In this document: positions 1 to 64,000 of the stretch, in pieces
How positions within the stretch are numbered: position 1 is the stretch's first letter
Layout: the number at the start of each line of letters is the position of its first letter
The notes under the pieces: generated by a model
Told to the model about the DNA's origin: nothing
The model's database searches: none
What the model saw: the letters and a program-made list of their open reading frames with translations, nothing else
Assembly: GCF_003075435.1 (NCBI RefSeq)
Contig: NZ_QCZJ01000008.1
Span: forward strand, 62,001 to 126,000
DNA length: 64,000 nucleotides
DNA from: Terrimonas sp.
GTDB taxonomy: Bacteria; Bacteroidota; Bacteroidia; Chitinophagales; Chitinophagaceae
Direction: 5' to 3'
Position numbers and translations under genes: made by a program

Positions 1-256
1 TGGATCTTTTGGTATATTAATTCCTTATCACAGAACCGAAGCATATATCAGCATTGCCAGGGCAAAAGGTTTTTATCTCTCTGAAAAATTATTGGTTAAG
101 CAAACTCCCGCACATAATTATTTCAGGAGTATTCTGCATTTTACCAGGAAGAAAACTGATGCTGTTCAAACTCATGAGCTTACCATAAAAGATAATAATA
201 ACACATACACCGAAGCATTTACAACATTGCTGAAAGACTATTATCTCTATTTATAG
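1..256 (+). CDS. trmN6: trmN6-like tRNA1(Val) adenine-37 N6-methyltransferase, C-terminal fragment
   Basis: The reading frame is open from the left edge to a TAG at 254-256, and the start lies outside the window. The 84 visible residues include PYHRTEAYISIARAKGF, then PAHNYFRSILHFTRK and the tail YTEAFTTLLKDYYLYL. This resembles the end of the YfiC/TrmN6 family of SAM-dependent N6-adenine methyltransferases, which end in a T-I-x-D-x-Y-x-F-x-x-LLKDFYL-type stretch. The catalytic NPPY region would lie upstream of the window. The last codons overlap the stop of the convergent gene at 251-1450. The identification is by family memory from the C-terminus only. Confidence 0.75.
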   Translation, partial: GSFGILIPYHRTEAYISIARAKGFYLSEKLLVKQTPAHNYFRSILHFTRKKTDAVQTHELTIKDNNNTYTEAFTTLLKDYYLYL

Positions 257-1450
257 TCCTGCATATGTTTTAAGATAATTGTAGTGCATAGTAAGCCTGC
301 CTTTATCTGTTATAGTGGCTTTTTGTATAACCGGTGAGCTCTTGGTCAGCAGGTCTTCCAGTATATATTTTATCAGTTGCTCTCCAAAATATCTTGAGGC
401 GTCTCTCGGTAATTCGTTTGGCAGATTTCCGACAGCCATTACATCAATGGAATTGGGAAGATAAGGAGCTGTTTTTTGAAAAGTATCTCTATCAATGCCA
501 TATATAGGGTCTTCGATGGATTGATCACCCATATTAATAGGAATGGAACCACCGGCATCGTCTGTAATATCTGCAATGGTTTGGATAATAAAATCATCAT
601 GTTGTATCATTTCTTTTTCAAAAAGCCTCGGCACATCCTTATCCCAGAAAATGCCATTCAATAAAATATCTGTTTGCCTGGAGTAAGGTGAAAATATACT
701 TTCGAATAATCCAGGGTATTCGTGAAATTCAGTTCTGCTATATTTTCCCGTTTTCCTGTTTTTATAAAGATCGGCTCCCTTCAATTGTGTGTATACAGGA
801 TATGAAAAACGTTTGGTAAGATATTCGTCAGGCTCCACCTCATGTATACCTACGAGATTCATAATTTCCAGTATACCGTGCGCCACTCTTCCGGAGCCGG
901 TAACCGCTATTTTCACATTCGGTATTCTCAGTCCAAAATAAGTATGGATCAATTCTCTGAAGCTTCTTTGCTTATATACCCTTTCAAGGTTATACAATCC
1001 TGTTCGTTTACCATAAGCCATCAGGCCATTATGCGCACCTACCACGCCTGCAAAAAAGCCAAACCCTATTATACGTTGCCCATCATCATGCTCCAGGCAT
1101 TCATAGTCGATGAGCGTAATATTGTTTTTGATGATAGCCTGTAATAAGTTTTTGTTATGCGGCTGCTCTTTTTTTGTGTGAGAAAAAAAAAGGTAAGTTT
1201 TGCCGGCAATTAATTTATGCACCGGTACTTCCTTAATACCGAAAAGAAAATCGCATTCACTCATATCCTCTTTTACTTCAACGCCTGCAGCTATATATTC
1301 ATTATCTGTAAAGCAGCGGTGTGGTGAAGATTGTGCAATGATCTTTACCTGCTGGTTTTGCTTATGTATCCATTTGCATTGAGCAGGGGTTAAAGCTACC
1401 CTGTTATCTGCAGGAATTTTACCTTCACGTATAAGTCCGATCTTGACCAT
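251..1450 (-). CDS. NAD(P)-dependent alanine/saccharopine dehydrogenase-like oxidoreductase
   Basis: About 399 residues in the chosen frame. The N-terminus MVKIGLIREGKIPADNRVAL matches the AlaDH/PNT N-terminal domain of alanine dehydrogenases and of LYS1-type saccharopine dehydrogenases. A Rossmann motif, VTGSGRVAHGIL, follows near residue 185. The frame can be extended 32 codons upstream, but that extension is hydrophobic, not family-like and runs almost into the tRNA, so the ATG at 1450 is preferred. The product is probably cytosolic and handles amino-acid oxidation or reduction; the exact substrate cannot be read. It converges on the trmN6-like gene with overlapping stop codons and is ordinary chromosome left of the mobile element. 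Confidence 0.8.
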   Translation of the reverse strand: MVKIGLIREGKIPADNRVALTPAQCKWIHKQNQQVKIIAQSSPHRCFTDNEYIAAGVEVKEDMSECDFLFGIKEVPVHKLIAGKTYLFFSHTKKEQPHNKNLLQAIIKNNITLIDYECLEHDDGQRIIGFGFFAGVVGAHNGLMAYGKRTGLYNLERVYKQRSFRELIHTYFGLRIPNVKIAVTGSGRVAHGILEIMNLVGIHEVEPDEYLTKRFSYPVYTQLKGADLYKNRKTGKYSRTEFHEYPGLFESIFSPYSRQTDILLNGIFWDKDVPRLFEKEMIQHDDFIIQTIADITDDAGGSIPINMGDQSIEDPIYGIDRDTFQKTAPYLPNSIDVMAVGNLPNELPRDASRYFGEQLIKYILEDLLTKSSPVIQKATITDKGRLTMHYNYLKTYAGL

Positions 1451-1551
1451 ATTCACAAATGTAATGAAAGGCACTACCATAAATTGTTGAAATAGGAACA
1501 GAAAAATATTGCAGTTCACATGATAAACTGTAATATTGCACCCCATTTAAT

Positions 1552-1635
1552 GCCCAGATGGCGGAACTGGTAGACGCGTCAGACTCAAAATCTGGTATTC
1601 GCAAGGATGTGCAGGTTCGATTCCTGTTCTGGGCA
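1552..1635 (+). tRNA. tRNA-Leu (anticodon CAA)
   Basis: A complete cloverleaf can be drawn. The acceptor stem GCCCAGA pairs with TCTGGGC, followed by discriminator A. The anticodon stem TCAGA pairs with TCTGG around the loop CTCAAAA, giving anticodon CAA. A long variable arm typical of class II leucine tRNAs is present, and the T arm is GCAGG-TTCGATT-CCTGT. CCA is not encoded. An integrase gene begins about 365 bases downstream, so the 3' end of this tRNA is the probable integration target of the ICE. Confidence 0.97.
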
Positions 1636-1640
1636 CTGTA

Positions 1641-1679
1641 AAAGCTTTGTAAGTCATTGATTTACAAAGCTTTTTTGTT
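1641..1679 (+). terminator. Rho-independent terminator of tRNA-Leu
   Basis: A perfect 12-bp stem (1641-1652 with 1662-1673) has a 9-nt loop and is followed by a T-run to about 1677. It lies five bases after the tRNA. Confidence 0.85.
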
Positions 1680-1680
1680 T

Positions 1681-1999
1681 TATGCTTGTCAAATAATTGT
1701 CACTTTTTTACGCTTTCTACCGCTGTTTTTGACAATCAAATGACAAGCAGCATGACAAGCAGTTTTCTCACATTCTCAGCGCTACTTTTTCTGCGCTTTT
1801 TAGAATTACACTATTTAATAGAACACTGCGAATCGTTACCACCATAGTTTCGAATTGAACGAGAGTGTCATCTTCAACTCCATTTTACATTAGTCGATAA
1901 ACTTGATGGGCAAAAACTAAACATCTCAAAGTCGCTTCATTTTATTTTATTTGAAGATTATCAATGAGGTGTGATTTACTCAGATTTAAAATTGCGCGC
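1681..1999. other. Left ICE end (attL side) with integrase arm-site-like repeats
   Basis: This non-coding stretch between the tRNA terminator and the integrase holds two direct copies of ATGACAAGCAG at 1740-1750 and 1752-1762. An inverted copy, GCTTGTCA, lies at 1684-1691, with related TTGTCA/TGACAA half-copies near 1698 and 1730. Closely spaced repeats beside an integrase gene are what arm-type binding sites of lambda-like tyrosine recombinases look like; the assignment is inference. A small GC-containing stem (AGCGC...GCGCT) sits around 1788-1810. Confidence 0.5.
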
Positions 2000-3163
2000 A
2001 TGAACTTCATTCAAATACCAAACAGAAAAAAAGATAAAATATTTTACTACTACGATCTAGGTGGAAGAGGTAAAGGACAAAGACCTGCGACTGGCATATT
2101 TACCTATATAAAACCTAAAGACCAGATCCAAAAAAATCATAACAAGGAAGCACGTTTAATATTAGAGACCAAGAAAAGTCAATTTATTATTGAGTCTCAA
2201 GCGGTCGGTACCCCTTATATGCCACAACACAAATTCAGAGATAATTTCCTCGACTACTTTGCAGAATATGTGAAGCTTAACAGGAAGAATGACAATAGAC
2301 ACCTGTCCTGCTGCTTTACAAAATTTAAATGCTTTGTAGGTAAAAGTTTTATTTCTCCTATTGAAATAACTGAAAATTTTTGTAAGCGGTTCAGACAATA
2401 CCTTTTGGATCAATTAACTGGAGAAACTCCGCAAAACTATTTTGCCCGGTTCAAATGGGCTATTGAAGCAGCTACAAGAGATAAATACTTTCTCGTAAAT
2501 CCAACAAATAAGGTAAGTGCTATAGCCAATCCATCAATTGCATTAAAAGATAATTTAGAAGCAGATGAATATATCAGTTTGCTTGGAACGCCCTGTTGTA
2601 ACGAAGATGTAAAAGCAGCTTTTACTTTTTCACTTTACACTGCATTAAGGTGGGTAGATGTAAAACATTTAAAATGGTCTGACATTAAAGAGGGTGTGCT
2701 TGTTACCCGTATTATCCAACGTAAAACGGGAAAGCCGCTCGTGCTAACGCTACATACTATTGCACTCCGTATTATTGAGCAACAGAGAAAAAAACAAGCA
2801 GTAATGCCTCAGGGAAATGATCTTATATTTCATCTACCTACGGCTAACGGTGCAAATAAAATTTTAGGCGAATGGATAAAGAAAGCAGAAATTAATAAAA
2901 AAATCACTTGGTCTTGTGCCAGGTTGAGTTTTTCAATTTTGTTACAGGATGAAAGAGTAGATGAGGCTACCGTAGCAAATCTATTAGGACATACAACAAC
3001 GACTCAAGTCCGTAAAACTTACAAGCGACATCGTCTAAAGCCTCAAACGGAAGCAATAAATGTTCTTCCAACACTAGTTGATGTTCCTTTAGCTCAACCT
3101 CAATATAAACAAACACAAAAGATGAAGTATGTTTATAACTATTCTTTAAAGCAAGCTAAATAA
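2000..3163 (+). CDS. int: Tyrosine recombinase / ICE integrase
   Basis: About 387 residues. An N-terminal arm-binding region contains YIKPKDQIQKNHNKEARL, a core-binding SAM-like domain follows (DYFAEYVKLNRKN...FCKRFRQYLL), and then a catalytic domain. The box I Arg lies in SLYTALRWVDVKHLKW, the beta-strand Lys in RKTGKPLVL, the late His in LLGHTTTTQV, and the tyrosine nucleophile in RKTYKRHR. The usual HxxR of box II reads SCAR here, so Ser replaces His. The start at 2000 gives the family-like MNFIQIPNRKK; an upstream in-frame ATG at 1964 is possible. It lies next to tRNA-Leu and reads away from it, as expected for an element integrated there. It should catalyse integration and, with an excisionase, excision. 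Confidence 0.9.
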   Translation: MNFIQIPNRKKDKIFYYYDLGGRGKGQRPATGIFTYIKPKDQIQKNHNKEARLILETKKSQFIIESQAVGTPYMPQHKFRDNFLDYFAEYVKLNRKNDNRHLSCCFTKFKCFVGKSFISPIEITENFCKRFRQYLLDQLTGETPQNYFARFKWAIEAATRDKYFLVNPTNKVSAIANPSIALKDNLEADEYISLLGTPCCNEDVKAAFTFSLYTALRWVDVKHLKWSDIKEGVLVTRIIQRKTGKPLVLTLHTIALRIIEQQRKKQAVMPQGNDLIFHLPTANGANKILGEWIKKAEINKKITWSCARLSFSILLQDERVDEATVANLLGHTTTTQVRKTYKRHRLKPQTEAINVLPTLVDVPLAQPQYKQTQKMKYVYNYSLKQAK

Positions 3164-3197
3164 GAAATTGAGAGGGTACCCTCTCAATTTCTTATTT
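3158..3197. terminator. Perfect 40-bp palindrome between convergent genes
   Basis: Twenty-base arms meet at the centre of GGGTACCC (3177/3178) without mismatch or loop. The integrase stop codon (3161-3163) lies inside the left arm. The ends are A/T-rich, so the transcript forms a strong hairpin with a U-rich tail in either direction. It probably works as a bidirectional terminator between int and the leftward gene at 3230-3469. Confidence 0.75.
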
Positions 3198-3229
3198 TAT
3201 TTCTAATATGTAATATGTAACTACTACAG

Positions 3230-3469
3230 CTAGCTGCTAAGAACCATCTTCTTATTTCCCAATACCTTTGCATCTCCTTCCATCATTCTGTCCAACTCTT
3301 CTTTCTTATAGTAGCCATTGTTATTTTTATATACACAGTTCTCCTCACATTTTTTTGAAAATTGAGTTCTTCCCAAATTGCAATAGATTAATGCTTCCTC
3401 AGTTTTTAAAAAAGGTTTAAAGCAAATAGATATCGCCTTCATCACAATTAACTCCTCTTTTTTAATCAT
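3230..3469 (-). CDS. Small helix-turn-helix/excisionase-like protein
   Basis: 79 residues, or 70 if translation starts at the internal Met at 3442. The core FLKTEEALIYCNLGRTQFSK, then YKNNNGYYKKEELDRMM, has the layout of the winged HTH found in MerR-type and excisionase proteins: a helix-turn-helix, then a basic wing with aromatic residues, then a helix. A small basic DNA-binding protein beside the integrase suggests a recombination directionality factor or regulator of int. This is a weak fold-level judgement; no exact family is recognised. Confidence 0.55.
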   Translation of the reverse strand: MIKKEELIVMKAISICFKPFLKTEEALIYCNLGRTQFSKKCEENCVYKNNNGYYKKEELDRMMEGDAKVLGNKKMVLSS

Positions 3470-3490
3470 AACTCACTTTTTACTAGGTAA

Positions 3491-3763
3491 TTAAATTAGA
3501 AATACTACTTGGCTTCTTTGCCATCGGCTAATACCCCTCGTATATCTCACATAGCGGCACTCATGTAAGTCTCTTAGTAATTTAAAATACGTACGTGAAC
3601 TGCAAATTTTCGATAATTGTCTTAACTCCCTTCCATAAAATCTTGCAGTCAGGTTATCTTTACTCATCTGCACCATTGCCGCAAATAGAGCAATATGTAC
3701 AGCACCTATACGCGCATCGGATTGAATAAGATCGAAAAATCTATGTAACAAATTACTTTCCAA
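3491..3763 (-). CDS. Hypothetical protein of the ICE left end
   Basis: 90 residues: MESNLLHRFFDLIQSDAR..., then a region with helical pattern and an RTYFKLLRDLHECRYVRYT segment. That segment resembles the recognition helix and wing of winged-helix proteins. It reads leftwards just upstream of the 3230-3469 gene, separated by 21 bases, so the two are probably cotranscribed. The function is not recognised. Its position next to integration genes suggests a regulatory or replication/excision role. Confidence 0.5.
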   Translation of the reverse strand: MESNLLHRFFDLIQSDARIGAVHIALFAAMVQMSKDNLTARFYGRELRQLSKICSSRTYFKLLRDLHECRYVRYTRGISRWQRSQVVFLI

Positions 3764-4365
3764 AACTTGAGGTGAAAATAAATGTTCGTATTATATGTAT
3801 TCGCATAATTGCGCACCGTTTCTTCGTTTGGCTTGTGGTGTCTTTTAAACAATCATTTAATGCATAGAGTTAAAGTTCTAGCTCTTTATAAAAAATATAT
3901 ATTTTCAATTTCAACTGAAAATGGTGTTGGCAGGCGATTCATCCTTGATATATACACAAACTAGATCAAATTTCATCTTTCAGTTTTAGCATTTTTGGGA
4001 AACCAATTTGTTTAATTATAGTATCTCTATTGCGCCCTGTCTATTGGTACTTTCTTCAATCAACCGCTCTTATATCAAAGTAATAAATCATTATATATCT
4101 GTCTTTCGCTTGTACGAAAACGGGCCAAAGCGAAAGCGAAGTTAGCGGTCTATGCACTAACCAAAAGGTTCGTCATAAACACATTGCCTTCCCAAATCTC
4201 CCTTCTTTTAAGCCGCGTTCCTTTTGGTGTCTCTCCTTTCTCACATCCGCTTTCTCAGTGCTTTCTTTTTTTCCGTTTTTCTTTTACAAGCCAATTTTTT
4301 CACACACGAACACAAAAACAAACAATCATGGAAAGAAAACAAAAAATAAAACTGATGCGGCTTTC
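3764..4365. promoter_or_regulatory. Non-coding region upstream of the early ICE block
   Basis: About 600 bases without a convincing gene. The left part is AT-rich and should hold the promoter of the leftward pair at 3230-3763. From about 4183 to 4305 the plus strand is strikingly pyrimidine-rich, with repeated CTTTCT/TTCTTTT runs, followed by A-rich sequence up to 4350. Short open frames here have low-complexity products and are not called. A 13-codon frame starting at 4329 ends in a TGA that overlaps the ATG at 4366 (ATGA), so it could be a leader peptide. Confidence 0.45.
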
Positions 4366-4531
4366 ATGAGAGATACAAAGGAAACGAAATGCTACCCGTT
4401 CAAAGTCCCTGCTATATGCATGGGCAATTTATCTCAATGAAGATATCACCGTTTTTCACCTGACCCGAAAGCACAGCCACCAGCATTATAAAAATAATGT
4501 GCAACCCGGTTCACTCACTTTATTCAATTAA
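4366..4531 (+). pseudogene. Small ICE gene with an apparent frameshift upstream of ssb
   Basis: The frame starting at ATG 4366 reads MRDTKETKCYP and stops at 4440. The neighbouring frame from about 4400 to TAA 4529-4531 reads RSKSLLYAWAIYLNEDI, TVFHLTRKHSHQHYKN, NVQPGSLTLFN, which looks like real protein but has no start codon and is closed by a TGA at 4367-4369. Joining the two frames by a one-base shift near 4399-4403 would give one protein of about 55 residues. It could be a frameshifted gene, programmed frameshifting or a sequencing error. The family is unknown. Confidence 0.45.
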
Positions 4532-4563
4532 TAATCAATCATTCATATTTAAAATTTACAGTT

Positions 4564-4938
4564 ATGGAAATCATCGGAAGAGTAACAGCAGACGCAAAAG
4601 CAAACACACTTAAAGACGGTCGCACCGTGGTAAATTTTACAGTAGCCATTAACGACAGTTACAAAGCCAAAGGAGTTGAAACACCTGTTAAGGTAACGCA
4701 GTTTGTAAACTGTGGTTACTGGATTAATCCCGGTATTGTGCCACACCTCACCAAAGGAACATTGGTAGAGCTATATGGCCGCATAGGGGTAAATGCATGG
4801 ACAAACACCGAAGGAGAAGCCAAAGCCGGATTAACCTTTCATGTAAACAGTATCAAACTACATGGCGGGAAATATTCAAACCCAACTCCCAAAGAAGCAG
4901 CACAACCCGAAGCAACAAAAGAAGATTTACCCTTTTAA
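4564..4938 (+). CDS. ssb: Single-stranded DNA-binding protein
   Basis: 124 residues. One OB-fold runs from MEIIGRVTADAKANTLKDGR and VVNFTVAINDSY to LVELYGRIGVNAW and a final beta strand FHVNSIKLHG. The flexible tail ends in EDLPF, the acidic-phenylalanine tip that recruits partner proteins in bacterial SSBs. It is shorter than chromosomal SSBs, as is usual for plasmid and ICE versions. It starts a rightward block with J-domain, DUF6908 and RadC genes and probably protects transferred single-stranded DNA early after entry. Confidence 0.93.
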   Translation: MEIIGRVTADAKANTLKDGRTVVNFTVAINDSYKAKGVETPVKVTQFVNCGYWINPGIVPHLTKGTLVELYGRIGVNAWTNTEGEAKAGLTFHVNSIKLHGGKYSNPTPKEAAQPEATKEDLPF

Positions 4939-4986
4939 ACTAATTTCCTTTACCGCTCCGGGAGCATAAACAAAGGAGCGGTTACT

Positions 4987-5466
4987 ATGCAATATTTTAA
5001 AAACTGTACAACCATCATAGAAGTAAAAAGCCTGTACAAAAAATTGGCGATGGAACACCATCCCGACCGGGGCGGAGATACGGCTACCATGCAGGTGATT
5101 AATACAGAATATGCTTTTGCATGTGCACGACTGGCAAAGGGTGCCGGGTTATCGGATGAAGAAGCCGATACAGAAATAAAGCTTTCCGAAGAATACCGGC
5201 AGGTAATTGAAAAGATTATCAACCTACCCGGTATTGTCATTGAGGTAGTCGGTAACTGGATATGGGTTACAGGCAATACCCGCCCCGTTAAGGATACATT
5301 GAAAGCAGCCGGATTGTTTTATGCTTCCAAAAAGATAGCCTGGTATTACCGAAATGAAGCCTTTAAAACAAGTGGCAATAATGCACCACTGGAAGAAATC
5401 CGTAAACGCTACGGCTCTGAAACCATCCGCACCGGATTTAAAAACAAATCAATTGAACAGCATTAA
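4987..5466 (+). CDS. J-domain (DnaJ-like) protein
   Basis: 159 residues. The N-terminal J domain contains VKSLYKKLAMEHHPDRGGDT, with the HPD motif that stimulates DnaK ATPase, then a helix MQVINTEYAFACARLAKG. There is no G/F region or zinc-binding domain. The C-terminal half (IVIEVVGNWIWVTGNTRP, AGLFYASKKIAWYYR) recurs in ICE-borne J-domain proteins but has no function known to me. It is encoded 48 bases after ssb on the same strand. It may recruit host DnaK to a DNA-processing or transfer complex; the partner is not evident. Confidence 0.85.
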   Translation: MQYFKNCTTIIEVKSLYKKLAMEHHPDRGGDTATMQVINTEYAFACARLAKGAGLSDEEADTEIKLSEEYRQVIEKIINLPGIVIEVVGNWIWVTGNTRPVKDTLKAAGLFYASKKIAWYYRNEAFKTSGNNAPLEEIRKRYGSETIRTGFKNKSIEQH

Positions 5467-5476
5467 AACAACGATT

Positions 5477-5911
5477 ATGCAAAAACTAAATCAATACAGC
5501 ACAAAAATATTTTGTCGTTTGTTGCACAAACTGAACGGACAGCAACACATGAAATTACAGGCCTCCGAATTTATGCCGCTTACTATGGAAAGATTAGACG
5601 AGGATATACAAACACCCTACGGTAAAGGCACGTTATACAGTCTATGCCATTACTATGAGCAAAACGGAGATTTAATGAGAGACCCTGAAATGTGTTTTTT
5701 GGTAGTAGATAACCGGAAAGAAGAAACAGATTTTGATTTTATTGGTATTTATGCGCAAATGTACCAACAGGATAATTTGGGCTTATATGAAGAAAGTATT
5801 CGTATTGATAGCGGCAAACTTACCAGCTATATTAAAGTTTGGCAAAGTGGACATTGCCAATTTGCCAATCAATGGTTAAAGAATATCAGTCAACAGGGAT
5901 TTTTAAAATAG
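5477..5911 (+). CDS. DUF6908-type hypothetical protein
   Basis: 144 residues from the ATG at 5477, ten bases after the J-domain gene. The frame can be extended upstream into that gene, but the extension is only its shadow. Recognisable features are TPYGKGTLYSLCHYYEQNGD and DPEMCFLVVDNRKEETDFDFIGIYAQMYQQD, which I associate with the DUF6908 family of ICE accessory proteins in Bacteroidota. The second part is acidic. No catalytic motif is visible, and it is probably cytosolic. It shares the early block with ssb, the J-domain gene and radC. Confidence 0.7.
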   Translation: MQKLNQYSTKIFCRLLHKLNGQQHMKLQASEFMPLTMERLDEDIQTPYGKGTLYSLCHYYEQNGDLMRDPEMCFLVVDNRKEETDFDFIGIYAQMYQQDNLGLYEESIRIDSGKLTSYIKVWQSGHCQFANQWLKNISQQGFLK

Positions 5912-6255
5912 CCTTATAGACGTTACACGAGCCGGACAATAACAACGCATTGTTCCGGTTTTCGTGCACCCGGCGCACTTTTCTTTTTACAAACGCCACA
6001 AAAAGAAAAGTGAACAAAAGAAAAACGCTGAAGCCGGAAGGTAACCGGAGGTTGGCATTTATATTTTTTAAAAGTTATTGCATCTATTATTCCAAAAGAT
6101 CGGTTGATGGCTGGCTGTACCGGACAAGGAATTTCCGGCATAAACACAGAACCTTTCCACAAGCCCAACATGTATTCCGTTCCTCGCTTGTCCCGGTAGC
6201 TGCCACAACCGGGTGGTACTTCCATAATTTTTTTAAACTTTTAAATCTTGAAATT
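5912..6255 (+). promoter_or_regulatory. Structured leader upstream of the RadC-like gene
   Basis: 344 bases without a separate gene. A hairpin with a one-base bulge is formed by CCGGACAAT and ATTGTTCCGG at about 5932-5959. A perfect 12-bp inverted repeat follows (5977-5988 with 6000-6011, 11-nt loop). The RadC frame stays open through much of this region, but the upstream residues are not family-like. The region probably carries termination/promoter signals between the DUF6908 and radC genes. Confidence 0.45.
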
Positions 6256-6723
6256 ATGGAACAGACTAACACACCTGCCTGGACAGTAGCATCTGAAGTG
6301 GAACTAATCTACAAATCAAAAGTAAAAGCATCCGAACGTCCCGCTATCAGATCTTCCAGAGACTGCTATCAGCTTTTTATCAATCAATGGGACGATAATA
6401 AGCTGGACTTTGTAGAACAATTTAAAGTCGCATTACTCAACAGAGCAAACCAAGTGCTGGGAATCTATGAAGTGTCCACAGGCGGAGTAAGTGGAACGAT
6501 TGCAGACCCCAAGTTGATTTTCGTTGCAGCTTTAAAAGCAAACGCTTGCGGAATTTTACTCTGTCACTGCCATCCGTCAGGAAACCTTGCTCCCAGCAAG
6601 GCAGATATTAGACTTACTGAAAAAATAGTTGCGGCAGGAAGGTTCTTGGATATAAACATCCTCGATCATATTATACTGTCGAGAGAAGGGTATCTGTCAT
6701 TTGCAGATGAGGGGTTGTTGTAA
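6256..6723 (+). CDS. radC: RadC-like JAB/MPN domain protein
   Basis: 155 residues from the ATG at 6256. The JAMM metalloprotease motif is intact: a Glu in VLGIYEVSTGG and HCHPSGNLAPSKAD, where the two His and the Asp would bind zinc. Chromosomal RadC has an N-terminal HhH domain; this protein is the short mobile-element form with only the JAB domain and a short N-terminal segment. The family is common in ICEs and phages, and its substrate is unsettled. It closes the early rightward block and is followed by a hairpin at 6751-6777. Confidence 0.9.
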   Translation: MEQTNTPAWTVASEVELIYKSKVKASERPAIRSSRDCYQLFINQWDDNKLDFVEQFKVALLNRANQVLGIYEVSTGGVSGTIADPKLIFVAALKANACGILLCHCHPSGNLAPSKADIRLTEKIVAAGRFLDINILDHIILSREGYLSFADEGLL

Positions 6724-6750
6724 CCCTTTTTTATGCAATTGATTATTAGA

Positions 6751-6777
6751 TACCTGATGGCAATATGCCATCAGGTA
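6751..6777. terminator. 12-bp perfect inverted repeat after radC
   Basis: TACCTGATGGCA pairs with TGCCATCAGGTA around a 3-nt loop. On the plus strand it is followed by AAAATC, not a T-run, so it is either a weak terminator or a protein-binding palindrome. Confidence 0.5.
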
Positions 6778-7289
6778 AAATCAAGATCAGCTTATAGAAA
6801 TAATTCCAATTGAACAATTGAATACTAATGAAAAATATAGAATTGATCCAAGTATTTGGAAAACATTGAAATGAAACATCAACTTACAATGGTATAGATT
6901 TGAAAGTAAAAAGGAATTTAATTGTACTCGAAATTTTGATCGTTAGATTTCCCTAATTTGTTATGTTATGACTGTTAAATTAGCTTTTGACGTACTTATC
7001 TTTTTTTTGAGACAGTCTATTCAGCCAAAACATTTGTGTGGTATCTTTAATTCTGAAAAGGCTTCCGTATCAAATAATGGTGCTACAATCCCTATATTTT
7101 CTTTGTATTAAAGCAAATTTTCGCTCTGCTCCAAACCCCAGTAGATGAATGGCTCCATTCTTTTAAACTCATTTCCGTAACACTGTACCTGGTCATTTCT
7201 TTACCGTCATTATATTATTAGTTCAAAACAAAGCTTGGTGTTAAAATAGGTGTATTCATAAGTATTTGCCATATCAAGCTACCTTGTGT
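6778..7289. other. Gene-free stretch beyond traN
   Basis: About 510 AT-rich bases. Neither strand has a frame with recognisable protein features. In CTnDOT-type elements traO, traP and traQ would be expected here in the leftward direction, but only short interrupted frames are seen. It may be a deletion scar. Confidence 0.4.
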
Positions 7290-8189
7290 TTAGTCGAAAC
7301 TCAAAAACATATCTTTAATCGGCCTGGCTTTAATCAAATCCGAGTTTTTAACCTTCAAGATTTGCTTTCTTCCACCATTCTTTTCAAAAACTTCAATTAC
7401 AAGTATCTTGTCGTTTGCAAGCGTAAATTGATCCATCAGAAAAATATTTTGATCTGCGCTGTTGTCTGCAATCTTATCAGCTAATTTATACATACGTAAA
7501 GGAATTAGAGACTTCTCCTGAATTACTGTACGTTTTCCTAATTTCCTATCAACCACCTTGAATGTTATAAAATCAACATTGAATGGGATGTTACTACAGT
7601 TTTTCAAGTCGGTATGAAAGTAGAGCAACCCGTTATGAATGTAGATTCCTTTTAGCTGGAAGCGGATTCCAAAGGCATCAGCACTGATATGCCTGATTAG
7701 CCTCTTGTTCTTTTTGTAGATTCTTTGCATGATTAATCCTGTTAGTGAAGGAGCATTGTTGCCTAATTCTTCAAACAAAACATCATTGTCATTTTCTCCA
7801 ACAGATTTTTTTTGCATCCGCAATAAGCCATAATTTAATATTGATGGACTTGGATTAAATACAACATTGAAATTGTAAAACCTTCCATCATCAGTGATAA
7901 CGGAAAAATTGGTTTCTTCTGTAAAATCTTTCTTAGAAGCCTTTATACGTAATACATTTTCTGCGCCTTCAGCCTTTCCTGCGATAAGAAGCTCGCTACC
8001 CAGATCCACATACCGGATAACTGCAGGAAAAATAAGGTGAGAAGTTTTGTTATAAGTCACTTCCATTTGGTAAGATTCCACCTTACCAAGTTCTAACTTG
8101 GTGACATGTGAAACTGTTTGTGCTTTTGATAAAAAGTACAGACCAATAAGCAAGGTCAGTATCATAATTACTTTGATAATTGGTTTCAT
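7290..8189 (-). CDS. traN: Conjugative transposon protein TraN
   Basis: 299 residues. An N-terminal signal peptide (MKPIIKVIMILTLLIGLYFL, then SKAQ) is followed by a beta-rich secreted domain with LELGKVESYQMEVTYNKTSHLIFP, characteristic of the TraN/DUF4138 family. TraN is a VirB9-like periplasmic or outer-membrane part of the Bacteroidota conjugation channel. It is the last gene of the leftward tra operon, 21 bases after traM. No traO follows. Base composition is AT-richer than traE-traG. Confidence 0.88.
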   Translation of the reverse strand: MKPIIKVIMILTLLIGLYFLSKAQTVSHVTKLELGKVESYQMEVTYNKTSHLIFPAVIRYVDLGSELLIAGKAEGAENVLRIKASKKDFTEETNFSVITDDGRFYNFNVVFNPSPSILNYGLLRMQKKSVGENDNDVLFEELGNNAPSLTGLIMQRIYKKNKRLIRHISADAFGIRFQLKGIYIHNGLLYFHTDLKNCSNIPFNVDFITFKVVDRKLGKRTVIQEKSLIPLRMYKLADKIADNSADQNIFLMDQFTLANDKILVIEVFEKNGGRKQILKVKNSDLIKARPIKDMFLSFD

Positions 8190-8210
8190 ATTTCTAATAG
8201 TTTTTGATAA

Positions 8211-9554
8211 TTATTTTTTAGATACAAGCAGTACCTCTATTCCCGCTTTTAAGGTCACTTTTTCTGTTTTTATTTTTTTTGATAAATAACCTGATACACC
8301 CTGTATAAAACCACGACTCAGATCACCCGCGACCTGTTGTCCAGCCGATTGTGTCATCATGAGGCTTGTACCTGTGGTCTGCCCCATATTGGATGCTACG
8401 TCTTTGAGTGCAAGCCTTTCGGAAGAATATGGCACAAATAAACCCGGCTGCCCATTAAGATCGTATGCGGATATATCAACAAGCATAATATTACCCTCCA
8501 TTTCAATGGAAGATACTTTGAGTTCTATGCGTCCGTTTTGAAATCTTGCATTTGCTGTAAATACAGTTCCTACCGGTATAGTTTGTTTAGATATGATACC
8601 CGACTCCAGTAGTCTTAATTTAACTATGCCTTCGCCAGTAACTACAGAAGTTTCTTGCACAACTGCCCGTATACTGTTTCGGGGCTGAGTGACATCCTGC
8701 TGTACACCATGCATAACAGCAGTATAAAAATTTCTGTTTCTGTTTTCCATAATACTTACTACAAAAACGCTATCCTCTAGCTCTTGATAAAGCGCTGAAA
8801 CAACATTCTTTTTGGTAGGATTAAATGCGGAAAAGCTTTCTTTAACTGTGACGGGAGTAGGTGTTTCATCCTTCAATATTTTTGGCTGTTCTGTACTGCT
8901 CGTACCCGATGGGAGATATTTGGCTGCCATTTGGTAAGACTTTTCCATAAGCGCCAACTGATTGTCTATATTACCTTGGGGAGAATACTCCTTTTTATCT
9001 GAAAGTTGCTGCTTGAGTTCTTCTATTTCCTTGCGCAGTTCTTTGGTTTCCGTATGATCATCCTGGTAGAAAGTATTCAACGCATCTTGGGTATTTTTGT
9101 AGCTGTTCAAAACGACATTCTCTTTATTGTGATTATACATATCTGTAGATACACTTTCATCTATTTCATCCCCGGAGATATAGCCTTCTTTCACTTTTAC
9201 AGTATCTTCATTCCAGTAATCTGATAAAGAAGCAAGAGTGCTTTGCTTTTCCTCGTTCTTTTGCTCCATTTTTGCCTGTTCATAAGCTTTTTGTTTGTCG
9301 GATTGCAATCCTGCATCTGTTGCCTCTGGCACTGCATCATTAAGCCCTACATCCTCTACTGTTTTCTTACCATCTGATGGTTTAAAGATCAGGTAAATAC
9401 AACCTGCAAACACTACAGCCATCAAGGTAAATATGATGGGTTTCTTTAGTAGCTCAAACCTGCCTTGCAAGCTATCATTCAAGTTTTCTTCCTTTTTCTG
9501 CTGTTCACTTTCTTGAGTCAACAGGGTTAGTTCTTTATTGCTATTTACGTTCAT
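8211..9554 (-). CDS. traM: Conjugative transposon protein TraM
   Basis: 447 residues from MNVNSNKELTLL at 9554. One transmembrane helix near residues 42-58 (IIFTLMAVVFAGCIYLIF) is followed by a long hydrophilic, partly coiled-coil region (ELRKEIEELKQQLSDKKEYS). The C-terminal TraM domain contains GIVKLRLLESGIISKQTIPV and GTVFTANARFQNGRIELKV. The layout is VirB10-like: inner-membrane anchor, periplasmic stalk and beta-rich channel domain. A longer start inside traL is possible but gives an unlikely N-terminus. The start overlaps traL by 14 bases. Confidence 0.9.
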   Translation of the reverse strand: MNVNSNKELTLLTQESEQQKKEENLNDSLQGRFELLKKPIIFTLMAVVFAGCIYLIFKPSDGKKTVEDVGLNDAVPEATDAGLQSDKQKAYEQAKMEQKNEEKQSTLASLSDYWNEDTVKVKEGYISGDEIDESVSTDMYNHNKENVVLNSYKNTQDALNTFYQDDHTETKELRKEIEELKQQLSDKKEYSPQGNIDNQLALMEKSYQMAAKYLPSGTSSTEQPKILKDETPTPVTVKESFSAFNPTKKNVVSALYQELEDSVFVVSIMENRNRNFYTAVMHGVQQDVTQPRNSIRAVVQETSVVTGEGIVKLRLLESGIISKQTIPVGTVFTANARFQNGRIELKVSSIEMEGNIMLVDISAYDLNGQPGLFVPYSSERLALKDVASNMGQTTGTSLMMTQSAGQQVAGDLSRGFIQGVSGYLSKKIKTEKVTLKAGIEVLLVSKK

Positions 9555-9828
9555 ACACTTTACCTTTAAAGATTTTTGAAATAGAATCAGTTGAATTAAT
9601 TTCTGGATTTCGGAGGAGCAAGATGGGATTCTCCATATGTTCAATATTCATCCGTTCACCGGGATGCAGTACACTATACCATACTTTTGATAAAACAGTT
9701 ACATAAATCAATAGGTATACCGCAAATAATAGCAATATGTATTTTTGCTGCTTTTCCAGCGCTAATCCCTTCCAACGATGCCCCAATTTATTCAACCATA
9801 TACTCAGCTTTCTTTTTGTTGCTTTCAC
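9541..9828 (-). CDS. traL: Conjugative transposon protein TraL-like, single-pass membrane protein
   Basis: 95 residues. A basic N-terminus and one membrane helix (YILLLFAVYLLIYVTVLSKV) are followed by a short periplasmic tail. Small proteins of this kind sit between TraK and TraM in CTnDOT-type operons and are called TraL; that position is the main evidence. It is 10 bases downstream of traK and overlaps the traM start. Confidence 0.65.
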   Translation of the reverse strand: MKATKRKLSIWLNKLGHRWKGLALEKQQKYILLLFAVYLLIYVTVLSKVWYSVLHPGERMNIEHMENPILLLRNPEINSTDSISKIFKGKVYERK

Positions 9829-9838
9829 TTTACTTATT

Positions 9839-10462
9839 TTATCGTTCTATTACTTCCTCATCCTTATTCTGTATCACCCTAAACTTTTCAATATTAAATC
9901 CCTGCGGGTTTCTGTCAGAACGAACCGAATTAACGAGATAACAAGATGTTATGAGGCCGCGCTTCGTAATATTGCTGGATCGAATAATAAATTGCTTTGC
10001 ATAAGTGGTAGTAGCGTATGGATAGTGATCAAAATTGCAAACAACACTATCCACTTCAATACGTTGCTGCACATTGCCCGATATAATACGGTTATAATAT
10101 CCCTTTTCTGACAGGTCTTTATAGTAATCAAATACTGATTTGTCGGCGAGATTAAAAGCTCGTTGCATATTACCTTCAATAGCATTCTTATCCGGCGCCA
10201 GCGTGAAGAACAGTTCATGAAAGCGCCTTACATGCTCTCTTGCTTCCACAGGACGATTTATAGATGCGTCCTGTGAAAGTGCTACTATAAGTGATTTGCC
10301 ATTGTCCATCACATATACTTTCTGACGTTGCAATTCTGCAAAGTGATAAGACTGCCAAACAGCGTAACTCGTGACGAGAATGCACAATATGGCAAAGACT
10401 ATAGCATATAATCTGATTTGCTTAAAGCTGTTTTCAACATTTCTTAGTGTTTTAAATTCCAT
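9839..10462 (-). CDS. traK: Conjugative transposon protein TraK (VirB8-like)
   Basis: 207 residues. The N-terminus MEFKTLRNVENSFKQIRLYA is followed by a membrane helix at about 18-38 and a periplasmic NTF2-like domain containing EAREHVRRFHELFFTLAPD and RIEVDSVVCNFDHYPYATTT. This is the well-conserved TraK signature of Bacteroidota ICEs, and TraK is thought to nucleate the channel as VirB8 does. It lies 18 bases after traJ in the leftward operon. Confidence 0.93.
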   Translation of the reverse strand: MEFKTLRNVENSFKQIRLYAIVFAILCILVTSYAVWQSYHFAELQRQKVYVMDNGKSLIVALSQDASINRPVEAREHVRRFHELFFTLAPDKNAIEGNMQRAFNLADKSVFDYYKDLSEKGYYNRIISGNVQQRIEVDSVVCNFDHYPYATTTYAKQFIIRSSNITKRGLITSCYLVNSVRSDRNPQGFNIEKFRVIQNKDEEVIER

Positions 10463-10480
10463 TTGTTAATAATTGAGTTG

Positions 10481-11473
10481 TTATTTCAATAGTCTGCCAG
10501 CGATATTGCCGGTGGCGGATCCGGTACCTGCTCCTGCTATATTTCCTGTTTTCATGGCTGTCTGGTTCACATTACGGGTAAAATTTCCTGCTCCGCCGGC
10601 CTGTATGATCCAGCCTGTTACAGTGGGAATAGTGAAATACCCTACAATGCCTATAATCATAAATATGATGTACACCGTGCTGGATGAATCAGGAATAAAA
10701 TTTGGATCAGATAAGCCATCTATATCTTTTTGAACGATAAGCGACTGTATCTTAGCCAGCATAGAGCTGAACAGATCAGCCACCGGAAGCCATAGATAAA
10801 CACTGATATACCTGGTAAGCCATTGCGTTAATGTGGACTGAAATCCATCCCATACAGAGATAGCAAATGCAATAGGACCAAGTATAGATAGTACAATTAA
10901 AAAAAATGTTCGTATCGTATCTATTACCAGTGCCGCTGCCTGAAAAAGAATTTCCAACAGATCACGAAACCAGTCCTTTATTGCTTTTTCCATTTTATAG
11001 GCTTGCCGGTCAATATACATTCCCGTCATAGTGGCGAGATCAGATGGTGACCAACCTAGCTCCTCTAATTTTTTATCAAACGCTTCATCGCTTACGAGAT
11101 AAGCCGTTTCAGGGTTACGAAGAATAGCTTCCCGATCCAACTGATCCTTTTGCTGCTGTAATTTGTTCAGATCAAGCACCTGGCTTTCTAGTATAGCATG
11201 TGTGCCTTTCACTACCGGGCTAAGAATAGCATTCAGACTACCGAGTACTATTGATGGGAAAAACATAATGCAAAGACCTAACGCAAAAGGTCGCAGTAAA
11301 GGAAATATATCAATTGGCTCAGCCCGACTGAGTGCCTGCCAGACTTTTAACGCCACATAAAACAAAGCACCAAGCCCGGCAAGTCCCTTAGCTATTGCCG
11401 CCATATCCGCCGATAGCGGCAGCATTTCATCATACAATGAGCGCAATAGTTCATGAAGATTATTGAAGTTCAT
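10481..11473 (-). CDS. traJ: Conjugative transposon protein TraJ (VirB6-like)
   Basis: 330 residues with about six hydrophobic segments (GLAGLGALFYVALKVW; LGLCIMFFPSIVLGSL; TFFLIVLSILGPIAFAISV; a Tyr/Trp-rich YISVYLWLPVADLF; FMIIGIVGYFTIPTVTGWII). The Gly/Thr-rich tail is typical of TraJ. TraJ forms the inner-membrane part of the conjugation channel. It is two bases downstream of traI, indicating tight cotranscription. Confidence 0.92.
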   Translation of the reverse strand: MNFNNLHELLRSLYDEMLPLSADMAAIAKGLAGLGALFYVALKVWQALSRAEPIDIFPLLRPFALGLCIMFFPSIVLGSLNAILSPVVKGTHAILESQVLDLNKLQQQKDQLDREAILRNPETAYLVSDEAFDKKLEELGWSPSDLATMTGMYIDRQAYKMEKAIKDWFRDLLEILFQAAALVIDTIRTFFLIVLSILGPIAFAISVWDGFQSTLTQWLTRYISVYLWLPVADLFSSMLAKIQSLIVQKDIDGLSDPNFIPDSSSTVYIIFMIIGIVGYFTIPTVTGWIIQAGGAGNFTRNVNQTAMKTGNIAGAGTGSATGNIAGRLLK

Positions 11474-11475
11474 AG

Positions 11476-12102
11476 CTACCAGTATTTTTGTTCAGCAGTT
11501 CCATAGAGATCGATCACTCTTTTAGCATTGTCCTGTTTTTTAGCCCTCAGGTAGCTGACTGAAATGTTCTTATTGGTGTAGTAGCGAACCAGATTGTAAT
11601 AGTCTTTTACCTCTTGATACACTTTGTCAATAACATCCATTCGCTCCTTGTCGTTAAGGGAGAGGCTGGAAGAAGAAATGATCTGCTTAAGTTCTTTGAG
11701 TAGGGCTGTGCTTTCATTGAGCAGTATGGCGTAGCCATTGGCGATAGCAGATAGCTCCTGTGCTGTGAAATTGGGATCATTCATCATCTTCTTAAAACTG
11801 GTAACATATAAATCGGCAGCCTCACCCACCAAGAGCACCGTTTGCTGCACTTTTCGCGCATCTTTTACCAGGTCGTTGACGGCCTTAAGTTTATCATAAT
11901 ACTCCTTACCCTGTTTATACACTTTTTCCACCTCCTTAAAATTTTTGATCACATTAGATACAGTGGAAGAAGTTTGGACGATTTCGTTGGCGCTGTTAAG
12001 TATACCAGAGATGAGATTACCCGGATCTGTTACAATAAATTGTGCGTTTGCAGATACAGATACTAACAGCATTACATACATTGCTACTATTGCTTTTTTC
12101 AT
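11476..12102 (-). CDS. traI: Conjugative transposon protein TraI (DUF4141)
   Basis: 208 residues. A signal peptide (MKKAIVAMYVMLLVSVSANA, then Q) is followed by FIVTDPGNLISGILNSANEI, the conserved start of mature DUF4141/TraI proteins. A long helical domain follows, ending KRVIDLYGTAEQKYW. It is periplasmic and resembles VirB5-like pilus-associated subunits in position and architecture. It precedes traJ by two bases. It is not related to the F-plasmid TraI relaxase. Confidence 0.9.
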   Translation of the reverse strand: MKKAIVAMYVMLLVSVSANAQFIVTDPGNLISGILNSANEIVQTSSTVSNVIKNFKEVEKVYKQGKEYYDKLKAVNDLVKDARKVQQTVLLVGEAADLYVTSFKKMMNDPNFTAQELSAIANGYAILLNESTALLKELKQIISSSSLSLNDKERMDVIDKVYQEVKDYYNLVRYYTNKNISVSYLRAKKQDNAKRVIDLYGTAEQKYW

Positions 12103-12144
12103 TGCTTTACATTTTTGATGATTATTTGATTAATAATTATTGCT

Positions 12145-12360
12145 TTAGATTTTCCTGCCCCTTTTCCTATAGATTTCCGAGGGCAGTTTCTGCTGGACTT
12201 CATTAAGCAGGATAAAAAATTCCTGTAAGCTTTGCGGCTTCTTAGTTGCAACTTTCTGGCAGAGTTTCGCAAAATCCATATCAGACTTACTACCAGGATC
12301 AGCTTCAAATACTAGCGCTTTGTCACTTCCAATAGCCAGCGTTATCTTTTCCTTTTCCAA
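12145..12360 (-). CDS. Small hypothetical protein in the traH slot
   Basis: 71 residues, MEKEKITLAIGSDKALVFEA and then a helical LCQKVATKKPQSLQEFFILL segment, ending in a basic KRGRKI. It is cytosolic with no membrane segment. It sits between traG and traI, where CTnDOT-type elements carry a small gene called traH, but I do not recognise the sequence as that family. Spacing is 21 bases to traG and 42 to traI, so it belongs to the operon. An overlapping frame at 12099-12308 looks like a shadow. Confidence 0.55.
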   Translation of the reverse strand: MEKEKITLAIGSDKALVFEADPGSKSDMDFAKLCQKVATKKPQSLQEFFILLNEVQQKLPSEIYRKRGRKI

Positions 12361-12381
12361 CTGATTTGATTTTTAAAATGA

Positions 12382-14889
12382 TTAATAATTGCTTGCCTTT
12401 TCACGCCTTTGGAGGGCGATGCGTTTAATGGCTTGTTCTACATTGCCGTCCAGTTCGGACGCCAGTTGCATCACTTCCAGCTTTTCAGTTTCTTCCGTGG
12501 TGTAGGCCAAGTATTCTTCGAGCGATACCTCCGTGGCATATACGGCTGAATGCGTACCGCCCAAGCCTATCCATACTTCTTTGTAAAGCCTTGACGGGTC
12601 GTTGTTCATATTGATGGAAAGTACCTGCGCCTTTTCCTTGTCCGTCAGTCCGAGCATTGCTTGAATGTCATCGAACTTATTCATGTACTTGCGCTGGTCT
12701 AGCAGTATCTTACAGTCGCTGTTGTTAATGATACTTTCTTTGACTATCGGGGATTGAATGATGTCGTCCACTTCCTGCGTAACCACGATGGCTTCACCAA
12801 AAAATTTTCGGACGGTCTTAAACAAATACTTGATGTATTCTGCCATGCCCTCTTTCGCTATCGCTTTCCACGCTTCTTCAATCAATATCAGCTTACGCAC
12901 GCCTTTCAGCCTGCGCATCTTATTGATGAAGACCTCCATAATAATGATGGTCACTATGGGGAATAAAATTTTGTGGTCTTTTATCGCATCAATTTCAAAC
13001 ACGATAAAGCGTTTGGAAAGCAGGTCGAGTTGCTTATTAGAGTTCAGCAGGTAATCGTATTCGCCGCCCTTGTAGTAAGGTTCCAGCACGTTCAGAAAAT
13101 TGGCGAGGTCAAAATCTTTTTCCCTTACCTGTTTTTCTTCCAGCACCATTTTGTAATCGCCTTTCACATACTCATAGAAGCCGTTGAAAGAGGGATATTC
13201 ATCGTCTTGCTTAATGCGGTCTATGTAGCCGCTCACAGCATTGGAGAGCGCAACTTCTTCCGAACGTTTCGGCGGTTCGTCATCCCGTTTCCACAGCGTA
13301 AGGATGAGCGTTTTGATGCTTTCCCTTTTTTCAATGTCGAATACACCATCATCGGTATAAAAAGGATTGAACGCAATCGGGTTGTCTTCGGTATAAGTGA
13401 AATAAACGCCGTCTTCGCCTTTGGTTTTTCCTTTAATCAGTTCGCATAAACCCTGATAGGAATTACCCGTGTCCACGAGCAGGACGTGTGCGCCCTGTTC
13501 GTAATATTGCCGCACCATGTGGTTTGTGAAGAAAGATTTCCCCGAACCTGACGGACCAAGTATGAACTTGTTCCGGTTCGTGATGATGCCCCGCTTCATC
13601 GGCAAGTCCGATATATCCAGGTGAATAGGTTTCCCCGTCAATCGGTCTGCCATCTTGATACCGAACGGTGAGGGCGAACTCTGGTAGTTGGTTTCTTCGG
13701 TGAAGAAACACAACGCAGGCTCAATGAAAGTGTAAAAACTTTCCTCACTCGGAAAGTCGCCTGCATTGCCCGGCATTGCCGCCCAATACAGCGCAGCAAC
13801 GTCAATGGTATTGTGTCGTGTCTTACATTCCATTAAAGCCAATGCACTACCCGTATCATTCTTTATCTTCTTTAGTTCGTTCGGATCATCCGACCATGCC
13901 ATTACGTTGAAGTGCGCCCGGATGGAAGACAAGCCAAATGAATGCGCTTCATTCAGGTACTTTTCTATCCACTCTTTATTGATTTGGTTTGCCCGGCTGT
14001 ACCTTGCCAGCGAGTGCATATTCCTTGCGGACTTTTCAAACTTGCGCAGGTTCTCATCACTGTTATCCAAAAACAAATACTGGTTGTATATGTGGTTGCA
14101 GCTTAGCAGCAAACCTACCGGGGCAGCGAAAGACAAAAGGCAATCGCTTCTATCAGTGGATAGCTTTTCGTAACGGGTATTTGCCGATACTGTTCCGGGC
14201 AAATCGTCCGTATCGGACAAGGTGTGCAGGCACAGCCTTTTGTTGCCGATACGCACATCTTCGCTTCCCAAAGCGATGTCCTGCATAGCGGTTCCCGCTT
14301 CCCTTGACAGGGTAAGGTATTGTTCCAGCAATCCCTGTTTATCGCTTGCGCCGATAATGTCGTCTTCGGTCAGCCGTTCCAGTTTGATAAAGCCGCTATC
14401 ATTAATAATGCGCTCAAACTGCGCTACCGCTTCCATGAAACGGCGAACGGCTTCTTTATCCCTTATTTCTTTCGGGATAAGAACGCCTTTGCAAAGCGAA
14501 CTAAAGTTGCTTTGCATCCGCATCCGTTCCTTTGTGGTCTTTGTAAGGAACAGGTAACAGTAGTGGTTTAAAAAAGGACGTTCGTTAAAATGCTGCTGGT
14601 AGGACTTCGCCAAAAAACTTAATCCGTACTGCGCAATATCGGGCGCATAGCTTTCCTTAATGTACCAATCCTGTTTGTGGATAATGGAATAATCCGGTAA
14701 CGTCTTAATAGCCTTGTGCCATGCTGAATGGATGGCATCGTACTCCGCAGAGGCTACCGTAAACAGTTCCGGCAGGTGTACACGAAAGCAAGCCGTGATG
14801 TCTGCATCTTTTGAGATGATACAGTTGTGTTCCACCGCCAGTAATGGAAACCTGCTTTCCAGCGTTGTGGCTTTTCCCGTGTTTCTCAT
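12382..14889 (-). CDS. traG: Conjugative transfer ATPase TraG (VirB4-like)
   Basis: 835 residues. The N-terminal TraG domain (RFPLLAVEHNCIISKDADIT) is followed by a P-loop ATPase: Walker A GPSGSGKSFF near residue 446, conserved DTGNSYQGLCELIKGK, Walker B-like RKLILIEEAWKAIAKEGM and RKFFGEAIVVTQEVDDI. TraG energises assembly of the conjugation channel on the cytoplasmic face. Its ATG overlaps the traF stop (ATGA), indicating translational coupling. Base composition from here to traE is visibly GC-richer than traI-traN, hinting at a mosaic junction near 12.37 kb. Confidence 0.96.
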   Translation of the reverse strand: MRNTGKATTLESRFPLLAVEHNCIISKDADITACFRVHLPELFTVASAEYDAIHSAWHKAIKTLPDYSIIHKQDWYIKESYAPDIAQYGLSFLAKSYQQHFNERPFLNHYCYLFLTKTTKERMRMQSNFSSLCKGVLIPKEIRDKEAVRRFMEAVAQFERIINDSGFIKLERLTEDDIIGASDKQGLLEQYLTLSREAGTAMQDIALGSEDVRIGNKRLCLHTLSDTDDLPGTVSANTRYEKLSTDRSDCLLSFAAPVGLLLSCNHIYNQYLFLDNSDENLRKFEKSARNMHSLARYSRANQINKEWIEKYLNEAHSFGLSSIRAHFNVMAWSDDPNELKKIKNDTGSALALMECKTRHNTIDVAALYWAAMPGNAGDFPSEESFYTFIEPALCFFTEETNYQSSPSPFGIKMADRLTGKPIHLDISDLPMKRGIITNRNKFILGPSGSGKSFFTNHMVRQYYEQGAHVLLVDTGNSYQGLCELIKGKTKGEDGVYFTYTEDNPIAFNPFYTDDGVFDIEKRESIKTLILTLWKRDDEPPKRSEEVALSNAVSGYIDRIKQDDEYPSFNGFYEYVKGDYKMVLEEKQVREKDFDLANFLNVLEPYYKGGEYDYLLNSNKQLDLLSKRFIVFEIDAIKDHKILFPIVTIIIMEVFINKMRRLKGVRKLILIEEAWKAIAKEGMAEYIKYLFKTVRKFFGEAIVVTQEVDDIIQSPIVKESIINNSDCKILLDQRKYMNKFDDIQAMLGLTDKEKAQVLSINMNNDPSRLYKEVWIGLGGTHSAVYATEVSLEEYLAYTTEETEKLEVMQLASELDGNVEQAIKRIALQRREKASNY

Positions 14890-15218
14890 AGGGCATCGGG
14901 TTTAGGAGTGAACTTCATATAGCGGTGTACAGCCTTGCGGCAGATGATGTATTTCGGGTGCCTTTTCTTTGCGCCCAGCTTCATTAAGCCGTGTTCGCCG
15001 TACCTGCCGTTGAGTGAGAATGTTTTCCAGACGATGAGCGATGCACCGCCAGCCCCGATGAACAGGCAGATGTAGGAGTTTGCGCCTGCCATGTACAGTA
15101 CCATTACGAGGATAAGCACGCCGAGCAAGCCGCCTGCGAAGATGAACAGGTATTGGGCTTTCAGCCCTTTGAACTCAACCGTTCTTCCAATGCCTTTATT
15201 GATGTTGTAATTACTCAT
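14886..15218 (-). CDS. traF: Conjugative transposon protein TraF (DUF4133)
   Basis: About 110 residues from MSNYNINKGIGRTVEFKGLK at 15218. Two membrane helices (YLFIFAGGLLGVLILVMVLY; NSYICLFIGAGGASLIVW) are followed by a basic tail (KKRHPKYIICRKAVHRYM). This is the DUF4133/TraF pattern, VirB3-like in position and topology. It starts 11 bases after traE and overlaps the traG start. An upstream extension of the frame into traE is a shadow. Confidence 0.92.
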   Translation of the reverse strand: MSNYNINKGIGRTVEFKGLKAQYLFIFAGGLLGVLILVMVLYMAGANSYICLFIGAGGASLIVWKTFSLNGRYGEHGLMKLGAKKRHPKYIICRKAVHRYMKFTPKPDAL

Positions 15219-15229
15219 AGGGCATCGGA

Positions 15230-15535
15230 TTAAAGGAAGAATGAGCGCAGGATGGTAGCTGCAACAATTAAGAAGATACATGCACCAAACCAGCTTGCCG
15301 CCGTTTTGGATGTGTCAGGGTCGCCACTGCTGAATTTGTTGTACACCTTTACGCCTCCGATAAGCCCAACCACCGCTCCGATGGCGTAAATTAATTTGGT
15401 TGCAGGGTCGAAATAAGAGGTTACCATCTGCGTTGCTTCGTTGATGCCCGCACCTCCATTGCCCTGGGCAAATACACCATAAGCTGACAGCAACGCAACG
15501 CCTGTCAGCAACACTTTTTTGCTTTGTCTTTCCAT
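15230..15535 (-). CDS. traE: Conjugative transposon protein TraE (DUF4134)
   Basis: 101 residues. A signal sequence with cleavage after GVFAQ is followed by NEATQMVTSYFDPATKLIY and two membrane helices (AIGAVVGLIGGVKVYNKF; SWFGACIFLIVAATILRSFF). This is the DUF4134/TraE family, VirB2-like and probably a pilin or channel subunit. It is now the first gene of the leftward operon because a defence module separates it from traD. Its promoter should lie in 15536-15718. Confidence 0.92.
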   Translation of the reverse strand: MERQSKKVLLTGVALLSAYGVFAQGNGGAGINEATQMVTSYFDPATKLIYAIGAVVGLIGGVKVYNKFSSGDPDTSKTAASWFGACIFLIVAATILRSFFL

Positions 15536-15718
15536 AATTAATCTGAATTATTTTGTTACTGATTTCCCGCTTCCTGCGGGCTTGGCAACAAAAATGTTAT
15601 GGAAAACAAGGCGTGATAGTGATGTGTCTTTCGGTGGAATTACTTGGCAGTTAGTGGCTGCTAAGGGAATTAATTTATATCTTAGAGGGCTGTGTAAACC
15701 CTTGTTAAATTATTATCG
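15536..15718. promoter_or_regulatory. Divergent intergenic region between traE and the defence operon
   Basis: 183 bases separate the leftward traE start and the rightward OLD nuclease gene, so both promoters should be here. The part next to traE shares the GC-richer composition of traE-traG. The composition falls abruptly towards 15.7 kb, which may mark the insertion edge. I could not identify a confident -33/-7 pair. Confidence 0.45.
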
Positions 15719-17584
15719 GTGTATCTATCTAACATAAAACTTTGGAATTTTAGAAAATTCGGTTCAGAGAGGGAAATAGACCTTGAAAATCCGAATTTGA
15801 ATTTAAACCTCTCTAACGGTTTGAATGTAATTATTGGCGAAAACGATTCTGGCAAAACAGCTATTATTGATGCTGTTAAACTTGTACTTAAAACTCATAG
15901 CTATGATTATATCAGAGTTGAGGATAAAGATTTTTATAGTACTACAAGTCGCTTTAGAATAGAATTGATTTTTGAAAACTTAATACCTGATGAAGCCAAA
16001 AACTTCACAGAATGGTTGGGTTGGACAGGAAATAGAGAAAACGCAAAGCCCTTTTTAAAATTAAATTATGATGTAAGGAGGCAAGGAGAGAAAATATTAC
16101 CTGCAGATGTAAAAGCTGGTGCTGATGATGATGGATACCTTTTAACGGCTGAAGCAAGAGAATATTTAAAGACCACTTACCTAAAACCCTTAAGAGATGC
16201 AGAAAATGAATTAGTTGCTAAAAGAAATTCAAGGCTATCACAAATTCTTTTGGGTGATAAGGCATTTAAAGGGAGGGAAAGAAATCATGAACTTGTGCAG
16301 ATATTTTGCAGTCTTAGCGAAGAACTAAAAAAATATTTTGATGGAGAATTTGAAATTAAAATACCTAATGAATCTGGGGAAGTGCATATACATAAGCCAA
16401 AAGAAGGAAAGCAAATCAAAGATAAAATAGACGGTTATATTAAAGAATTTTACGGCAATGATTATGAGACGCAATTTCATGCTTCATCTAATGATATAAA
16501 AAGCATTCTTGAAAAACTTACTTTACTTCTGAAAAATGAACTATATCCAGGTTTAGGAACCTTAAACAGATTATTTATGGCAGCAGAACTGCTTCATTTG
16601 AGCAAGGAAAATTGGAGTGGTTTACGTTTAGGACTTGTGGAAGAGTTGGAAGCGCATCTTCATCCTCAAGCACAAATGCAGGTAATCGAGACTTTTCAAA
16701 AACAAGATGCTATTCAACTTATCCTCACAACGCATAGTCCAAATTTAGCCTCTAAGTTAAAATTAGAAAACCTGATTATTTGTAACAATGGAAATGCCTT
16801 CCCAATGGGAGAAGCATATACGCAATTAGGCAAAGACAACTACAAGTTTTTAGAAAAATTTCTTGATACTACGAAATCAAATTTATTTTTTGCCAAAGGT
16901 GTGATTTTAGTCGAGGGTTGGGCGGAAGAAATTCTTATTCCGAGCATTGCAAAAGCTATTGGAATTAATCTGACAGAAAAGGGTGTTTCGGTTGTAAATA
17001 TCGGACACACGGGTTTTGACCATTATGCAAAAATTTATCTGCGAAAGGCAGAACCAAATATGATAATTCCTGTTGCAATAATTACAGATTCTGATATTAG
17101 AGAATACGAGAAACAACTGCAATTAGATAATGATGGTAAACCAGTAAAAGATGTAAAGGGTAAAAATCAATATGAATTTATAAAAATTGATGAAGAAACT
17201 ATTAAGAATGAATCAGGGGATGCGATTAAAAAGATAAGCGAGCAAGGGAAACAAAATGTAAAATACTTTCCTGCACTAAATTGGACGTTGGAATATTCGT
17301 TGTTCAAATCGCCGAGTTTAACAAGGGTGTTTCAGACTGCGACAAAAAAAATCCATTCTGATAGCCCTTGGGATAATGACTTTGAAAAAGAGCTTGCTAA
17401 AAAACTAATCAATAAAAATTTTGAGAAAACAAAAATTGCTTATGAAATAGCAAATGCTATTGATGAAGATTTAGAGAAGTTCGGAAAGAAAGAAATTGAA
17501 GCTAAAACAATTACAATTTCAGAAGACGAAGACGATACGGTTAGTTATCTTGTAAAAGCGATTAAATATGCCACAGGAAATTAA
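15719..17584 (+). CDS. OLD-family ATP-dependent nuclease (GajA-like)
   Basis: 621 residues with a GTG start (MYLSNIKLWNFRKFG). An ABC-type ATPase domain has Walker A IGENDSGKTAIIDAV at 39-53, the signature-like region PGLGTLNRLFMAAELLHLS, Walker B GLVEELEAHLHPQAQ at 305-319 and the switch His in LTTHSPNLAS. A C-terminal TOPRIM nuclease domain follows, with its Glu in ILVEGWAEEI (397-406) and DSD at 457-459. This is a class 2 OLD protein, the kind paired with a UvrD helicase as GajA in Gabija. The next gene overlaps by 17 bases and is a UvrD-like helicase. It presumably senses or cleaves invading DNA. The gene is much AT-richer than the tra genes. Confidence 0.88.
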   Translation: MYLSNIKLWNFRKFGSEREIDLENPNLNLNLSNGLNVIIGENDSGKTAIIDAVKLVLKTHSYDYIRVEDKDFYSTTSRFRIELIFENLIPDEAKNFTEWLGWTGNRENAKPFLKLNYDVRRQGEKILPADVKAGADDDGYLLTAEAREYLKTTYLKPLRDAENELVAKRNSRLSQILLGDKAFKGRERNHELVQIFCSLSEELKKYFDGEFEIKIPNESGEVHIHKPKEGKQIKDKIDGYIKEFYGNDYETQFHASSNDIKSILEKLTLLLKNELYPGLGTLNRLFMAAELLHLSKENWSGLRLGLVEELEAHLHPQAQMQVIETFQKQDAIQLILTTHSPNLASKLKLENLIICNNGNAFPMGEAYTQLGKDNYKFLEKFLDTTKSNLFFAKGVILVEGWAEEILIPSIAKAIGINLTEKGVSVVNIGHTGFDHYAKIYLRKAEPNMIIPVAIITDSDIREYEKQLQLDNDGKPVKDVKGKNQYEFIKIDEETIKNESGDAIKKISEQGKQNVKYFPALNWTLEYSLFKSPSLTRVFQTATKKIHSDSPWDNDFEKELAKKLINKNFEKTKIAYEIANAIDEDLEKFGKKEIEAKTITISEDEDDTVSYLVKAIKYATGN

Positions 17585-19622
17585 CATATCGGATGATGAT
17601 ATTCGCTATGCAGAAAAAATACTTTTATCTGACGGAAAAGAATTTGACGATGAACGAAAAGCATTTATCCGCAATCTTAGTACAATAGATTTACAAGCCG
17701 TTCCAGGCAGTGGGAAAACAACAGCTTTGTTAGCAAAGTTGCTTATTATAGAACGGAAACTGCCATTTCCCGATGGGTCAGGAGTTCTTGTTATATCTCA
17801 TACTAATGCAGCCGTTGACGAAATAAAAGAAAAAATTCAGAAGCATTGCCCCAAACTTTTTTCTTATCCAAATTTTATTGGCACAATACAAAGTTTTGTT
17901 GATGAATTCTTGGCTATTCCGTTTTACATTTCAAAGTTTAAGAAAAAACCTATAAGAATAGACAATGAAATATACAACGAAAAGATAAAAAGTTGCCTTG
18001 ATAAAATTTGGCTACATAGGTTTAATTTAAGCCAAGAAGTCAACAACAAGGTTGCTCATATCAAAAACAACAATGAGGCTTTGTTTTATAATTTTAGGTT
18101 TCAATTTTCAAACGAAATCCAATTAGTTAAAAAGTTAAACGATGATATTTTAGAAATTAAAAAGCCGAGAGGCAATACAAGACCTCAAAACTATCGTGAT
18201 TATACGCAGCAAGAAAAGCGAGACGTGTATAATTGGTTTTTGGAGTTCAAAAAAGTAATTCTCAAATCGGGTATTTTACACTTTGATGACGCTTATTTTT
18301 TAGCGGATGTTTACTTGAACAAGATTACAGCTATAAAAAACATTTTACAAAAACGTTTTGCGTATGTTTTTGTAGATGAAATGCAGGATATGGATACTCA
18401 CCAATATAATTTGCTGGAAAAGACTTTTTATGATGACGGCAACGGCGTTTCGATAATTCAAAGAATTGGCGACAAAAATCAAGCAATTTATCATTCTTCA
18501 AATTCTGTTAAAACTGTAGAAGTTTGGCAACTAAGAGCAAATCCTGAAAATATTTTAAACTTAATAGGCAGTCAAAGACTAAGCAAGCCAATTGCAGATG
18601 TTGTAAAAAAATTCGCTTTATATAATGATGCCAATTTTGATATAATAGGGTTAAATGAATGTGATATAAAACCACATATTTTAGTTTTTGAAACTGAAAC
18701 GATTGCAAGTATCATTCCTTGTTTTGCTCAAATAGTAAAGAAATACAAAGAAAATAGCAGGCTGAAATCAAAAAGAGATTTTAAAGACATTAAAGTTGTT
18801 TGTTGGAATACAGACTGGAAAGAAGATGAAACAAGTCGCAACGATGCAACAAAACTACGTTTAGAAGATTTTTATAAAGGTTTCAAAAAAGAAAAAGGGA
18901 AACCAAAACAAGACTATAATAACCTGAAAAGCTATTTATTATATTACGAGAAAAGGCAGACATTAGAACCTGTTCGGAAAAATGTATTAAACGCTTTTTT
19001 GAAAATATTACGACTGGAAAACATCAACACTACAGACGACAGACCCTACACAAAGAAAAAACTAATTGACGTTATACGTGAAAAAGACATTGAAAAAGGC
19101 AATAAAAAATATGACGAATTAAATTTTAACCTTTACAATTGGGCAATCGGAATAATCAGAGAAAAAACAAACGAAGTTTGGGAAGGAATAAAAGCATACG
19201 TTCCGACTTTGCTTGAAATGTTTGACAAAACAATTTCCAATAGTTCAGATTTCATCAATAATGACAATGTTGAAATTCTCCCAGAAAATGCTGAAGTTTT
19301 AGCAATAACCAACCATTACAGAGAAGAGGAGCTTGAAATTGAAATTACAAGCGTTCACGCAGTGAAAGGGCAAACGCATTGTGCGACTTTATATTTAGAA
19401 TCATGTTATCAAGGGAAACACGAATCTGAAAGATTATCAACACAATTTTTGGGTAATAGTTTTAATGATACAAAAGTTCATCATAAAAGTTCCGTCAAGA
19501 TGGCTTATGTCGGCTTTTCGCGACCAACGGATTTGCTTTGCATTGCTATTCACAAAGACAGATTTGATAAATTTCTTCGGGATATTAACATTGAGGAATG
19601 GGAAATAATAAATGTTTCTTGA
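17568..19622 (+). CDS. UvrD/PcrA-like superfamily 1 helicase (GajB-like)
   Basis: 684 residues. Walker A is LQAVPGSGKTTALLAKL (42-58), motif Ia VISHTNAAVDEI, motif II FVDEMQDMD (DEMQD at 270-274), motif III IGDKNQAIYH, motif V SVHAVKGQTH, and motif VI MAYVGFSRPTDLL near the C-terminus. All core SF1A motifs are present, so it should be an active translocase. Its start overlaps the OLD nuclease gene by 17 bases. In Gabija the GajB helicase activates the GajA nuclease; this protein is longer than the GajB I recall (about 500 residues), with extra sequence between motifs III and V. Confidence 0.88.
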   Translation: MPQEINISDDDIRYAEKILLSDGKEFDDERKAFIRNLSTIDLQAVPGSGKTTALLAKLLIIERKLPFPDGSGVLVISHTNAAVDEIKEKIQKHCPKLFSYPNFIGTIQSFVDEFLAIPFYISKFKKKPIRIDNEIYNEKIKSCLDKIWLHRFNLSQEVNNKVAHIKNNNEALFYNFRFQFSNEIQLVKKLNDDILEIKKPRGNTRPQNYRDYTQQEKRDVYNWFLEFKKVILKSGILHFDDAYFLADVYLNKITAIKNILQKRFAYVFVDEMQDMDTHQYNLLEKTFYDDGNGVSIIQRIGDKNQAIYHSSNSVKTVEVWQLRANPENILNLIGSQRLSKPIADVVKKFALYNDANFDIIGLNECDIKPHILVFETETIASIIPCFAQIVKKYKENSRLKSKRDFKDIKVVCWNTDWKEDETSRNDATKLRLEDFYKGFKKEKGKPKQDYNNLKSYLLYYEKRQTLEPVRKNVLNAFLKILRLENINTTDDRPYTKKKLIDVIREKDIEKGNKKYDELNFNLYNWAIGIIREKTNEVWEGIKAYVPTLLEMFDKTISNSSDFINNDNVEILPENAEVLAITNHYREEELEIEITSVHAVKGQTHCATLYLESCYQGKHESERLSTQFLGNSFNDTKVHHKSSVKMAYVGFSRPTDLLCIAIHKDRFDKFLRDINIEEWEIINVS

Positions 19623-19636
19623 AAAGGTAACGAAGT

Positions 19637-20863
19637 ATGATTGATTTTTTTACAAAAGGTGATACGCTGGTTCTACGCTATATTGCTGAATTTGCAAACT
19701 CACCTGATTGGGTAAGAGAGACTATTAAAGTCAAAGGTTACGTGAGGCTTAAAAAGACTTTTTATTTTGAAGAAGACGACATTCTAAATGATAGTGAATT
19801 TGGCGAGGAAACTAAAATAGATGATTTTGATGACCCTGATACGGAACAAGTCACTTACTTTCTATTCGCAAAACTTACCGGAGATTATTATAAGGTCAAA
19901 AAAGGAATACTCATTGATGACTTCGATATATTTATACACAAGGATGTTTCATTAAGTACAATTTTTTTTGTCGCTGATTCAGACGTATCAGTTTTTAGGG
20001 TAATCAAGAATATATCCTTAAACAATTTATACTTAGGTGGTGATTATCCAAGTGCTGTACCCATTGAGGAATTTGAAAGGCTCTTAAAATATTTCCCAAC
20101 TTCTTATGAAAGGAGAAAATATGTTGAAGCACGAATTGCATCCCTGCTAAGGAATTATTTAGACGGCATCAAGGATGCCGAAAAGATATATCAGAAGCAT
20201 CTAAATACAAAGCTATCTAAACAAGGTACGGATTTAGCTAAAGTTTTTCAGAATGTTGAACTCGTGAAATATCAGACAATCCTTGAAAAATTACAGGAAA
20301 TGCTAAAAGACGAAAATCAGTATAATGAGCATCAGTGGCAGGAAGAAATTTTACAGATTATTTTGTTACTCTATCCGAAATATATTTTTGCTTTTAAGTC
20401 AGTTCCAATACAAGCAAAATTGGCAGATGGAATAAGAGATAAACAGCTTGATTTTCTTTTAGTGGATTCCAATGGATATGTTGATGTTATTGAAATAAAG
20501 AAACCTTTTGAGAATGCCATTATGACTAAAGGTTTTTATCGTGAAAATTATATTCCTCTTAGAGAACTTTCAGGAACAGTTATGCAAATTGAAAAATACA
20601 TTTACTATTTAAACCGCTGGAGTTTAGAAGGAGAGAAATTTTTAAGTACAAAATATAAAACACAATTACCCGAAGGTTTTGATATTAAGATAGCAAATCC
20701 AAGTGGAGTAATTATTATGGGGAGAGAAAACAATTTGTCGCCTGGACAAAAAGATGATTTCGAGGTGGTTAAAAGAAAGTATAAAAATATTGTTGACATT
20801 ATTACTTATGACAATTTATTAGAACGATTACAGTTTACAATTGAACAAATTCGGAAAATTTAA
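19637..20863 (+). CDS. Shedu-type nuclease (SduA-like, DUF4263)
   Basis: 408 residues. The N-terminal part is variable and beta-rich. The C-terminal DUF4263 nuclease domain starts around 232 with QWQEEILQIILLLYPKYI, continues RDKQLDFLLVDSNGYVDVIE and IKKPFENAIM, and ends PSGVIIMGRENNL. The PD-(D/E)xK residues are probably D272 and E286-x-K288. The later REYIPLRELSGTVMQIEKYI-like helix (as RENYIPLRELSG here) is also typical of SduA. Shedu normally works as a single-gene defence system. Here it starts 14 bases after the helicase stop, so it is cotranscribed with the Gabija-like pair. Confidence 0.85.
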   Translation: MIDFFTKGDTLVLRYIAEFANSPDWVRETIKVKGYVRLKKTFYFEEDDILNDSEFGEETKIDDFDDPDTEQVTYFLFAKLTGDYYKVKKGILIDDFDIFIHKDVSLSTIFFVADSDVSVFRVIKNISLNNLYLGGDYPSAVPIEEFERLLKYFPTSYERRKYVEARIASLLRNYLDGIKDAEKIYQKHLNTKLSKQGTDLAKVFQNVELVKYQTILEKLQEMLKDENQYNEHQWQEEILQIILLLYPKYIFAFKSVPIQAKLADGIRDKQLDFLLVDSNGYVDVIEIKKPFENAIMTKGFYRENYIPLRELSGTVMQIEKYIYYLNRWSLEGEKFLSTKYKTQLPEGFDIKIANPSGVIIMGRENNLSPGQKDDFEVVKRKYKNIVDIITYDNLLERLQFTIEQIRKI

Positions 20864-20946
20864 TTTTAAATAGCAAATCAAATATTTATTGGATTGCAAA
20901 CTGAAACGATACTGAATAGAAAACAATTTTTAAACGATTTTTTTAA

Positions 20947-21759
20947 ATGGCGAATTATCAATTACCACCTTTAAAGGACGAAAGATTATTTGAGGAGCTT
21001 ACCTGCGACCTGTTCAATTTTGTAGAAAATACATCGTCATACGAGAATATAGACTTTCAGACATTTGGTGTGAAAGGTCAAAACCAAAAAGGGATTGATG
21101 TCTTTTCCAGTAAAACAAAAACAGTAGTGCAATGTAAGTTGAAAAGCATTGGAAAAAAAGATGAGATTATCAGGAAAAATCTAATTCAGGATATAAATGC
21201 CGACTTAGAAAAAGTAAAGGATTTAAGAATTGATTTTGATAAGTTTGTTTTTGTTTCAACATTCCGCGATGATACCCAAATACAGGAATATTTAAGTCAG
21301 CTTAAAAATGAACAACAATTGCCATTTCATTTATATTATTGGGGATGGGACACTATAACAAAACATATTGAGCAGTCAGAAGGTCTATTGCAGAAGTACT
21401 TCCCTAAGTTTATAAAGAAGACTAAACCAGTAAAGCCAAAACTTGAATTGCCAGAAGGCGCTTTAGGCAAAGAGCTTTCCAAGAAAAACTACATTGATTA
21501 TCTTAAAAAGAGATATGGAGATTGGAAGCAAATTGAATTAAATAAGAAAGGAGAAAAATTTAATTGGGCAGCATTTACTATTTCGTTATCCAAAAGATAT
21601 AAGGCTTCCGGGATTAATTATATTGATGTCCGATATTTTGATGATTTTGTAGCGTATCTGAAAAGTCGCATTGACGGAACAATAATGGGGAAAGTAAATA
21701 AATCTAAAGGAATAAAAAACTACTCATCGTTTGAAGAGTTTTTAGAAAATCCGATATAA
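20947..21759 (+). CDS. Mrr-like PD-(D/E)xK nuclease-fold protein with unknown C-terminal domain
   Basis: 270 residues. The N-terminal domain has a helix LFEELTCDLFNFVE and then GVKGQNQKGIDVFSSKTKTV, VQCKLKS. D51 and Q62-C-K64 fit the D...QxK catalytic pattern of Mrr-like restriction endonucleases. Up to about residue 155 it follows that fold (FVFVSTFRDDTQIQEYL; HLYYWGWDTITKHI). The Lys-rich C-terminus from about 165 (KNYIDYLKKRYGDWKQIELN, FDDFVAYLKSRIDGTI) is not recognised. It follows the Shedu gene by 83 bases, so a promoter of its own is possible, and ends 20 bases before the convergent traD. Confidence 0.7.
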   Translation: MANYQLPPLKDERLFEELTCDLFNFVENTSSYENIDFQTFGVKGQNQKGIDVFSSKTKTVVQCKLKSIGKKDEIIRKNLIQDINADLEKVKDLRIDFDKFVFVSTFRDDTQIQEYLSQLKNEQQLPFHLYYWGWDTITKHIEQSEGLLQKYFPKFIKKTKPVKPKLELPEGALGKELSKKNYIDYLKKRYGDWKQIELNKKGEKFNWAAFTISLSKRYKASGINYIDVRYFDDFVAYLKSRIDGTIMGKVNKSKGIKNYSSFEEFLENPI

Positions 21760-21778
21760 ACAAAGGGAAGCTGTCTTA

Positions 21779-22411
21779 TCAGACAAACTCCCCAATGTCG
21801 AAACCCTCCAAATCCTTATTCCGCAAATTGGAAGAACTGAAATCCGTCCCGGCGGGGAGGCTCTTATCCAACAACGCTGCAATCTTTCGTGAAGCCCCCT
21901 CCATTGAGTTTTCGAGCAGACTAAACAATTCGGTTCCTTGTATGAGCTGAACTATATTGACCGCTTTTTGTTGCAAGGCAGGTTCCAGCACATCCTGCTG
22001 TAACAATGCCCCCACGGTGCTTAGTTCATCAAAGGTAACCCCCGTGGCAAACCCATTGTCGCTGTCCGCATTCCCGTATTCGCTCCATTCTTCTTCTTCG
22101 TCTTCCAAATCGGGCATACTCCCGAAAACTTCATCCAGTTCTTCCTGCGGAATGACTAACCCCAAAGCCTTTTCTTCGGTTTCTGTTTCAAAATTATCCG
22201 GTATGTTTTTGCTTTTATCTGTTTGTCTTTTGCTGGCATTCATTGGCAGTGCGTGGCGTTCCACGGGCTTAGGCAGCCCTATAATATCCGGCAGGTCAGG
22301 CGTTTTACTTTCCTGCTTTTCCTGCCTGCGCACCGGCTTATGAATAACTACCTTGTCTTTCAGTAAAAGAACAATGACAATGAGCAAACAGATAACAATT
22401 ATTATTTCCAT
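21779..22411 (-). CDS. traD: Conjugal transfer protein TraD-like
   Basis: 210 residues. One N-terminal membrane helix (MEIIIVICLLIVIVLLLKDK) is followed by a Pro/Lys-rich segment PDLPDIIGLPKP, an acidic stretch (DLEDEEEEWSEYG), then GVTFDELSTVGALLQQ and the conserved end SSNLRNKDLEGFDIGEFV. I associate this with the TraD protein of Bacteroidota ICEs, which is unrelated to F-plasmid TraD. The role is not established. It is 8 bases downstream of the DUF3408 gene. Its continuation towards traE is interrupted by the rightward defence operon. Confidence 0.75.
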   Translation of the reverse strand: MEIIIVICLLIVIVLLLKDKVVIHKPVRRQEKQESKTPDLPDIIGLPKPVERHALPMNASKRQTDKSKNIPDNFETETEEKALGLVIPQEELDEVFGSMPDLEDEEEEWSEYGNADSDNGFATGVTFDELSTVGALLQQDVLEPALQQKAVNIVQLIQGTELFSLLENSMEGASRKIAALLDKSLPAGTDFSSSNLRNKDLEGFDIGEFV

Positions 22412-22419
22412 AGCTGCAC

Positions 22420-22836
22420 TTATAAAATAGGTTTATACTTATCATTGAAACTTTTGGTGATGTCATCGCCAAACTCATGAAAGTGGTGTTCCAGCACGTT
22501 ATCGAGATAGGCGTATATGGTTATCTTGTCTTCGCCGATAACCTGTACAATACGGGACAGCCGTTCGTGAAAATCAGGGCGTATGTACACCGACTTCCCA
22601 TTACGGGCATTGGTTTCCGCTCTTTTGAAAAATGTCTTTTCATAATCCGCTTCGCTGGTTTTTCTGGAACGGCTTCGTTCCCTGCCCACAGGCTTTTCCT
22701 GCTCTTTTTCTTCCTGCTTTTGGGATGCTTCGGGCGGTATGTTTAAGCCGTCCTTTTTCACACCATCGGCAATAATGTTCATCAAAAATTCTTCGTCTAT
22801 CTCCGGGGTGCTTTTCTTTTTATTTTCTTTTTCCAT
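22420..22836 (-). CDS. traB: DUF3408 protein (TraB-like)
   Basis: 138 residues. A charged, disordered N-terminal half (ASQKQEEKEQEKPVGRERSR) precedes a C-terminal DUF3408 domain with KTFFKRAETNARNGKSVYIR, DFHERLSRIVQVIGEDKITI and YAYLDNVLEHHFHEFGDDIT. The pattern resembles ribbon-helix-helix or ParB-like partners of the adjacent ParA-type ATPase. It starts 5 bases after traA, so the two are cotranscribed. It probably binds DNA near the origin or partition region. Confidence 0.82.
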   Translation of the reverse strand: MEKENKKKSTPEIDEEFLMNIIADGVKKDGLNIPPEASQKQEEKEQEKPVGRERSRSRKTSEADYEKTFFKRAETNARNGKSVYIRPDFHERLSRIVQVIGEDKITIYAYLDNVLEHHFHEFGDDITKSFNDKYKPIL

Positions 22837-22841
22837 ACGGC

Positions 22842-23609
22842 TTACAATTTCACAGTCCTTAAAAATTCTTCCATAAACAAATCCAGCCGGCAGGCTTTCA
22901 TTAACCGTTCATCGGCAGGTAGCAAGGTGGAACGGAATACCGTTTTTGCATCGGCTTCGCCCTCCTTGCGAAAACGCTTGCTATCCGTAATGTTGGTGCG
23001 CATCAGATGTATGCCCAGGCTGTTGATTAAATCTTCATAGATGCTGTACAATGCCGATTTCTCTCTGCCGTCCACCTGGTTCCAAAACAGGTTGATGCTT
23101 TGTATAGCGGTCGTTCCCTGCTTTCGGATAACATCGTTCAATACCTGCGTAAAAATCAACGTGCTTTCCATGACTACACGGTCAGCTATGATAGGCGTAA
23201 AAATGTGGTGCATCCCCGCCAGCGTTTTTAATATCCCTGTGGAGTTTACCGTTCCCGGCAGGTCGAAGAAAACCACATCCACCGCAACGGGAGAAGATTG
23301 CAGGAATTGCGCTACCTCGTTCAGCACACCGTCTGCCCGGTGCTGCATAACCGGGTAGGCTTTCTTGTTGATGCTCGTAAATTGCTTATGCGCCATTTTC
23401 TTAAACACCTCATTACCCATAATGCTGCTCATATCCCTTGCCCTCATTTGCATGAGGCTATGCTGTGGAAAATCGCAGTCGAAGACGGCTACATTATATC
23501 CGAGCCTGTAATGTAGCAGACTGGCAACAAGCGTGGTAAAGGTGCTTTTGCCCACGCCTCCCTTTTGGGAGGAAAAGGCGATAAATAAGGGTTGTTTCTT
23601 AGTGTCCAT
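22842..23609 (-). CDS. traA: ParA/MinD-family ATPase (TraA)
   Basis: 255 residues with a deviant Walker A, SSQKGGVGKSTFTTLVASLL near residues 12-31, a switch I-like DCDFPQHSLMQMR and a Walker B-like VFFDLPGTVNSTGIL. This is the ParA-like TraA that heads the leftward transfer operon of Bacteroidota ICEs; it may position or maintain the element or the transfer complex. The 690-base non-coding region upstream carries repeats and origin-like hairpins. Confidence 0.88.
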   Translation of the reverse strand: MDTKKQPLFIAFSSQKGGVGKSTFTTLVASLLHYRLGYNVAVFDCDFPQHSLMQMRARDMSSIMGNEVFKKMAHKQFTSINKKAYPVMQHRADGVLNEVAQFLQSSPVAVDVVFFDLPGTVNSTGILKTLAGMHHIFTPIIADRVVMESTLIFTQVLNDVIRKQGTTAIQSINLFWNQVDGREKSALYSIYEDLINSLGIHLMRTNITDSKRFRKEGEADAKTVFRSTLLPADERLMKACRLDLFMEEFLRTVKL

Positions 23610-23980
23610 TTGTATAACTGTATTTAATTATTCATTTGTTTATATATCGCTATCTGTTTAGAATTGCTTATCTATTCAGGTGCATTGCTACAAAAGCACA
23701 ACTGCACATTTTTATGTACAGACTTTTGTAGGCAGGTATTTTTGTAAAAGCATATATGCCGTTTTATGCTTGCAACCATATCCGTATGCGGAGAAATGTA
23801 GCTGTACATTTTTGACTGCTTATTTGCATGACTGCTTACCTAATCGCATACATCGTTGCTTAACTGCTTATGTATTTCGGTAGCTATGCAGCTACGTTTA
23901 TACATACCTATCCAGTTAATGCCGGATGCTGATACAAAAGAATGCAGATAGATACCTGCTATTTTAAACCTGTCCTGCTT
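23610..23980. repeat. Iteron-like repeats upstream of traA
   Basis: Short direct repeats of (A)CTGCTTA occur at 23814-23822, 23830-23838 and 23863-23870, with variants TTGCTTA at 23856-23862 and ATTGCTTA at 23663-23670. A small palindrome (GTAGCT ATGC AGCTAC) lies at 23880-23895. TACATTTTT also recurs around 23705-23720 and 23805-23813. No gene is convincing here. The cluster may be operator sites for the ParA/DUF3408 pair or a replication/partition site. Confidence 0.45.
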
Positions 23981-24002
23981 TGGCGTTTCGTGGAAGCCTT
24001 TG

Positions 24003-24290
24003 GCAGTGTGGCACACTGCAATGCTTTGAATAAGCTCCGCTTATTTTGTAGTGGCTCCAATACAAAAGGGTGAATGGAAAAATCATTACATGATACAGGC
24101 AACAGGTGGAACGGCTTGCAGCCGTTTTTTTCTGCTATATCTAATCCCGCCCAAGCGGGATTTTCTGTTCACCCGAACAGAGCAAGTTGTGTTTTGAGGC
24201 ACTCGGAACGCATTCCGTGCCTCAAAACAACTTGCCCTTGCATGGGGCTTTAAAAACACCCTCCGAAGTCGGGGTTTTGTTGAATTTTAA
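24003..24290. other. oriT: Candidate origin of transfer (oriT) hairpin cluster
   Basis: Four inverted repeats lie just upstream of mobA. GCAGTGTG/CACACTGC is at 24003-24019. ACGGCT/AGCCGT with a T-run follows at 24111-24133, then AATCCCGC/GCGGGATT at 24143-24162. The largest spans 24182-24235, with arms GCAAGTTG..TTTTGAGGCAC..GGAA and two 2-nt bulges around a CGCA loop. A long imperfect repeat followed by a conserved-looking GCCCTTGCATGGGGC stretch, beside relaxosome genes, is the expected arrangement of an oriT. The nic position cannot be read. Confidence 0.6.
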
Positions 24291-24302
24291 AATGGATTGG
24301 TG

Positions 24303-24746
24303 ATGAGTGAACAGCAGAAGAAAAAACATAACAAAGGTGGTCGCAACCCTAAAGAAAACCCAAGCATCCACCGTTATGTTTTTCGTCTTACAGACGAGGA
24401 AAACGCCAAATTCCTTTCGCTTTTTGAAGCATCGGGAGCAGGTAACAAAGCCCAGTTTGTTACCTCCTTACTATTCAGTAAGCCGGTTAAAAGGGTAAAA
24501 GTGGATATGGCTGCAATGGATTATTACACCCGGCTAACAACTTTGTTTGGTCAGTTTAGGGCAGTTGGCGTTAATTATAACCAGGTGGTGAAGATACTGT
24601 ACCGCAATTTTTCGGAGAAGAAAGCCGCCGCATATCTGTTTAAGCTGGAAAAGCAAACGGCAGAACTGGCAACAATATGTCGTGCTATTATGGAACTGAC
24701 AAGGGAGTTTGAAGCCAAACACCTGAACAAAAGTGGTGAAAGATGA
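24303..24746 (+). CDS. mobA: Relaxosome accessory protein MobA/MobC-like
   Basis: 147 residues from MSEQQKKKHNKGGRNPKENP. An N-terminal ribbon-helix-helix-like segment contains HRYVFRLTDEENAKFLSLFE and NKAQFVTSLLF. The C-terminal helices include LFGQFRAVGVNYNQVVKILY, the MobC-type signature GxNxNQ/GVNYNQ. Such proteins bind oriT and help the relaxase nick. The stop overlaps the relaxase start (ATGA), and the gene directly follows the oriT-like hairpins. Confidence 0.88.
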   Translation: MSEQQKKKHNKGGRNPKENPSIHRYVFRLTDEENAKFLSLFEASGAGNKAQFVTSLLFSKPVKRVKVDMAAMDYYTRLTTLFGQFRAVGVNYNQVVKILYRNFSEKKAAAYLFKLEKQTAELATICRAIMELTREFEAKHLNKSGER

Positions 24747-26047
24747 TAGCAAAAATAGGTCATGGTGCAAATATGATGGGCGCACTTTCTTACAACCAGC
24801 TTAAAGTAGATAAGGAAAACGGGCAGGTTTTAGCCACGCAAAGAATAATGGAAACGCTGGACGGCAGCTATTCGGTGGCACAGTTCTACCGTTCTTTTGA
24901 GCCTTACCTCATAGCAAATAAAAGAACGGAAAAACCCGTACTGCATATATCACTTAATCCCGACCCCAGCGATAAGGTAACGGATGAGAACTTTAGGCAG
25001 ATTGCCAAAGATTACATGGAGCTAATGGGCTACGGCGAACAGCCGTATATCGTATTCAAGCACACCGATATTGAGCGCACCCATATTCATATTGTTTCTA
25101 CCTGCGTTGACCGTTACGGCAAAAAGATACCCGACACGTTCGAGAAGCTGCGCTCAATGGATGCTTGCAGGGCGTTGGAGCAAAAGTATAACCTGATACC
25201 CGCAAAAGAAAAACAGCGCACCGGGAATGAGCAAATATTCCGTCCGGTAGATTATAAAGCAGGGGATGTTAAGAGCCACATGGCATCGGTAGTGCGACAC
25301 CTTCCAAAGTATTATCAGTATCAAAGTTTCGGTGCGTACAATGCTTTGCTTTCGCTGTTTAATATTAGAGCAGAAGAAGTGAAAGGGGAACTACAGGGGC
25401 AGCCCAAACAGGGCATGGTATATTTTGCGCTGAACGAACAGGGCGAAAAAGCCAGCAATCCTTTTAAGGCTTCCCGCTTTGGCAAACATGCAGGGTTGAA
25501 TGAATTGCAAAACCACTTTGCAGAGGCTAAGGAAAAAATGAAGACAGACCCCGCAAGAGCCGTTTTAAAAAATGCCATTGAAGCAGCGATGCACCTTACC
25601 ACCAATGAAACTGATTTTAAAAAGCACCTGGTTGAACAAGGCATCAATTCCGTTATACGGCGTACCGATGAGGGGCGCATTTACGGCATAACCTTTATAG
25701 ACCATGAAAGCCGTACCGTTTGGAACGGTTCAGCTTTGGATAAAAATCTTTCTGCCAATGTGTTTAATGAATGGTGGAAAGAGCAGGCGGTTGAGCAACG
25801 CCAAAATGCAGAACAGACCAATACCGCAGATATACCAGCCACAGGTAAGAACATTGCGGATGAAAAAGAAGAAGCCCACGAGCTGTTCGATTTCCTGAAT
25901 GCAGCACAACCCGGTTATGCTACCGATGATTTAGGATTGATAGACGGATTAGGAGGTTTGCTACCGGAAGTACAGGGCGAGGATTACGAGGAACAGGCAT
26001 TTGCCAATAAGATGAAGAAGAAAAGAAAACGTAAAAGAGGTCAGTAA
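24743..26047 (+). CDS. mobB: Relaxase / mobilisation nuclease MobB (MOBP-like)
   Basis: 434 residues. The relaxase domain has MIAKIGHGANMMGALSYNQL with a candidate catalytic Tyr17, KPVLHISLNPDPSDKVTD and the metal-binding HxH in DIERTHIHIVSTCVDRYGKK near residues 110-120. The C-terminal region is helical and ends in a basic KMKKKRKRKRGQ. It should cut oriT, attach covalently to the 5' end and pilot the strand through the channel. It is coupled to mobA by ATGA. mobC follows after an inserted membrane protein gene on the other strand. Confidence 0.93.
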   Translation: MIAKIGHGANMMGALSYNQLKVDKENGQVLATQRIMETLDGSYSVAQFYRSFEPYLIANKRTEKPVLHISLNPDPSDKVTDENFRQIAKDYMELMGYGEQPYIVFKHTDIERTHIHIVSTCVDRYGKKIPDTFEKLRSMDACRALEQKYNLIPAKEKQRTGNEQIFRPVDYKAGDVKSHMASVVRHLPKYYQYQSFGAYNALLSLFNIRAEEVKGELQGQPKQGMVYFALNEQGEKASNPFKASRFGKHAGLNELQNHFAEAKEKMKTDPARAVLKNAIEAAMHLTTNETDFKKHLVEQGINSVIRRTDEGRIYGITFIDHESRTVWNGSALDKNLSANVFNEWWKEQAVEQRQNAEQTNTADIPATGKNIADEKEEAHELFDFLNAAQPGYATDDLGLIDGLGGLLPEVQGEDYEEQAFANKMKKKRKRKRGQ

Positions 26048-26074
26048 GTTTTGCTGTTCATTATGCACTTACGG

Positions 26075-26632
26075 TTATGAGGACACTTTCAATCCCCAGG
26101 CATAGCTCCAATACAAAGTCTCCGGAGCAGTAGGTGTTTTGAACTGATAAATGCCATAGATGTATAATGCAAAAAGTATAAAAGCCCCCCAACTAATCCC
26201 AAGACACAATATACCCTGTCGTTCTGCCGGATTGAACATACCTGCAACCAATGATTTTACTATGAATGAGGGAACAATACAGCATAATAACACACAGATT
26301 GCCCACGGCAATATCCATAACTTCCGGTTCTTTGCCCGCAGTCCGATAATAGTTCCTTTAAGGAAATAGACAATGCAGAAAATAAGGTAGGTAAATAATA
26401 AGGAGAACCCCCAAAGTTTAAATTTGTCGGTTTCGCCTCCCCATAATTTTTGCGACAATAAAAATCCGGCATAAAAGAACACGCCGAAAAGGGCAGCTAT
26501 TTTTAATACGAAAACAAAAATCTTCACGACCACAAAAATTAGTCCCGTGGCAGATTGACTTTCTTTATTTTTCCGGGCTATATATTCATCTTCACTTTCT
26601 CCCGGATAAGCATCAGGATTATTCAAATTCAT
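26075..26632 (-). CDS. Four-helix membrane protein of unknown function
   Basis: 185 residues. The N-terminus is hydrophilic (PDAYPGESEDEYIARKNKES). About four to five hydrophobic segments follow: FVVVKIFVFVLKIAALFGVF, LWGFSLLFTYLIFCIVYF, LPWAICVLLCCIVPSFIV, LGISWGAFILFALYIYGIY. No family is recognised. It is on the opposite strand between mobB and mobC, interrupting the usual mobABC run, so it is probably cargo. Entry exclusion, immunity or envelope modification would be plausible but is not shown. Confidence 0.6.
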   Translation of the reverse strand: MNLNNPDAYPGESEDEYIARKNKESQSATGLIFVVVKIFVFVLKIAALFGVFFYAGFLLSQKLWGGETDKFKLWGFSLLFTYLIFCIVYFLKGTIIGLRAKNRKLWILPWAICVLLCCIVPSFIVKSLVAGMFNPAERQGILCLGISWGAFILFALYIYGIYQFKTPTAPETLYWSYAWGLKVSS

Positions 26633-26848
26633 ATCATCCTCCCTTTAATGTCAGTTATTCAAATTGATGATATACTCCAAATGATTTTCAAGTTTATAAA
26701 TTTAATAAAAATAAACTGTTGTAAAATCTGAACCTGCTTTAAAGCCGCTTAACACCAAACACCGCCACGCAACGCCAATACCTGCCAAATTCTTATAGCC
26801 ACTATTCAGAGCCTCGAAATTCACCTGCATCACTTCAATTATTGAATT

Positions 26849-28849
26849 ATGCAGGGAGAAGACGATTTGAGAGGGTTAGCCAAAATCATGGCTTTTATGA
26901 GAGCCGTAAGCATCATCATGGTATTGATGCACTTTTATTGGTTCTGTTATGGCTTCTTTGCAGAACTTGGCTGGACACTGGAAGTTATCGGAAAGATACT
27001 CACCAATTTTAATCGCACCGCCGGACTTTTTTCCAACACTATTTACACCAAAATCTTTTCGCTGGTATTGCTGGTGTTAAGCTGTTTGGGAACAAAGGGC
27101 GTAAAGAATGAAAAAATAACATGGACAAAAATCAATACCGCATTAGTCATTGGTTTTGTCCTGTTTTTCCTGAACGCACCCTTACTGAAACTACCGGCAG
27201 AGATTGCCATATTCCTGTATATCCTCACGACCTCTTTAGGCTACATCGCTTTAATGGTAGCAGGCGTATGGATGAGCCGGTTACTCCGCAGCAACCTGAT
27301 GGACGATGTTTTCAATAATGAAAACGAAAGTTTCCAGCAGGAAACCCAACTGATGCAAAATGAATACTCCATTAACCTGCCCACGAAGTTTTATTACAAA
27401 GGCAAATGGAACAACGGTTGGGTGAATGTGGTCAACCCTTTTCGTGCCTCAATCGTGTTGGGAACTCCTGGCTCCGGTAAGAGCTATGCCATCGTAAACA
27501 ACTACATCAAACAACACATCGAAAAGGGTTTTTCGATGTACATATACGATTTCAAGTTCGATGACCTTTCCACCATTGCCTACAATCATTTACTGAAGCA
27601 TACCGACAAGTATAAGCTAAAGCCGAGGTTTTATGTTATCAATTTTGACGACCCACGCCGGAGCCACCGATGCAACCCGCTTAATCCTGATTTCATGACG
27701 GATATATCGGATGCCTATGAAGCAGCCTATACCATTATGCTTAATCTTAACAAGTCGTGGATTTTGAAACAAGGGGATTTTTTCGTGGAGAGCCCAATTA
27801 TTTTATTGGCTGCAATAATATGGTTTCTTAAAATCTATGATAACGGCAGGTTCTGTACGTTTCCTCATGCTGTTGAATTGCTGAATAAAAAATACGCAGA
27901 CGTATTTACTATACTCACTTCATACCCTGAACTGGAAAATTATTTATCACCCTTCATGGATGCGTGGCAGGGAGGCGCACAAGACCAATTGCAGGGACAG
28001 ATAGCATCGGCAAAAATTCCTTTGTCCCGCATGATTAGCCCGCAACTCTATTGGGTAATGACGGGCGATGATTTTTCATTAGACATCAACAATCCCAAAG
28101 AGCCGAAAATACTTTGTGTAGGCAACAATCCCGACCGCCAAAATATTTACTCCGCAGCATTGGGCTTGTACAATTCCCGCATTGTAAAACTCATCAACAA
28201 GAAAGGGCAATTAAAAAGTTCTGTTATCATAGACGAATTGCCCACGATTTATTTCAGGGGGCTGGATAACCTTATCGCAACTGCACGTAGCAATAAGGTG
28301 GCGGTATGCTTGGGCTTCCAGGATTTTAGTCAATTAACCCGTGATTATGGCGACAAGGAAAGCAAGGTTATTCAAAATACAGTCGGTAATATTTTCTCCG
28401 GTCAGGTAGTTGGCGAAACCGCCAAAAGCCTAAGCGAGCGTTTCGGTAAAGTGTTGCAGAAACGGCAAAGCATGACCATTAACCGCAATGATAAATCCAC
28501 TTCCATCTCTACCCAAATGGATAGCCTGATACCCGCCTCCAAAATATCCACACTCACACAAGGCATGTTCGTGGGTGCAGTATCGGATAACTTCAATGAG
28601 CGCATTGAGCAAAAGATTTTCCACGCTGAAATTGTGGTGGACAATGACCTGGTTGCCGCAGAAACCAAAGCCTATCAGAAGATACCGCAAATCTTATCCT
28701 TTACAGATGAAAAAGGGGAAGATAAAATGAAGCAGGAAATTGAAGCCAATTACAGAAAGATAAAACAGGATGTAGTTCTGGTTATCGAGAGTGAGATGGA
28801 ACGGATCAAGAACGACCCGGATTTACAACACCTGTTAAGCAATAAGTAA
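26849..28849 (+). CDS. mobC: Type IV coupling protein MobC/TraG-type (VirD4-like)
   Basis: 666 residues. Three to four N-terminal membrane helices precede a cytosolic P-loop ATPase with Walker A VLGTPGSGKSYAIVNN near residue 205 and a Walker B-like KSSVIIDELPTIYFRGLDNL. The conserved AVCLGFQDFSQLTRDYG, VGNIFSGQVVGETAKSLSERF and QKRQSMTINRN segments are typical of YWFCY-type coupling proteins, and the N-terminus here contains HFYWFCYGFF. It links the relaxosome to the TraG/TraJ channel and pumps DNA. The arsenic operon starts 77 bases downstream. Confidence 0.94.
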   Translation: MQGEDDLRGLAKIMAFMRAVSIIMVLMHFYWFCYGFFAELGWTLEVIGKILTNFNRTAGLFSNTIYTKIFSLVLLVLSCLGTKGVKNEKITWTKINTALVIGFVLFFLNAPLLKLPAEIAIFLYILTTSLGYIALMVAGVWMSRLLRSNLMDDVFNNENESFQQETQLMQNEYSINLPTKFYYKGKWNNGWVNVVNPFRASIVLGTPGSGKSYAIVNNYIKQHIEKGFSMYIYDFKFDDLSTIAYNHLLKHTDKYKLKPRFYVINFDDPRRSHRCNPLNPDFMTDISDAYEAAYTIMLNLNKSWILKQGDFFVESPIILLAAIIWFLKIYDNGRFCTFPHAVELLNKKYADVFTILTSYPELENYLSPFMDAWQGGAQDQLQGQIASAKIPLSRMISPQLYWVMTGDDFSLDINNPKEPKILCVGNNPDRQNIYSAALGLYNSRIVKLINKKGQLKSSVIIDELPTIYFRGLDNLIATARSNKVAVCLGFQDFSQLTRDYGDKESKVIQNTVGNIFSGQVVGETAKSLSERFGKVLQKRQSMTINRNDKSTSISTQMDSLIPASKISTLTQGMFVGAVSDNFNERIEQKIFHAEIVVDNDLVAAETKAYQKIPQILSFTDEKGEDKMKQEIEANYRKIKQDVVLVIESEMERIKNDPDLQHLLSNK

Positions 28850-28894
28850 ATCTGGCAAAAAGTTTTCACAAACTGTTTTGGCAGTAAAAATATA

Positions 28895-28914
28895 TTATCG
28901 TTATATTGCGATAA
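28895..28914. promoter_or_regulatory. Candidate ArsR operator
   Basis: TTATCG and CGATAA flank an 8-nt spacer, 12 bases before the arsR start. A related sequence (AAGCAATATAGCAATC) lies at 29287-29302 upstream of the next gene. An AT-rich imperfect dyad over the promoter is the usual ArsR binding site; this is inference. Confidence 0.5.
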
Positions 28915-28926
28915 ATAATAGAGGCA

Positions 28927-29256
28927 ATGGGAGTTACAAAGACTGAAATATTTACCGAGCAGCAAAATCGTTTGGCTATCACTTTAAAGGCACTGGCCCA
29001 TCCTGCACGTATAGCCATCCTGCAATATATCGTTAAGCAAAATGCCTGTATCTGTAATGATCTGGTAGAAGAACTTGGGTTGGCACAAGCAACCATTTCC
29101 CAACATTTGAAAGAACTGAAAAGTATAGGCATCATAAAGGGGAATATTGAAGGTACAAGTATTTGTTACTGTATTGATGAAAAAGTATGGCAGCGGGTTA
29201 AAAAGGAACTCAATATCTTCTTTGCAGATAACGTGGGCATAGAGAAATGCTGTTGA
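28927..29256 (+). CDS. arsR: ArsR-family arsenite-responsive repressor
   Basis: 109 residues forming one winged helix-turn-helix. ALAHPARIAILQYIVKQNAC starts the DNA-binding domain, the recognition helix is LAQATISQHLKELKSIGI, and the wing is GNIEGTSICYCIDEKVW. Cys41 and Cys43 (ACICNDL) correspond to the As(III)-binding cysteines of ArsR, and a terminal Cys-Cys pair may add a ligand. It heads a five-gene rightward operon and probably represses it until arsenite binds. Confidence 0.92.
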   Translation: MGVTKTEIFTEQQNRLAITLKALAHPARIAILQYIVKQNACICNDLVEELGLAQATISQHLKELKSIGIIKGNIEGTSICYCIDEKVWQRVKKELNIFFADNVGIEKCC

Positions 29257-29315
29257 GCATTTTTTTTGAATACATTAATCGTAATAAAGCAATATAGCAA
29301 TCAAACAAAAATATC

Positions 29316-29783
29316 ATGAAACTGTCAGAAATCAAAAACATCCTACCAACATTAAATAATGTTGAATTTCAGTTAGAAGACGGAACATTTGTTCCCGAAC
29401 ACTTCCATGTTACCGAAGTAGGAACAGTCACAAAACATTTTATTGACTGTGGTGGAACCATCCGGGATGAGAAAGTGGTAAACTTCCAATTATGGAATGC
29501 AGACGATTACGAACACCGTTTGAAGCCAACAAAGCTGCTGAACATCATTAAGCTTTCCGAGGAAAAATTAGGAATGGAAAACGTTGAAATCGAAGTGGAA
29601 TACCAAAGCAACACCATTGGGAAATACGATCTGGATTTCAACGGTAAAAACTTCGTACTAAAAAGCAAGGCAACAGCTTGTTTAGCGCAGGACGCTTGCG
29701 GCATTCCTGCACAAAAGCAAAAAGTAAACCTTTCTGAACTGAAAAACAGTGCTTGCTGCGCACCTAATTCCGGTTGCTGTTAA
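29316..29783 (+). CDS. DUF6428-type protein of the arsenic operon
   Basis: 155 residues. The first 110 residues (MKLSEIKNILPTLNNVEFQL, VPEHFHVTEVGTVTKHFIDC, FQLWNADDYEHRLKPTKLL) match the DUF6428 family that I associate with ars operons. The tail carries two cysteine groups: CLAQDAC, then SACCAPNSGCC at the extreme C-terminus. Clustered thiols in an arsenic context suggest arsenite or metal binding, but no biochemical role is known to me. It lies 59 bases after arsR and 25 before the phosphoesterase gene. Confidence 0.75.
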   Translation: MKLSEIKNILPTLNNVEFQLEDGTFVPEHFHVTEVGTVTKHFIDCGGTIRDEKVVNFQLWNADDYEHRLKPTKLLNIIKLSEEKLGMENVEIEVEYQSNTIGKYDLDFNGKNFVLKSKATACLAQDACGIPAQKQKVNLSELKNSACCAPNSGCC

Positions 29784-29808
29784 CTAAACCATATAAACAA
29801 TCAGAGAT

Positions 29809-30582
29809 ATGAAAATTGCATTGTTCAGTGACATTCACGCTAATCTTCCTGCATTGGAAGCCTTTTTTAAGGATGTAGAAACAAGAAACCCCGATAGCAT
29901 TTATTGCCTGGGCGATTTGGTGGGTTATAACATTTGGCCTAACGAAGTAATAAACGAAGTCCGTAAACGTAAAATCCCAACTATTGCGGGCAATTATGAT
30001 TTTGGCATCGGGCGCATGAGCAATGATTGTGGCTGTGCCTACAAAACCGACCACGAAAAAGCCAACGGCAACGTTTCCATTTCGTTTACCAATTCCATTA
30101 TACAAGACGAAGAAAGAGCCTTCCTGCGTACACTTCCGGCACACATCAAGGTGGAATTTCAGTTGAACGAAGACAAACTGAACCTGTTTTTGGTTCACGG
30201 AAGTCCCCGAAAAATAAACGAGTATCTGTTTGAGGACAGAGAAGAAAAAAGTATGCTTCGCATTATGGAACAGGCGGACGCAGACATTATGTGTTTCGGT
30301 CATACGCACAAACCTTACCACCGGATTTTAAATTCAGGCATTGACGGGCAAGACCATTTCCGCCACGCTATAAATATTGGTTCGGTGGGCAAACCCAAAG
30401 ACGGCAATCCGCAGGGCGGTTATGTAATGCTCACTATCAACAGCAATAGTTCTATCCTCGACAAAGAAAGTATCCGGGTAGAATTTATCCGTTTTGACTA
30501 TGATATTGAAAAAGCGGCAAAAGCTGTAGAGGAAAGCATACTGCCTGATGAATATGCTGAAAATCTAAGAAGGGGTTACTAA
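29809..30582 (+). CDS. Calcineurin-like metallophosphoesterase in the arsenic operon
   Basis: 257 residues. The dimetal motifs are in order: SDIHAN (D8, H10), GDLVGY (D36), GNYD (N62; Tyr replaces the usual His of GNHD), VHGSP, and GHTHKP near residue 165. This is the YfcE/MJ0936-like branch of metallophosphoesterases. A DCGCAYKTDHE segment gives extra cysteines. The substrate is unknown. It is the third gene of the operon, with 25 bases upstream and 16 bases to the H-protein gene. Confidence 0.85.
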   Translation: MKIALFSDIHANLPALEAFFKDVETRNPDSIYCLGDLVGYNIWPNEVINEVRKRKIPTIAGNYDFGIGRMSNDCGCAYKTDHEKANGNVSISFTNSIIQDEERAFLRTLPAHIKVEFQLNEDKLNLFLVHGSPRKINEYLFEDREEKSMLRIMEQADADIMCFGHTHKPYHRILNSGIDGQDHFRHAINIGSVGKPKDGNPQGGYVMLTINSNSSILDKESIRVEFIRFDYDIEKAAKAVEESILPDEYAENLRRGY

Positions 30583-30598
30583 ACTAAAATTAAAAGCA

Positions 30599-30979
30599 AT
30601 GGAATTTCCAAACGATTTGTATTACTCAAAAGAACATACCTGGTTGCGTGTACAGGATAATACCGGAACCATTGGCATTACGGAATTTGCCCAAAAAGAA
30701 TTAGGCGAAATAGTATATGCGGACTTATCCAATATCGGGTACAATTTTCAGCAGGATGAGGTTTTCGGTTCTGTTGAAGCCGTAAAAACTGTCAGTGATT
30801 TGTTTATGCCTGCTTCGGGAAAAGTCATTGAAACCAACCAACAACTTTTAAAAACACCGACCTTTATTAACGATGATCCTTACGGGAACGGTTGGTTGGT
30901 TAAAATAGAAATTCAGGACAATAGCGAACTCAAAAACTTACTTACCGCAGCACAATACGTACAAGTCACAAACAATTAG
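30599..30979 (+). CDS. gcvH: Glycine cleavage H-like lipoyl carrier protein in the arsenic operon
   Basis: 126 residues, the normal GcvH length. Family features are [40 protein letters not shown], the lipoylation hairpin [20 protein letters not shown] with acceptor Lys63, and [15 protein letters not shown]. GcvH carries lipoyl groups in glycine cleavage and in lipoate relay. No gcvT, gcvP or lipoate ligase gene is nearby. It sits 16 bases after the phosphoesterase gene and 5 before acr3. Reduced lipoyl dithiols are classical arsenite targets, so a role in arsenic binding or as a spare carrier is a reasonable inference. Confidence 0.88.
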
Positions 30980-30984
30980 AACCG

Positions 30985-32022
30985 ATGCAGCCAAAACTAA
31001 AATTCCTTGACAGGTACTTAACGCTATGGATTTTTCTTGCCATGATTTTAGGTGTGGGATTAGGTTATTTGTTTCCCAATATTTCAAACGTAACCAACTC
31101 CCTTTCCGTAGGTACAACCAATATTCCCTTAGCCATAGGCTTGATACTGATGATGTACCCGCCATTGGCAAAAGTGGATTATTCGCTATTGCCAATGGCG
31201 TTTCAGGACAAAAAAGTAATGTCCTTATCCTTATTGCTGAATTGGATAATCAGCCCCGCCTTAATGTTTGTCCTGGCCATCATTTTCCTGAAGAACGAAC
31301 CTGGTTATATGACCGGCTTAATATTGATTGGATTGGCAAGGTGTATTGCAATGGTTATCGTTTGGAATGATTTGGCGGGCGGTAACAGGGAATATGCGGC
31401 TTTATTGGTAGCGTTGAACAGTATCTTTCAGGTAGTGTTTTACAGTTGTTATGCCTGGCTGTTCATCAATGTACTGCCTGCAAAATTAGGCTTGGGGAAT
31501 TTCAATATTTCCGTACCGATTAAAGATGTTACGGAAAGTGTTTTGATTTATTTAGGCGTACCTTTTTTAGCAGGCTTTTTAAGCCGTTATTTCCTCATAA
31601 AATCAAGAGGCAAAGAATGGTACAACAGAAAGTTCATACCTGTTATATCTCCCATTACGCTGTATGCTTTGCTGTTTACCATTGTGTTGATGTTCAGCTT
31701 GAAAGGTGACAAAATATTGGAACTACCCTTAGATGTGTTGAGAGTAGCTATTCCGTTAGTCATCTACTTTGTATTGACATTCTTCGTCAGTTTCCTTATC
31801 GGTAAGTCATTGAACATCCCTTACGAGAAAAACGCTTCCGTTTCCTTTACGGCCACAGGTAACAATTTTGAATTGGCAATAGCCGTTGCCATTGCAGTTT
31901 TCGGCATCCATTCGCAACAGGCATTTGTAGGCGTAATTGGGCCTCTGGTAGAGGTTCCTGTCTTGATCCTGTTGGTACGGGCAAGTTTATGGTTAAAAGG
32001 AAGATTATACACACGTAATTAA
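30985..32022 (+). CDS. acr3: ACR3-family arsenite efflux permease
   Basis: 345 residues with about ten membrane helices. The ACR3 features are [34 protein letters not shown] and the conserved Cys120 in [18 protein letters not shown], followed by [16 protein letters not shown] and [22 protein letters not shown]3 exports arsenite with the proton motive force. It is the last gene of the ars operon and is followed directly by a terminator hairpin. Confidence 0.95.
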
Positions 32023-32026
32023 AGAG

Positions 32027-32057
32027 AAAAGCTGCTCTATGGGCAGCTTTCTTTTTG
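32027..32057. terminator. Terminator between acr3 and the convergent methylase/helicase gene
   Basis: AAAGCTGC pairs with GCAGCTTT around a 7-nt loop (about 32028-32050), followed by CTTTTTG on the plus strand. The reverse strand also ends in a T-run, so it can serve both convergent transcripts. Confidence 0.8.
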
Positions 32058-32065
32058 TTCTCTTG

Positions 32066-35000
32066 TCACATGGCTTTCAATCGCGGAGAAGTCCTGTCCG
32101 GCACATCATTGATGTTAACCGTTTTGGTTTCCTCTACTGGTGTTTGGGTTTGCGGCTCAGGTGTAATGGATAGTTGTATTTTCCTGTCAATGGCAGCTAA
32201 TTCCGTTTTGAGTTCACTTAGCTTGTGTTCCTTTGTCCATACACCATTTACTACTTCCCGAAGTACGGGCAGGTCTTTTTGCATAACCTCTACTTTCTTT
32301 TGTTCCTGTTCCATCAGTCCCGGTATCTTTTCCAGCGCATTCAAAAAATTAAAAGAAGCTGTTTTGGGATCGGTTGCCATATTTCCGTTGTTGTAGGTGT
32401 ATTTGATATTGCCTTCGCCCTGAATAAAGAATCGGTTATCCTTAATATCAACACCTTCCTTTTGCGATACTTCCGTTTTCACCAGCAAGGTAAAACCGTA
32501 CAGGCCGCCGATTTCCTCATACTGCCCTTCAGTGCGGGCTTTTTCCGCCAGTTGGTTCAGCCTGGTGCCGATCTGCTTTGCATCGGCATCAGGCGGCAGG
32601 CCGATGAGCTGCACCGGGTTACTTATCGTTCCGTCCTGTGTTTTTTGTATGCGCTTTTGCAGATTTCCCCAATCCATACCCATACGTTCCAGCCGGGAGG
32701 TTGCAGCATCCAATGAAGCTGTAATATCTTCCAGCTTGTAGCGGGATGTAAGTTTAGAGCGGGTAAACGCCTGCCGTTCGCTCTCCAGTGAGGCAATCTG
32801 TTTCTCCAGTCTTGCCTTTTCCAGCAAGTCGGTATTACCGGAAAGTATCGCCACATATTCCGAGAAGTTCATGCCGGATTTTTCGTCTATGCCGCCCTCA
32901 TCTATGGTACGCTTGCCGAGGTTATTGCTCTTTAACTGGTCAATGAAAAGCTGTTTGTTGTACAGCAGGTTGAACTTATAACTGTCCAGCGATTTTTCAA
33001 CGGCATAAATAATTACGTCCACTTTGTTATCGGCAAAGAATTTAGCAATCTCATTGCCTTTGCGGACGGCACGGCCATCCCGTTGGGCAAGATCACTTGG
33101 TCGCCACGGGGTATCCAAATGGTGTACGGCTACCGCACGTTTCTGTGCGTTCACGCCGGTTCCCAACATATCCGTAGAGCCGAACAGTACCCTGATCTTG
33201 CCTTCGTTCATCGCCTCGATGAACTCTTTGCGCATTTTATCGTTCTTGGCCTCCTGTATAAAACGGATCTCATGGGCCGGAATGCCACAATCCTGTACCA
33301 GCTTGCGTTTGATCTCCGCATACACATTCCATTCACCGGACTTGTAGGTTCCCAGGTCGGAAAAGACGAATTGCGTTCCTTTCTGCGCACTGAACTTCTG
33401 GTAATACTTCGCTATGTTGGCGGCACAGTGGGAGGCTTTGTTATCGGGATGATCGTCATACTTCGCGCTGACCATCCGCATATCCAATGACATTTTGCGG
33501 GCATAGTCTGTAGCGATGAGCATTTTGGCCTTTTCCTCGCTTTCTGACAATTTTGGCCTGCCGAGCAATGTGGCATCACCCGTTTTAGCAAACTCCATCA
33601 GCTTTTTGATGAAGACTTCCTGATCCGGTGTAGGCGAGATATTATGCAGTACCTCTTTCTTTTCCGGGCGGTCAATGCCAATATCCTTAGCGGTACGGTA
33701 ATCGGTTATTTCGGAGTAGAATTGCGCCAGCTCCGGGACTTTAATGAAATAACGGAACCGTTCTTTCTGTACAATGTTGTTGGCTACCGAAAATTCGTAA
33801 TCGGTAGTCTTCCTTGCATAAATAGCTGCCCAGGCATCAAAGCAATTAATGTCCTGTTTTTCCATCGCCTTCGGGCGCAGGTATTTGAACAGCAGATATA
33901 GTTCGGTCAGTGAATTACTGATGGTCGTTCCTGAAAGAAAGGTTGCTCCTAAATCTTTGCCGGTACGTTCCTGAATAGTGCGAATGCCAAAGAGCAGGTT
34001 CAGCGCTTTTTGACTGCCCTGCATGTTGCCCAATCCCGCTACACGATCATGCCGGGTATTGAACATCAGGTTTTTGAATCGGTGGCTTTCGTCCACCAGC
34101 AGATGGTCAATGCCCATCATCTTAAAATCAACCACATCATCCTTACGGTTGGCAATATCATGTTCCAGTGTTTTGAGCCTTACTTCAAGGTTCTGCTTAC
34201 GGACGATCACACCTTTGAGCATCGCCCGCGATACCTCTTTGCCCTGTGCGTGTAACGCATCGAGATTCTGCTCCACACTATCCAGCTCCGTTTGCAGGAT
34301 TTCCTTTTGCAGTTCGGGCGATTGAGGTATCATACCGTATTGGTCATGGGTAAGGATCACGCAATCCCAATCGTTGTTTTTAATATCGCCAAAAATGCGC
34401 AGGCGCTTTTGTGGTGTAAAATCTTCCTTGCCAGGATAGAGGATTTTGGCATGAGGGTAAGCCTTGCGGTAGGTTTCCGCTATTTCGTGTACGTTGGCTT
34501 TAAGGCCGATAATCATCGGCTTATGCGCCATGCCCAACCGTTTCATTTCCTGCGCCGCAGTACACATGATAAGCGTTTTGCCCGCACCTACTTCGTGGTC
34601 GCAGATAGCGCCGCCATTCAGCTTTATCATCCATACAGCATCCTTTTGGCTTGGGTACAAGTCTGCAATGCCGAGCGCTTTCCTGTCCAGTCCCGGAAAG
34701 TCCTGATGGCTACCGTTGTATTGAGGACGTACAAAGCAGTTGAAGGTATCGTTGTATTTATCGGTAAGCCGTTTTTTAAACTCATCATTTTGGGCATGGA
34801 GCCAGTCACTAAAGGCTTTCCGGATTTCATCAATCTTGGTGTTCGCCATTTGTATGGCTTCCATATCCCGCACTTTTACCTTCTGCTCACCCATCATTAC
34901 CTTTTTAGTAATATCGGGCGTAGTATTTACCAGGGCGTGTTTGAGCAGGGCTATACCATCATAGGTGCGGCTTTCAGATTTTATTGCATATTTATCCCGT

Positions 35001-37480
35001 ATAAGGACGTTCTTCTGATCGCAGATAACAGAAAAGTCGTCCGTGTTTTCCGTATAGTGTATGCGGACTGTGGTATCAAATAAATGCGAAGCAAAACGGT
35101 TATATATTCCTGTGGGTATCCAGCGTTCACCGAGGTTAAAATCCAGTTCTTCAAATTCAATACGCCGTGGCCTTGCTTCAACAAGAGCAGCAAGGCTTTC
35201 TCTGGCTTCCGCGTCGCCGGGATGAGCGGACACATACGTTTCTACCTCCTGCGCTTTTTCTACCACATTGCCGGAAATCCACCTTTCGGAAATTTCATAT
35301 CCCTGTTCTAATGGGTTGAAGAAAATACGCCCGTGCAAGGCCGCTTTCAGGTCATCGGCATTGATGCCACTGATGTGTGACATATAGCCCAAATCCACGT
35401 TACCGTATTTGTTCAGTGAGGTGGCCAGCGCCTCATCGGGGTTATCTGTAGCCAGTGTTCCCGTTGAAAAGCTTACAGGGCGCTGGAATATATCGGCTTT
35501 GTGTACCACGCCGCCTACCACACGCTCCAGGTAAGGGACTTCCTTGCCGGCACTGTCCGTCTTAATCAGCTTGATGTTTTCGGCACTACTAAAATTGCCG
35601 TAACGCTTTACAAAGGCATCGTATAGTCTGTTAAGCGTTTCCCTTTCCTGCTTATGTTCGGTCTGCTGTTCCGCTTCTTTCTGGTAGAGGTCGAGATAGG
35701 TATCGCGTATGCCGATATAGGCTTCAGCCTTTGTCTTTTGCATGGAAGGCAACTGCAATGGATGGAACATTGCCTGCCCTTTATCTGTATCAATATCTTT
35801 CAGATAGCCAACAAGCCCTTTATCTATGGCAAGGCTATCGTTACGGTGGAATGATTGAATCGTTCCCGCATAAAGAGCGGGTTCAGGCAGGGAATTAACC
35901 GCCGCTGGTTTAATCTGTTCGCTGTCATTCAATCCCGAAAACAGATCGCCAATAGCAGCTTGTTTGTTTTCATTTACCGGCTTATTGCCGCCAGCGGGTA
36001 CAGGGTTGGGTGCAGGTGTAAAAGGTTGCCGTGCGGTGCTGCTAAATAAATCCACCTGACGATTAGTAATGGGTCGTTTCCTTGCGACGGTCTGCTTTTT
36101 TGCAGTTGTGATTGTCCTTGCAGGACTGGCAACTGCCACTGCTTGCGCTTCACTTCCAAAAAGATCAAACAAGCTAAGCTGCACCCGCTCGGTAGCAGTA
36201 TCAGTATTGGTGGAGGAAAATAAATTTTGCGGTTCCTGTTTTATTGCTGCCGCTTGTGACTGTTGTATAATGGGCGGCTGTATAACCTGTGGTGTTTCCG
36301 GAATTTGTATTACCGGCTCGTCTTTACGCTGGCCATTGTATAGCCGGACATCCAACCTGTTGGAGAAATCATCGGCAAGCATCTGCTTTAAATCCTGTGC
36401 AATGCCTTTTACACCGCCTTCATGTTCGTAGATCCAGGCAGGCTTGCCGTACATATCGGTGTCCCGGTACGGGGAGGTATGTACAATACGTTGCAGGTTC
36501 TCAAAGAGAACATTGTTGGTTATATTTTCAGATATAGTGTAGGTCTGGCAAAAGCGTTCTTCCGCTTCTGAAAGCCCTCGTTTACCCGTGTCTTTTTGCA
36601 GGATGATTAAATCGCTGCCGACTTCTGTTCCGGCATAATCAGTAAATAGATTGTTAGGCAGGCGCACCGCTGATACAAAGTTATTATCCTGCATGAGCGC
36701 CCGGCGTATCGGTTCATTCTTCGGGCTGTTGAGTAAGCCCTGTGAAGTGATAAAGGCCAGTATGCCGCCATCACGCAGCATATCGGTTCCTTTCAGGAAG
36801 AAATAATTATGTATGCTTCGGGCGGCCTGTATGCGTGCTGTGTCCTTACTTCTGGAAAAGGAAAGATCGAAAACGGAAGTATCCCCGAAAGGGATATTGC
36901 TGGCGACTATATCGTAGCTGTTTTGCTCCCTTTCCGGGATTTCTTCAAAGCCGTTGACACGGATATTCCTGTCCGGGTAAAGCTGTTTTAAAACTTTGCC
37001 CGTGAGCAAGTCCTTTTCATAGGCGGCAACATGCTGTGTTTTATTATCTGCGAAGGACTGAATGAAGGAACCTATACCGGCAGAAGGTTCCAGAAACCGT
37101 TGAATGCCGATCCCACTATCACGTAGCGCACCGACAATGGTATCAATTACCGCAGGTGGTGTATAGAAGGCAGTAAGCACCGAGCCGCGCATACTGTCCA
37201 CGTAGCGGTAGTATTGCTTGTCGTCGGCAGCATTTTCGTGTAATAGCTGGTGAAGTTGTTGTGTAAGGGGAAACAGATCCTGCTCCGATTTTACCCATTG
37301 GTTAATGGCTCCGGGTGTCTCTATGGGATTAAGCACGAATTTGAGGCCACCGAAACCACTGTATTGAAGGAGCTGTTGCCTCTCGGTTTCGGTAGCCTGG
37401 CGTTTCTCTTTTTCTAATGTGAATGCTATGCGTAACGCCTCAATATTCTGCTTCAGGTGTTCCCGTTTACTGAAGGCCAT
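32066..37480 (-). CDS. Giant N6-adenine methylase / SF2 helicase fusion (DarB-like)
   Basis: 1804 residues. The N-terminal methyltransferase domain has SAM motif [12 protein letters not shown] (129-139) and a catalytic-type SNIPFGD (194-200), NPPF-like with Ile in place of the first Pro. A long linker (about 380-560) is Gln/Pro-rich. The C-terminal helicase has Walker [17 protein letters not shown] near 965, [10 protein letters not shown] near 1128, and [20 protein letters not shown] and [15 protein letters not shown] near 1460-1475. The architecture matches phage P1 DarB and the large methylase-helicases of Bacteroidota ICEs, which are thought to protect incoming DNA from restriction. It overlaps the DUF1896 gene by 14 bases. 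Confidence 0.9.
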
Positions 37481-37904
37481 TGTCCTCTATCCAGATTTGA
37501 ATGGTTCCTGTCAGTTCGGTGTAGAGCAGCTCGTATTCGGGGCTGTCGGCAAACTCTTCCGTGAGCGGGTACTGCTCAAAAACAAGATCGCACACAGGCA
37601 GCATCTTCAGGGCAAAGGGGCGTAGTTCCTCATCCGCCATGTTGGTGTCGAACTCATTGCAAACGACCTTGAAAACGGTATCGAATTTTGAGAAGTGCAA
37701 TCCTTCAAAGAGGATATAATCAGCAATCCCATCGCATTGGGCTATGGGATTGCCTGCCCTGAACGCGCCTTCATAAGCGCTTGCAGCCCACTGTGAACGT
37801 TGGTTGATAAAGGTTCTGTCACCTGATAATTCGGGGAAGCTGGTATTGAGCAGCTCTTGCAGTCTTAATGAGAAATAAGACAAGTCTTTTTCTATTGTTG
37901 CCAT
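37467..37904 (-). CDS. DUF1896 family protein
   Basis: 145 residues. Features are [60 protein letters not shown] and [20 protein letters not shown]. This matches the DUF1896 family, found directly upstream of the large methylase-helicase in Bacteroidota ICEs. Overlap of its end with the start of the 1804-residue gene indicates coupling. No catalytic motif is visible. It may be a partner or regulator of the methylase-helicase. Confidence 0.85.
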
Positions 37905-38098
37905 ACACGAAATGTTTTTTATTTCTTGATTTTAAAATTAGAGCGGTTAGGATGCGCTTTTGGAGAATGGGCTCGAATTGGCTTTGACTGGCAGCTTTTG
38001 ACTGAAGGGAAAAGAGGCATGATGAACTAATTTGTATTTTTGTGATTTAAGGTGGCATTAAATACAAATTGTATAATCCTCAGAATTTCATAACTATT

Positions 38099-38668
38099 AT
38101 GGCTTTAACAATTTCAATTGTATCTCTACTGATTTCCATGTTGACGTTTTGGTTGACGAGAATTAGAAAAGGTAATTTAAAAATGACACGCCCATCGCTT
38201 ATATGCTTTCTTGGGCAGAATGGGAATGATGAGCCAAAGGTCTTCATGCGAACATTACTTTATGGGACTGCCGATCAAGGGCAATACATTCAAAATATGT
38301 TTATCAGACTTCATCAAGCCGATACAATTCAAAATTTCAATATTTGGGCATACGGTGACAACGGGGTTGTTCGGGGTAGTGGCCTATTTATAAGCAAAAG
38401 CGGTATTTCACTCTATCATCATTTTTTACTTCCTAAAAATGGGCAATGGAGCTTTCTGCCTGGCGATTATAAACTTGAAGTGTTTGCTGAAACAGTTAAT
38501 GCTTCAGCAAAAAAAATATTCGAGCAAAACTTAACTCTGGCTACAGAACAAGCTAACGATATAAAGCAAGGCAAAGCAGTATATTTCGATTGGGCACCCG
38601 ATACAGAAAAATATGTCTCGTACTCGGACGATAGAAAATATGAAAGTAAATTGAGCAGGAGTGTCTAA
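38099..38668 (+). CDS. Hypothetical membrane-anchored protein
   Basis: 189 residues from the ATG at 38099 (MALTISIVSLLISMLTFWLT); a TTG ten codons upstream could also start it. One N-terminal membrane helix is followed by a soluble beta-rich domain (PSLICFLGQNGNDEPKVFMR, YIQNMFIRLHQADTIQNFNI, GSGLFISKSGISLYHHFLLP, PGDYKLEVFAETVNAS). No family is recognised. It is on the plus strand among leftward ICE genes and overlaps the end of the ORF6N gene by 4 bases, so it is probably inserted cargo. Base composition is AT-richer than topB. Confidence 0.55.
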   Translation: MALTISIVSLLISMLTFWLTRIRKGNLKMTRPSLICFLGQNGNDEPKVFMRTLLYGTADQGQYIQNMFIRLHQADTIQNFNIWAYGDNGVVRGSGLFISKSGISLYHHFLLPKNGQWSFLPGDYKLEVFAETVNASAKKIFEQNLTLATEQANDIKQGKAVYFDWAPDTEKYVSYSDDRKYESKLSRSV

Positions 38669-39546
38669 ATACCATTTAGAAAACTAAGCATTTTGCCGAC
38701 CTCCGTATCCATCTTAGAGAAAGCAAACCATTTTTTGCCCAGGTCTTTCAATGATGCTCCTATATGATACAGCTCCGTTCCGTCTATAATCAGGAACCGA
38801 TCATGGGCGTGGGTAAATATCTGAACATCAATAACGGGATATTGGCTGTTATATCTCTGCAAGTCCAGTCGTAGCTGGTTAGTAATGGTCTTTGTGTAGA
38901 TTGTTGCAGAAATATTTGCATCGCGTTTTCCCAATAGTGTGAGTACAGTATCGTCCACATAGTTGTCGATCAGTATAATAGCCCTTTTTGCACTGCGGAT
39001 AATATCGCTCACGAAAGTGTAGGCGTCAAATATCTGCCCATCGTAAAAAACTCCTTTCTCAATTTTTAATTGCCCACCTTCAAGGGCTTTAAAGATCTCT
39101 TCAAATTTCAGATCGGCTTCCAGTTGTTTCAGTTCTACCTTATCCAGCCTGTGGAACAATGCTGCATGGCTCATGAAAGTTTTACGCATTTCCACAAAAG
39201 CATTCATAATCTCAATGCTGACTTTTACAGCCACATCACTTCGCAACACGGCTGATAGCATAGCTATCCCTTGCTCGGTAAATACGTACGGCAAATAGCG
39301 CCGGCCCCCTCTGCCAGTGTTTGAGGTTCCAAATTGGAACCTCAAACTTTCTGTTTCGTCATCGGTCAATTGAAAACAGAAGGTTTCGGGGAAGCGCTCA
39401 AAATTCCTTTTTACAGCCTTGTTCAAAATTTTAGTTTCAACCTGGTAAAGCGAAGCAAGATCGCTATCCTGTATTACCTGAACACCACGGATGGTATATA
39501 TCAACGGCTTTATATCTTTTGGGGATATGATAAGACTATTGTTCAT
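38665..39546 (-). CDS. ORF6N-domain protein with PLD-like C-terminus
   Basis: 293 residues. The N-terminal ORF6N domain has IRGVQVIQDSDLASLYQVET, NERFPETFCFQLTDDE-like text (here FERFPETFCFQLTDDETE) and PYVFTEQGIAMLSAVLRS. A helix follows (IMNAFVEMRKTFMSHAALFH). The C-terminal half, from IFDAYTFVSDIIRSAKRAII, includes LIDNYVDDTVLTLLGKR and HDRFLIIDGTELYHIGASLK, which resembles one half of a phospholipase D-type active site (HxxxxxxD). ORF6N domains are DNA-associated and common in phages and mobile elements. Its start overlaps the topB stop (TAATG), indicating coupling. Confidence 0.85.
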   Translation of the reverse strand: MNNSLIISPKDIKPLIYTIRGVQVIQDSDLASLYQVETKILNKAVKRNFERFPETFCFQLTDDETESLRFQFGTSNTGRGGRRYLPYVFTEQGIAMLSAVLRSDVAVKVSIEIMNAFVEMRKTFMSHAALFHRLDKVELKQLEADLKFEEIFKALEGGQLKIEKGVFYDGQIFDAYTFVSDIIRSAKRAIILIDNYVDDTVLTLLGKRDANISATIYTKTITNQLRLDLQRYNSQYPVIDVQIFTHAHDRFLIIDGTELYHIGASLKDLGKKWFAFSKMDTEVGKMLSFLNGI

Positions 39547-41627
39547 TATTTATTCGCTTCGTTGTTTTCAAATTCAAAAGAAGATTCAGCCTTTTCATTC
39601 AGAACGATATAGGCATCAAACTTTTTCCCCGATTTGCTTTTCATGCCTTTGATGAGATTCGTTTTTCCCTTTCTGATAAGTTGCTCAATATCCTGTACAC
39701 TTAACTGTACGCCGCAGATATTACGGAACTGTACCCAACTACAAGCCTCATCGGGGCATTTTACAAGCTTGTCCCTTATGATGAGCTGATGGTTTTTGCA
39801 CTTCGGGCAAACTACCTCCGGCAGCTTGCCCATGTTTACGGATGTACTGAATAGCTCACGGGTAATAGACGTGGCATACACTTCCATTTCTTTTTGAAAA
39901 GAAGCGGCATCCGCTTCACTGTTTTCAATTTTTTGCAAGGCCAGTTCCCATTCGGCAGTCATGGCTACATCGGCAATCTTTTTGTCCTTTACCAGATGGT
40001 ACACCTGCAATCCCTTTTCGGTAGGGATAAGGGCTTTCTTTTCCCGCTGGATATAGTTGCGTGTAAACAAGGTTTCAATGATGGCGGCCCGTGTAGCAGG
40101 CGTACCGATCCCGATGTTCTGCAATGCCTTACGTTCCTCTTCATTCTCTATTTCCTTTCCGGCTGTTTCCATAGCGGATAGCAGGCCCGCTTCGGTATAG
40201 AGAACGGGCGGCTTGGTTTTCTTTTCCAACGCCACCGCATTTTTAATTTTCAGCTCATCATCTTTTTTCAGCTCAGGCAGATCCTGCACGGGTTCGGTGT
40301 CTTCATCGGAGAAGTTACCTTTGATTGCACGCCAACCAGGTTCAAGAATTTTACAGCCCTTCAATGTGAAGTCATAATGCAATACCAGCACATTCACGTC
40401 GGTTATTTCTTTGGAGCAGGCTTGTGAAATGGCCTCCAGCAACCGGAGGGCGATCATATCATAAATGGCATTTTCCTTAGCGGGCAATGCCGAGGGGATT
40501 TTATCTGTAATGAGCAGCCCGTGATGGTCTGTTACCTTCAGGTCATTGACAATGCGTTTATTGAAACGCCCCCATTTCATTTTCGATACAGCTTCCTTAC
40601 AGGAATCCCTGTCGTTCAATGCCCGGACAAGACCGGTGATTTCCGGCCACATATCTTCAGGTATATGCTTGCTGCCAGTGCGTGGATAGGTAATAAATTT
40701 CTTTTCGTACAGGCTTTGAGCAATATTCAGCGTTTCTTCGGCAGAAAAGTTCAGCCTTTTATTGGCTTCTTTCTGCAAGCCTGTAAGGTCAAATAACAAT
40801 GGCGGCTGTTCCGAAACGGTTTTGCTTTCAATGGAGGTTACAGAAGCTGTTCCGCTACGCTGGATGGCCTTCAGTACATCTTCCGCCTGTTTCTTATCGT
40901 TCCATTTTGTTTTGGAAAGGCTCTTGAAATCAATGAACTCTTTACGGTGTTCCAACTGGATTTGCCAATAAAGCTGCACATTGAAATTCTTATTGTCGAG
41001 GTAGCGTTTGCAAATCAGGGCCAGTGTCGGGGTCTGCACCCTGCCCAATGAATATATACCGCTTCCGGCGGCAATGCTCAATGCCTGTGAAGCGTTAATC
41101 CCCACTAACCAATCGGCACGGCTTCTGCCTTTTGCCGCGTGGTACAATCCATCAAATTCGCTACCGGGTTTGAGGTTATCAAAACCTTGTTTAATTGCCT
41201 TTTCGGTCAGCGAACTGATCCACAGCCGTTCAAAGGGTTTCGTGCATTTCAGGTATTCATAGATATAGCGGAAGATCAGCTCCCCTTCACGTCCGGCATC
41301 GGTAGCCACAATGATACTACTGCAACGGTTGATAACCTGCTCAATAATTTTCAGTTGTTTCAAAGCGCCTGCATCGGACGTATAACCTTTATCCTTTTTT
41401 ACTTTCCTTACTGTTAATAAAAAGGGATTGGGCAATATCGGTAAGGCGGCTTTCTGAAAACCTGAAAGCCCGTAATCTTCCGGCATACCCAATCCCACCA
41501 AATGCCCCAATGCCCAGGTAACATAATAGCCATTACCGGTGAGGAAACCATCTTTCTTTTCAGTAGCTCCTAACAGGCTGGCTATTTCCCGCGCCACACT
41601 TGGCTTTTCTGCAATCACTGCTTTCAT
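39546..41627 (-). CDS. topB: DNA topoisomerase III (type IA)
   Basis: 693 residues. The TOPRIM domain starts MKAVIAEKPSVAREIASLLG and contains IVATDAGREGELIFRYIY. The active-site Tyr is in SGIYSLGRVQTPTLALICKR near residue 193. Later core motifs are LYEKKFITYPRTGSKHIPED and GIGTPATRAAIIETLFTRNY. The C-terminus has a zinc-finger-like CPKCKNHQ...CPDEAC. ICE-borne TopB is standard in Bacteroidota elements and may resolve DNA during transfer or replication. It is coupled to the ORF6N gene and 19 bases after the DUF3945 gene. Confidence 0.95.
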   Translation of the reverse strand: MKAVIAEKPSVAREIASLLGATEKKDGFLTGNGYYVTWALGHLVGLGMPEDYGLSGFQKAALPILPNPFLLTVRKVKKDKGYTSDAGALKQLKIIEQVINRCSSIIVATDAGREGELIFRYIYEYLKCTKPFERLWISSLTEKAIKQGFDNLKPGSEFDGLYHAAKGRSRADWLVGINASQALSIAAGSGIYSLGRVQTPTLALICKRYLDNKNFNVQLYWQIQLEHRKEFIDFKSLSKTKWNDKKQAEDVLKAIQRSGTASVTSIESKTVSEQPPLLFDLTGLQKEANKRLNFSAEETLNIAQSLYEKKFITYPRTGSKHIPEDMWPEITGLVRALNDRDSCKEAVSKMKWGRFNKRIVNDLKVTDHHGLLITDKIPSALPAKENAIYDMIALRLLEAISQACSKEITDVNVLVLHYDFTLKGCKILEPGWRAIKGNFSDEDTEPVQDLPELKKDDELKIKNAVALEKKTKPPVLYTEAGLLSAMETAGKEIENEEERKALQNIGIGTPATRAAIIETLFTRNYIQREKKALIPTEKGLQVYHLVKDKKIADVAMTAEWELALQKIENSEADAASFQKEMEVYATSITRELFSTSVNMGKLPEVVCPKCKNHQLIIRDKLVKCPDEACSWVQFRNICGVQLSVQDIEQLIRKGKTNLIKGMKSKSGKKFDAYIVLNEKAESSFEFENNEANK

Positions 41628-41646
41628 AACTCATCGTTTTATGTGA

Positions 41647-43110
41647 TTACATTTTTCTACCCCTGGACTTGGCTGGCGTTTGGGGTTTCTCTTGTTTTTC
41701 CTGTTGCTTTTTGCTGTCCGGCTCTTTCTGTCCTGATTTCAGCGGCTCCTTAATATTCTTTGTAGCCTCATTGGTCTTGCCTTCAGAGTTAACCGCAGTC
41801 TGCGTTTTATGAGCTTCGGCAGGCTGTATCTTCTCTTTCATCTTATTTGGATTGCTGAAAGAGAAATCGGTTCTGCCGGTATCCTTGTTGAAGGTCAGGT
41901 AACCTTTGTATTCCTTGCCTTGCTTGTCCATCAATCCGGCTACGTAAATAGTCTGGCCTTCTTTGAACTTCTGGTATTGCTCATTGTCCAGCTCTTTGCC
42001 TCTTACGGTTCGCGGCGCTTCCGTCGGCTGACCTTGCGTATTGCTTTGTGTCTGGCGGTTGTTATTGCTCCTGTCAAACAGAAACTCTACATAACGCTTA
42101 TCAGCATTGAACTGAACATTTGCGTTGAAAGGCTCACCTTTTTTGGAAATCATGCCTTCTATATAAAGCGGCTTGCCTTCCATCAAAGTTTGCTTTTGCT
42201 GTTCACTAAGCATTACACCTTTAATTTCATCCGGGATTTTTATCCTGTCGGTACGCAAGGCAACCAGTTCGTTGGTCAGCCTGTCCACGCTGATGATAGA
42301 AGGCATGGTTTCACCTGTTTTGGGATTGGTCAGGTCAACAACGCGGCCCATATTGCCGGTTTTAAGCAGGTTATCTTTATCTTCTTTAGTGAACTCATAG
42401 CCGAAAAACGGGAAATTAAGATTCGGCTCCTTGCGGATGCCGTGAATAGCAACTACTACTGCTCCCTCGTCATTTTGTTGCAGCGAGAGCCTTGCATCCA
42501 TACGCGTGACAGCGGTTCCCAGGTTAAGGCTTACCGGCACCAGCTCATTCGTTTTAAAGCCTTTTAATAGAGGATCGAGCAGGTTCAGCTTTTCAAGTCT
42601 TTCCTTACTCAATCCGAGATTGGACATAGTTTCCCAATCAATCTGTTCCGGCTTGTAGCGATATTCGCCGGTAGCCGGTGTCGTTTGTGTTGTTTCCATA
42701 TTACTTTTATTTTCTTGTTTTTGTTCGGGCTTTTCTTCCGGTTTTATTTCAGGCTTTACTTCGTGTTGCTTCATTAGCTGCTCACCCTGTTTGGTAGGTG
42801 TGTCAATGTGTTTCTGCATTTCATGTGCAGTATCGGTTGCACCGGCGGCAGATACTTTGAAAAAAGTAAAGTGGGTCGGGTTCTTTAGCTGCCTGAGAAA
42901 ATTGGAAAAGAAGTTGGAGAAGATGTCACCGTGCTTGTCCACACGCATGAATTCGTTTTGATTTTTCTTATCAGCATCTACGGTTTCGAGTTCGCCATTT
43001 TTGCCAATGCCCTTAACCGCTTGGATTTTCTTTTTGTCCTTTTCCAGCACCAGCAGAATATCAGATAGCTGATCCGGGGAATTCTGCTTCACTACGGTTT
43101 GATCACTCAT
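41647..43110 (-). CDS. DUF3945/DUF4099 protein
   Basis: 487 residues. The N-terminal part (LSDILLVLEKDKKKIQAVKG, GIGKNGELETVDADKKNQNE) is followed by a Lys/Glu/Gln-rich linker, a DUF4099-like segment (QIDWETMSNLGLSKERLEKL, LLDPLLKGFKTNELVPVSLN) and DUF3945 repeats (IPDEIKGVMLSEQQKQTLME, KPLYIEGMISKKGEPFNANV; then YQKFKEGQTIYVAGLMDKQG). The tail is basic and disordered (KSRGRKM). It is a conserved partner of topB in Bacteroidota ICEs. The biochemical function is unknown; binding of nucleic acid or TopB is plausible. Confidence 0.85.
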   Translation of the reverse strand: MSDQTVVKQNSPDQLSDILLVLEKDKKKIQAVKGIGKNGELETVDADKKNQNEFMRVDKHGDIFSNFFSNFLRQLKNPTHFTFFKVSAAGATDTAHEMQKHIDTPTKQGEQLMKQHEVKPEIKPEEKPEQKQENKSNMETTQTTPATGEYRYKPEQIDWETMSNLGLSKERLEKLNLLDPLLKGFKTNELVPVSLNLGTAVTRMDARLSLQQNDEGAVVVAIHGIRKEPNLNFPFFGYEFTKEDKDNLLKTGNMGRVVDLTNPKTGETMPSIISVDRLTNELVALRTDRIKIPDEIKGVMLSEQQKQTLMEGKPLYIEGMISKKGEPFNANVQFNADKRYVEFLFDRSNNNRQTQSNTQGQPTEAPRTVRGKELDNEQYQKFKEGQTIYVAGLMDKQGKEYKGYLTFNKDTGRTDFSFSNPNKMKEKIQPAEAHKTQTAVNSEGKTNEATKNIKEPLKSGQKEPDSKKQQEKQEKPQTPAKSRGRKM

Positions 43111-43195
43111 AATTTTAATATTTAAAATTTCATTTATCCGAAAATAGAAGTAGGGGTAACATGGATGTTCTGTTGACTTTCTCTGACTTTACTTG

Positions 43196-43504
43196 TCAGG
43201 TATTGTCCTTGGTTTTTCGCAGTGGAGTACTGAATCCATCACGGATAAATTGATGAACATCCGAGAGCTTATAGTAAAGTTTGCCACTAATCGTATAATA
43301 GGGCAACCTCCCGGATGAACGATAACGCTGTAATGATCGGTTGCTGATCTTTAACATCTGGAGCAAATCCTGATTGTCCAGCAGTTCTTCTCCGTCAATT
43401 ACTCTCAATTTATTTTGATCTAATGTGATCTGCTCTTTTAGTATGTCAAAGCGCTCCATAATACGCTGCATCCATGTAATAAATTCTATTCGATCGATAT
43501 TCAT
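43196..43504 (-). CDS. MerR-like helix-turn-helix protein (excisionase-like)
   Basis: 102 residues. After a helical N-terminus, the winged HTH contains LDNQDLLQMLKISNRSLQRY and RSSGRLPYYTISGKLYYKLS, then DVHQFI. This is the helix_turn_helix_17/MerR-like fold shared with the Xis proteins and regulators of CTnDOT-type elements. It is upstream of the DUF3945-topB transcript with an 85-base gap. A role in excision or in regulating the mobilisation genes is likely but not shown. Confidence 0.82.
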   Translation of the reverse strand: MNIDRIEFITWMQRIMERFDILKEQITLDQNKLRVIDGEELLDNQDLLQMLKISNRSLQRYRSSGRLPYYTISGKLYYKLSDVHQFIRDGFSTPLRKTKDNT

Positions 43505-43707
43505 TTAATCAGATTTGAATGAGTTGTTTCTATTACCCCGTAGTCATTTCCGATTGCAAAAAAAATGATTCTGAGAAGTGTTGTCAAGTCCAGAAGGTTC
43601 CTGTACCTTTTTGTACCTTATAGGGTAACCGAAAAGATATCCTTAAGGAAATTTAGAATATTCAAACACTGATTGCTGGCAGAGTAGTTAAAGCAATTGA
43701 GAAGAAT
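43505..43707. other. Intergenic region with repeated GTACC motifs
   Basis: 203 bases between the HTH gene and the 420-residue gene. GTACCTTTTTGTACCTT occurs at about 43600-43617 and is flanked by GGTTCC and GGTAACC, a weak dyad that could be a regulatory site. No gene is seen. Confidence 0.3.
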
Positions 43708-44970
43708 TTAAAAATCCTTTATTTTCCTAATAAGCTTTTCCAATGTCTCAATGGCAATTCTTTTATCTTTTTCTTCGGCTGCATACGCTTTACTACGCAT
43801 GCCATCATGGGATAGACTTTCCTTAACAGGAGTAGACATGTATGGAACAATTGTCTTAAACAATTCATTTAAGGACTTTGAAATAATTACTTTCTGATCA
43901 CTAGCTGCCCGTAATATTAATCCTATCTGATCGGAAGAAAGCAGACAAATAATCTTGTGGTTTTTCTCTGACGATGTCGTTAATTCCTTTGCTTTCTCTT
44001 CTTTACTTTCAGATTGGGTTTTTGTTGTATTGAGTTTTTGCTGATACGAGATCTCATGCCTGAACCAGTTGTTTATAACAGTTTCGATACTGTGAAAATT
44101 TTTATTGTAACTTATATTCGGGATTTTATGAAGTTGGTTAAATGATTTATACAGAAAAAGCAACTTCGCTTTTTTTTCCTCTATGGTATTTTTTTTTCTA
44201 ATGCTTGATTCAATATATCCAATAAGATAATTGATGTACTCAACACTATTGAAGTTAAGATAAATCAATACAGCATCAATCAATGTGTAAGCTGGTGGAC
44301 TTTTCTCAGCAAAATCAATTTTTTCAATTTCAGATAACAATTTTTCTTTGTAAATAATATTGCTATGAGTAGTAGTATATTCAAACTTACCTGTATTAAT
44401 AAAGCTGCTTATTTTATGCGCAATAATATTGAAAGGAATTTGTTGAGGGTTATTGACAGGTACTTTGCCTTGCAGTTTATTTAACCTTAATGACAACTCT
44501 TTGCAGAATTTAAGAAAATATGTTTGGGAAACAAACTCATTCATGCTTAAGTATTCAAAATACTTGTATTCAATTAATAATATAAGTTCTTCGGTCAATT
44601 GTAATAATGCTTTTGCAATCCTATGAATAGCTCCTTTCTTTAAGCGAACCATCTCAAGATTTAAAATGCATTGTCTTAACATCGTTGTCAGCGTTGAGTA
44701 ATAATTCCTTATTAATAGCTCTGCTTCACTTCTTGATTGAACTGAGAATACCTGCGTCTGTATTGTTAGGCTTATTTTCAGAAATTCTTCTTCTATTTGA
44801 TAGAAGATTTTTGTTTCTTCATCTTTAGAGATTCCCAGGAGTTTCCCTTTTTTCGGATTTAGAGTATGGTATACTAAAACATCCAACCAATCCAATGCAT
44901 ATTTCTCCTTATCAGCATTAACATGAATTTCTTTCCAATCCCTATGTTTTATTTCCTGATTGTTTAGCAT
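43708..44970 (-). CDS. Hypothetical protein with RteC-like/Bacteroidota regulatory C-terminus
   Basis: 420 residues, largely alpha-helical, with a charged linker (KTQSESKEEKAKELTTSSEK). The C-terminal 80 residues (ICLLSSDQIGLILRAASDQK, SLNELFKTIVPYMSTPVKES, LSHDGMRSKAYAAEEKDKRI) resemble a module I remember at the C-terminus of several Bacteroidota mobile-element proteins, including some RteC-type ones, in which an LS..QL/LS..QI helix is followed by a serine-rich turn. The N-terminal 300 residues are not recognised. A perfect inverted repeat lies 54-83 bases upstream of its start. It may be a regulator of transfer or excision. Confidence 0.55.
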   Translation of the reverse strand: MLNNQEIKHRDWKEIHVNADKEKYALDWLDVLVYHTLNPKKGKLLGISKDEETKIFYQIEEEFLKISLTIQTQVFSVQSRSEAELLIRNYYSTLTTMLRQCILNLEMVRLKKGAIHRIAKALLQLTEELILLIEYKYFEYLSMNEFVSQTYFLKFCKELSLRLNKLQGKVPVNNPQQIPFNIIAHKISSFINTGKFEYTTTHSNIIYKEKLLSEIEKIDFAEKSPPAYTLIDAVLIYLNFNSVEYINYLIGYIESSIRKKNTIEEKKAKLLFLYKSFNQLHKIPNISYNKNFHSIETVINNWFRHEISYQQKLNTTKTQSESKEEKAKELTTSSEKNHKIICLLSSDQIGLILRAASDQKVIISKSLNELFKTIVPYMSTPVKESLSHDGMRSKAYAAEEKDKRIAIETLEKLIRKIKDF

Positions 44971-45421
44971 TAGCTTAAAATATTTGAAACAGTTAATTCA
45001 TCACTCATCCGTTTATATAATTCATTTAAAAGAAACCAAGGTTTCTTTTAAATAGAATGGCATCAATGAAAGCTATTACAGAGGAGGTGTATTCACTTGC
45101 TTTTACAAATGAGTTAAGATTGTTTTGACACAACTAGTATCAACTCAACAAAAGTGGGTACGAAGCATATTCAAATGCTGACAATAAACAGGAGGATGTG
45201 AACCTTTTATAGCAGTTGTGAGTTTGTCTTCAGACCAGGGAAAACAAATTGAGCAGATATTAAATATCAAAGTGTTTTAATCCCTACATTTAGCATGTTG
45301 TTAAATTACGAAAATAGCTACCTAATTTAATTTTTTTAAGGTATGCGAACTGCTCAAATTGTTATGCGATTAGGATAATATTGAACGACAAATCTCAATA
45401 TGTTTTTAAAAGAAAAAAATG
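44971..45421. promoter_or_regulatory. Promoter region with a 14-bp perfect inverted repeat
   Basis: 451 bases without a gene. ATTTAAAAGAAACC (45024-45037) pairs with its complement at 45040-45053 around AA, upstream of the leftward 420-residue gene. A second dyad, TTAAATTA/TAATTTAA (45301-45308 with 45323-45330), is followed by seven T residues and may be a weak terminator. Confidence 0.5.
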
Positions 45422-45664
45422 CTAAAAGGATGGATATTTTTTGCGAATTACTTCCAGCCAGTAAAGCAATTGTTCAGCCTGAAAATTTTTCAGGTCAAAG
45501 TTTTGAGAGGTAAATCTGATTGTTCTGTTTTTATTGTTACTGATATATATATAATTTCCACCTGAATAAATTGTATAATCTCCGAGAATATTTTCCGCAA
45601 TCTTTTTATAATACTGTTGAAATTCACTTTCGGGAAAGTCTGTAAGAACACTTATATTCTCCAT
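45422..45664 (-). CDS. Small hypothetical protein
   Basis: 80 residues from MENISVLTDFPESEFQQYYK; a start five codons upstream is also possible. It is a plausible globular protein with alternating hydrophobics (IAENILGDYTIYSGGNYIYI, SQNFDLKNFQAEQLLYWLEV) and Lys/Arg at both ends, cytosolic, with no recognised family. It stands alone on the minus strand in the border zone. A 17-bp imperfect hairpin lies directly upstream (45679-45732). Confidence 0.5.
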   Translation of the reverse strand: MENISVLTDFPESEFQQYYKKIAENILGDYTIYSGGNYIYISNNKNRTIRFTSQNFDLKNFQAEQLLYWLEVIRKKYPSF

Positions 45665-45678
45665 TCCGCAAATATACA

Positions 45679-45732
45679 AACAAAGCAGCAGCGGTAGATT
45701 TCAGAGGACGAAAAAACCACTGCTGCCTTGTT
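45679..45732. repeat. Imperfect 17-bp inverted repeat upstream of the 80-residue gene
   Basis: The arms at 45679-45695 and 45716-45732 match at 15 of 17 positions (AACAA.GCAGCAG.GGT type) with a 20-nt loop. It lies over the expected 5' region of the leftward gene at 45422-45664. Confidence 0.5.
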
Positions 45733-46383
45733 GATCATAATTGGTGCCGGACATACTTTTTAACTATTTTCCCAAAACCAACTGCGAAATAGCTATAATG
45801 CCCGGACTTAGTATTTTATTCGAATGCAATATAAAAGTAAAACATTAATGACTGTTTCGTTTGTGGGAATTAAATGGAAAATCCCCGCAGAGAACTACAG
45901 GGACTTTGAGGTTTTTAGCCTCATTAAACCTTATCCTATGAAAACATAGGAGATGATTAACTTCCCATTTTAGTTGCAAGTAGAAACAAAAGATAACCCT
46001 GATAGTTTGTTGCTGTAGATATAACAAACGACATGTTTATAATAAAATAAATAATATTCCTATAACTTGGTTATAGATGTTTTCATAGGTTAGCTAACGC
46101 GACTTCTTTAAGTCGAGTTTTATTTTACGAGAATAGTACTGGATTTCTTGATTTTACTAAAAAAATCAATGTAATAAAGGGATATGTGATGGTAATTAGA
46201 TGGAAAAAAATAAAGCTAACGAAGGGCTGATACCTAGATTGGACCATAACTTCATTTATTTCAAACCTTGGTCTAAAAATAGTATTGACTGCTCTTATAT
46301 TTCTTAACTGTCAATATAGATTCTATGGGATATCAATAGTGTAACGAACATATTGCATTGAAAACATAGCTAAACATTCATAA
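45733..46383. other. Gene-poor border zone with several small hairpins
   Basis: About 650 AT-rich bases with no convincing gene. Stem-loops seen are TGAGG/CCTCA (45907-45923), TCCTATG/CATAGGA (45934-45951), CTATAAC/GTTATAG (46060-46076) and CGACTT/AAGTCG (46100-46115). A 60-codon frame at 45845-46027 lacks protein-like composition. The right end of the ICE may be in or near this zone. Confidence 0.4.
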
Positions 46384-46674
46384 TCATTTATAATTATTCT
46401 TTTTTGTTTTACTGGAATAATTTAATTCTTTGAGTATAACATCAATAATTAGTTGGGGTTCTATATCAAGCAAATTAGCTAAATCAATTACATGTTTAAT
46501 TGAGAACTCATCAGGTCTGTATAACTTTTGAATGTATCGGCTATGATTAATGCCAAGAGCTTTAGCAATCATAGTTGGATATAATTTTTCTATATCCTTC
46601 ATTCGCTTAATACTAAAGCTTTGAAACATCAAACGAATTACTTTGTACTGCGTTTCATTTTCTTCCTTGGCCAT
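46384..46674 (-). CDS. Small XRE-like helix-turn-helix protein
   Basis: 96 residues from MAKEENETQYKVIRLMFQSF; an upstream in-frame ATG at 46722 is less likely. The core MKDIEKLYPTMIAKALGINH, SRYIQKLYRPDEFSIKHVID, LANLLDIEPQLIIDVI has the five-helix pattern of Cro/XRE-type DNA-binding domains. It lies alone between the border zone and the sigma factor locus, reading away from it. It may regulate its own promoter or the element border. No specific family is recognised. Confidence 0.65.
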   Translation of the reverse strand: MAKEENETQYKVIRLMFQSFSIKRMKDIEKLYPTMIAKALGINHSRYIQKLYRPDEFSIKHVIDLANLLDIEPQLIIDVILKELNYSSKTKKNNYK

Positions 46675-46836
46675 ACCATTATAAAACGAAAAGGTACAGT
46701 TGTGAAAAAATGACGTAAGCAATAATTTACTATACGTATTTAATTACTTACGTTTAGTATCTTTTTTAGTATTTTTACTTCGCTATAGATATTTTGCGAA
46801 TCTTCATAAACTAATTGAAGCTTTCGCTTTGAGTCT

Positions 46837-46944
46837 CGCTATTGAAACGTCGGAAATTTCAAGACCATGAGACGATAAGCAAGGGCTCACGTTTTGGCGT
46901 GGGCTCCCTTATTCGTGGTCAGGCCTCCGACGGCCTCAATAGCG
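46837..46944. ncRNA. 108-nt nested self-complementary element (candidate structured RNA)
   Basis: The pairs nest from outside in. CGCTATTGA (46837-46845) pairs with TCAATAGCG (46936-46944). CGTCGGA (46848-46854) pairs with TCCGACG (46926-46932). GACCA (46863-46867) pairs with TGGTC (46916-46920). AAGGG (46881-46885) pairs with CCCTT (46906-46910). CTCACG (46886-46891) pairs with CGTGGG (46898-46903, one G-T pair) around a TTTTGG loop. A long closed hairpin of this order is unlikely by chance. It lies 70 bases before the sigma factor gene. It could be a leader RNA, a small RNA or a palindromic mobile element; the class is unknown. Confidence 0.55.
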
Positions 46945-47013
46945 GTAAGTGGAGTTCCATGCCATACTTTTTTAGCATACTTCCGGGCTCAAATTCACTT
47001 TTATGCAGCACAA

Positions 47014-47598
47014 ATGCCACAGGCGCAACCATACCATGCAGATGATTATGCCATTGCCTTTAGTAAAGGCGACGAACAGGCGCTTGCCCATTATTTTAGG
47101 GAGTTACACCCTGCTCTTACGCTCTATGCCAATCAGTGGGTTAAAGATTTTCCACTGGCGCAAGAAATAGCATCAGAAGCATTTGTAAAAACCTGGCAAA
47201 AACATTATAAGTTTAATAGATACGAAGGCATAAAAGCATATTTATATACCATTGTGCGAAGAGACAGCTATAAAGCCTCCAAAAAGTTGTGTCGCTCTGA
47301 AACATTTACCAGTGATGTTGTTGATATTGATACACCATTCAGCTTTCTTGTACGTGCAGAAACCTATCACTTTTTGTATGCTGCATTGCAAAAATTATCT
47401 CCCGGCAACAAAAGGGTGATCAGCATGTATTATCTTGAAGGTAAAACCACCGGCGAAATTGCACGAGAGCTCAATCTCCATCCACATACCGTACAAACCC
47501 AAAAACTTAGGGGTATTAAAGCACTTCAAAAACTACTCTATCCGGGTATTTTAGGCGTTTTGTGTCTGCTGGAAAAAATTTTCTTTTCAACTTTGTAG
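47014..47598 (+). CDS. ECF sigma factor, FecI-like (sigma-70 family)
   Basis: 194 residues from MPQAQPYHADDYAIAFSKGD. The frame is open upstream, but those residues are encoded by the structured element and are not sigma-like. Region 2 is ALAHYFRELHPALTLYANQW, LAQEIASEAFVKTWQKHYKF and IKAYLYTIVRRDSYKASKK. Region 4 is LQKLSPGNKRVISMYYLEGK, TTGEIARELNLHPHTVQTQK. This is the RNA polymerase sigma-70 family typical of Bacteroidota, paired with the FecR gene 54 bases downstream. It should drive the SusC/SusD cassette when signalled through the STN-type receptor. Confidence 0.9.
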   Translation: MPQAQPYHADDYAIAFSKGDEQALAHYFRELHPALTLYANQWVKDFPLAQEIASEAFVKTWQKHYKFNRYEGIKAYLYTIVRRDSYKASKKLCRSETFTSDVVDIDTPFSFLVRAETYHFLYAALQKLSPGNKRVISMYYLEGKTTGEIARELNLHPHTVQTQKLRGIKALQKLLYPGILGVLCLLEKIFFSTL

Positions 47599-47652
47599 GG
47601 CATTTCTTCATTTGCATACTTTACTATAAAAAGCATGCGCTAATTTAATGTC

Positions 47653-48849
47653 ATGAACAACAATCCATACAGTCATATGGATAAGGACGCCCATCGTGTG
47701 GCCTACCTTATTGCCGGATATATACGCAACACACTTAGTAAGGCTGAACATGAAGAGTTGGATGATTGGGTGAATACGAGCGATGCCAATATGAAATTGT
47801 TTGAAGACCTGACAGACGAAAGAAATATTGAAGCTAATCTGCAAATGATGGATGGAGCGCAGTCTGAACAAGTTTTTAAAGAGCTGCAGCAACAAGGCCG
47901 ATTTGAAAAACCAAAAGCCGGGAGGAAGATCAATATGGTATGGATGTCTGCCGCTACGGCAATTATATTATTAGGTGTGTTTCTTTTGTGGCGTTCAACC
48001 AATACTTCTTCCTCCCAAAATACCACGCCCCCCATAGCACACAATAATGTGTTGCAGCCGGGAGGTAATAAAGCTACGCTTACGCTACCCGATGGTTCGG
48101 TTATAGATCTTGCCAGTATGCAAAATGGTTTTCTTTCCGGTAATACCGCTCAGCATATCTCAAAAGAAAATGATAGCAGACTGGTGTATCAACACTCAAA
48201 ATATAATAGAGAGGAAGGAATGCATACGCTTACAATTCCTGCTGGTGGGCAATTTCAGCTAACACTAAATGATAACACAAAAGTGTGGCTTAATTCAGAA
48301 ACGATTTTACGTTACCCTGCCGCATTTTCCGACAACGAGCGCAAAGTTGAACTTACAGGTGAAGCGTATTTTGAAGTATCACCGAATGCTCATGCACCTT
48401 TTAAAGTAGTAATGGGTAATAATGATACTGTATCTGTATTGGGCACTCACTTTAATGTGCAAACATACCCCGGTGATAAAGAAAAAGCAGTAACACTTGT
48501 TGAAGGCAAGGTGCTGGTGCAAAACAAGATTAATAAAAAAGTATTATTACCAGGCATGCAGGCACGAATTCAAGGTAACTCAATTAACACTATACCAGAT
48601 TCAGATGTTGAAGAGATTACAGCCTGGAAAAAAGGATTATTTGTATTTCACGATGCACCCATTGAATACATAATGAACCAGGTGGCAAGATGGTACAATG
48701 CAAAAGTTGTGTATGAGGGTGAAATTAAGCACCAGTTTAATGCTACTATTAACAGGAATGAGCCTTTGGAAAAGTTGCTTCGCCTCTTGCAGTTAAATGG
48801 CTATGTAAAATTTAAAACTGAAAATAATATTATTTATGTATATCCCTGA
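47653..48849 (+). CDS. FecR-family anti-sigma factor
   Basis: 398 residues. The cytoplasmic N-terminal segment (VAYLIAGYIRNTLSKAEHEE) is followed by one membrane helix (MVWMSAATAIILLGVFLLWR) and the periplasmic FecR domain: NKATLTLPDGSVIDL, TIPAGGQFQLTLNDNTKVWL, ERKVELTGEAYFEVSPNAHA, PFKV and SVLGTHFNVQTYPGD. The C-terminal DUF4974-like domain has FHDAPIEYIMNQVARWYNAK. It relays the receptor signal to the adjacent sigma factor. Confidence 0.94.
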   Translation: MNNNPYSHMDKDAHRVAYLIAGYIRNTLSKAEHEELDDWVNTSDANMKLFEDLTDERNIEANLQMMDGAQSEQVFKELQQQGRFEKPKAGRKINMVWMSAATAIILLGVFLLWRSTNTSSSQNTTPPIAHNNVLQPGGNKATLTLPDGSVIDLASMQNGFLSGNTAQHISKENDSRLVYQHSKYNREEGMHTLTIPAGGQFQLTLNDNTKVWLNSETILRYPAAFSDNERKVELTGEAYFEVSPNAHAPFKVVMGNNDTVSVLGTHFNVQTYPGDKEKAVTLVEGKVLVQNKINKKVLLPGMQARIQGNSINTIPDSDVEEITAWKKGLFVFHDAPIEYIMNQVARWYNAKVVYEGEIKHQFNATINRNEPLEKLLRLLQLNGYVKFKTENNIIYVYP

Positions 48850-48882
48850 CGACTAATGCAAAAAAGGTAACTCAAATAAAAA

Positions 48883-48907
48883 CCGGAAGTGTAGCGAGCA
48901 CCTCCGG
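48883..48907 (+). promoter_or_regulatory. Hairpin between fecR and susC
   Basis: CCGGAAGTG and CACCTCCGG pair at 8 of 9 positions around a 7-nt loop. There is no T-run, so it is not a full terminator; it may adjust expression of susC relative to the regulators. Confidence 0.5.
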
Positions 48908-48979
48908 CGAATGTTCGGGTCAACCCAAAAATCAATTGAGCAAACAACTGTATTAAATAAACCCAAACACTGCAAAAGT

Positions 48980-51900
48980 ATGAAAATAGAAGCTCGTGTT
49001 CGAAATCACCTTACCTTATTCTATATGAAACTAATTCCTATGATGTTACTTCTCGTTTGCTTACAGGCTACAACGAGAGGATATGGACAAACAACTGTTA
49101 CCCTTAACTTAAACAATTCATCTCTGGAGAATGCGCTTAAAGACATAAGTAGTCAGACAGGATATTCATTCATCTACACCCGGGCACAGTTAAAGCATTC
49201 TCAAAATATAACAGCTCAGTTAAAAAATATAAGCCTACAGGATGCATTAGATAAATGCTTTTTCAACCAGCCGTTACATTATACGATTGAAGATAAATAT
49301 GTAGTTGTAATAGATAAACTGGCAAATGGTTCTCCTCTGTCTGAGCAAACTATAGATGTATCTGGAAAGGTTGTTGATGAAAAGAGCAATGCACTTCTTA
49401 GAATAACCGTAACTACGCTCAGGTCTAAAAAATCAACCTATACAAATGAAAAAGGAGAGTTTACATTGAAAGATGTTTTTGAAAACGATATCCTTGTATT
49501 CACTTCAGTAGGTTATACGAAGGCTGAAATTCCAATTGATAAAAAGACATTTCATAATATAACAATGAAGTTGGTGATAGGGCTACTTGACGAAACTGTT
49601 ATAATGGCCTATGGCAAAACAACACGTCGTTTGAACACGGGAAATATTGGAAAAGTTAGTTCGGATGTAATCAGTCAACAACCAGTACTTGACCCACTTT
49701 CAGCATTGCATGGAAAAGTTCCAGGATTAGTTGTTACACAATCAAGCGGATTGCCAGGCGCTTCAATAAAAATACAGATACGAGGTCAAAACTCATTGAC
49801 ACAAGGATCAGAGCCGCTTATCATTGTTGATGGGGTACCTCTTGCTACAAATAACCAGCCCGTTAATGCTCTCCGGTCTTTACTAAGTGGAGGTGGGCAA
49901 ATTGAAGCAGGATTAAGCCCAATAGCTGGTATCAATCCGCTTGATATAGAAAGTATAGAAATTCTGAAAGATGCTGACGCAACTGCTATTTATGGAAGTA
50001 GAGGAGCAAATGGTGTGCTGCTTATTACTACCAAAAGGGGAGCACCAGGGAAAACTATGGTGTTTGCGAATTTTTACACTTCATGGAGTAAAGTTCCAAA
50101 GTTGCCAAAGATGTTAAATACTACAGAGTATTTACAGATGCGCAGAGAGGCATTTGCCAATGATGGCTTAGCGCCATCGGAAAACCCTTCATCACCGGGC
50201 TACGCTCCAGATCTCTTTCTTTGGGATACAACAAGAGAAACCAATTTCAGTAAAACAATGCTTGGCAATGCAGCACACAGCTACAACGGGCAAGCGGGAC
50301 TTTCTGGTGGCAGTGAAAATATGAAGTTTTTCTTTAGTGCCGGACATAACAAAGATGGTACGATCTTCCCGGGAGATATGGGTTCAGATAGAATATCACT
50401 TAGCAATAACCTGAATTATAGTACGAATAATAAGAAATTGACATTTCAATTATCTACAAACTACTCCAGTTTAAAAAACAATTTAATTGCATCTTCTTCT
50501 CTTAATTCTTTTCTGGCTTTACCGCCTAATACGCCATCACTCTATACTCCTGATGGTAAGCTAAACTGGCAGGAAGGAGGTTATTCATTTACCAACCCAT
50601 TGGCGTATTTATTGCAAAAATATAATGCAGTAACCGACAATCTCATAAGCAATTTGCAGATCAACTATAAAATCACAAAAGGGCTTTCGATCCGTAGCAG
50701 CTTCGGATATAATTCGATACAGGTTTCAGAAAAGTCACTTATGCCTATAGCTTCGCAGGACCCTGCATATAACCCACAAGGTAGCCAGACAATAGCAAAT
50801 AGCTCTAATAAAGGCTGGATTATTGAACCTCAAACTGAATACGAAACTACAATTGGTAAGGGGAGGCTGAATCTTTTGGTTGGTTCCACTTTTTCGCAAC
50901 AGAGGCAAAATGTTATAGAAATTAATGCCAGCGGTTATAACAATGATCAATTGATTGACGCTCTTAGTGCAGCATCTTTTATTAATAGTACTAATCGATT
51001 TTCTGATTATAAATACACCGCTTTATTTGGAAGAATAAATTATAACTGGCGGCAGAAATACATCATAAATTTTACAGGAAGAAGAGATGGATCAAGTCGC
51101 TTTGGACCGGGAAAACGTTTTGCAAATCTTGGGGCAGTAGGGGCTGCCTGGTTGTTTCAAGAAGAGCACCTTATCCAAAAAATATTGCCTTTTCTTAGTT
51201 ATGGTAAAATACGTGCAAGCTATGGTTTAACGGGGAATGATCAAATTGGGAACTATAAATATTTGGATATGTGGGCAATTGATTACAAAAAATACCAGGA
51301 GACCACCGCACTATATCCTTCTGAACTTTTTAATCCGCAATATGGCTGGGAAACAAACAGAAAATTTGAAATATCTTTAGATTTATCCTTTTTAAAAGAC
51401 AGGATATATTTTTCTTCAACCTACTTTAATAATAAAAGCGGAAATCAATTAGTCAATTACTCATTACCGGCACAAACTGGTTTCGGGAGTATTATCAGTA
51501 ATTTTCCTGCTGTTGTGGAGAATAAGGGTTTTGAATTTGTGCTTGAGGCAACACCAATTGATATCAAAAATTTTAAATGGTCTTTTGCAGGAAATGTAAG
51601 CGTTCCATCTAACAAATTATTATCATTTCCTAACCTAAATACATCAAGTTATCAAACAACATATGTAGAGGGTAAGTCACTGAGCATTATATATAAACTT
51701 CACTCACTGGGAGTTGATCCAAGTACCGGAGTTTTCTTATTCGAGGATACCAATAATGATAATATTATATCAATGGGGACTGATTATCAAGTAACGGGAA
51801 AAACCGATCCCCGCTTTTACGGAGGAGTCAGAAATACACTTGCATTCAAAAAAATAGAGTTAGACATTTTCTTTGATTTTAGAAAGCAAACAGGTTTTAA

Positions 51901-52300
51901 TTATCTCAATGCCATCTATGGAAACGCTCAAATACCCGGGTTTGCTACTAATCAACCAACATATGTGCTTGAAAGATGGCAGAAGCCGGGAGATTTAAGC
52001 ATGATTCAGATGTTTACAACAAATAGACGTAGTGCCGCTTATCAAACCAGATCAAATTACAGGTATTCTGATGCGGTCTATAGTGATGCCTCATATATAA
52101 GACTAAGAACAATTTCCATCTCCTGGAGACTGCCAACAATAGTATTTAAAAAAATCAGCACAAACAGTTCAAGAATATTTGTATCGGCGCAGAACCTGTT
52201 TACCATTTCAAATTATAAAGGCACAGATCCCGAAATACAAAACTATTATTCATTACCATCATTAAGAACTATTGCAATAGGTGCTAAATTAAATTTCTAA
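48980..52300 (+). CDS. SusC/RagA TonB-dependent receptor with STN signalling domain
   Basis: 1106 residues from MKIEARVRNHLTLFYMKLIP; a longer start at 48911 is less signal-like. A signal peptide ends near RGYGQ. The STN domain follows (SSLENALKDISSQTGYSFIY; ITAQLKNISLQDALDKCF), then a carboxypeptidase-regulatory-like domain (VDVSGKVVDEKS-type), the plug (LHGKVPGLVVTQSSGLPGAS, GQNSLTQGSEPLIIVDGVPL, ESIEILKDADATAIYGSRGA) and the beta-barrel ending GTDPEIQNYYSLPSLRTIAI. The STN domain and the preceding sigma/FecR genes mean it both imports and signals. The ligand is unknown. Confidence 0.95.
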   Translation: MKIEARVRNHLTLFYMKLIPMMLLLVCLQATTRGYGQTTVTLNLNNSSLENALKDISSQTGYSFIYTRAQLKHSQNITAQLKNISLQDALDKCFFNQPLHYTIEDKYVVVIDKLANGSPLSEQTIDVSGKVVDEKSNALLRITVTTLRSKKSTYTNEKGEFTLKDVFENDILVFTSVGYTKAEIPIDKKTFHNITMKLVIGLLDETVIMAYGKTTRRLNTGNIGKVSSDVISQQPVLDPLSALHGKVPGLVVTQSSGLPGASIKIQIRGQNSLTQGSEPLIIVDGVPLATNNQPVNALRSLLSGGGQIEAGLSPIAGINPLDIESIEILKDADATAIYGSRGANGVLLITTKRGAPGKTMVFANFYTSWSKVPKLPKMLNTTEYLQMRREAFANDGLAPSENPSSPGYAPDLFLWDTTRETNFSKTMLGNAAHSYNGQAGLSGGSENMKFFFSAGHNKDGTIFPGDMGSDRISLSNNLNYSTNNKKLTFQLSTNYSSLKNNLIASSSLNSFLALPPNTPSLYTPDGKLNWQEGGYSFTNPLAYLLQKYNAVTDNLISNLQINYKITKGLSIRSSFGYNSIQVSEKSLMPIASQDPAYNPQGSQTIANSSNKGWIIEPQTEYETTIGKGRLNLLVGSTFSQQRQNVIEINASGYNNDQLIDALSAASFINSTNRFSDYKYTALFGRINYNWRQKYIINFTGRRDGSSRFGPGKRFANLGAVGAAWLFQEEHLIQKILPFLSYGKIRASYGLTGNDQIGNYKYLDMWAIDYKKYQETTALYPSELFNPQYGWETNRKFEISLDLSFLKDRIYFSSTYFNNKSGNQLVNYSLPAQTGFGSIISNFPAVVENKGFEFVLEATPIDIKNFKWSFAGNVSVPSNKLLSFPNLNTSSYQTTYVEGKSLSIIYKLHSLGVDPSTGVFLFEDTNNDNIISMGTDYQVTGKTDPRFYGGVRNTLAFKKIELDIFFDFRKQTGFNYLNAIYGNAQIPGFATNQPTYVLERWQKPGDLSMIQMFTTNRRSAAYQTRSNYRYSDAVYSDASYIRLRTISISWRLPTIVFKKISTNSSRIFVSAQNLFTISNYKGTDPEIQNYYSLPSLRTIAIGAKLNF

Positions 52301-52302
52301 CA

Positions 52303-53691
52303 ATGAATACAAAAAATCATATAACATTAACCCTCTTCATATTCTTTACAAGTATTACCCAATCATGCAAAAAATTTGTAGAGGTTGACCCACCTATAGA
52401 TAAGATGAATGCTACAGCAGTTTTTAAAAATGATGTTACGGCGACATCTGCCATACTCGGCATTTATACAACAATGATGGGACCAACATCTCCTGTAATC
52501 TCTACCGGAGGAGTGACTTTATATACGGGCTTATCAGCTGATGAGCTTTACAATACGAACCTATCTGATGCAGCAACTTCTGAATTTTTTGACAATGCAT
52601 TACTCCCTAATAATTCTGTTTTGCTTAACGACTTTTGGTTTAAAGGATACAACATTATTTATGGCACCAATGCCTGTATTGTGGGATTAGAGTTTAATAA
52701 TGACATTTCAACACCCTTAAGAAATCAGCTTTTGGGAGAAGCTCTCTTTGCAAGATCTTTTATGTATTATTATCTTGTAAATCTATTTGGTGATGTACCT
52801 CTGTTGTTAAGTACAGAGTATATTGAAAACGGAAAAAAACAAAGAACTCCGGTATCTCAAATATATGCTCGCATTATTGAAGATTTAAAAACCGCAAGGG
52901 ACTTACTAGAAACTTCTTATCCTACCAGCGGTCGCGTCCGGCCTAACAAATGGTCAGCAACTGCTCTGCTTTCACGAATCTACCTTACCCTTGGCGAATG
53001 GAGTTTTGCTGAGCAGCAAGCGTCTTCTATTATTAATTCAGGGGCTTATTTACTTGAGCAAAATCTTAACAACGTTTTTTTATCGGAAAGTAGTGAGACC
53101 ATTTGGCAGTTAATGCCTGTAACTTCTGGCTACAATACAGCTGAAGGAAGAACTTTTATACCAACTACATCAGCCACGAACATTCCCACCTTCCCATTAA
53201 CAAATTATTTGTTGGAAGCATTTGAAAAAGATGATATGAGAAAAGAAAATTGGGTAGGTTCAAAAACCGTATCAGGGCAAACTTATTATTATCCATATAA
53301 ATATAAAATATGGGATTATGGGCAACCTGTAAGAGAGTATTATGTAGTTTTCCGTTTGGCAGAGCAGTACTTAATACGAGCTGAATGTTATGCACGGCAA
53401 GATAAAATCATTGAATCAAAAAACGATCTTAACATAATCAGAAATCGTTCGGGATTAGCTAATACTTTAGCTAACACATCTAAAGAACTCGTGTCTGCAA
53501 TTGAGAACGAAAGACGCATTGAACTTTTTGCAGAATGGGGACACCGCTGGTTCGACTTAAAAAGAAATAAAAAAGCCTCCGAAATTTTGGCTCTAATAAA
53601 ACCCGCATGGCAGGTAACTGATACTCTGTACCCTATTCCTTCTGGCGAAATTTTAAAAAATTCTTCTTTACAACAGAATAAAGGTTATTGA
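52303..53691 (+). CDS. SusD/RagB outer-membrane nutrient-binding lipoprotein
   Basis: 462 residues. A lipoprotein signal with Cys in TSITQSCKKFVEVDPP is followed by the SusD-like domain (ATAVFKNDVTATSAILGIYT; QLLGEALFARSFMYYYLVNL, FGDVPLLLS) and the conserved C-terminal block ENERRIELFAEWGHRWFDLK, TDTLYPIPSGEI. It starts two bases after susC and is coupled to it. Together they form the outer-membrane import complex. Confidence 0.93.
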   Translation: MNTKNHITLTLFIFFTSITQSCKKFVEVDPPIDKMNATAVFKNDVTATSAILGIYTTMMGPTSPVISTGGVTLYTGLSADELYNTNLSDAATSEFFDNALLPNNSVLLNDFWFKGYNIIYGTNACIVGLEFNNDISTPLRNQLLGEALFARSFMYYYLVNLFGDVPLLLSTEYIENGKKQRTPVSQIYARIIEDLKTARDLLETSYPTSGRVRPNKWSATALLSRIYLTLGEWSFAEQQASSIINSGAYLLEQNLNNVFLSESSETIWQLMPVTSGYNTAEGRTFIPTTSATNIPTFPLTNYLLEAFEKDDMRKENWVGSKTVSGQTYYYPYKYKIWDYGQPVREYYVVFRLAEQYLIRAECYARQDKIIESKNDLNIIRNRSGLANTLANTSKELVSAIENERRIELFAEWGHRWFDLKRNKKASEILALIKPAWQVTDTLYPIPSGEILKNSSLQQNKGY

Positions 53692-53722
53692 TAACCGGGA
53701 GCTGTTTACAATAATTTAATAA

Positions 53723-55006
53723 ATGATGAAAATTGCATTAAAGGCACAAGCATATATCTGTGAAATAGTTATATTGCTTCTACTAACTATAAGTGCCAAG
53801 TCTCAAGGTTTGCAAATTGGAGATAGAATCTCAGATTTCGAGCTAAAAAAAATCATAAACTATAAATCGTCTAGTGCTCGTTTAACTGATTTTACCAACG
53901 GCAAAGCACTTTTGATAGACTTTTGGTTTAGTTCTTGTAGTTCTTGTATTGAAAGCTTTACGAAACTCGATTCCTTACAAAATGAATTTCAAGACAATCT
54001 AAATATACTCCTAGTCACATACGAACCTAAAGAAAAAGTATTCAAAACATTTAATACGATAAGAAGAATAAGTCATGTAAAACTGCCCACGGTAGTATCA
54101 GATACCTTACTACATCTTGCTTTCCCGCATCTCTCTGCTCCCCATCAAATATGGATAGATAAAGATGGGAAAATTATAGCAATTACTGACCATAGCCAAC
54201 TTATTCGTAAGAATATTCGTGCGTTAATTACAAGCGAAGAGCTAAACCTCCCATTGAAAAAAGATGATTTTAAGTTTTCTTTTGAGTTGCCGCTTGCAAG
54301 TATCTTTGCTAACAACAATACAATAAAATATTCTTTTTTCTCCAATTATCAACCAGGCATTCCCTCCTCAAGTGGATTTTACATAGATCCAGAGAGTGGT
54401 CTTTTAATAGCAAGGAGCACTAACGTTGATTTTCAAAAATTATATGTACAGGCTTATAATCAATGGGGTAACGATTTTAATTATAATAGAATAATTTTAG
54501 AAGATAATGTTTTAGATCGACTTAAACCCAATGGTCAGTCCATTAATTCCTTTTGCTTTGAAATTTGGTGGAAGGATACTTCGAAAGTGAATGCATGCTC
54601 AGAAATGCAAATCGAACTAGATCGATTTTTTAAGATTAGAAGTTTCTCGGAAAAGCGGAAAATGCAGTGCATTATTCTAAGAGAAATTGGAGAAAAAAAA
54701 AGATATCAATCTCAGCTTGCTTCCGGAATAACAGATGCATATAGTAAGAATGATACGTTATTTTTAGATAATGTTAAATTACGATATCCAATTAAAAATA
54801 TCCTTAACTATGGCCGTTATGCATGGTCTCCATTTCAATTTATTGATGAGACAAATTATAAAGACCGAGTGAGCATTCAATTGCCTAAGAGATTTGAGAG
54901 CATAACTCAGGTGAATCAATTCTTAAAAGATTTTGATCTTGAAGTAAAAATTGAGGATAGATTAATAGATGTTATTGTAATTAAAGATGCTGTCGAAACC
55001 CAATAA
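53723..55006 (+). CDS. TlpA-like thioredoxin-fold protein with long C-terminal extension
   Basis: 427 residues. A signal peptide (to about residue 27) precedes a thioredoxin-like domain with LLIDFWFSSCSSCIESFTKL, a CxxC redox motif (CSSC), and APHQIWIDKDGKIIAITDHS. The C-terminal 260 residues include KYSFFSNYQPGIPSSSGFYI and SINSFCFEIWWKDTSKVNAC and are of unknown function, but such redoxin fusions often close SusC/SusD cassettes with STN receptors. It is probably periplasmic and 31 bases after susD. A role in disulfide handling of a ligand is inference. Confidence 0.78.
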   Translation: MMKIALKAQAYICEIVILLLLTISAKSQGLQIGDRISDFELKKIINYKSSSARLTDFTNGKALLIDFWFSSCSSCIESFTKLDSLQNEFQDNLNILLVTYEPKEKVFKTFNTIRRISHVKLPTVVSDTLLHLAFPHLSAPHQIWIDKDGKIIAITDHSQLIRKNIRALITSEELNLPLKKDDFKFSFELPLASIFANNNTIKYSFFSNYQPGIPSSSGFYIDPESGLLIARSTNVDFQKLYVQAYNQWGNDFNYNRIILEDNVLDRLKPNGQSINSFCFEIWWKDTSKVNACSEMQIELDRFFKIRSFSEKRKMQCIILREIGEKKRYQSQLASGITDAYSKNDTLFLDNVKLRYPIKNILNYGRYAWSPFQFIDETNYKDRVSIQLPKRFESITQVNQFLKDFDLEVKIEDRLIDVIVIKDAVETQ

Positions 55007-55077
55007 TGTTAAATATTATTACAGAAAAATAATGGCAATTATTGTAAAATGAGTTTTCTCATGTTCCAGTTTCAGAA

Positions 55078-55108
55078 AGAGGCTACTTCATATCTGAAGT
55101 AAGCCTCT
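55078..55108. terminator. Bidirectional terminator-like hairpin
   Basis: AGAGGCTACTTCA pairs with TGAAGTAAGCCTCT around TATC with a single bulge. It lies between the convergent TlpA-like and DUF6520 genes. Confidence 0.7.
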
Positions 55109-55129
55109 TCTAACAAATGTCATTCAAAC

Positions 55130-55405
55130 CTATTGAGGTTTTTGTAAATCCTGAAGTTGAGTTCCCGCGGGTTCATTGTTTACGGTTTTAGATGTCCAAA
55201 CTTCTGCACAGAATATTTGATCTGCGCCAGGACAAAGTCGACTTTTCAACTCCGCTCTCGTACCAGCACTATCCATAAGAATGCCAGAAGAACTAAATGC
55301 ATATACTGTACTCATTGATGCTTTTTTTGACAAATCAGAGGGAGTAAACGCAAATGTTATTGCCGACACTGTCAGTGCGAGCAATGCAAAACGATACTTT
55401 TTCAT
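55130..55405 (-). CDS. DUF6520-type small secreted protein
   Basis: 91 residues. A signal peptide (MKKYRFALLALTVSAITFAF) precedes a short mature part with two cysteines in RLCPGADQIFCAEVWTS. The length, signal and the AFTPSDLSKK-type start of the mature region fit the DUF6520 family of small exported proteins that I know from Bacteroidota, often beside MauE-like proteins. The function is unknown. It is on the minus strand, 49 bases downstream of the MauE-like gene. Confidence 0.75.
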   Translation of the reverse strand: MKKYRFALLALTVSAITFAFTPSDLSKKASMSTVYAFSSSGILMDSAGTRAELKSRLCPGADQIFCAEVWTSKTVNNEPAGTQLQDLQKPQ

Positions 55406-55454
55406 TTTTGATTGGTTTTAATTAGAAAAGATGCCTACTATTTTATACAGGTGT

Positions 55455-55910
55455 TCAGCTATTCCTGTTTATTGCAATAATATTCTTATTTGTTTTTGCA
55501 ATTATCCAAGCCCAAGCTGCCAATACAATCAAAATTATATTCACTAACAAATGTTGTTTCCACGAAAGAGCTTTCATTATACCTCCGCAATTACATGGCA
55601 ATTCGCGAGCGAAAAGTATCAAACAGCTAATATATAAAGTGAATACCGTAATCAGAATGAGCGAAAAAAACAAACCCATTGCTCTGGTATTTGAAAAAAC
55701 AAGCAATCCAACCACAAACAATTCAACTATCGGAATTGTTATTGCTATAAAATTTGCATGATTTACCAAAACAGGTGATTGAACCAAGGCAAGTTTAAAT
55801 GTTCGGTAATCGATAATTTTATTTACTGCAGTATAGGTATACAGAATAATAAATACCGCGGTGGCTATTTCGGTTATCTTTACTTGCTTAAAACATGAGA
55901 TCATAAGCAT
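55455..55910 (-). CDS. MauE/DoxX-like redox-associated membrane protein
   Basis: 151 residues from MLMISCFKQVKITEIATAVF; the frame opens further upstream into the AraC gene, but that part is not membrane-like. Four membrane helices are visible (ATAVFIILYTYTAVNKIIDY; ANFIAITIPIVELFVVGLLV; ALFFSLILITVFTLYISCLI-type; LLVNIILIVLAAWAWIIAKT). Cysteines in LPCNCGG lie near a membrane face. The MauE family acts in periplasmic thiol oxidation. Its neighbours, a TlpA-like protein and a two-cysteine DUF6520 protein, suggest a shared redox task. Confidence 0.78.
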   Translation of the reverse strand: MLMISCFKQVKITEIATAVFIILYTYTAVNKIIDYRTFKLALVQSPVLVNHANFIAITIPIVELFVVGLLVFSNTRAMGLFFSLILITVFTLYISCLILFARELPCNCGGIMKALSWKQHLLVNIILIVLAAWAWIIAKTNKNIIAINRNS

Positions 55911-55998
55911 CAGTTTGATAGTATAAAGTTCGACAACATCTTGTTTTATACTACTACAATATAGTTTGCAACTGGCGCTAAAAGTTTTGCGATTGGTA

Positions 55999-56982
55999 TT
56001 ATTTACGCCTGAGATCCCCGGGAGTAACCCCAAATCGTCTTCGGAAAGCGGTAATAAAGTTTGTTGTGAGAGGATACCCTGCCATCGTGCAGATTTCTTT
56101 GATGGGCTTATTGGTATTTAAGATGAGTTCTCGGCTATATTGAAATTTTTGTTCCTGCATCCACTTTCCGATACTTGAGTTAAAATATTGTCGGAAACCT
56201 TTCTTGAGCTTGTACTCATTGAGTGCAACAAGTCTGGATAACTTTCTGACAGATGGAGGTTTGCTCGAAATATGGTTGAGTAAAATGTTTTTTGCCTCGT
56301 GAATACGATTGATTTCCCATGGAGTAAAGGATAACTTACTAATGTCTTTTCTATAGGCGTTTTCAAGCATGTGATATAATACTTCTCTAACTTTTAAATC
56401 AAAATAAAATTGTCTTGTTTTTTCATCATACGGACAACTTAGTATCTGGTTAATTAGTTCCTTGATGGTTACCGGTAACCAGAAAGGTTTTTCTGTAATA
56501 AAAGTTCCCCGGTCTGCATTTATGATTGATTTTAAGGCAGGAAAAAAGGGAATTAATTCTCCTAGTAAAATTGGAGAGTAGAAAATATCCATCATACGAA
56601 ATTCCTTCCCTTCTTTGAAAAAAGAACTACATTCAGACGGTTTTGTATAATAGCAGTTATACTGCCCCTCACGCAAATGAGTTTCTCCGAGGCTAATTAT
56701 CTTCTTTCTTGCATCATTTTTAAACATCAAGCTGCTATATAAACCTTCTGTATTAATCCATCCTTTTGCATAAAGTCGTTTAAGAAATTTCCCTAGAATA
56801 AGTCTTATGCTATATTCTTCCCCCCGAAGTTCTTGAAGTACTAGCTCTGAAAGATTAGATTTAGAAGTATAATATGCTGCTCCAACTATTACTGGCCCAT
56901 TATAATTTCGGGGAAGGCTTTTAACAAATTCAAGCGGATTGCCACTTTCTGATGTAAGGTTAAATAAATTTGACATAGACAA
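55999..56982 (-). CDS. AraC-family transcriptional regulator
   Basis: 327 residues. The C-terminal 95 residues form the double HTH: VRKLSRLVALNEYKLKKGFR, QYFNSSIGKWMQEQKFQYSR, ELILNTNKPIKEICTMAGYP, NFITAFRRRFGVTPGDLRRK. The N-terminal 220 residues are not a recognised ligand-binding fold; they include KFLKRLYAKGWINTEGLYSS. Stand-alone AraC proteins of this layout occur near SusC/SusD and MauE/DUF6520 genes in Bacteroidota. It is upstream of the MauE-like gene on the same strand with 88 bases between and may control it. Confidence 0.88.
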   Translation of the reverse strand: MSMSNLFNLTSESGNPLEFVKSLPRNYNGPVIVGAAYYTSKSNLSELVLQELRGEEYSIRLILGKFLKRLYAKGWINTEGLYSSLMFKNDARKKIISLGETHLREGQYNCYYTKPSECSSFFKEGKEFRMMDIFYSPILLGELIPFFPALKSIINADRGTFITEKPFWLPVTIKELINQILSCPYDEKTRQFYFDLKVREVLYHMLENAYRKDISKLSFTPWEINRIHEAKNILLNHISSKPPSVRKLSRLVALNEYKLKKGFRQYFNSSIGKWMQEQKFQYSRELILNTNKPIKEICTMAGYPLTTNFITAFRRRFGVTPGDLRRK

Positions 56983-57197
56983 GGAGATTAAGTGATCCTG
57001 GGTATGTAACCAAGTTACCTCTATGCTTTCTTTTTATAATTATTCAAATGACAAGCCTTCAATTTCATTAAATTATAGTCATTAAATTTAGATGTTTGCG
57101 ATCTAATAGATTATTTTTCGTTTTCGTATGACCCAAAACTGATAAACTTTCTATAAAGCCCCAATCGTATTTCTATCATATTTTTTTTGAGACTATG

Positions 57198-59312
57198 TTA
57201 AGGTGCCCTTTTTAAACCCTCCCACTTTATTACCCAGGAGCCATCTTTAGGAAAGCCGGGTTCAGATACTCTTCCATCATTATCCCATCCTGCAACCATT
57301 AAAGCAATCGCATATAATAAGCTTCCGTTCGTAGGAAGATACGGGTATGGATTTCCTCCACCCACAAAACCATGAATATCGAATCCGTTTTTAGGAGAGC
57401 CGTGTAGTAACATATCAATTGCAGCTGCAGGTTCACCTAATCTGGCTGCGCTCATTGCAGCCATCGGAAAATCCCAACCCCAGCCGGTATCGAATCTCCA
57501 TTCGGCTAACACTTTATGGAAAGTTTTTTTCATAATCACACTATCTATGCCATCACCTGGCAGCAATCCGTAAATACCTAATAATGCAGGATGTTCATAA
57601 TTAAACTTATTCCACATACCCGATACATTTTTCCATTGCACATATAAGCTATCCTGTACCGGAATAGGCTCCAGGCTGGATATTATCTTTTCCCAAAAGG
57701 GATCATGTTTACCATTGGTGTTGTATATTAATTGTTGCGCTGTTTTTAATCCATAACGCCAGTAAGCCAACTCAAAAGCACCGCTGCTATCTTTATAATA
57801 ATCATTATTTTCCGGAACAAATACTATAGGCGGTGCTAATTCATATTGTTTTTTTACGGAATCGTAAACTGCATACGATGCTAAAAAATCAGCAGAAGCG
57901 CTAATGATATCTGACCATTTATTGAGGGTGGCTTTTGTAGGGTGAGCCCGATAATCAAGATTGGCAAAGAATATGGGATGGGGCTGTTGCCAAATTAAAA
58001 ATGCATGTATAGGATGCGGCCATTCATGTCCGTCAGGACCAGTACATTTAGGATACCTGGCGCCGGCGTAGCCTTGCAGTTTAGCCCGTTCTTTTGCTCC
58101 TGCAAGGTTTGTTTGATACACTTCCAGGCTTTTATTTAACAATGACCATCTGTTCCAAAGTGCAAAATGTGCACCATGCCATAGTATCATTTCGTAATGA
58201 AAACGCCCATACCAACTGTTGTTAACCAAACCCGTTTCTTGTGCTGGATACTGACCTGAAGTATTCAATTTAGTAAGATACTGAGATAGCACAACCCTAC
58301 GTTCTAATTCTTTCCACCTGGGATCTTTACTACCAGAAAAATCCATAACTCCGCCACTTCTCCAAAACGTTGGCCAATATCGTTCAGATCGTTTTTTTAC
58401 AGCCAAATAAGATGGAAGAATTGGAAGTGCCCCTACAGGAGCAAATTGAACTACATAATCCAGACTATTATTATCAGACCCTATAATATAATATCGATGT
58501 TGCTTCTCTCTCTTCATCTCAACATTGCCTGTCCAATTCACAACAACTTGATATTTCGTACTATCAAGCCTACGATCAAAAACGACCTGCCCCTTTTTAT
58601 TACTAACCAGTTTCGTACTATGTAAATCAGGCTTGCCGTAATTAGATCCGTTACTAAAAACTTCAAGACTGGCATAAGGAAATTCAATAAATATACCCAA
58701 TCTTTTTTCCTTTACAAGTGATGATTCTATTCTAAAAGCAATAATATCCTCATTGGGATCTCCTACCGTAGTTACAATTACAGGATTCCCGTCAATTTCA
58801 AAACGGCTTACCACGACCGATGTCCATAAATCAACATACTGGTCTGCCCGGAATAAATGTTTTTGTTGCAGTGGCTCACCATTTTCATCTTTATACCAAA
58901 GACCAATTCTGCCCAGGTTAAAACGATGCGGATTTCTTTGCAACCATTGGGTAAGCAAGGCCTGGTCAGAATTAGGTAAATCATATGGCACCATTCTACC
59001 ATTGGTATTAATCATCGTCTTTTTAAAGTCAGTAGCAGACATTCCAACCGGAAGTCGTTCACTATGCCAACTCCAGTTTGACATAGTAGAGAATCGGCTA
59101 TGTAGAGTTTGCATTCCCGTAATATCAAAACCATAAGCAAAGTCACCATTTCCTACCTGAGATGGACCTTGCTCATCAAGGTTATTTACATGGAAATTAT
59201 GTCGTTGAACCAACACTTTCCGATCGATAGTTCCATTTTTAAGTTCCTGCCCGCTCACATATACACTACTTGTAAACAAAAAAAACAACATACATATTCT
59301 CTGCAATTTCAT
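57198..59312 (-). CDS. Secreted glycosidase-like protein with probable (alpha/alpha)6 catalytic domain
   Basis: About 704 residues from MKLQRICMLFFLFTSSVYVS (signal peptide to VSGQ); starts at 59324 or 59387 are possible. An N-terminal beta-sandwich region contains RHNFHVNNLDEQGPSQVGNG and DFAYGFDITGMQ. The helical domain has NNSWYGRFHYEMILWHGAHF, ALWNRW, QGYAGARYPKCTGPDGHEWP and FDTGWGWDFPMAAMSAARLG. The layout and aromatic motifs resemble GH65/GH95-type glycoside hydrolases, but I cannot assign the family or name the acid residue. It is downstream of the GH36-like gene, separated by a terminator-like hairpin. Confidence 0.65.
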   Translation of the reverse strand: MKLQRICMLFFLFTSSVYVSGQELKNGTIDRKVLVQRHNFHVNNLDEQGPSQVGNGDFAYGFDITGMQTLHSRFSTMSNWSWHSERLPVGMSATDFKKTMINTNGRMVPYDLPNSDQALLTQWLQRNPHRFNLGRIGLWYKDENGEPLQQKHLFRADQYVDLWTSVVVSRFEIDGNPVIVTTVGDPNEDIIAFRIESSLVKEKRLGIFIEFPYASLEVFSNGSNYGKPDLHSTKLVSNKKGQVVFDRRLDSTKYQVVVNWTGNVEMKREKQHRYYIIGSDNNSLDYVVQFAPVGALPILPSYLAVKKRSERYWPTFWRSGGVMDFSGSKDPRWKELERRVVLSQYLTKLNTSGQYPAQETGLVNNSWYGRFHYEMILWHGAHFALWNRWSLLNKSLEVYQTNLAGAKERAKLQGYAGARYPKCTGPDGHEWPHPIHAFLIWQQPHPIFFANLDYRAHPTKATLNKWSDIISASADFLASYAVYDSVKKQYELAPPIVFVPENNDYYKDSSGAFELAYWRYGLKTAQQLIYNTNGKHDPFWEKIISSLEPIPVQDSLYVQWKNVSGMWNKFNYEHPALLGIYGLLPGDGIDSVIMKKTFHKVLAEWRFDTGWGWDFPMAAMSAARLGEPAAAIDMLLHGSPKNGFDIHGFVGGGNPYPYLPTNGSLLYAIALMVAGWDNDGRVSEPGFPKDGSWVIKWEGLKRAP

Positions 59313-59341
59313 TCCATCCATCATAAATACAAATTTTAAAA

Positions 59342-59370
59342 GCAAAGCGTTCCATAACGGAACGCTTTGC
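59342..59370 (-). terminator. Terminator-like hairpin inside the glycan operon
   Basis: GCAAAGCGTTCC and GGAACGCTTTGC form a perfect 12-bp stem with a 5-nt loop. On the minus strand it is followed by TTTTAAAATTT. It separates the alpha-galactosidase-like gene from the next glycosidase gene and may attenuate transcription. Confidence 0.7.
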
Positions 59371-59377
59371 CAGCCTA

Positions 59378-60991
59378 TTAATTCCAATCAAAAGTTATTA
59401 TTTTCTTGTCGAGCTTCCATTTAGCCGGAAATTGATTTTCTAACCAATCTAACGGTTCGGCAACGGGTAAATGACGGGATGCATCAGTAAATGATTGCTT
59501 AATAAAATCCTTTTGCTCAACACCTACAGCCTCCGGTTGTGCAGATATAAATAACGGTGTACTGCTTTGCGCAAGCAATTGCATCCATTGCTTATTTTTC
59601 TCCCATGGAACAGCAGTAGTTAATCCCACACAATCTCCGTCAGTTTCATAAAAAGTTCGATGCTGTAGCATTCTGAACCCCATTGTATTAACGCCCATTT
59701 CTTTAGTACGAATCCATTCCTTTCCGCTTGTATCATCACCCGTTCTATATATCTCAAAAACACCTGCAGACAAATGGCTGATAGTATTACAGCCAATAAG
59801 ATACATATCAGGTGATGCTTTACGAATTGCTTGATACAAATTCAATAATATCTCTGCATTTGTTTTGGATCTATCATTAAACTGCCAACCAGACTGCGTA
59901 ATCGACTGACTCATTTCTTTTCCCCATCGTCCGAAAATATCAAAAGTCGTATAATCGTGCTTTACCAGATCAAATCCCCAAACTTTATACAAACGGAAAA
60001 GTTGTTGTATATAATTAATGTTTTCATCAAGAGTAGGATCAAGGATTTCACCCCTGTCCTTAATAAATAGTTTGCTATTTGTACCAGATTTTGCCAACAA
60101 CGGTCTTGTCCATAAACCGGGGCGCATACCCAACTGTCTGATATCTGCTACAAGTTTGGACATATCGCCAAACTTTTCATTTGTTTTACCAAAATCAGTT
60201 CCCAATTGCCAACCGTCATCAATAACAGAGAACGGTCTGTTTGAAGTATTTACAGCAAGGGGTGACAGTAATGCTGTATGTTCCAATATGAGCTTTGCTG
60301 AATTATTACCGTAAGCAAAATACCAGTCGTTGATGCCATAAACAGGTTGCTTAACCGTAAGAGGTTTATCACACATGAGTTTACAGAATCTTCGGGCTGT
60401 AGCGTATACCGTTTCATGGGCACGGCCGGTTGCGGTAACAATATCTACAGCATGTAGCGTTCGGTCACCCAGCAAAACTCCCATTCCACCATTCCTGGTA
60501 TCAAGATGCAGGTGTAAATTGCCAGACTCCACCTGCCAGGCGCCAAATACATTGCATCCGGTTTTCACACCAAAACAGTTGGTTCCTTTACGACTGTACT
60601 CAATACAATACCAAGGCATTTTGCCAGTTGATGAAACGGATTGAAAACCAAGATCTGCATAAGATCTTTCCCATGTATCTCCAAGTATTTTTGCTTCTGC
60701 AGAAGTTGAAAAATTCCAGGAAATGCGAATTTCTTCAAGAGAAGATTTGGGAGCCTGAATAAATACCTCCATCACTTTCTTCGCTGCTTTCAATTCCACT
60801 ACTATATCCTGATATATCCACCTTTGTGAGGATAATGATTGCATTGGAATGTATTCACTCCCCTGCAGGATACTTATGGAATCAGGAAGTTGGATTTTGG
60901 TACCTGTTTCTTCATTAGCTTTTGCATATTGCGAAAGCAAAAGGGCGCTTGTTGAGGTGCCCGTAAGCCGAATAAAATTTCGTCTGTTCAT
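59378..60991 (-). CDS. Clan-D (GH36-like) alpha-galactosidase-type enzyme
   Basis: 537 residues. The N-terminus MNRRNFIRLTGTSTSALLLS is a Tat-like export signal. Clan GH-D catalytic features are FSVIDDGWQLGTDFGK, MRPGLWTRPL, the nucleophile in WGFDLVKHDYTTFD (Asp346), and the likely acid/base in EIYRTGDDTSGKEW (Asp419 or Asp420). The retained KxDY and D-D-x-S-G pattern suggests an active retaining alpha-galactosidase or related enzyme. The ATG overlaps the susD stop (TAATG), so it belongs to the SusC/SusD transcript. Confidence 0.82.
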   Translation of the reverse strand: MNRRNFIRLTGTSTSALLLSQYAKANEETGTKIQLPDSISILQGSEYIPMQSLSSQRWIYQDIVVELKAAKKVMEVFIQAPKSSLEEIRISWNFSTSAEAKILGDTWERSYADLGFQSVSSTGKMPWYCIEYSRKGTNCFGVKTGCNVFGAWQVESGNLHLHLDTRNGGMGVLLGDRTLHAVDIVTATGRAHETVYATARRFCKLMCDKPLTVKQPVYGINDWYFAYGNNSAKLILEHTALLSPLAVNTSNRPFSVIDDGWQLGTDFGKTNEKFGDMSKLVADIRQLGMRPGLWTRPLLAKSGTNSKLFIKDRGEILDPTLDENINYIQQLFRLYKVWGFDLVKHDYTTFDIFGRWGKEMSQSITQSGWQFNDRSKTNAEILLNLYQAIRKASPDMYLIGCNTISHLSAGVFEIYRTGDDTSGKEWIRTKEMGVNTMGFRMLQHRTFYETDGDCVGLTTAVPWEKNKQWMQLLAQSSTPLFISAQPEAVGVEQKDFIKQSFTDASRHLPVAEPLDWLENQFPAKWKLDKKIITFDWN

Positions 60992-62616
60992 TAATAGCCG
61001 GTATTTTGTGTAAGTGATCCTTTACTCTTATCTATTTCCGCTCTGGGTATAGGCATCAGATAATTAGCATCAACAAAAATTCTGCTTGCAAGCGTTGTGA
61101 TAGCATAAGTCTTTAAAGCTCCACTCTTTTTAATATCCATACTAAGCAATGGAGTAGCCTCAGTCTGTAAGGCTATTTTCCACCTGCGCACATCGAAAAA
61201 GCGCTGACCTTCAAAAGCAAATTCCACTCTGCGTTCATTTTGGAGACGGCTTCTCAGGGCATCTCCTGATTCGGTAACATCTGGCATTTCCACACCTGGT
61301 CTTGAACGTACCATGTTAATATATTCTCTTGCAGTTACTTCATCACCTAACTCTAATTTAGCTTCGGCATAGTTTAATAAAATTTCAGCATAACGGAAGA
61401 AAATCCAGGGATTGGTAGGTCTAACTGTAGAGCCGGAAGGAGGAATATTCTCATTCATGAATTTTTTCATGTAATAAGAAGTAAGTGAAGCGTTCCACCC
61501 TGCAGTTGCAGCTTCTGGAGAATCTTTACCACCTTCAAAAGTTTCTGTTTCACGCCCTGCCCAAACCGAACCATCGTGCAATATGGATGCATCAAAACGA
61601 GGATCACGTCCGGCGTATGGATTATTAGGATCATATCCGGAAGCTGCATTAAGGGTTAGCGAACCGTCTACAGCTACATTATAAGGCAGCAAACCGGTTG
61701 CTTTCATCTCGTAAGCGTTAACTAAATTTTGTGTAGGATTGTTTGCGCCAAAACCATCAGAACCATTGCGTCCCTGCCACTGATTAAAGGATGTAGAATT
61801 TGCCTGACTAAAATAGCGGGCGAAAATTACCTCCGAAGTATTGCCAAGAAAAGTTAACTGATAATCGCCATTTAAAGAAAATCCAGCATTCAGTAAATCC
61901 TCCGCTGCATCTGCTGCAGCTTGCCATTTGGCAGTATTGTGGTCAGGATTATTTTGTATGCTGGCAGCATAAAGCAGCACACGGCTTTTTAGCGCCTTAC
62001 AGGCATTGGCCGAAGCACGACCCATTTGAGCCGATGGTTGATTAGCTGGCAACAAGCCCGCCGCGTTATCCAATTCGCTTACTATAAAACTTACACATTC
62101 ATCGTAAGATGCACGGCTTACAGTAAAATCGCCATTCAGTTCAAACACATTGGTAATAATAGGAATACCACCATAACGCCATATGAGATTAGCATAAATA
62201 TATGCCCTCAGAAAACCCATTTCGCCCTTTACTTGCTTTTTGAAAGCGTCATCGCCCGGAGCGGCCTCAATCTTTTCAAAAAAAATATTGATATCTCTGA
62301 TATAACTATAAGCGAAGTTGAAATAATTTATCTTGTTAGATATATTAGATACGTTATCGGCTGTTATTTCTCCATTTTGAGCCATACGCATATTAGCCCA
62401 GTTGTGAATGTTGTAAGTCTCATCACAAGCTGCTGACATAAGATCCTGTTGAAACTCATGTAATAAAGAACTATAAGAACCATTAACATACAATTGAATA
62501 AGAGAAGGATCATTCCAAACATTGGCTTCCGATAATCTGTCGAGCGGAGCCAGTTCAAGCTTATTACAGGACGTCCCCATAACAGCTATGTATACTATAT
62601 AAAACAGTTTTTTCAT
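60991..62616 (-). CDS. SusD/RagB outer-membrane glycan-binding lipoprotein
   Basis: 541 residues. A lipoprotein signal ends at the Cys in AVMGTSCNKLELAPLDRLSE. SusD features are NVWNDPSLIQLYVNGSYSSL, VKGEMGFLRAYIYANLIWRY (GGIPIITNVF), LLNYAEAKLELGDEVTAREY and QNERRVEFAFEGQRFFDVRR, ending PIPRAEIDKSKGSLTQNTGY. It is 13 bases downstream of susC and coupled to the glycosidase gene. It captures oligosaccharide at the cell surface for the partner SusC. Confidence 0.95.
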   Translation of the reverse strand: MKKLFYIVYIAVMGTSCNKLELAPLDRLSEANVWNDPSLIQLYVNGSYSSLLHEFQQDLMSAACDETYNIHNWANMRMAQNGEITADNVSNISNKINYFNFAYSYIRDINIFFEKIEAAPGDDAFKKQVKGEMGFLRAYIYANLIWRYGGIPIITNVFELNGDFTVSRASYDECVSFIVSELDNAAGLLPANQPSAQMGRASANACKALKSRVLLYAASIQNNPDHNTAKWQAAADAAEDLLNAGFSLNGDYQLTFLGNTSEVIFARYFSQANSTSFNQWQGRNGSDGFGANNPTQNLVNAYEMKATGLLPYNVAVDGSLTLNAASGYDPNNPYAGRDPRFDASILHDGSVWAGRETETFEGGKDSPEAATAGWNASLTSYYMKKFMNENIPPSGSTVRPTNPWIFFRYAEILLNYAEAKLELGDEVTAREYINMVRSRPGVEMPDVTESGDALRSRLQNERRVEFAFEGQRFFDVRRWKIALQTEATPLLSMDIKKSGALKTYAITTLASRIFVDANYLMPIPRAEIDKSKGSLTQNTGY

Positions 62617-62629
62617 TATTTAAGTAGTT

Positions 62630-64000
62630 TTAGAAAGTGATAGTTGCACCAAAATTTATAACTCTTTGTGGAGGATAATACCAATAGTCAGTAGTTTCAG
62701 GGTCGAAGCCAAGTTCCTTCATATGATCAGATAAAATCAACAAATTACTACCGCTTATGTATAAGCGCATCTTTTGCATTCCGGCCTTTTTAACAAGATT
62801 CTGAGGTAAGGTGTATCCTAGTTGAAGGTTTCTTAGTTTCAGGAAAGAAGCATTAAAAAGCCATTGAGTTGAACCAGCAGTATTATTATTAAAAACATCA
62901 TATGAAGCCCGTGGTTGGGTAGCGTTAGTATTTTCAGGAGTCCACCGGCCATTAGCTCTCCAATCCAGAAAGTTGCCTAGAGAGTAACTCATTACCGGGA
63001 AATAATCTCCGAAATATGATTTAGCCTTAGCCTGTCCCTGAAGCAAAAATGAAAAATCAAATCCTTCGTACTGAAATGAAGCAGAGAATCCGTAAGTTAT
63101 TTCCGGTGTAGAAGTCTGGTTAATTCTGATGCGATCAAGCGAGTTAAGTTCACTATCACCATTTACGTCCTCATACTTCAGATCGCCTGGTCTGGCATTA
63201 ATAAAATGCGGGTACTTGTCAATGTCTGCCTGATCTTTAAACACACCAATTGCATTATAATATAACCCTGCTCCCATAGGACGTCCTGTAGCAAACTGGT
63301 AAGGCTCCGCAGCCGGCTGTTCATCACTGAAAACCACCTTATTTCTTACAAAAGCAAAATTCCCTGATAAATTATAGGTCAATCTGCCTTTTCTATCTGC
63401 ATGATTAAGCACTAACTCAAATCCTTTGTTGTCAACTATTCCGATATTTTCATCAGGCAATGATAAACCTGTATATCCGGGAATAACAGCAGCCCTTTTT
63501 GTAAGAATATCTGAGCGCCTGGTTTTAAAATAATCGAAAGTAATGCCGAGCTTTCCGCTCCACAAATCTGCATCAAAACCTATATTAGTGGTTTTGGCTG
63601 TTTCCCAGGTAATTCTTGGGTTAGGCGCACCTGACTGAACCAAACCGCTTACATCATTATTGCCGATTACATAGCTGTTGCCGTAGCTGTAGGTTTGTAG
63701 ATATTGGAAGGCATTAACCAAATCATTTCCCATTAGCCCATAAGACGCCCTTACCTTAAGCAGATTTACAAAACGGATATTATCAAAGAAATGCTCCTTG
63801 GAAATTACATATCCTACAGATGCACTTGGGAAATTACCCCAGCGATATTCTTTTGCAAAGTTGGGCGAACCATCCCGGCGAAAAGTGAATTCTGCCAGGT
63901 ATTTTTCTGAATAATTATATGCAAGTCTCGCAAAGTAATTTTTGCGGGCTCCCTGTGATTCAGAGCCATTGTTGGACTGCTTAGTTTTATCAGTGCTACC
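62630..64000 (-). CDS. SusC/RagA TonB-dependent receptor, C-terminal part
   Basis: The frame is open from the stop at 62630 to the right edge, so the N-terminus lies outside the window. The visible barrel contains LLKVRASYGLMGNDLVNAFQ, NPRITWETAKTTNIGFDADL, FKTRRSDILTKRAAVIPGYT, GDLKYEDVNGDSELNSLDRI and the terminal ELGFDPETTDYWYYPPQRVI. These are standard SusC end features. It heads a leftward glycan-uptake operon with susD and two glycosidase-like genes. No plug or STN region is visible, so its type cannot be told. Confidence 0.94.
   Translation of the reverse strand, partial: GSTDKTKQSNNGSESQGARKNYFARLAYNYSEKYLAEFTFRRDGSPNFAKEYRWGNFPSASVGYVISKEHFFDNIRFVNLLKVRASYGLMGNDLVNAFQYLQTYSYGNSYVIGNNDVSGLVQSGAPNPRITWETAKTTNIGFDADLWSGKLGITFDYFKTRRSDILTKRAAVIPGYTGLSLPDENIGIVDNKGFELVLNHADRKGRLTYNLSGNFAFVRNKVVFSDEQPAAEPYQFATGRPMGAGLYYNAIGVFKDQADIDKYPHFINARPGDLKYEDVNGDSELNSLDRIRINQTSTPEITYGFSASFQYEGFDFSFLLQGQAKAKSYFGDYFPVMSYSLGNFLDWRANGRWTPENTNATQPRASYDVFNNNTAGSTQWLFNASFLKLRNLQLGYTLPQNLVKKAGMQKMRLYISGSNLLILSDHMKELGFDPETTDYWYYPPQRVINFGATITF

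Follow-up and report, generated by a model that had tools for sequence, protein, structure and literature searches.

What does a long self-complementary element do when it lies ahead of a sigma/FecR/SusCD gene cassette? SusCD operons are a hallmark of the Bacteroidota, and their control has been described mainly via sigma/anti-sigma pairs and sensor proteins. The element considered here was pointed out in a 64,000-nt stretch of Terrimonas sp. DNA (the whole stretch is hereafter the window), and an earlier note on this DNA had left the choice between a riboregulator of the cassette, a small RNA, a palindromic repeat and an attC-like recombination site.

A self-complementary rod as the core of a longer predicted leader

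Complementary blocks are indeed present at 46837-46944, as the earlier note had described, and surround a T-rich loop. The outer block pairs CGCTATTGA (46837-46845) with TCAATAGCG (46936-46944), and the second block pairs CGTCGGA (46848-46854) with TCCGACG (46926-46932). Further inside are GACCATGA (46863-46870) facing TCGTGGTC (46913-46920), ATAAG (46875-46879) facing CTTAT (46908-46912) and, innermost, GCTCACG (46885-46891) facing CGTGGGC (46898-46904). On the + strand the 108-nt rod folds at -52 kcal/mol compared with a shuffle mean of -29.1 (z -7.25), and none of 200 dinucleotide shuffles was as good, while the - strand of the rod folds less well (-45.9, z -5.62). The element lies, as the earlier note had it, between two genes, a small HTH-like one on the - strand and one encoding an ECF sigma factor (Table 1).

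The limits of the element proved to mark a real core but were too narrow, as likeness among homologues extends over approximately 46801-46973. Judged by this likeness, the 108-nt rod is the predicted core of a leader of about 173 nt on the + strand. Contrary to the statement that no open frame explains the element, ORFs do overlap the rod (one spanning 46842-47045, the other the sigma gene extended to a TTG). A coding explanation is nonetheless unlikely, because the length of the core, which ranges from 140 to 156 nt in 126 parsed homologues, varies freely and not by threes.

The start codon of the ECF sigma gene, placed by translation and by likeness to one homologous locus (L011), is located 40 nt past the U-run. 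The small HTH-like protein had no match in Pfam; its gene clusters (cluster 21) with the upstream genes of two other loci (L018 and L019).

Table 1. Predicted features of the leader and of the genes around it (positions in the window)
Feature	Position	Strand	Remarks
Small HTH-like gene, 96 aa	46384..46674	-	Divergent from leader; HTH by inspection and cluster 21
-7 promoter box TATTTTG	46790..46796	+	One base short of TAnnTTTG
Leader RNA, probable transcript to end of U-run, 173 nt	46801..46973	+	Limits from likeness; start inferred
P1, 5′ hairpin CTTCA/TGAAG	46802..46820	+	Conserved CTTC..GAAG
Segment 1, GCTTTCGCTTTGAGTCTCG	46820..46838	+	Partner of segment 2 in stop fold; duplex energies
Closing helix b, 5′ strand	46837..46845	+	Partner 46936-46944; covariation
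Hairpin A (GAAA/TTTC)	46844..46860	+	Loop CGTCGGA (46848-46854), half of contact c
Helix d, 5′ strand	46863..46870	+	Partner 46913-46920; covariation
Segment 2: TGAGAC, ATAAG, GCTCACG	46868..46891	+	Partner of segment 1 or segment 3
Segment 3: GGCGTGGGCTC C CTTAT	46896..46912	+	Antiterminator with segment 2, terminator with segment 4
Helix d, 3′ strand	46913..46920	+	Pairs with 46863-46870
Hairpin B	46921..46936	+	Loop TCCGACG (46926-46932), other half of contact c
Closing helix b, 3′ strand	46936..46944	+	Covariation
Segment 4: GTAAG TG GAG TT CCATGCC	46945..46963	+	Terminator 3′ strand; cognate duplex energies
Terminator U-run	46968..46973	+	T4 or longer near segment 4 in homologues
ECF sigma factor gene, probable ATG start	47014..47598	+	Pfam Sigma70_r4_2 and r2
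FecR-type anti-sigma gene	47653..48849	+	NCBIfam FecR model, E 6.7e-09, below its cut-off
SusC/RagA TonB-linked receptor	48911..52300	+	TIGR04056, E 1.8e-209, over cut-off
SusD-like lipoprotein	52303..53691	+	NF033071, E 4.3e-14, below cut-off
TlpA/ResA-like thioredoxin-fold protein	53723..55006	+	NF002854, E 6.7e-08, below cut-off

Occurrence of the leader

With blastn, a second copy was found in the window's genome at 78% identity, and homologues were found in 14 of 97 relatives (15 of 98 genomes counting the window's own). A degenerate pattern retrieved at least 118 stretches in GTDB species, the matches listed including Flavobacterium, Chryseobacterium, Niabella, Sediminibacterium, Terrimonas, Mucilaginibacter, Salegentibacter, Leeuwenhoekiella and Sunxiuqinia. 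These pattern stretches together with 22 blastn loci make up the main set of 140 loci, which is partly redundant (L028/L039, L017/L138 and L022/L142 look like identical places). As the pattern picks copies like that of the window, neighbour statistics from the main set describe that clade. A second set of 41 loci comprises 34 mostly divergent copies and 7 from the window's genome, one locus (L189) being the same place as L002.

The earlier note had proposed a covariance search and a count of copies as checks. Compensatory changes turned out to be abundant in homologues, and a covariance model of the rod (R1) gave matches at E <= 0.001 in 51 of 395 genomes of the phylum, with up to 8 candidates scored per genome. 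R1 recognised one place in the 64-kb window and at least 8 places in the window's genome (77-148 bits; 150 of 1335 candidates scored), a ninth row of 18.5 bits corresponding to the opposite strand of one of the eight. Because of the limited numbers of candidates scored, R1 copy numbers are lower bounds. Even with this many copies the element fits a repeat poorly, since the copies stand ahead of co-directional genes and the helices covary.

Rfam 15 had no match at the element up to E = 1 (window positions 46300-47300) and no gathering match in 17 carrier loci; in 14 further loci it gave four matches (tRNA twice, rteR and DUF805b), none of which was at the element. No such RNA was named in the literature searched, though the motif may stand without a name in a candidate table of a supplement. 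One study mentions a Bacteroidetes candidate of 106 bp in the vicinity of TonB, and HTH-XRE genes next to 100 candidates (PMC8040213), and another lists 64 structured 5′ regions (PMC9723704). We rate the leader as a new RNA family that would combine a known type of switch with an unusual junction.

Compensatory changes and a proposed read-through fold

A segment pattern parsed 126 of the 140 main-set loci, 14 being left unparsed. Thinning at 85% identity gave 58 sequences, of which L043, L051, L077, L084, L088, L103 and L148 were excluded by hand, and covariation was counted in an alignment (A2) of the other 51; another alignment (A1, 67/87 sequences) was not used for counts. In the 51 sequences, the rod (helices b, c, d, g and f) was paired in 92.4% of the cells versus 77.5% in shuffles. 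Moreover, 20 of its 36 pairs had changed on both sides, amounting to 264 such cells as compared with 84.8 in shuffles, a level reached by 0 of 500. When the partners were slid against each other, pairing fell to 30-43%. Mutual information, calculated from 116 sequences with no structure supplied, ranked pairs of b, c, d and a highest.

Helix c was paired in 98.6% of cells with 6 of 7 pairs double-changed, helix d in 86.3% (6 of 8 pairs) and helix b in 82.3% (7 of 9 pairs). The pairings of segment 3 were nearly complete (f, 100%; g, 98.4%; h+g′, 95.8%), and f and g are almost invariant in the 51-sequence alignment, with 0 and 1 double-changed pairs, respectively. The divergent copies were found with the rod model, and so the support that they lend to f and c is partly selected. 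Hairpin A was paired in 95.4% of cells with no pair double-changed, and hairpin B in 87.4% with 4 of its 5 pairs double-changed.

The purely nested rod described previously is present but incomplete: a second fold exists beside it, and what looks like the second helix of the rod probably arises by contact between two loops. The two halves of helix c sit in the loops of two possible hairpins, A and B. On this basis, the read-through fold is probably a four-way junction b/A/d/B with kissing loops, in which c would be the kissing contact. Alternatively, the fold may be a plain rod in which c is an ordinary helix.

A second predicted fold that excludes the first

The second, or stop, fold consists of helix a, hairpins A and B, and the terminator. 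It was paired in 94.5% of cells compared with 40-50% in slid controls, and it contained 60 double-changed cells versus 26.1 in shuffles (0 of 500 shuffles as high). Shuffles of this fold were still 91.1% paired because the strands hardly vary, and just 4 of 16 pairs in the terminator and 2 of 6 in helix a were double-changed.

Segments 1 and 2 pair over a longer stretch, at the end of which helix a lies. The 1:2 duplex had a mean energy of -15.3 kcal/mol as opposed to -7.5 kcal/mol when shuffled, all 126 parsed sequences were at or below -10, and one variable position was paired in 97 of 111. Across lineages, cognate 1:2 strands averaged -16.3, non-cognate strands -11.6 and shuffled strands -10.3, with 27 of 51 in the best tenth of their row. 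For the 3:4 duplex the corresponding values were -19.4, -12.9 and -10.0 (n = 51), with 30 of 51 in the best tenth; 45 of 51 were at or below -12 kcal/mol, and some of the 6 that miss this value probably do so owing to misassigned columns. In divergent copies such as L191 and L229 the strands of segments 3 and 4 have changed and yet still fit each other (by eye).

Segment 2 is unable to pair fully with segments 1 and 3 together, and likewise segment 3 with segments 2 and 4. Since both segments have competing partners, the two folds are mutually exclusive, and a mutual exclusion of predicted antiterminator and terminator hairpins is supported by comparison and computation. By computed energy, the stop fold lies on average 5.5 kcal/mol (sd 4.4; n = 121) above the read-through fold; the rod is favoured in 107 of 121 cases and the stop fold is lower in 14, with an energy model that includes no loop-loop contact. 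This preference for the rod implies that the stop fold requires a kinetic or ligand push. The two energies are thus close (-62.1 against -59.3 for the window's copy), and in the computation for L001 forcing the terminator brings 1:2 along.

Predicted promoter and terminator, and probable dependence of the downstream genes

Of 138 homologues, 111 carry an exact TAnnTTTG box at one fixed position, another 15 have one mismatch and 12 fit neither class; the window's own -7 box, which comes near the Bacteroidetes consensus but is one base short, was counted among these 12. The background frequency of the motif was 119 of 38602 positions. In F. psychrophilum the TAnnTTTG box is located at -12 to -5 (PMC9723704), which puts the inferred start of the leader near 46801. 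The box points to a promoter of the housekeeping type that would drive a transcript of about 173 nt.

At the 5′ end, P1 has CTTC..GAAG in 122 of 126 sequences, with a closing pair that is A-T in 94, T-A in 14 and other in 14, and a loop of 7-17 nt. A DNA operator was considered for this inverted repeat and rejected, its spacer varying from 7 to 17 nt. At the 3′ end, 121 of 126 sequences have T4 or longer no more than 12 nt from segment 4. A short G-G-(A)-C-T-C-A motif that is complementary to GAGTTCC of segment 4 was seen by eye after the U-run in the window (around 46983-46991) and in L011 and L117, and a further pairing between the two in read-through transcripts is possible.

The first downstream ORF of at least 100 aa within 1.2 kb was on the same strand as the leader in 126 of 127 main-set loci, 13 loci having no such ORF in the sequence examined. 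With a looser 65-aa test, the 41 further loci gave 38 on the same and 3 on the opposite strand, and one of the latter (L187) probably reflects a spurious ORF that covers a cl7-type gene. The gap between leader and gene was 80 nt or less in 19 of 112 parsed loci with a typed downstream gene, and a TAnnTTTG with room for a -33 box was found in none of these 19 gaps. Among the longer gaps, 3 of 93 contained a second TAnnTTTG promoter compared with 13.6 expected from base-shuffled gaps; the scan covered TAnnTTTG only, such that promoters of other sigma factors could escape it. The co-directional gene and the scarcity of consensus promoters in between suggest that the downstream genes need read-through from the leader.

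Genes associated with the leader

SusC was among the next genes in about 80 of the 140 main-set loci, and others had ECF sigma together with FecR, TlpA-like proteins or two unnamed families. A divergent HTH gene lies upstream in at least 118 of the 140 loci; several families are represented, and in some relatives the HTH is typed by Pfam. In several of the remaining 22 loci the upstream gene looks HTH-like, and five are without an upstream ORF in the sequence examined. Of the eight copies in the window's genome, three precede a cl7/cl10 pair and two a KKTSTKKG-type gene, and one each stands ahead of the sigma/FecR/SusCD cassette, of a TlpA-like gene with SusCD and of small ORFs; a small HTH-like divergent gene accompanies 7 of the 8 copies (partly by inspection). 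Family typing gave no identity for the cl7, cl10 and KKTSTKKG protein types.

At the divergent copies the HTH gene was mostly not recognised, and the genes behind them are very varied, DHFR-like and secreted proteins being among those seen by inspection. Such variety is unusual for a riboswitch that senses one metabolite.

A number of loci showed further features. DHFR-like genes were seen behind the divergent copies L210, L211 and L213, with excisionase- or topoisomerase-like genes near some of them (by inspection), and L210 also carries the rteR sRNA. In L192 and L193 a KKTSTKKG-type protein is preceded by a leader variant, L192 lying near an apparent type I restriction gene and L193 near a HEPN-like protein (by inspection). 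In four Flavobacterium loci (L038, L045, L054 and L104) another hairpin-like stretch (GGCCCTC...GAGGACC), whose loop is similar, was noticed by eye between the leader and SusC.

A proposed switch

Among the options of the earlier note, a riboregulator of the sigma/FecR/SusCD cassette is the best supported, given the compensatory changes, the nearly invariable co-directional gene and the scarce promoters in between. We consider it likely that the leader is a cis-acting transcription attenuator which gates the sigma/FecR/SusCD genes. Comparison shows the helices and their mutual exclusion, the promoter and U-run, the co-directional gene and the scarcity of consensus promoters in between; from these we infer transcription of the leader, a functional terminator, the kissing nature of contact c and a signal that shifts the balance between the two folds.

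The promoter would start a leader of approximately 173 nt with four switching segments, of which 1:2 (46820-46838 / 46868-46886) could form first as the polymerase leaves the promoter. If the b3′ and d3′ strands together with hairpin B then displaced 1:2, the junction would close. The closed junction (b, d and contact c) would hold the 2:3 antiterminator (46875-46912) shut and thereby block the terminator; with the 5′ strand of the terminator hidden in the rod or junction, the polymerase would read into the sigma/FecR/SusCD genes. If 1:2 persisted instead, b and d would lose the bases that they share with it and segment 3 would be free, in which case segments 3 and 4 would form the terminator stem that, followed by U6, would stop transcription 40 nt before the sigma gene.

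The most likely point of action of an effector would be the choice between 1:2 and the junction. A metabolite riboswitch is possible, but with so mixed a gene set the effector is more readily seen as some general signal, as a protein or as the polymerase. Tentatively, the leader could be a phylum-wide combination of a kissing-loop junction and a trp-like segment switch, used generally to gate operons for surface uptake, ECF-sigma operons and those acquired horizontally. On this tentative reading, the gate would respond to one common cellular signal, or to the state of RNA polymerase, rather than to an operon-specific metabolite, and it also stands before some sigma-Cas12f operons. If true, a widespread leader attenuator would be an added layer of RNA control over SusCD, ECF-sigma and even sigma-Cas12f operons.

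Alternative explanations

The leader could instead be an independent, trans-acting small RNA present in multiple copies, which would end at its own terminator and perhaps pair with SusC-type mRNAs. The presence of its own promoter and U-run and of at least eight copies in the window's genome is in line with such a role, for which the paralogous FopS sRNAs acting on susC mRNAs are a precedent (PMC11697453). However, 126 of 127 loci have a co-directional gene next to the leader, few consensus promoters lie in between and 19 gaps of 80 nt or less have no room for one. Moreover, a plain sRNA needs no alternative pairing of segment 3, and FopS is only about 65-70 nt long (PMC11697453). The small RNA option of the earlier note thus retains its promoter and U-run but is weaker than the cis-acting reading, and we regard it as unlikely.

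It is also conceivable, and in our opinion rather improbable, that the leader is gated by the divergent HTH protein or by another RNA-binding protein, which would bind the junction and set termination. The HTH-like gene accompanies most main-set loci in several families, but the association of several HTH types with one RNA family argues against this explanation, as does the failure to recognise the HTH gene at most divergent copies. XRE domains, furthermore, normally bind DNA. We think it more likely that the divergent HTH protein controls the promoter. A dedicated NusG paralogue (known types are UpxY- and LoaP-like) was rejected as a common trans factor and does not seem to be required, as 13 of 41 carriers examined (of 51) have a single NusG-domain match.

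We give very little credence to an element acting at the DNA level, i.e. a palindromic repeat, a MITE or an attC-like recombination site. The long inverted structure, the several copies and the location of some of them on or near mobile-element-like genes (by inspection) would fit such an element, whereas the fixed place between a promoter box and a co-directional gene and the compensatory changes would not. The same arguments, co-directional genes behind the copies and covarying helices, told against the palindromic repeat suggested earlier in spite of the eight or more copies. The attC-like option also failed: the core sites of attC are RYYYAAC and GTTRRRY, and neither occurs on either strand of 46780-47000. 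No near relative of the window's copy was found with blastn in plasmid and phage records, and the exact pattern had no match in viral contigs, both being searches that divergent copies would escape.

RNA, sigma gene and Cas12f-like gene are consecutive in six loci, namely L088, L105, L113, L204 (genome G194), L205 (G186) and L206 (G418), while sigma-Cas12f genes without an R1 match in front were found in genomes G045, G172 and G466 (loci L207, L208 and L209). The Cas12f-like genes of L088, L105 and L113 were assigned by clustering, and those of L105 and G194 were also typed by family. That the leader is a guide-RNA scaffold for the Cas12f-like protein is nevertheless most improbable, since 44 of the 51 R1-positive genomes, including the window's, gave no Cas12f match (E <= 1e-15, up to 4 candidates per genome; the R1 and Cas12f surveys each covered 395 phylum genomes, assumed to be the same set), and no variable guide stretch precedes the U-run.

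Other features of the window

Elsewhere in the window, a Gabija-like pair (GajA, 15719-17584; GajB, 17568-19622) is followed by a Shedu-like SduA (19637-20863), and these genes sit among genes that resemble a conjugative element. At 1552-3163, a tRNA-Leu (caa) gene with an integrase-like gene behind it (by inspection) may mark the left end of the conjugative element; an integration repeat of 14 nt or more was sought between 1401-2100 and 40001-64000 and not found. At 28927-32022 there is a row of genes for an ArsR-like regulator, DUF6428, a phosphatase-like protein, a glycine cleavage H-like protein and an SBF-family transporter, the ArsR-like and phosphatase-like genes having been assigned by inspection. 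This row resembles an arsenic operon with an odd GcvH-like member.

Comparison with known systems

The long imperfect rod and the similar length of the leader recall 6S and 6S-Flavo RNA (RF00013 and RF01685). Unlike 6S, the leader occurs in several copies, each before a gene. The assignment was rejected as neither Rfam model matched at the element; both also gave no match in the window's own genome, where the 6S-Flavo result carries little weight away from the element because that search was silent in control genomes as well.

Loci for RNA-guided transcription by dCas12f and sigmaE have reportedly been described in a 2025 preprint, and sigma-Cas12f operons are one of the gene sets found behind the leader. 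They differ in that most carriers of the leader are without a Cas12f match and the leader shows no guide.

With riboswitches that have an antiterminator/terminator platform, the leader shares a conserved 5′ fold coupled to a terminator switch, and a conserved leader fold with compensatory changes, as is required of a riboswitch, was indeed found. Its probable loop-loop contact resembles that of the purine class. On the other hand, the gene set behind the leader is not uniform, and Rfam 15 has no match at the element.

Within the literature searched, the published RNA family that comes closest, as one of Bacteroidota with an effect on SusC, is FopS of Bacteroides (PMC11697453). Both are multi-copy RNA families tied to the control of SusC; FopS, of about 65-70 nt, acts in trans at the start region of the susC mRNA (PMC11697453), whereas the leader of about 173 nt lies before the gene.

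In its layout the leader is like the four-segment attenuators of the trp type, which have the same 1:2, 2:3 and 3:4 pairings, the last of them being an intrinsic terminator before the operon. It differs from these in that its 2:3 pairing would be embedded in a conserved junction and that the genes are not those of amino-acid biosynthesis.
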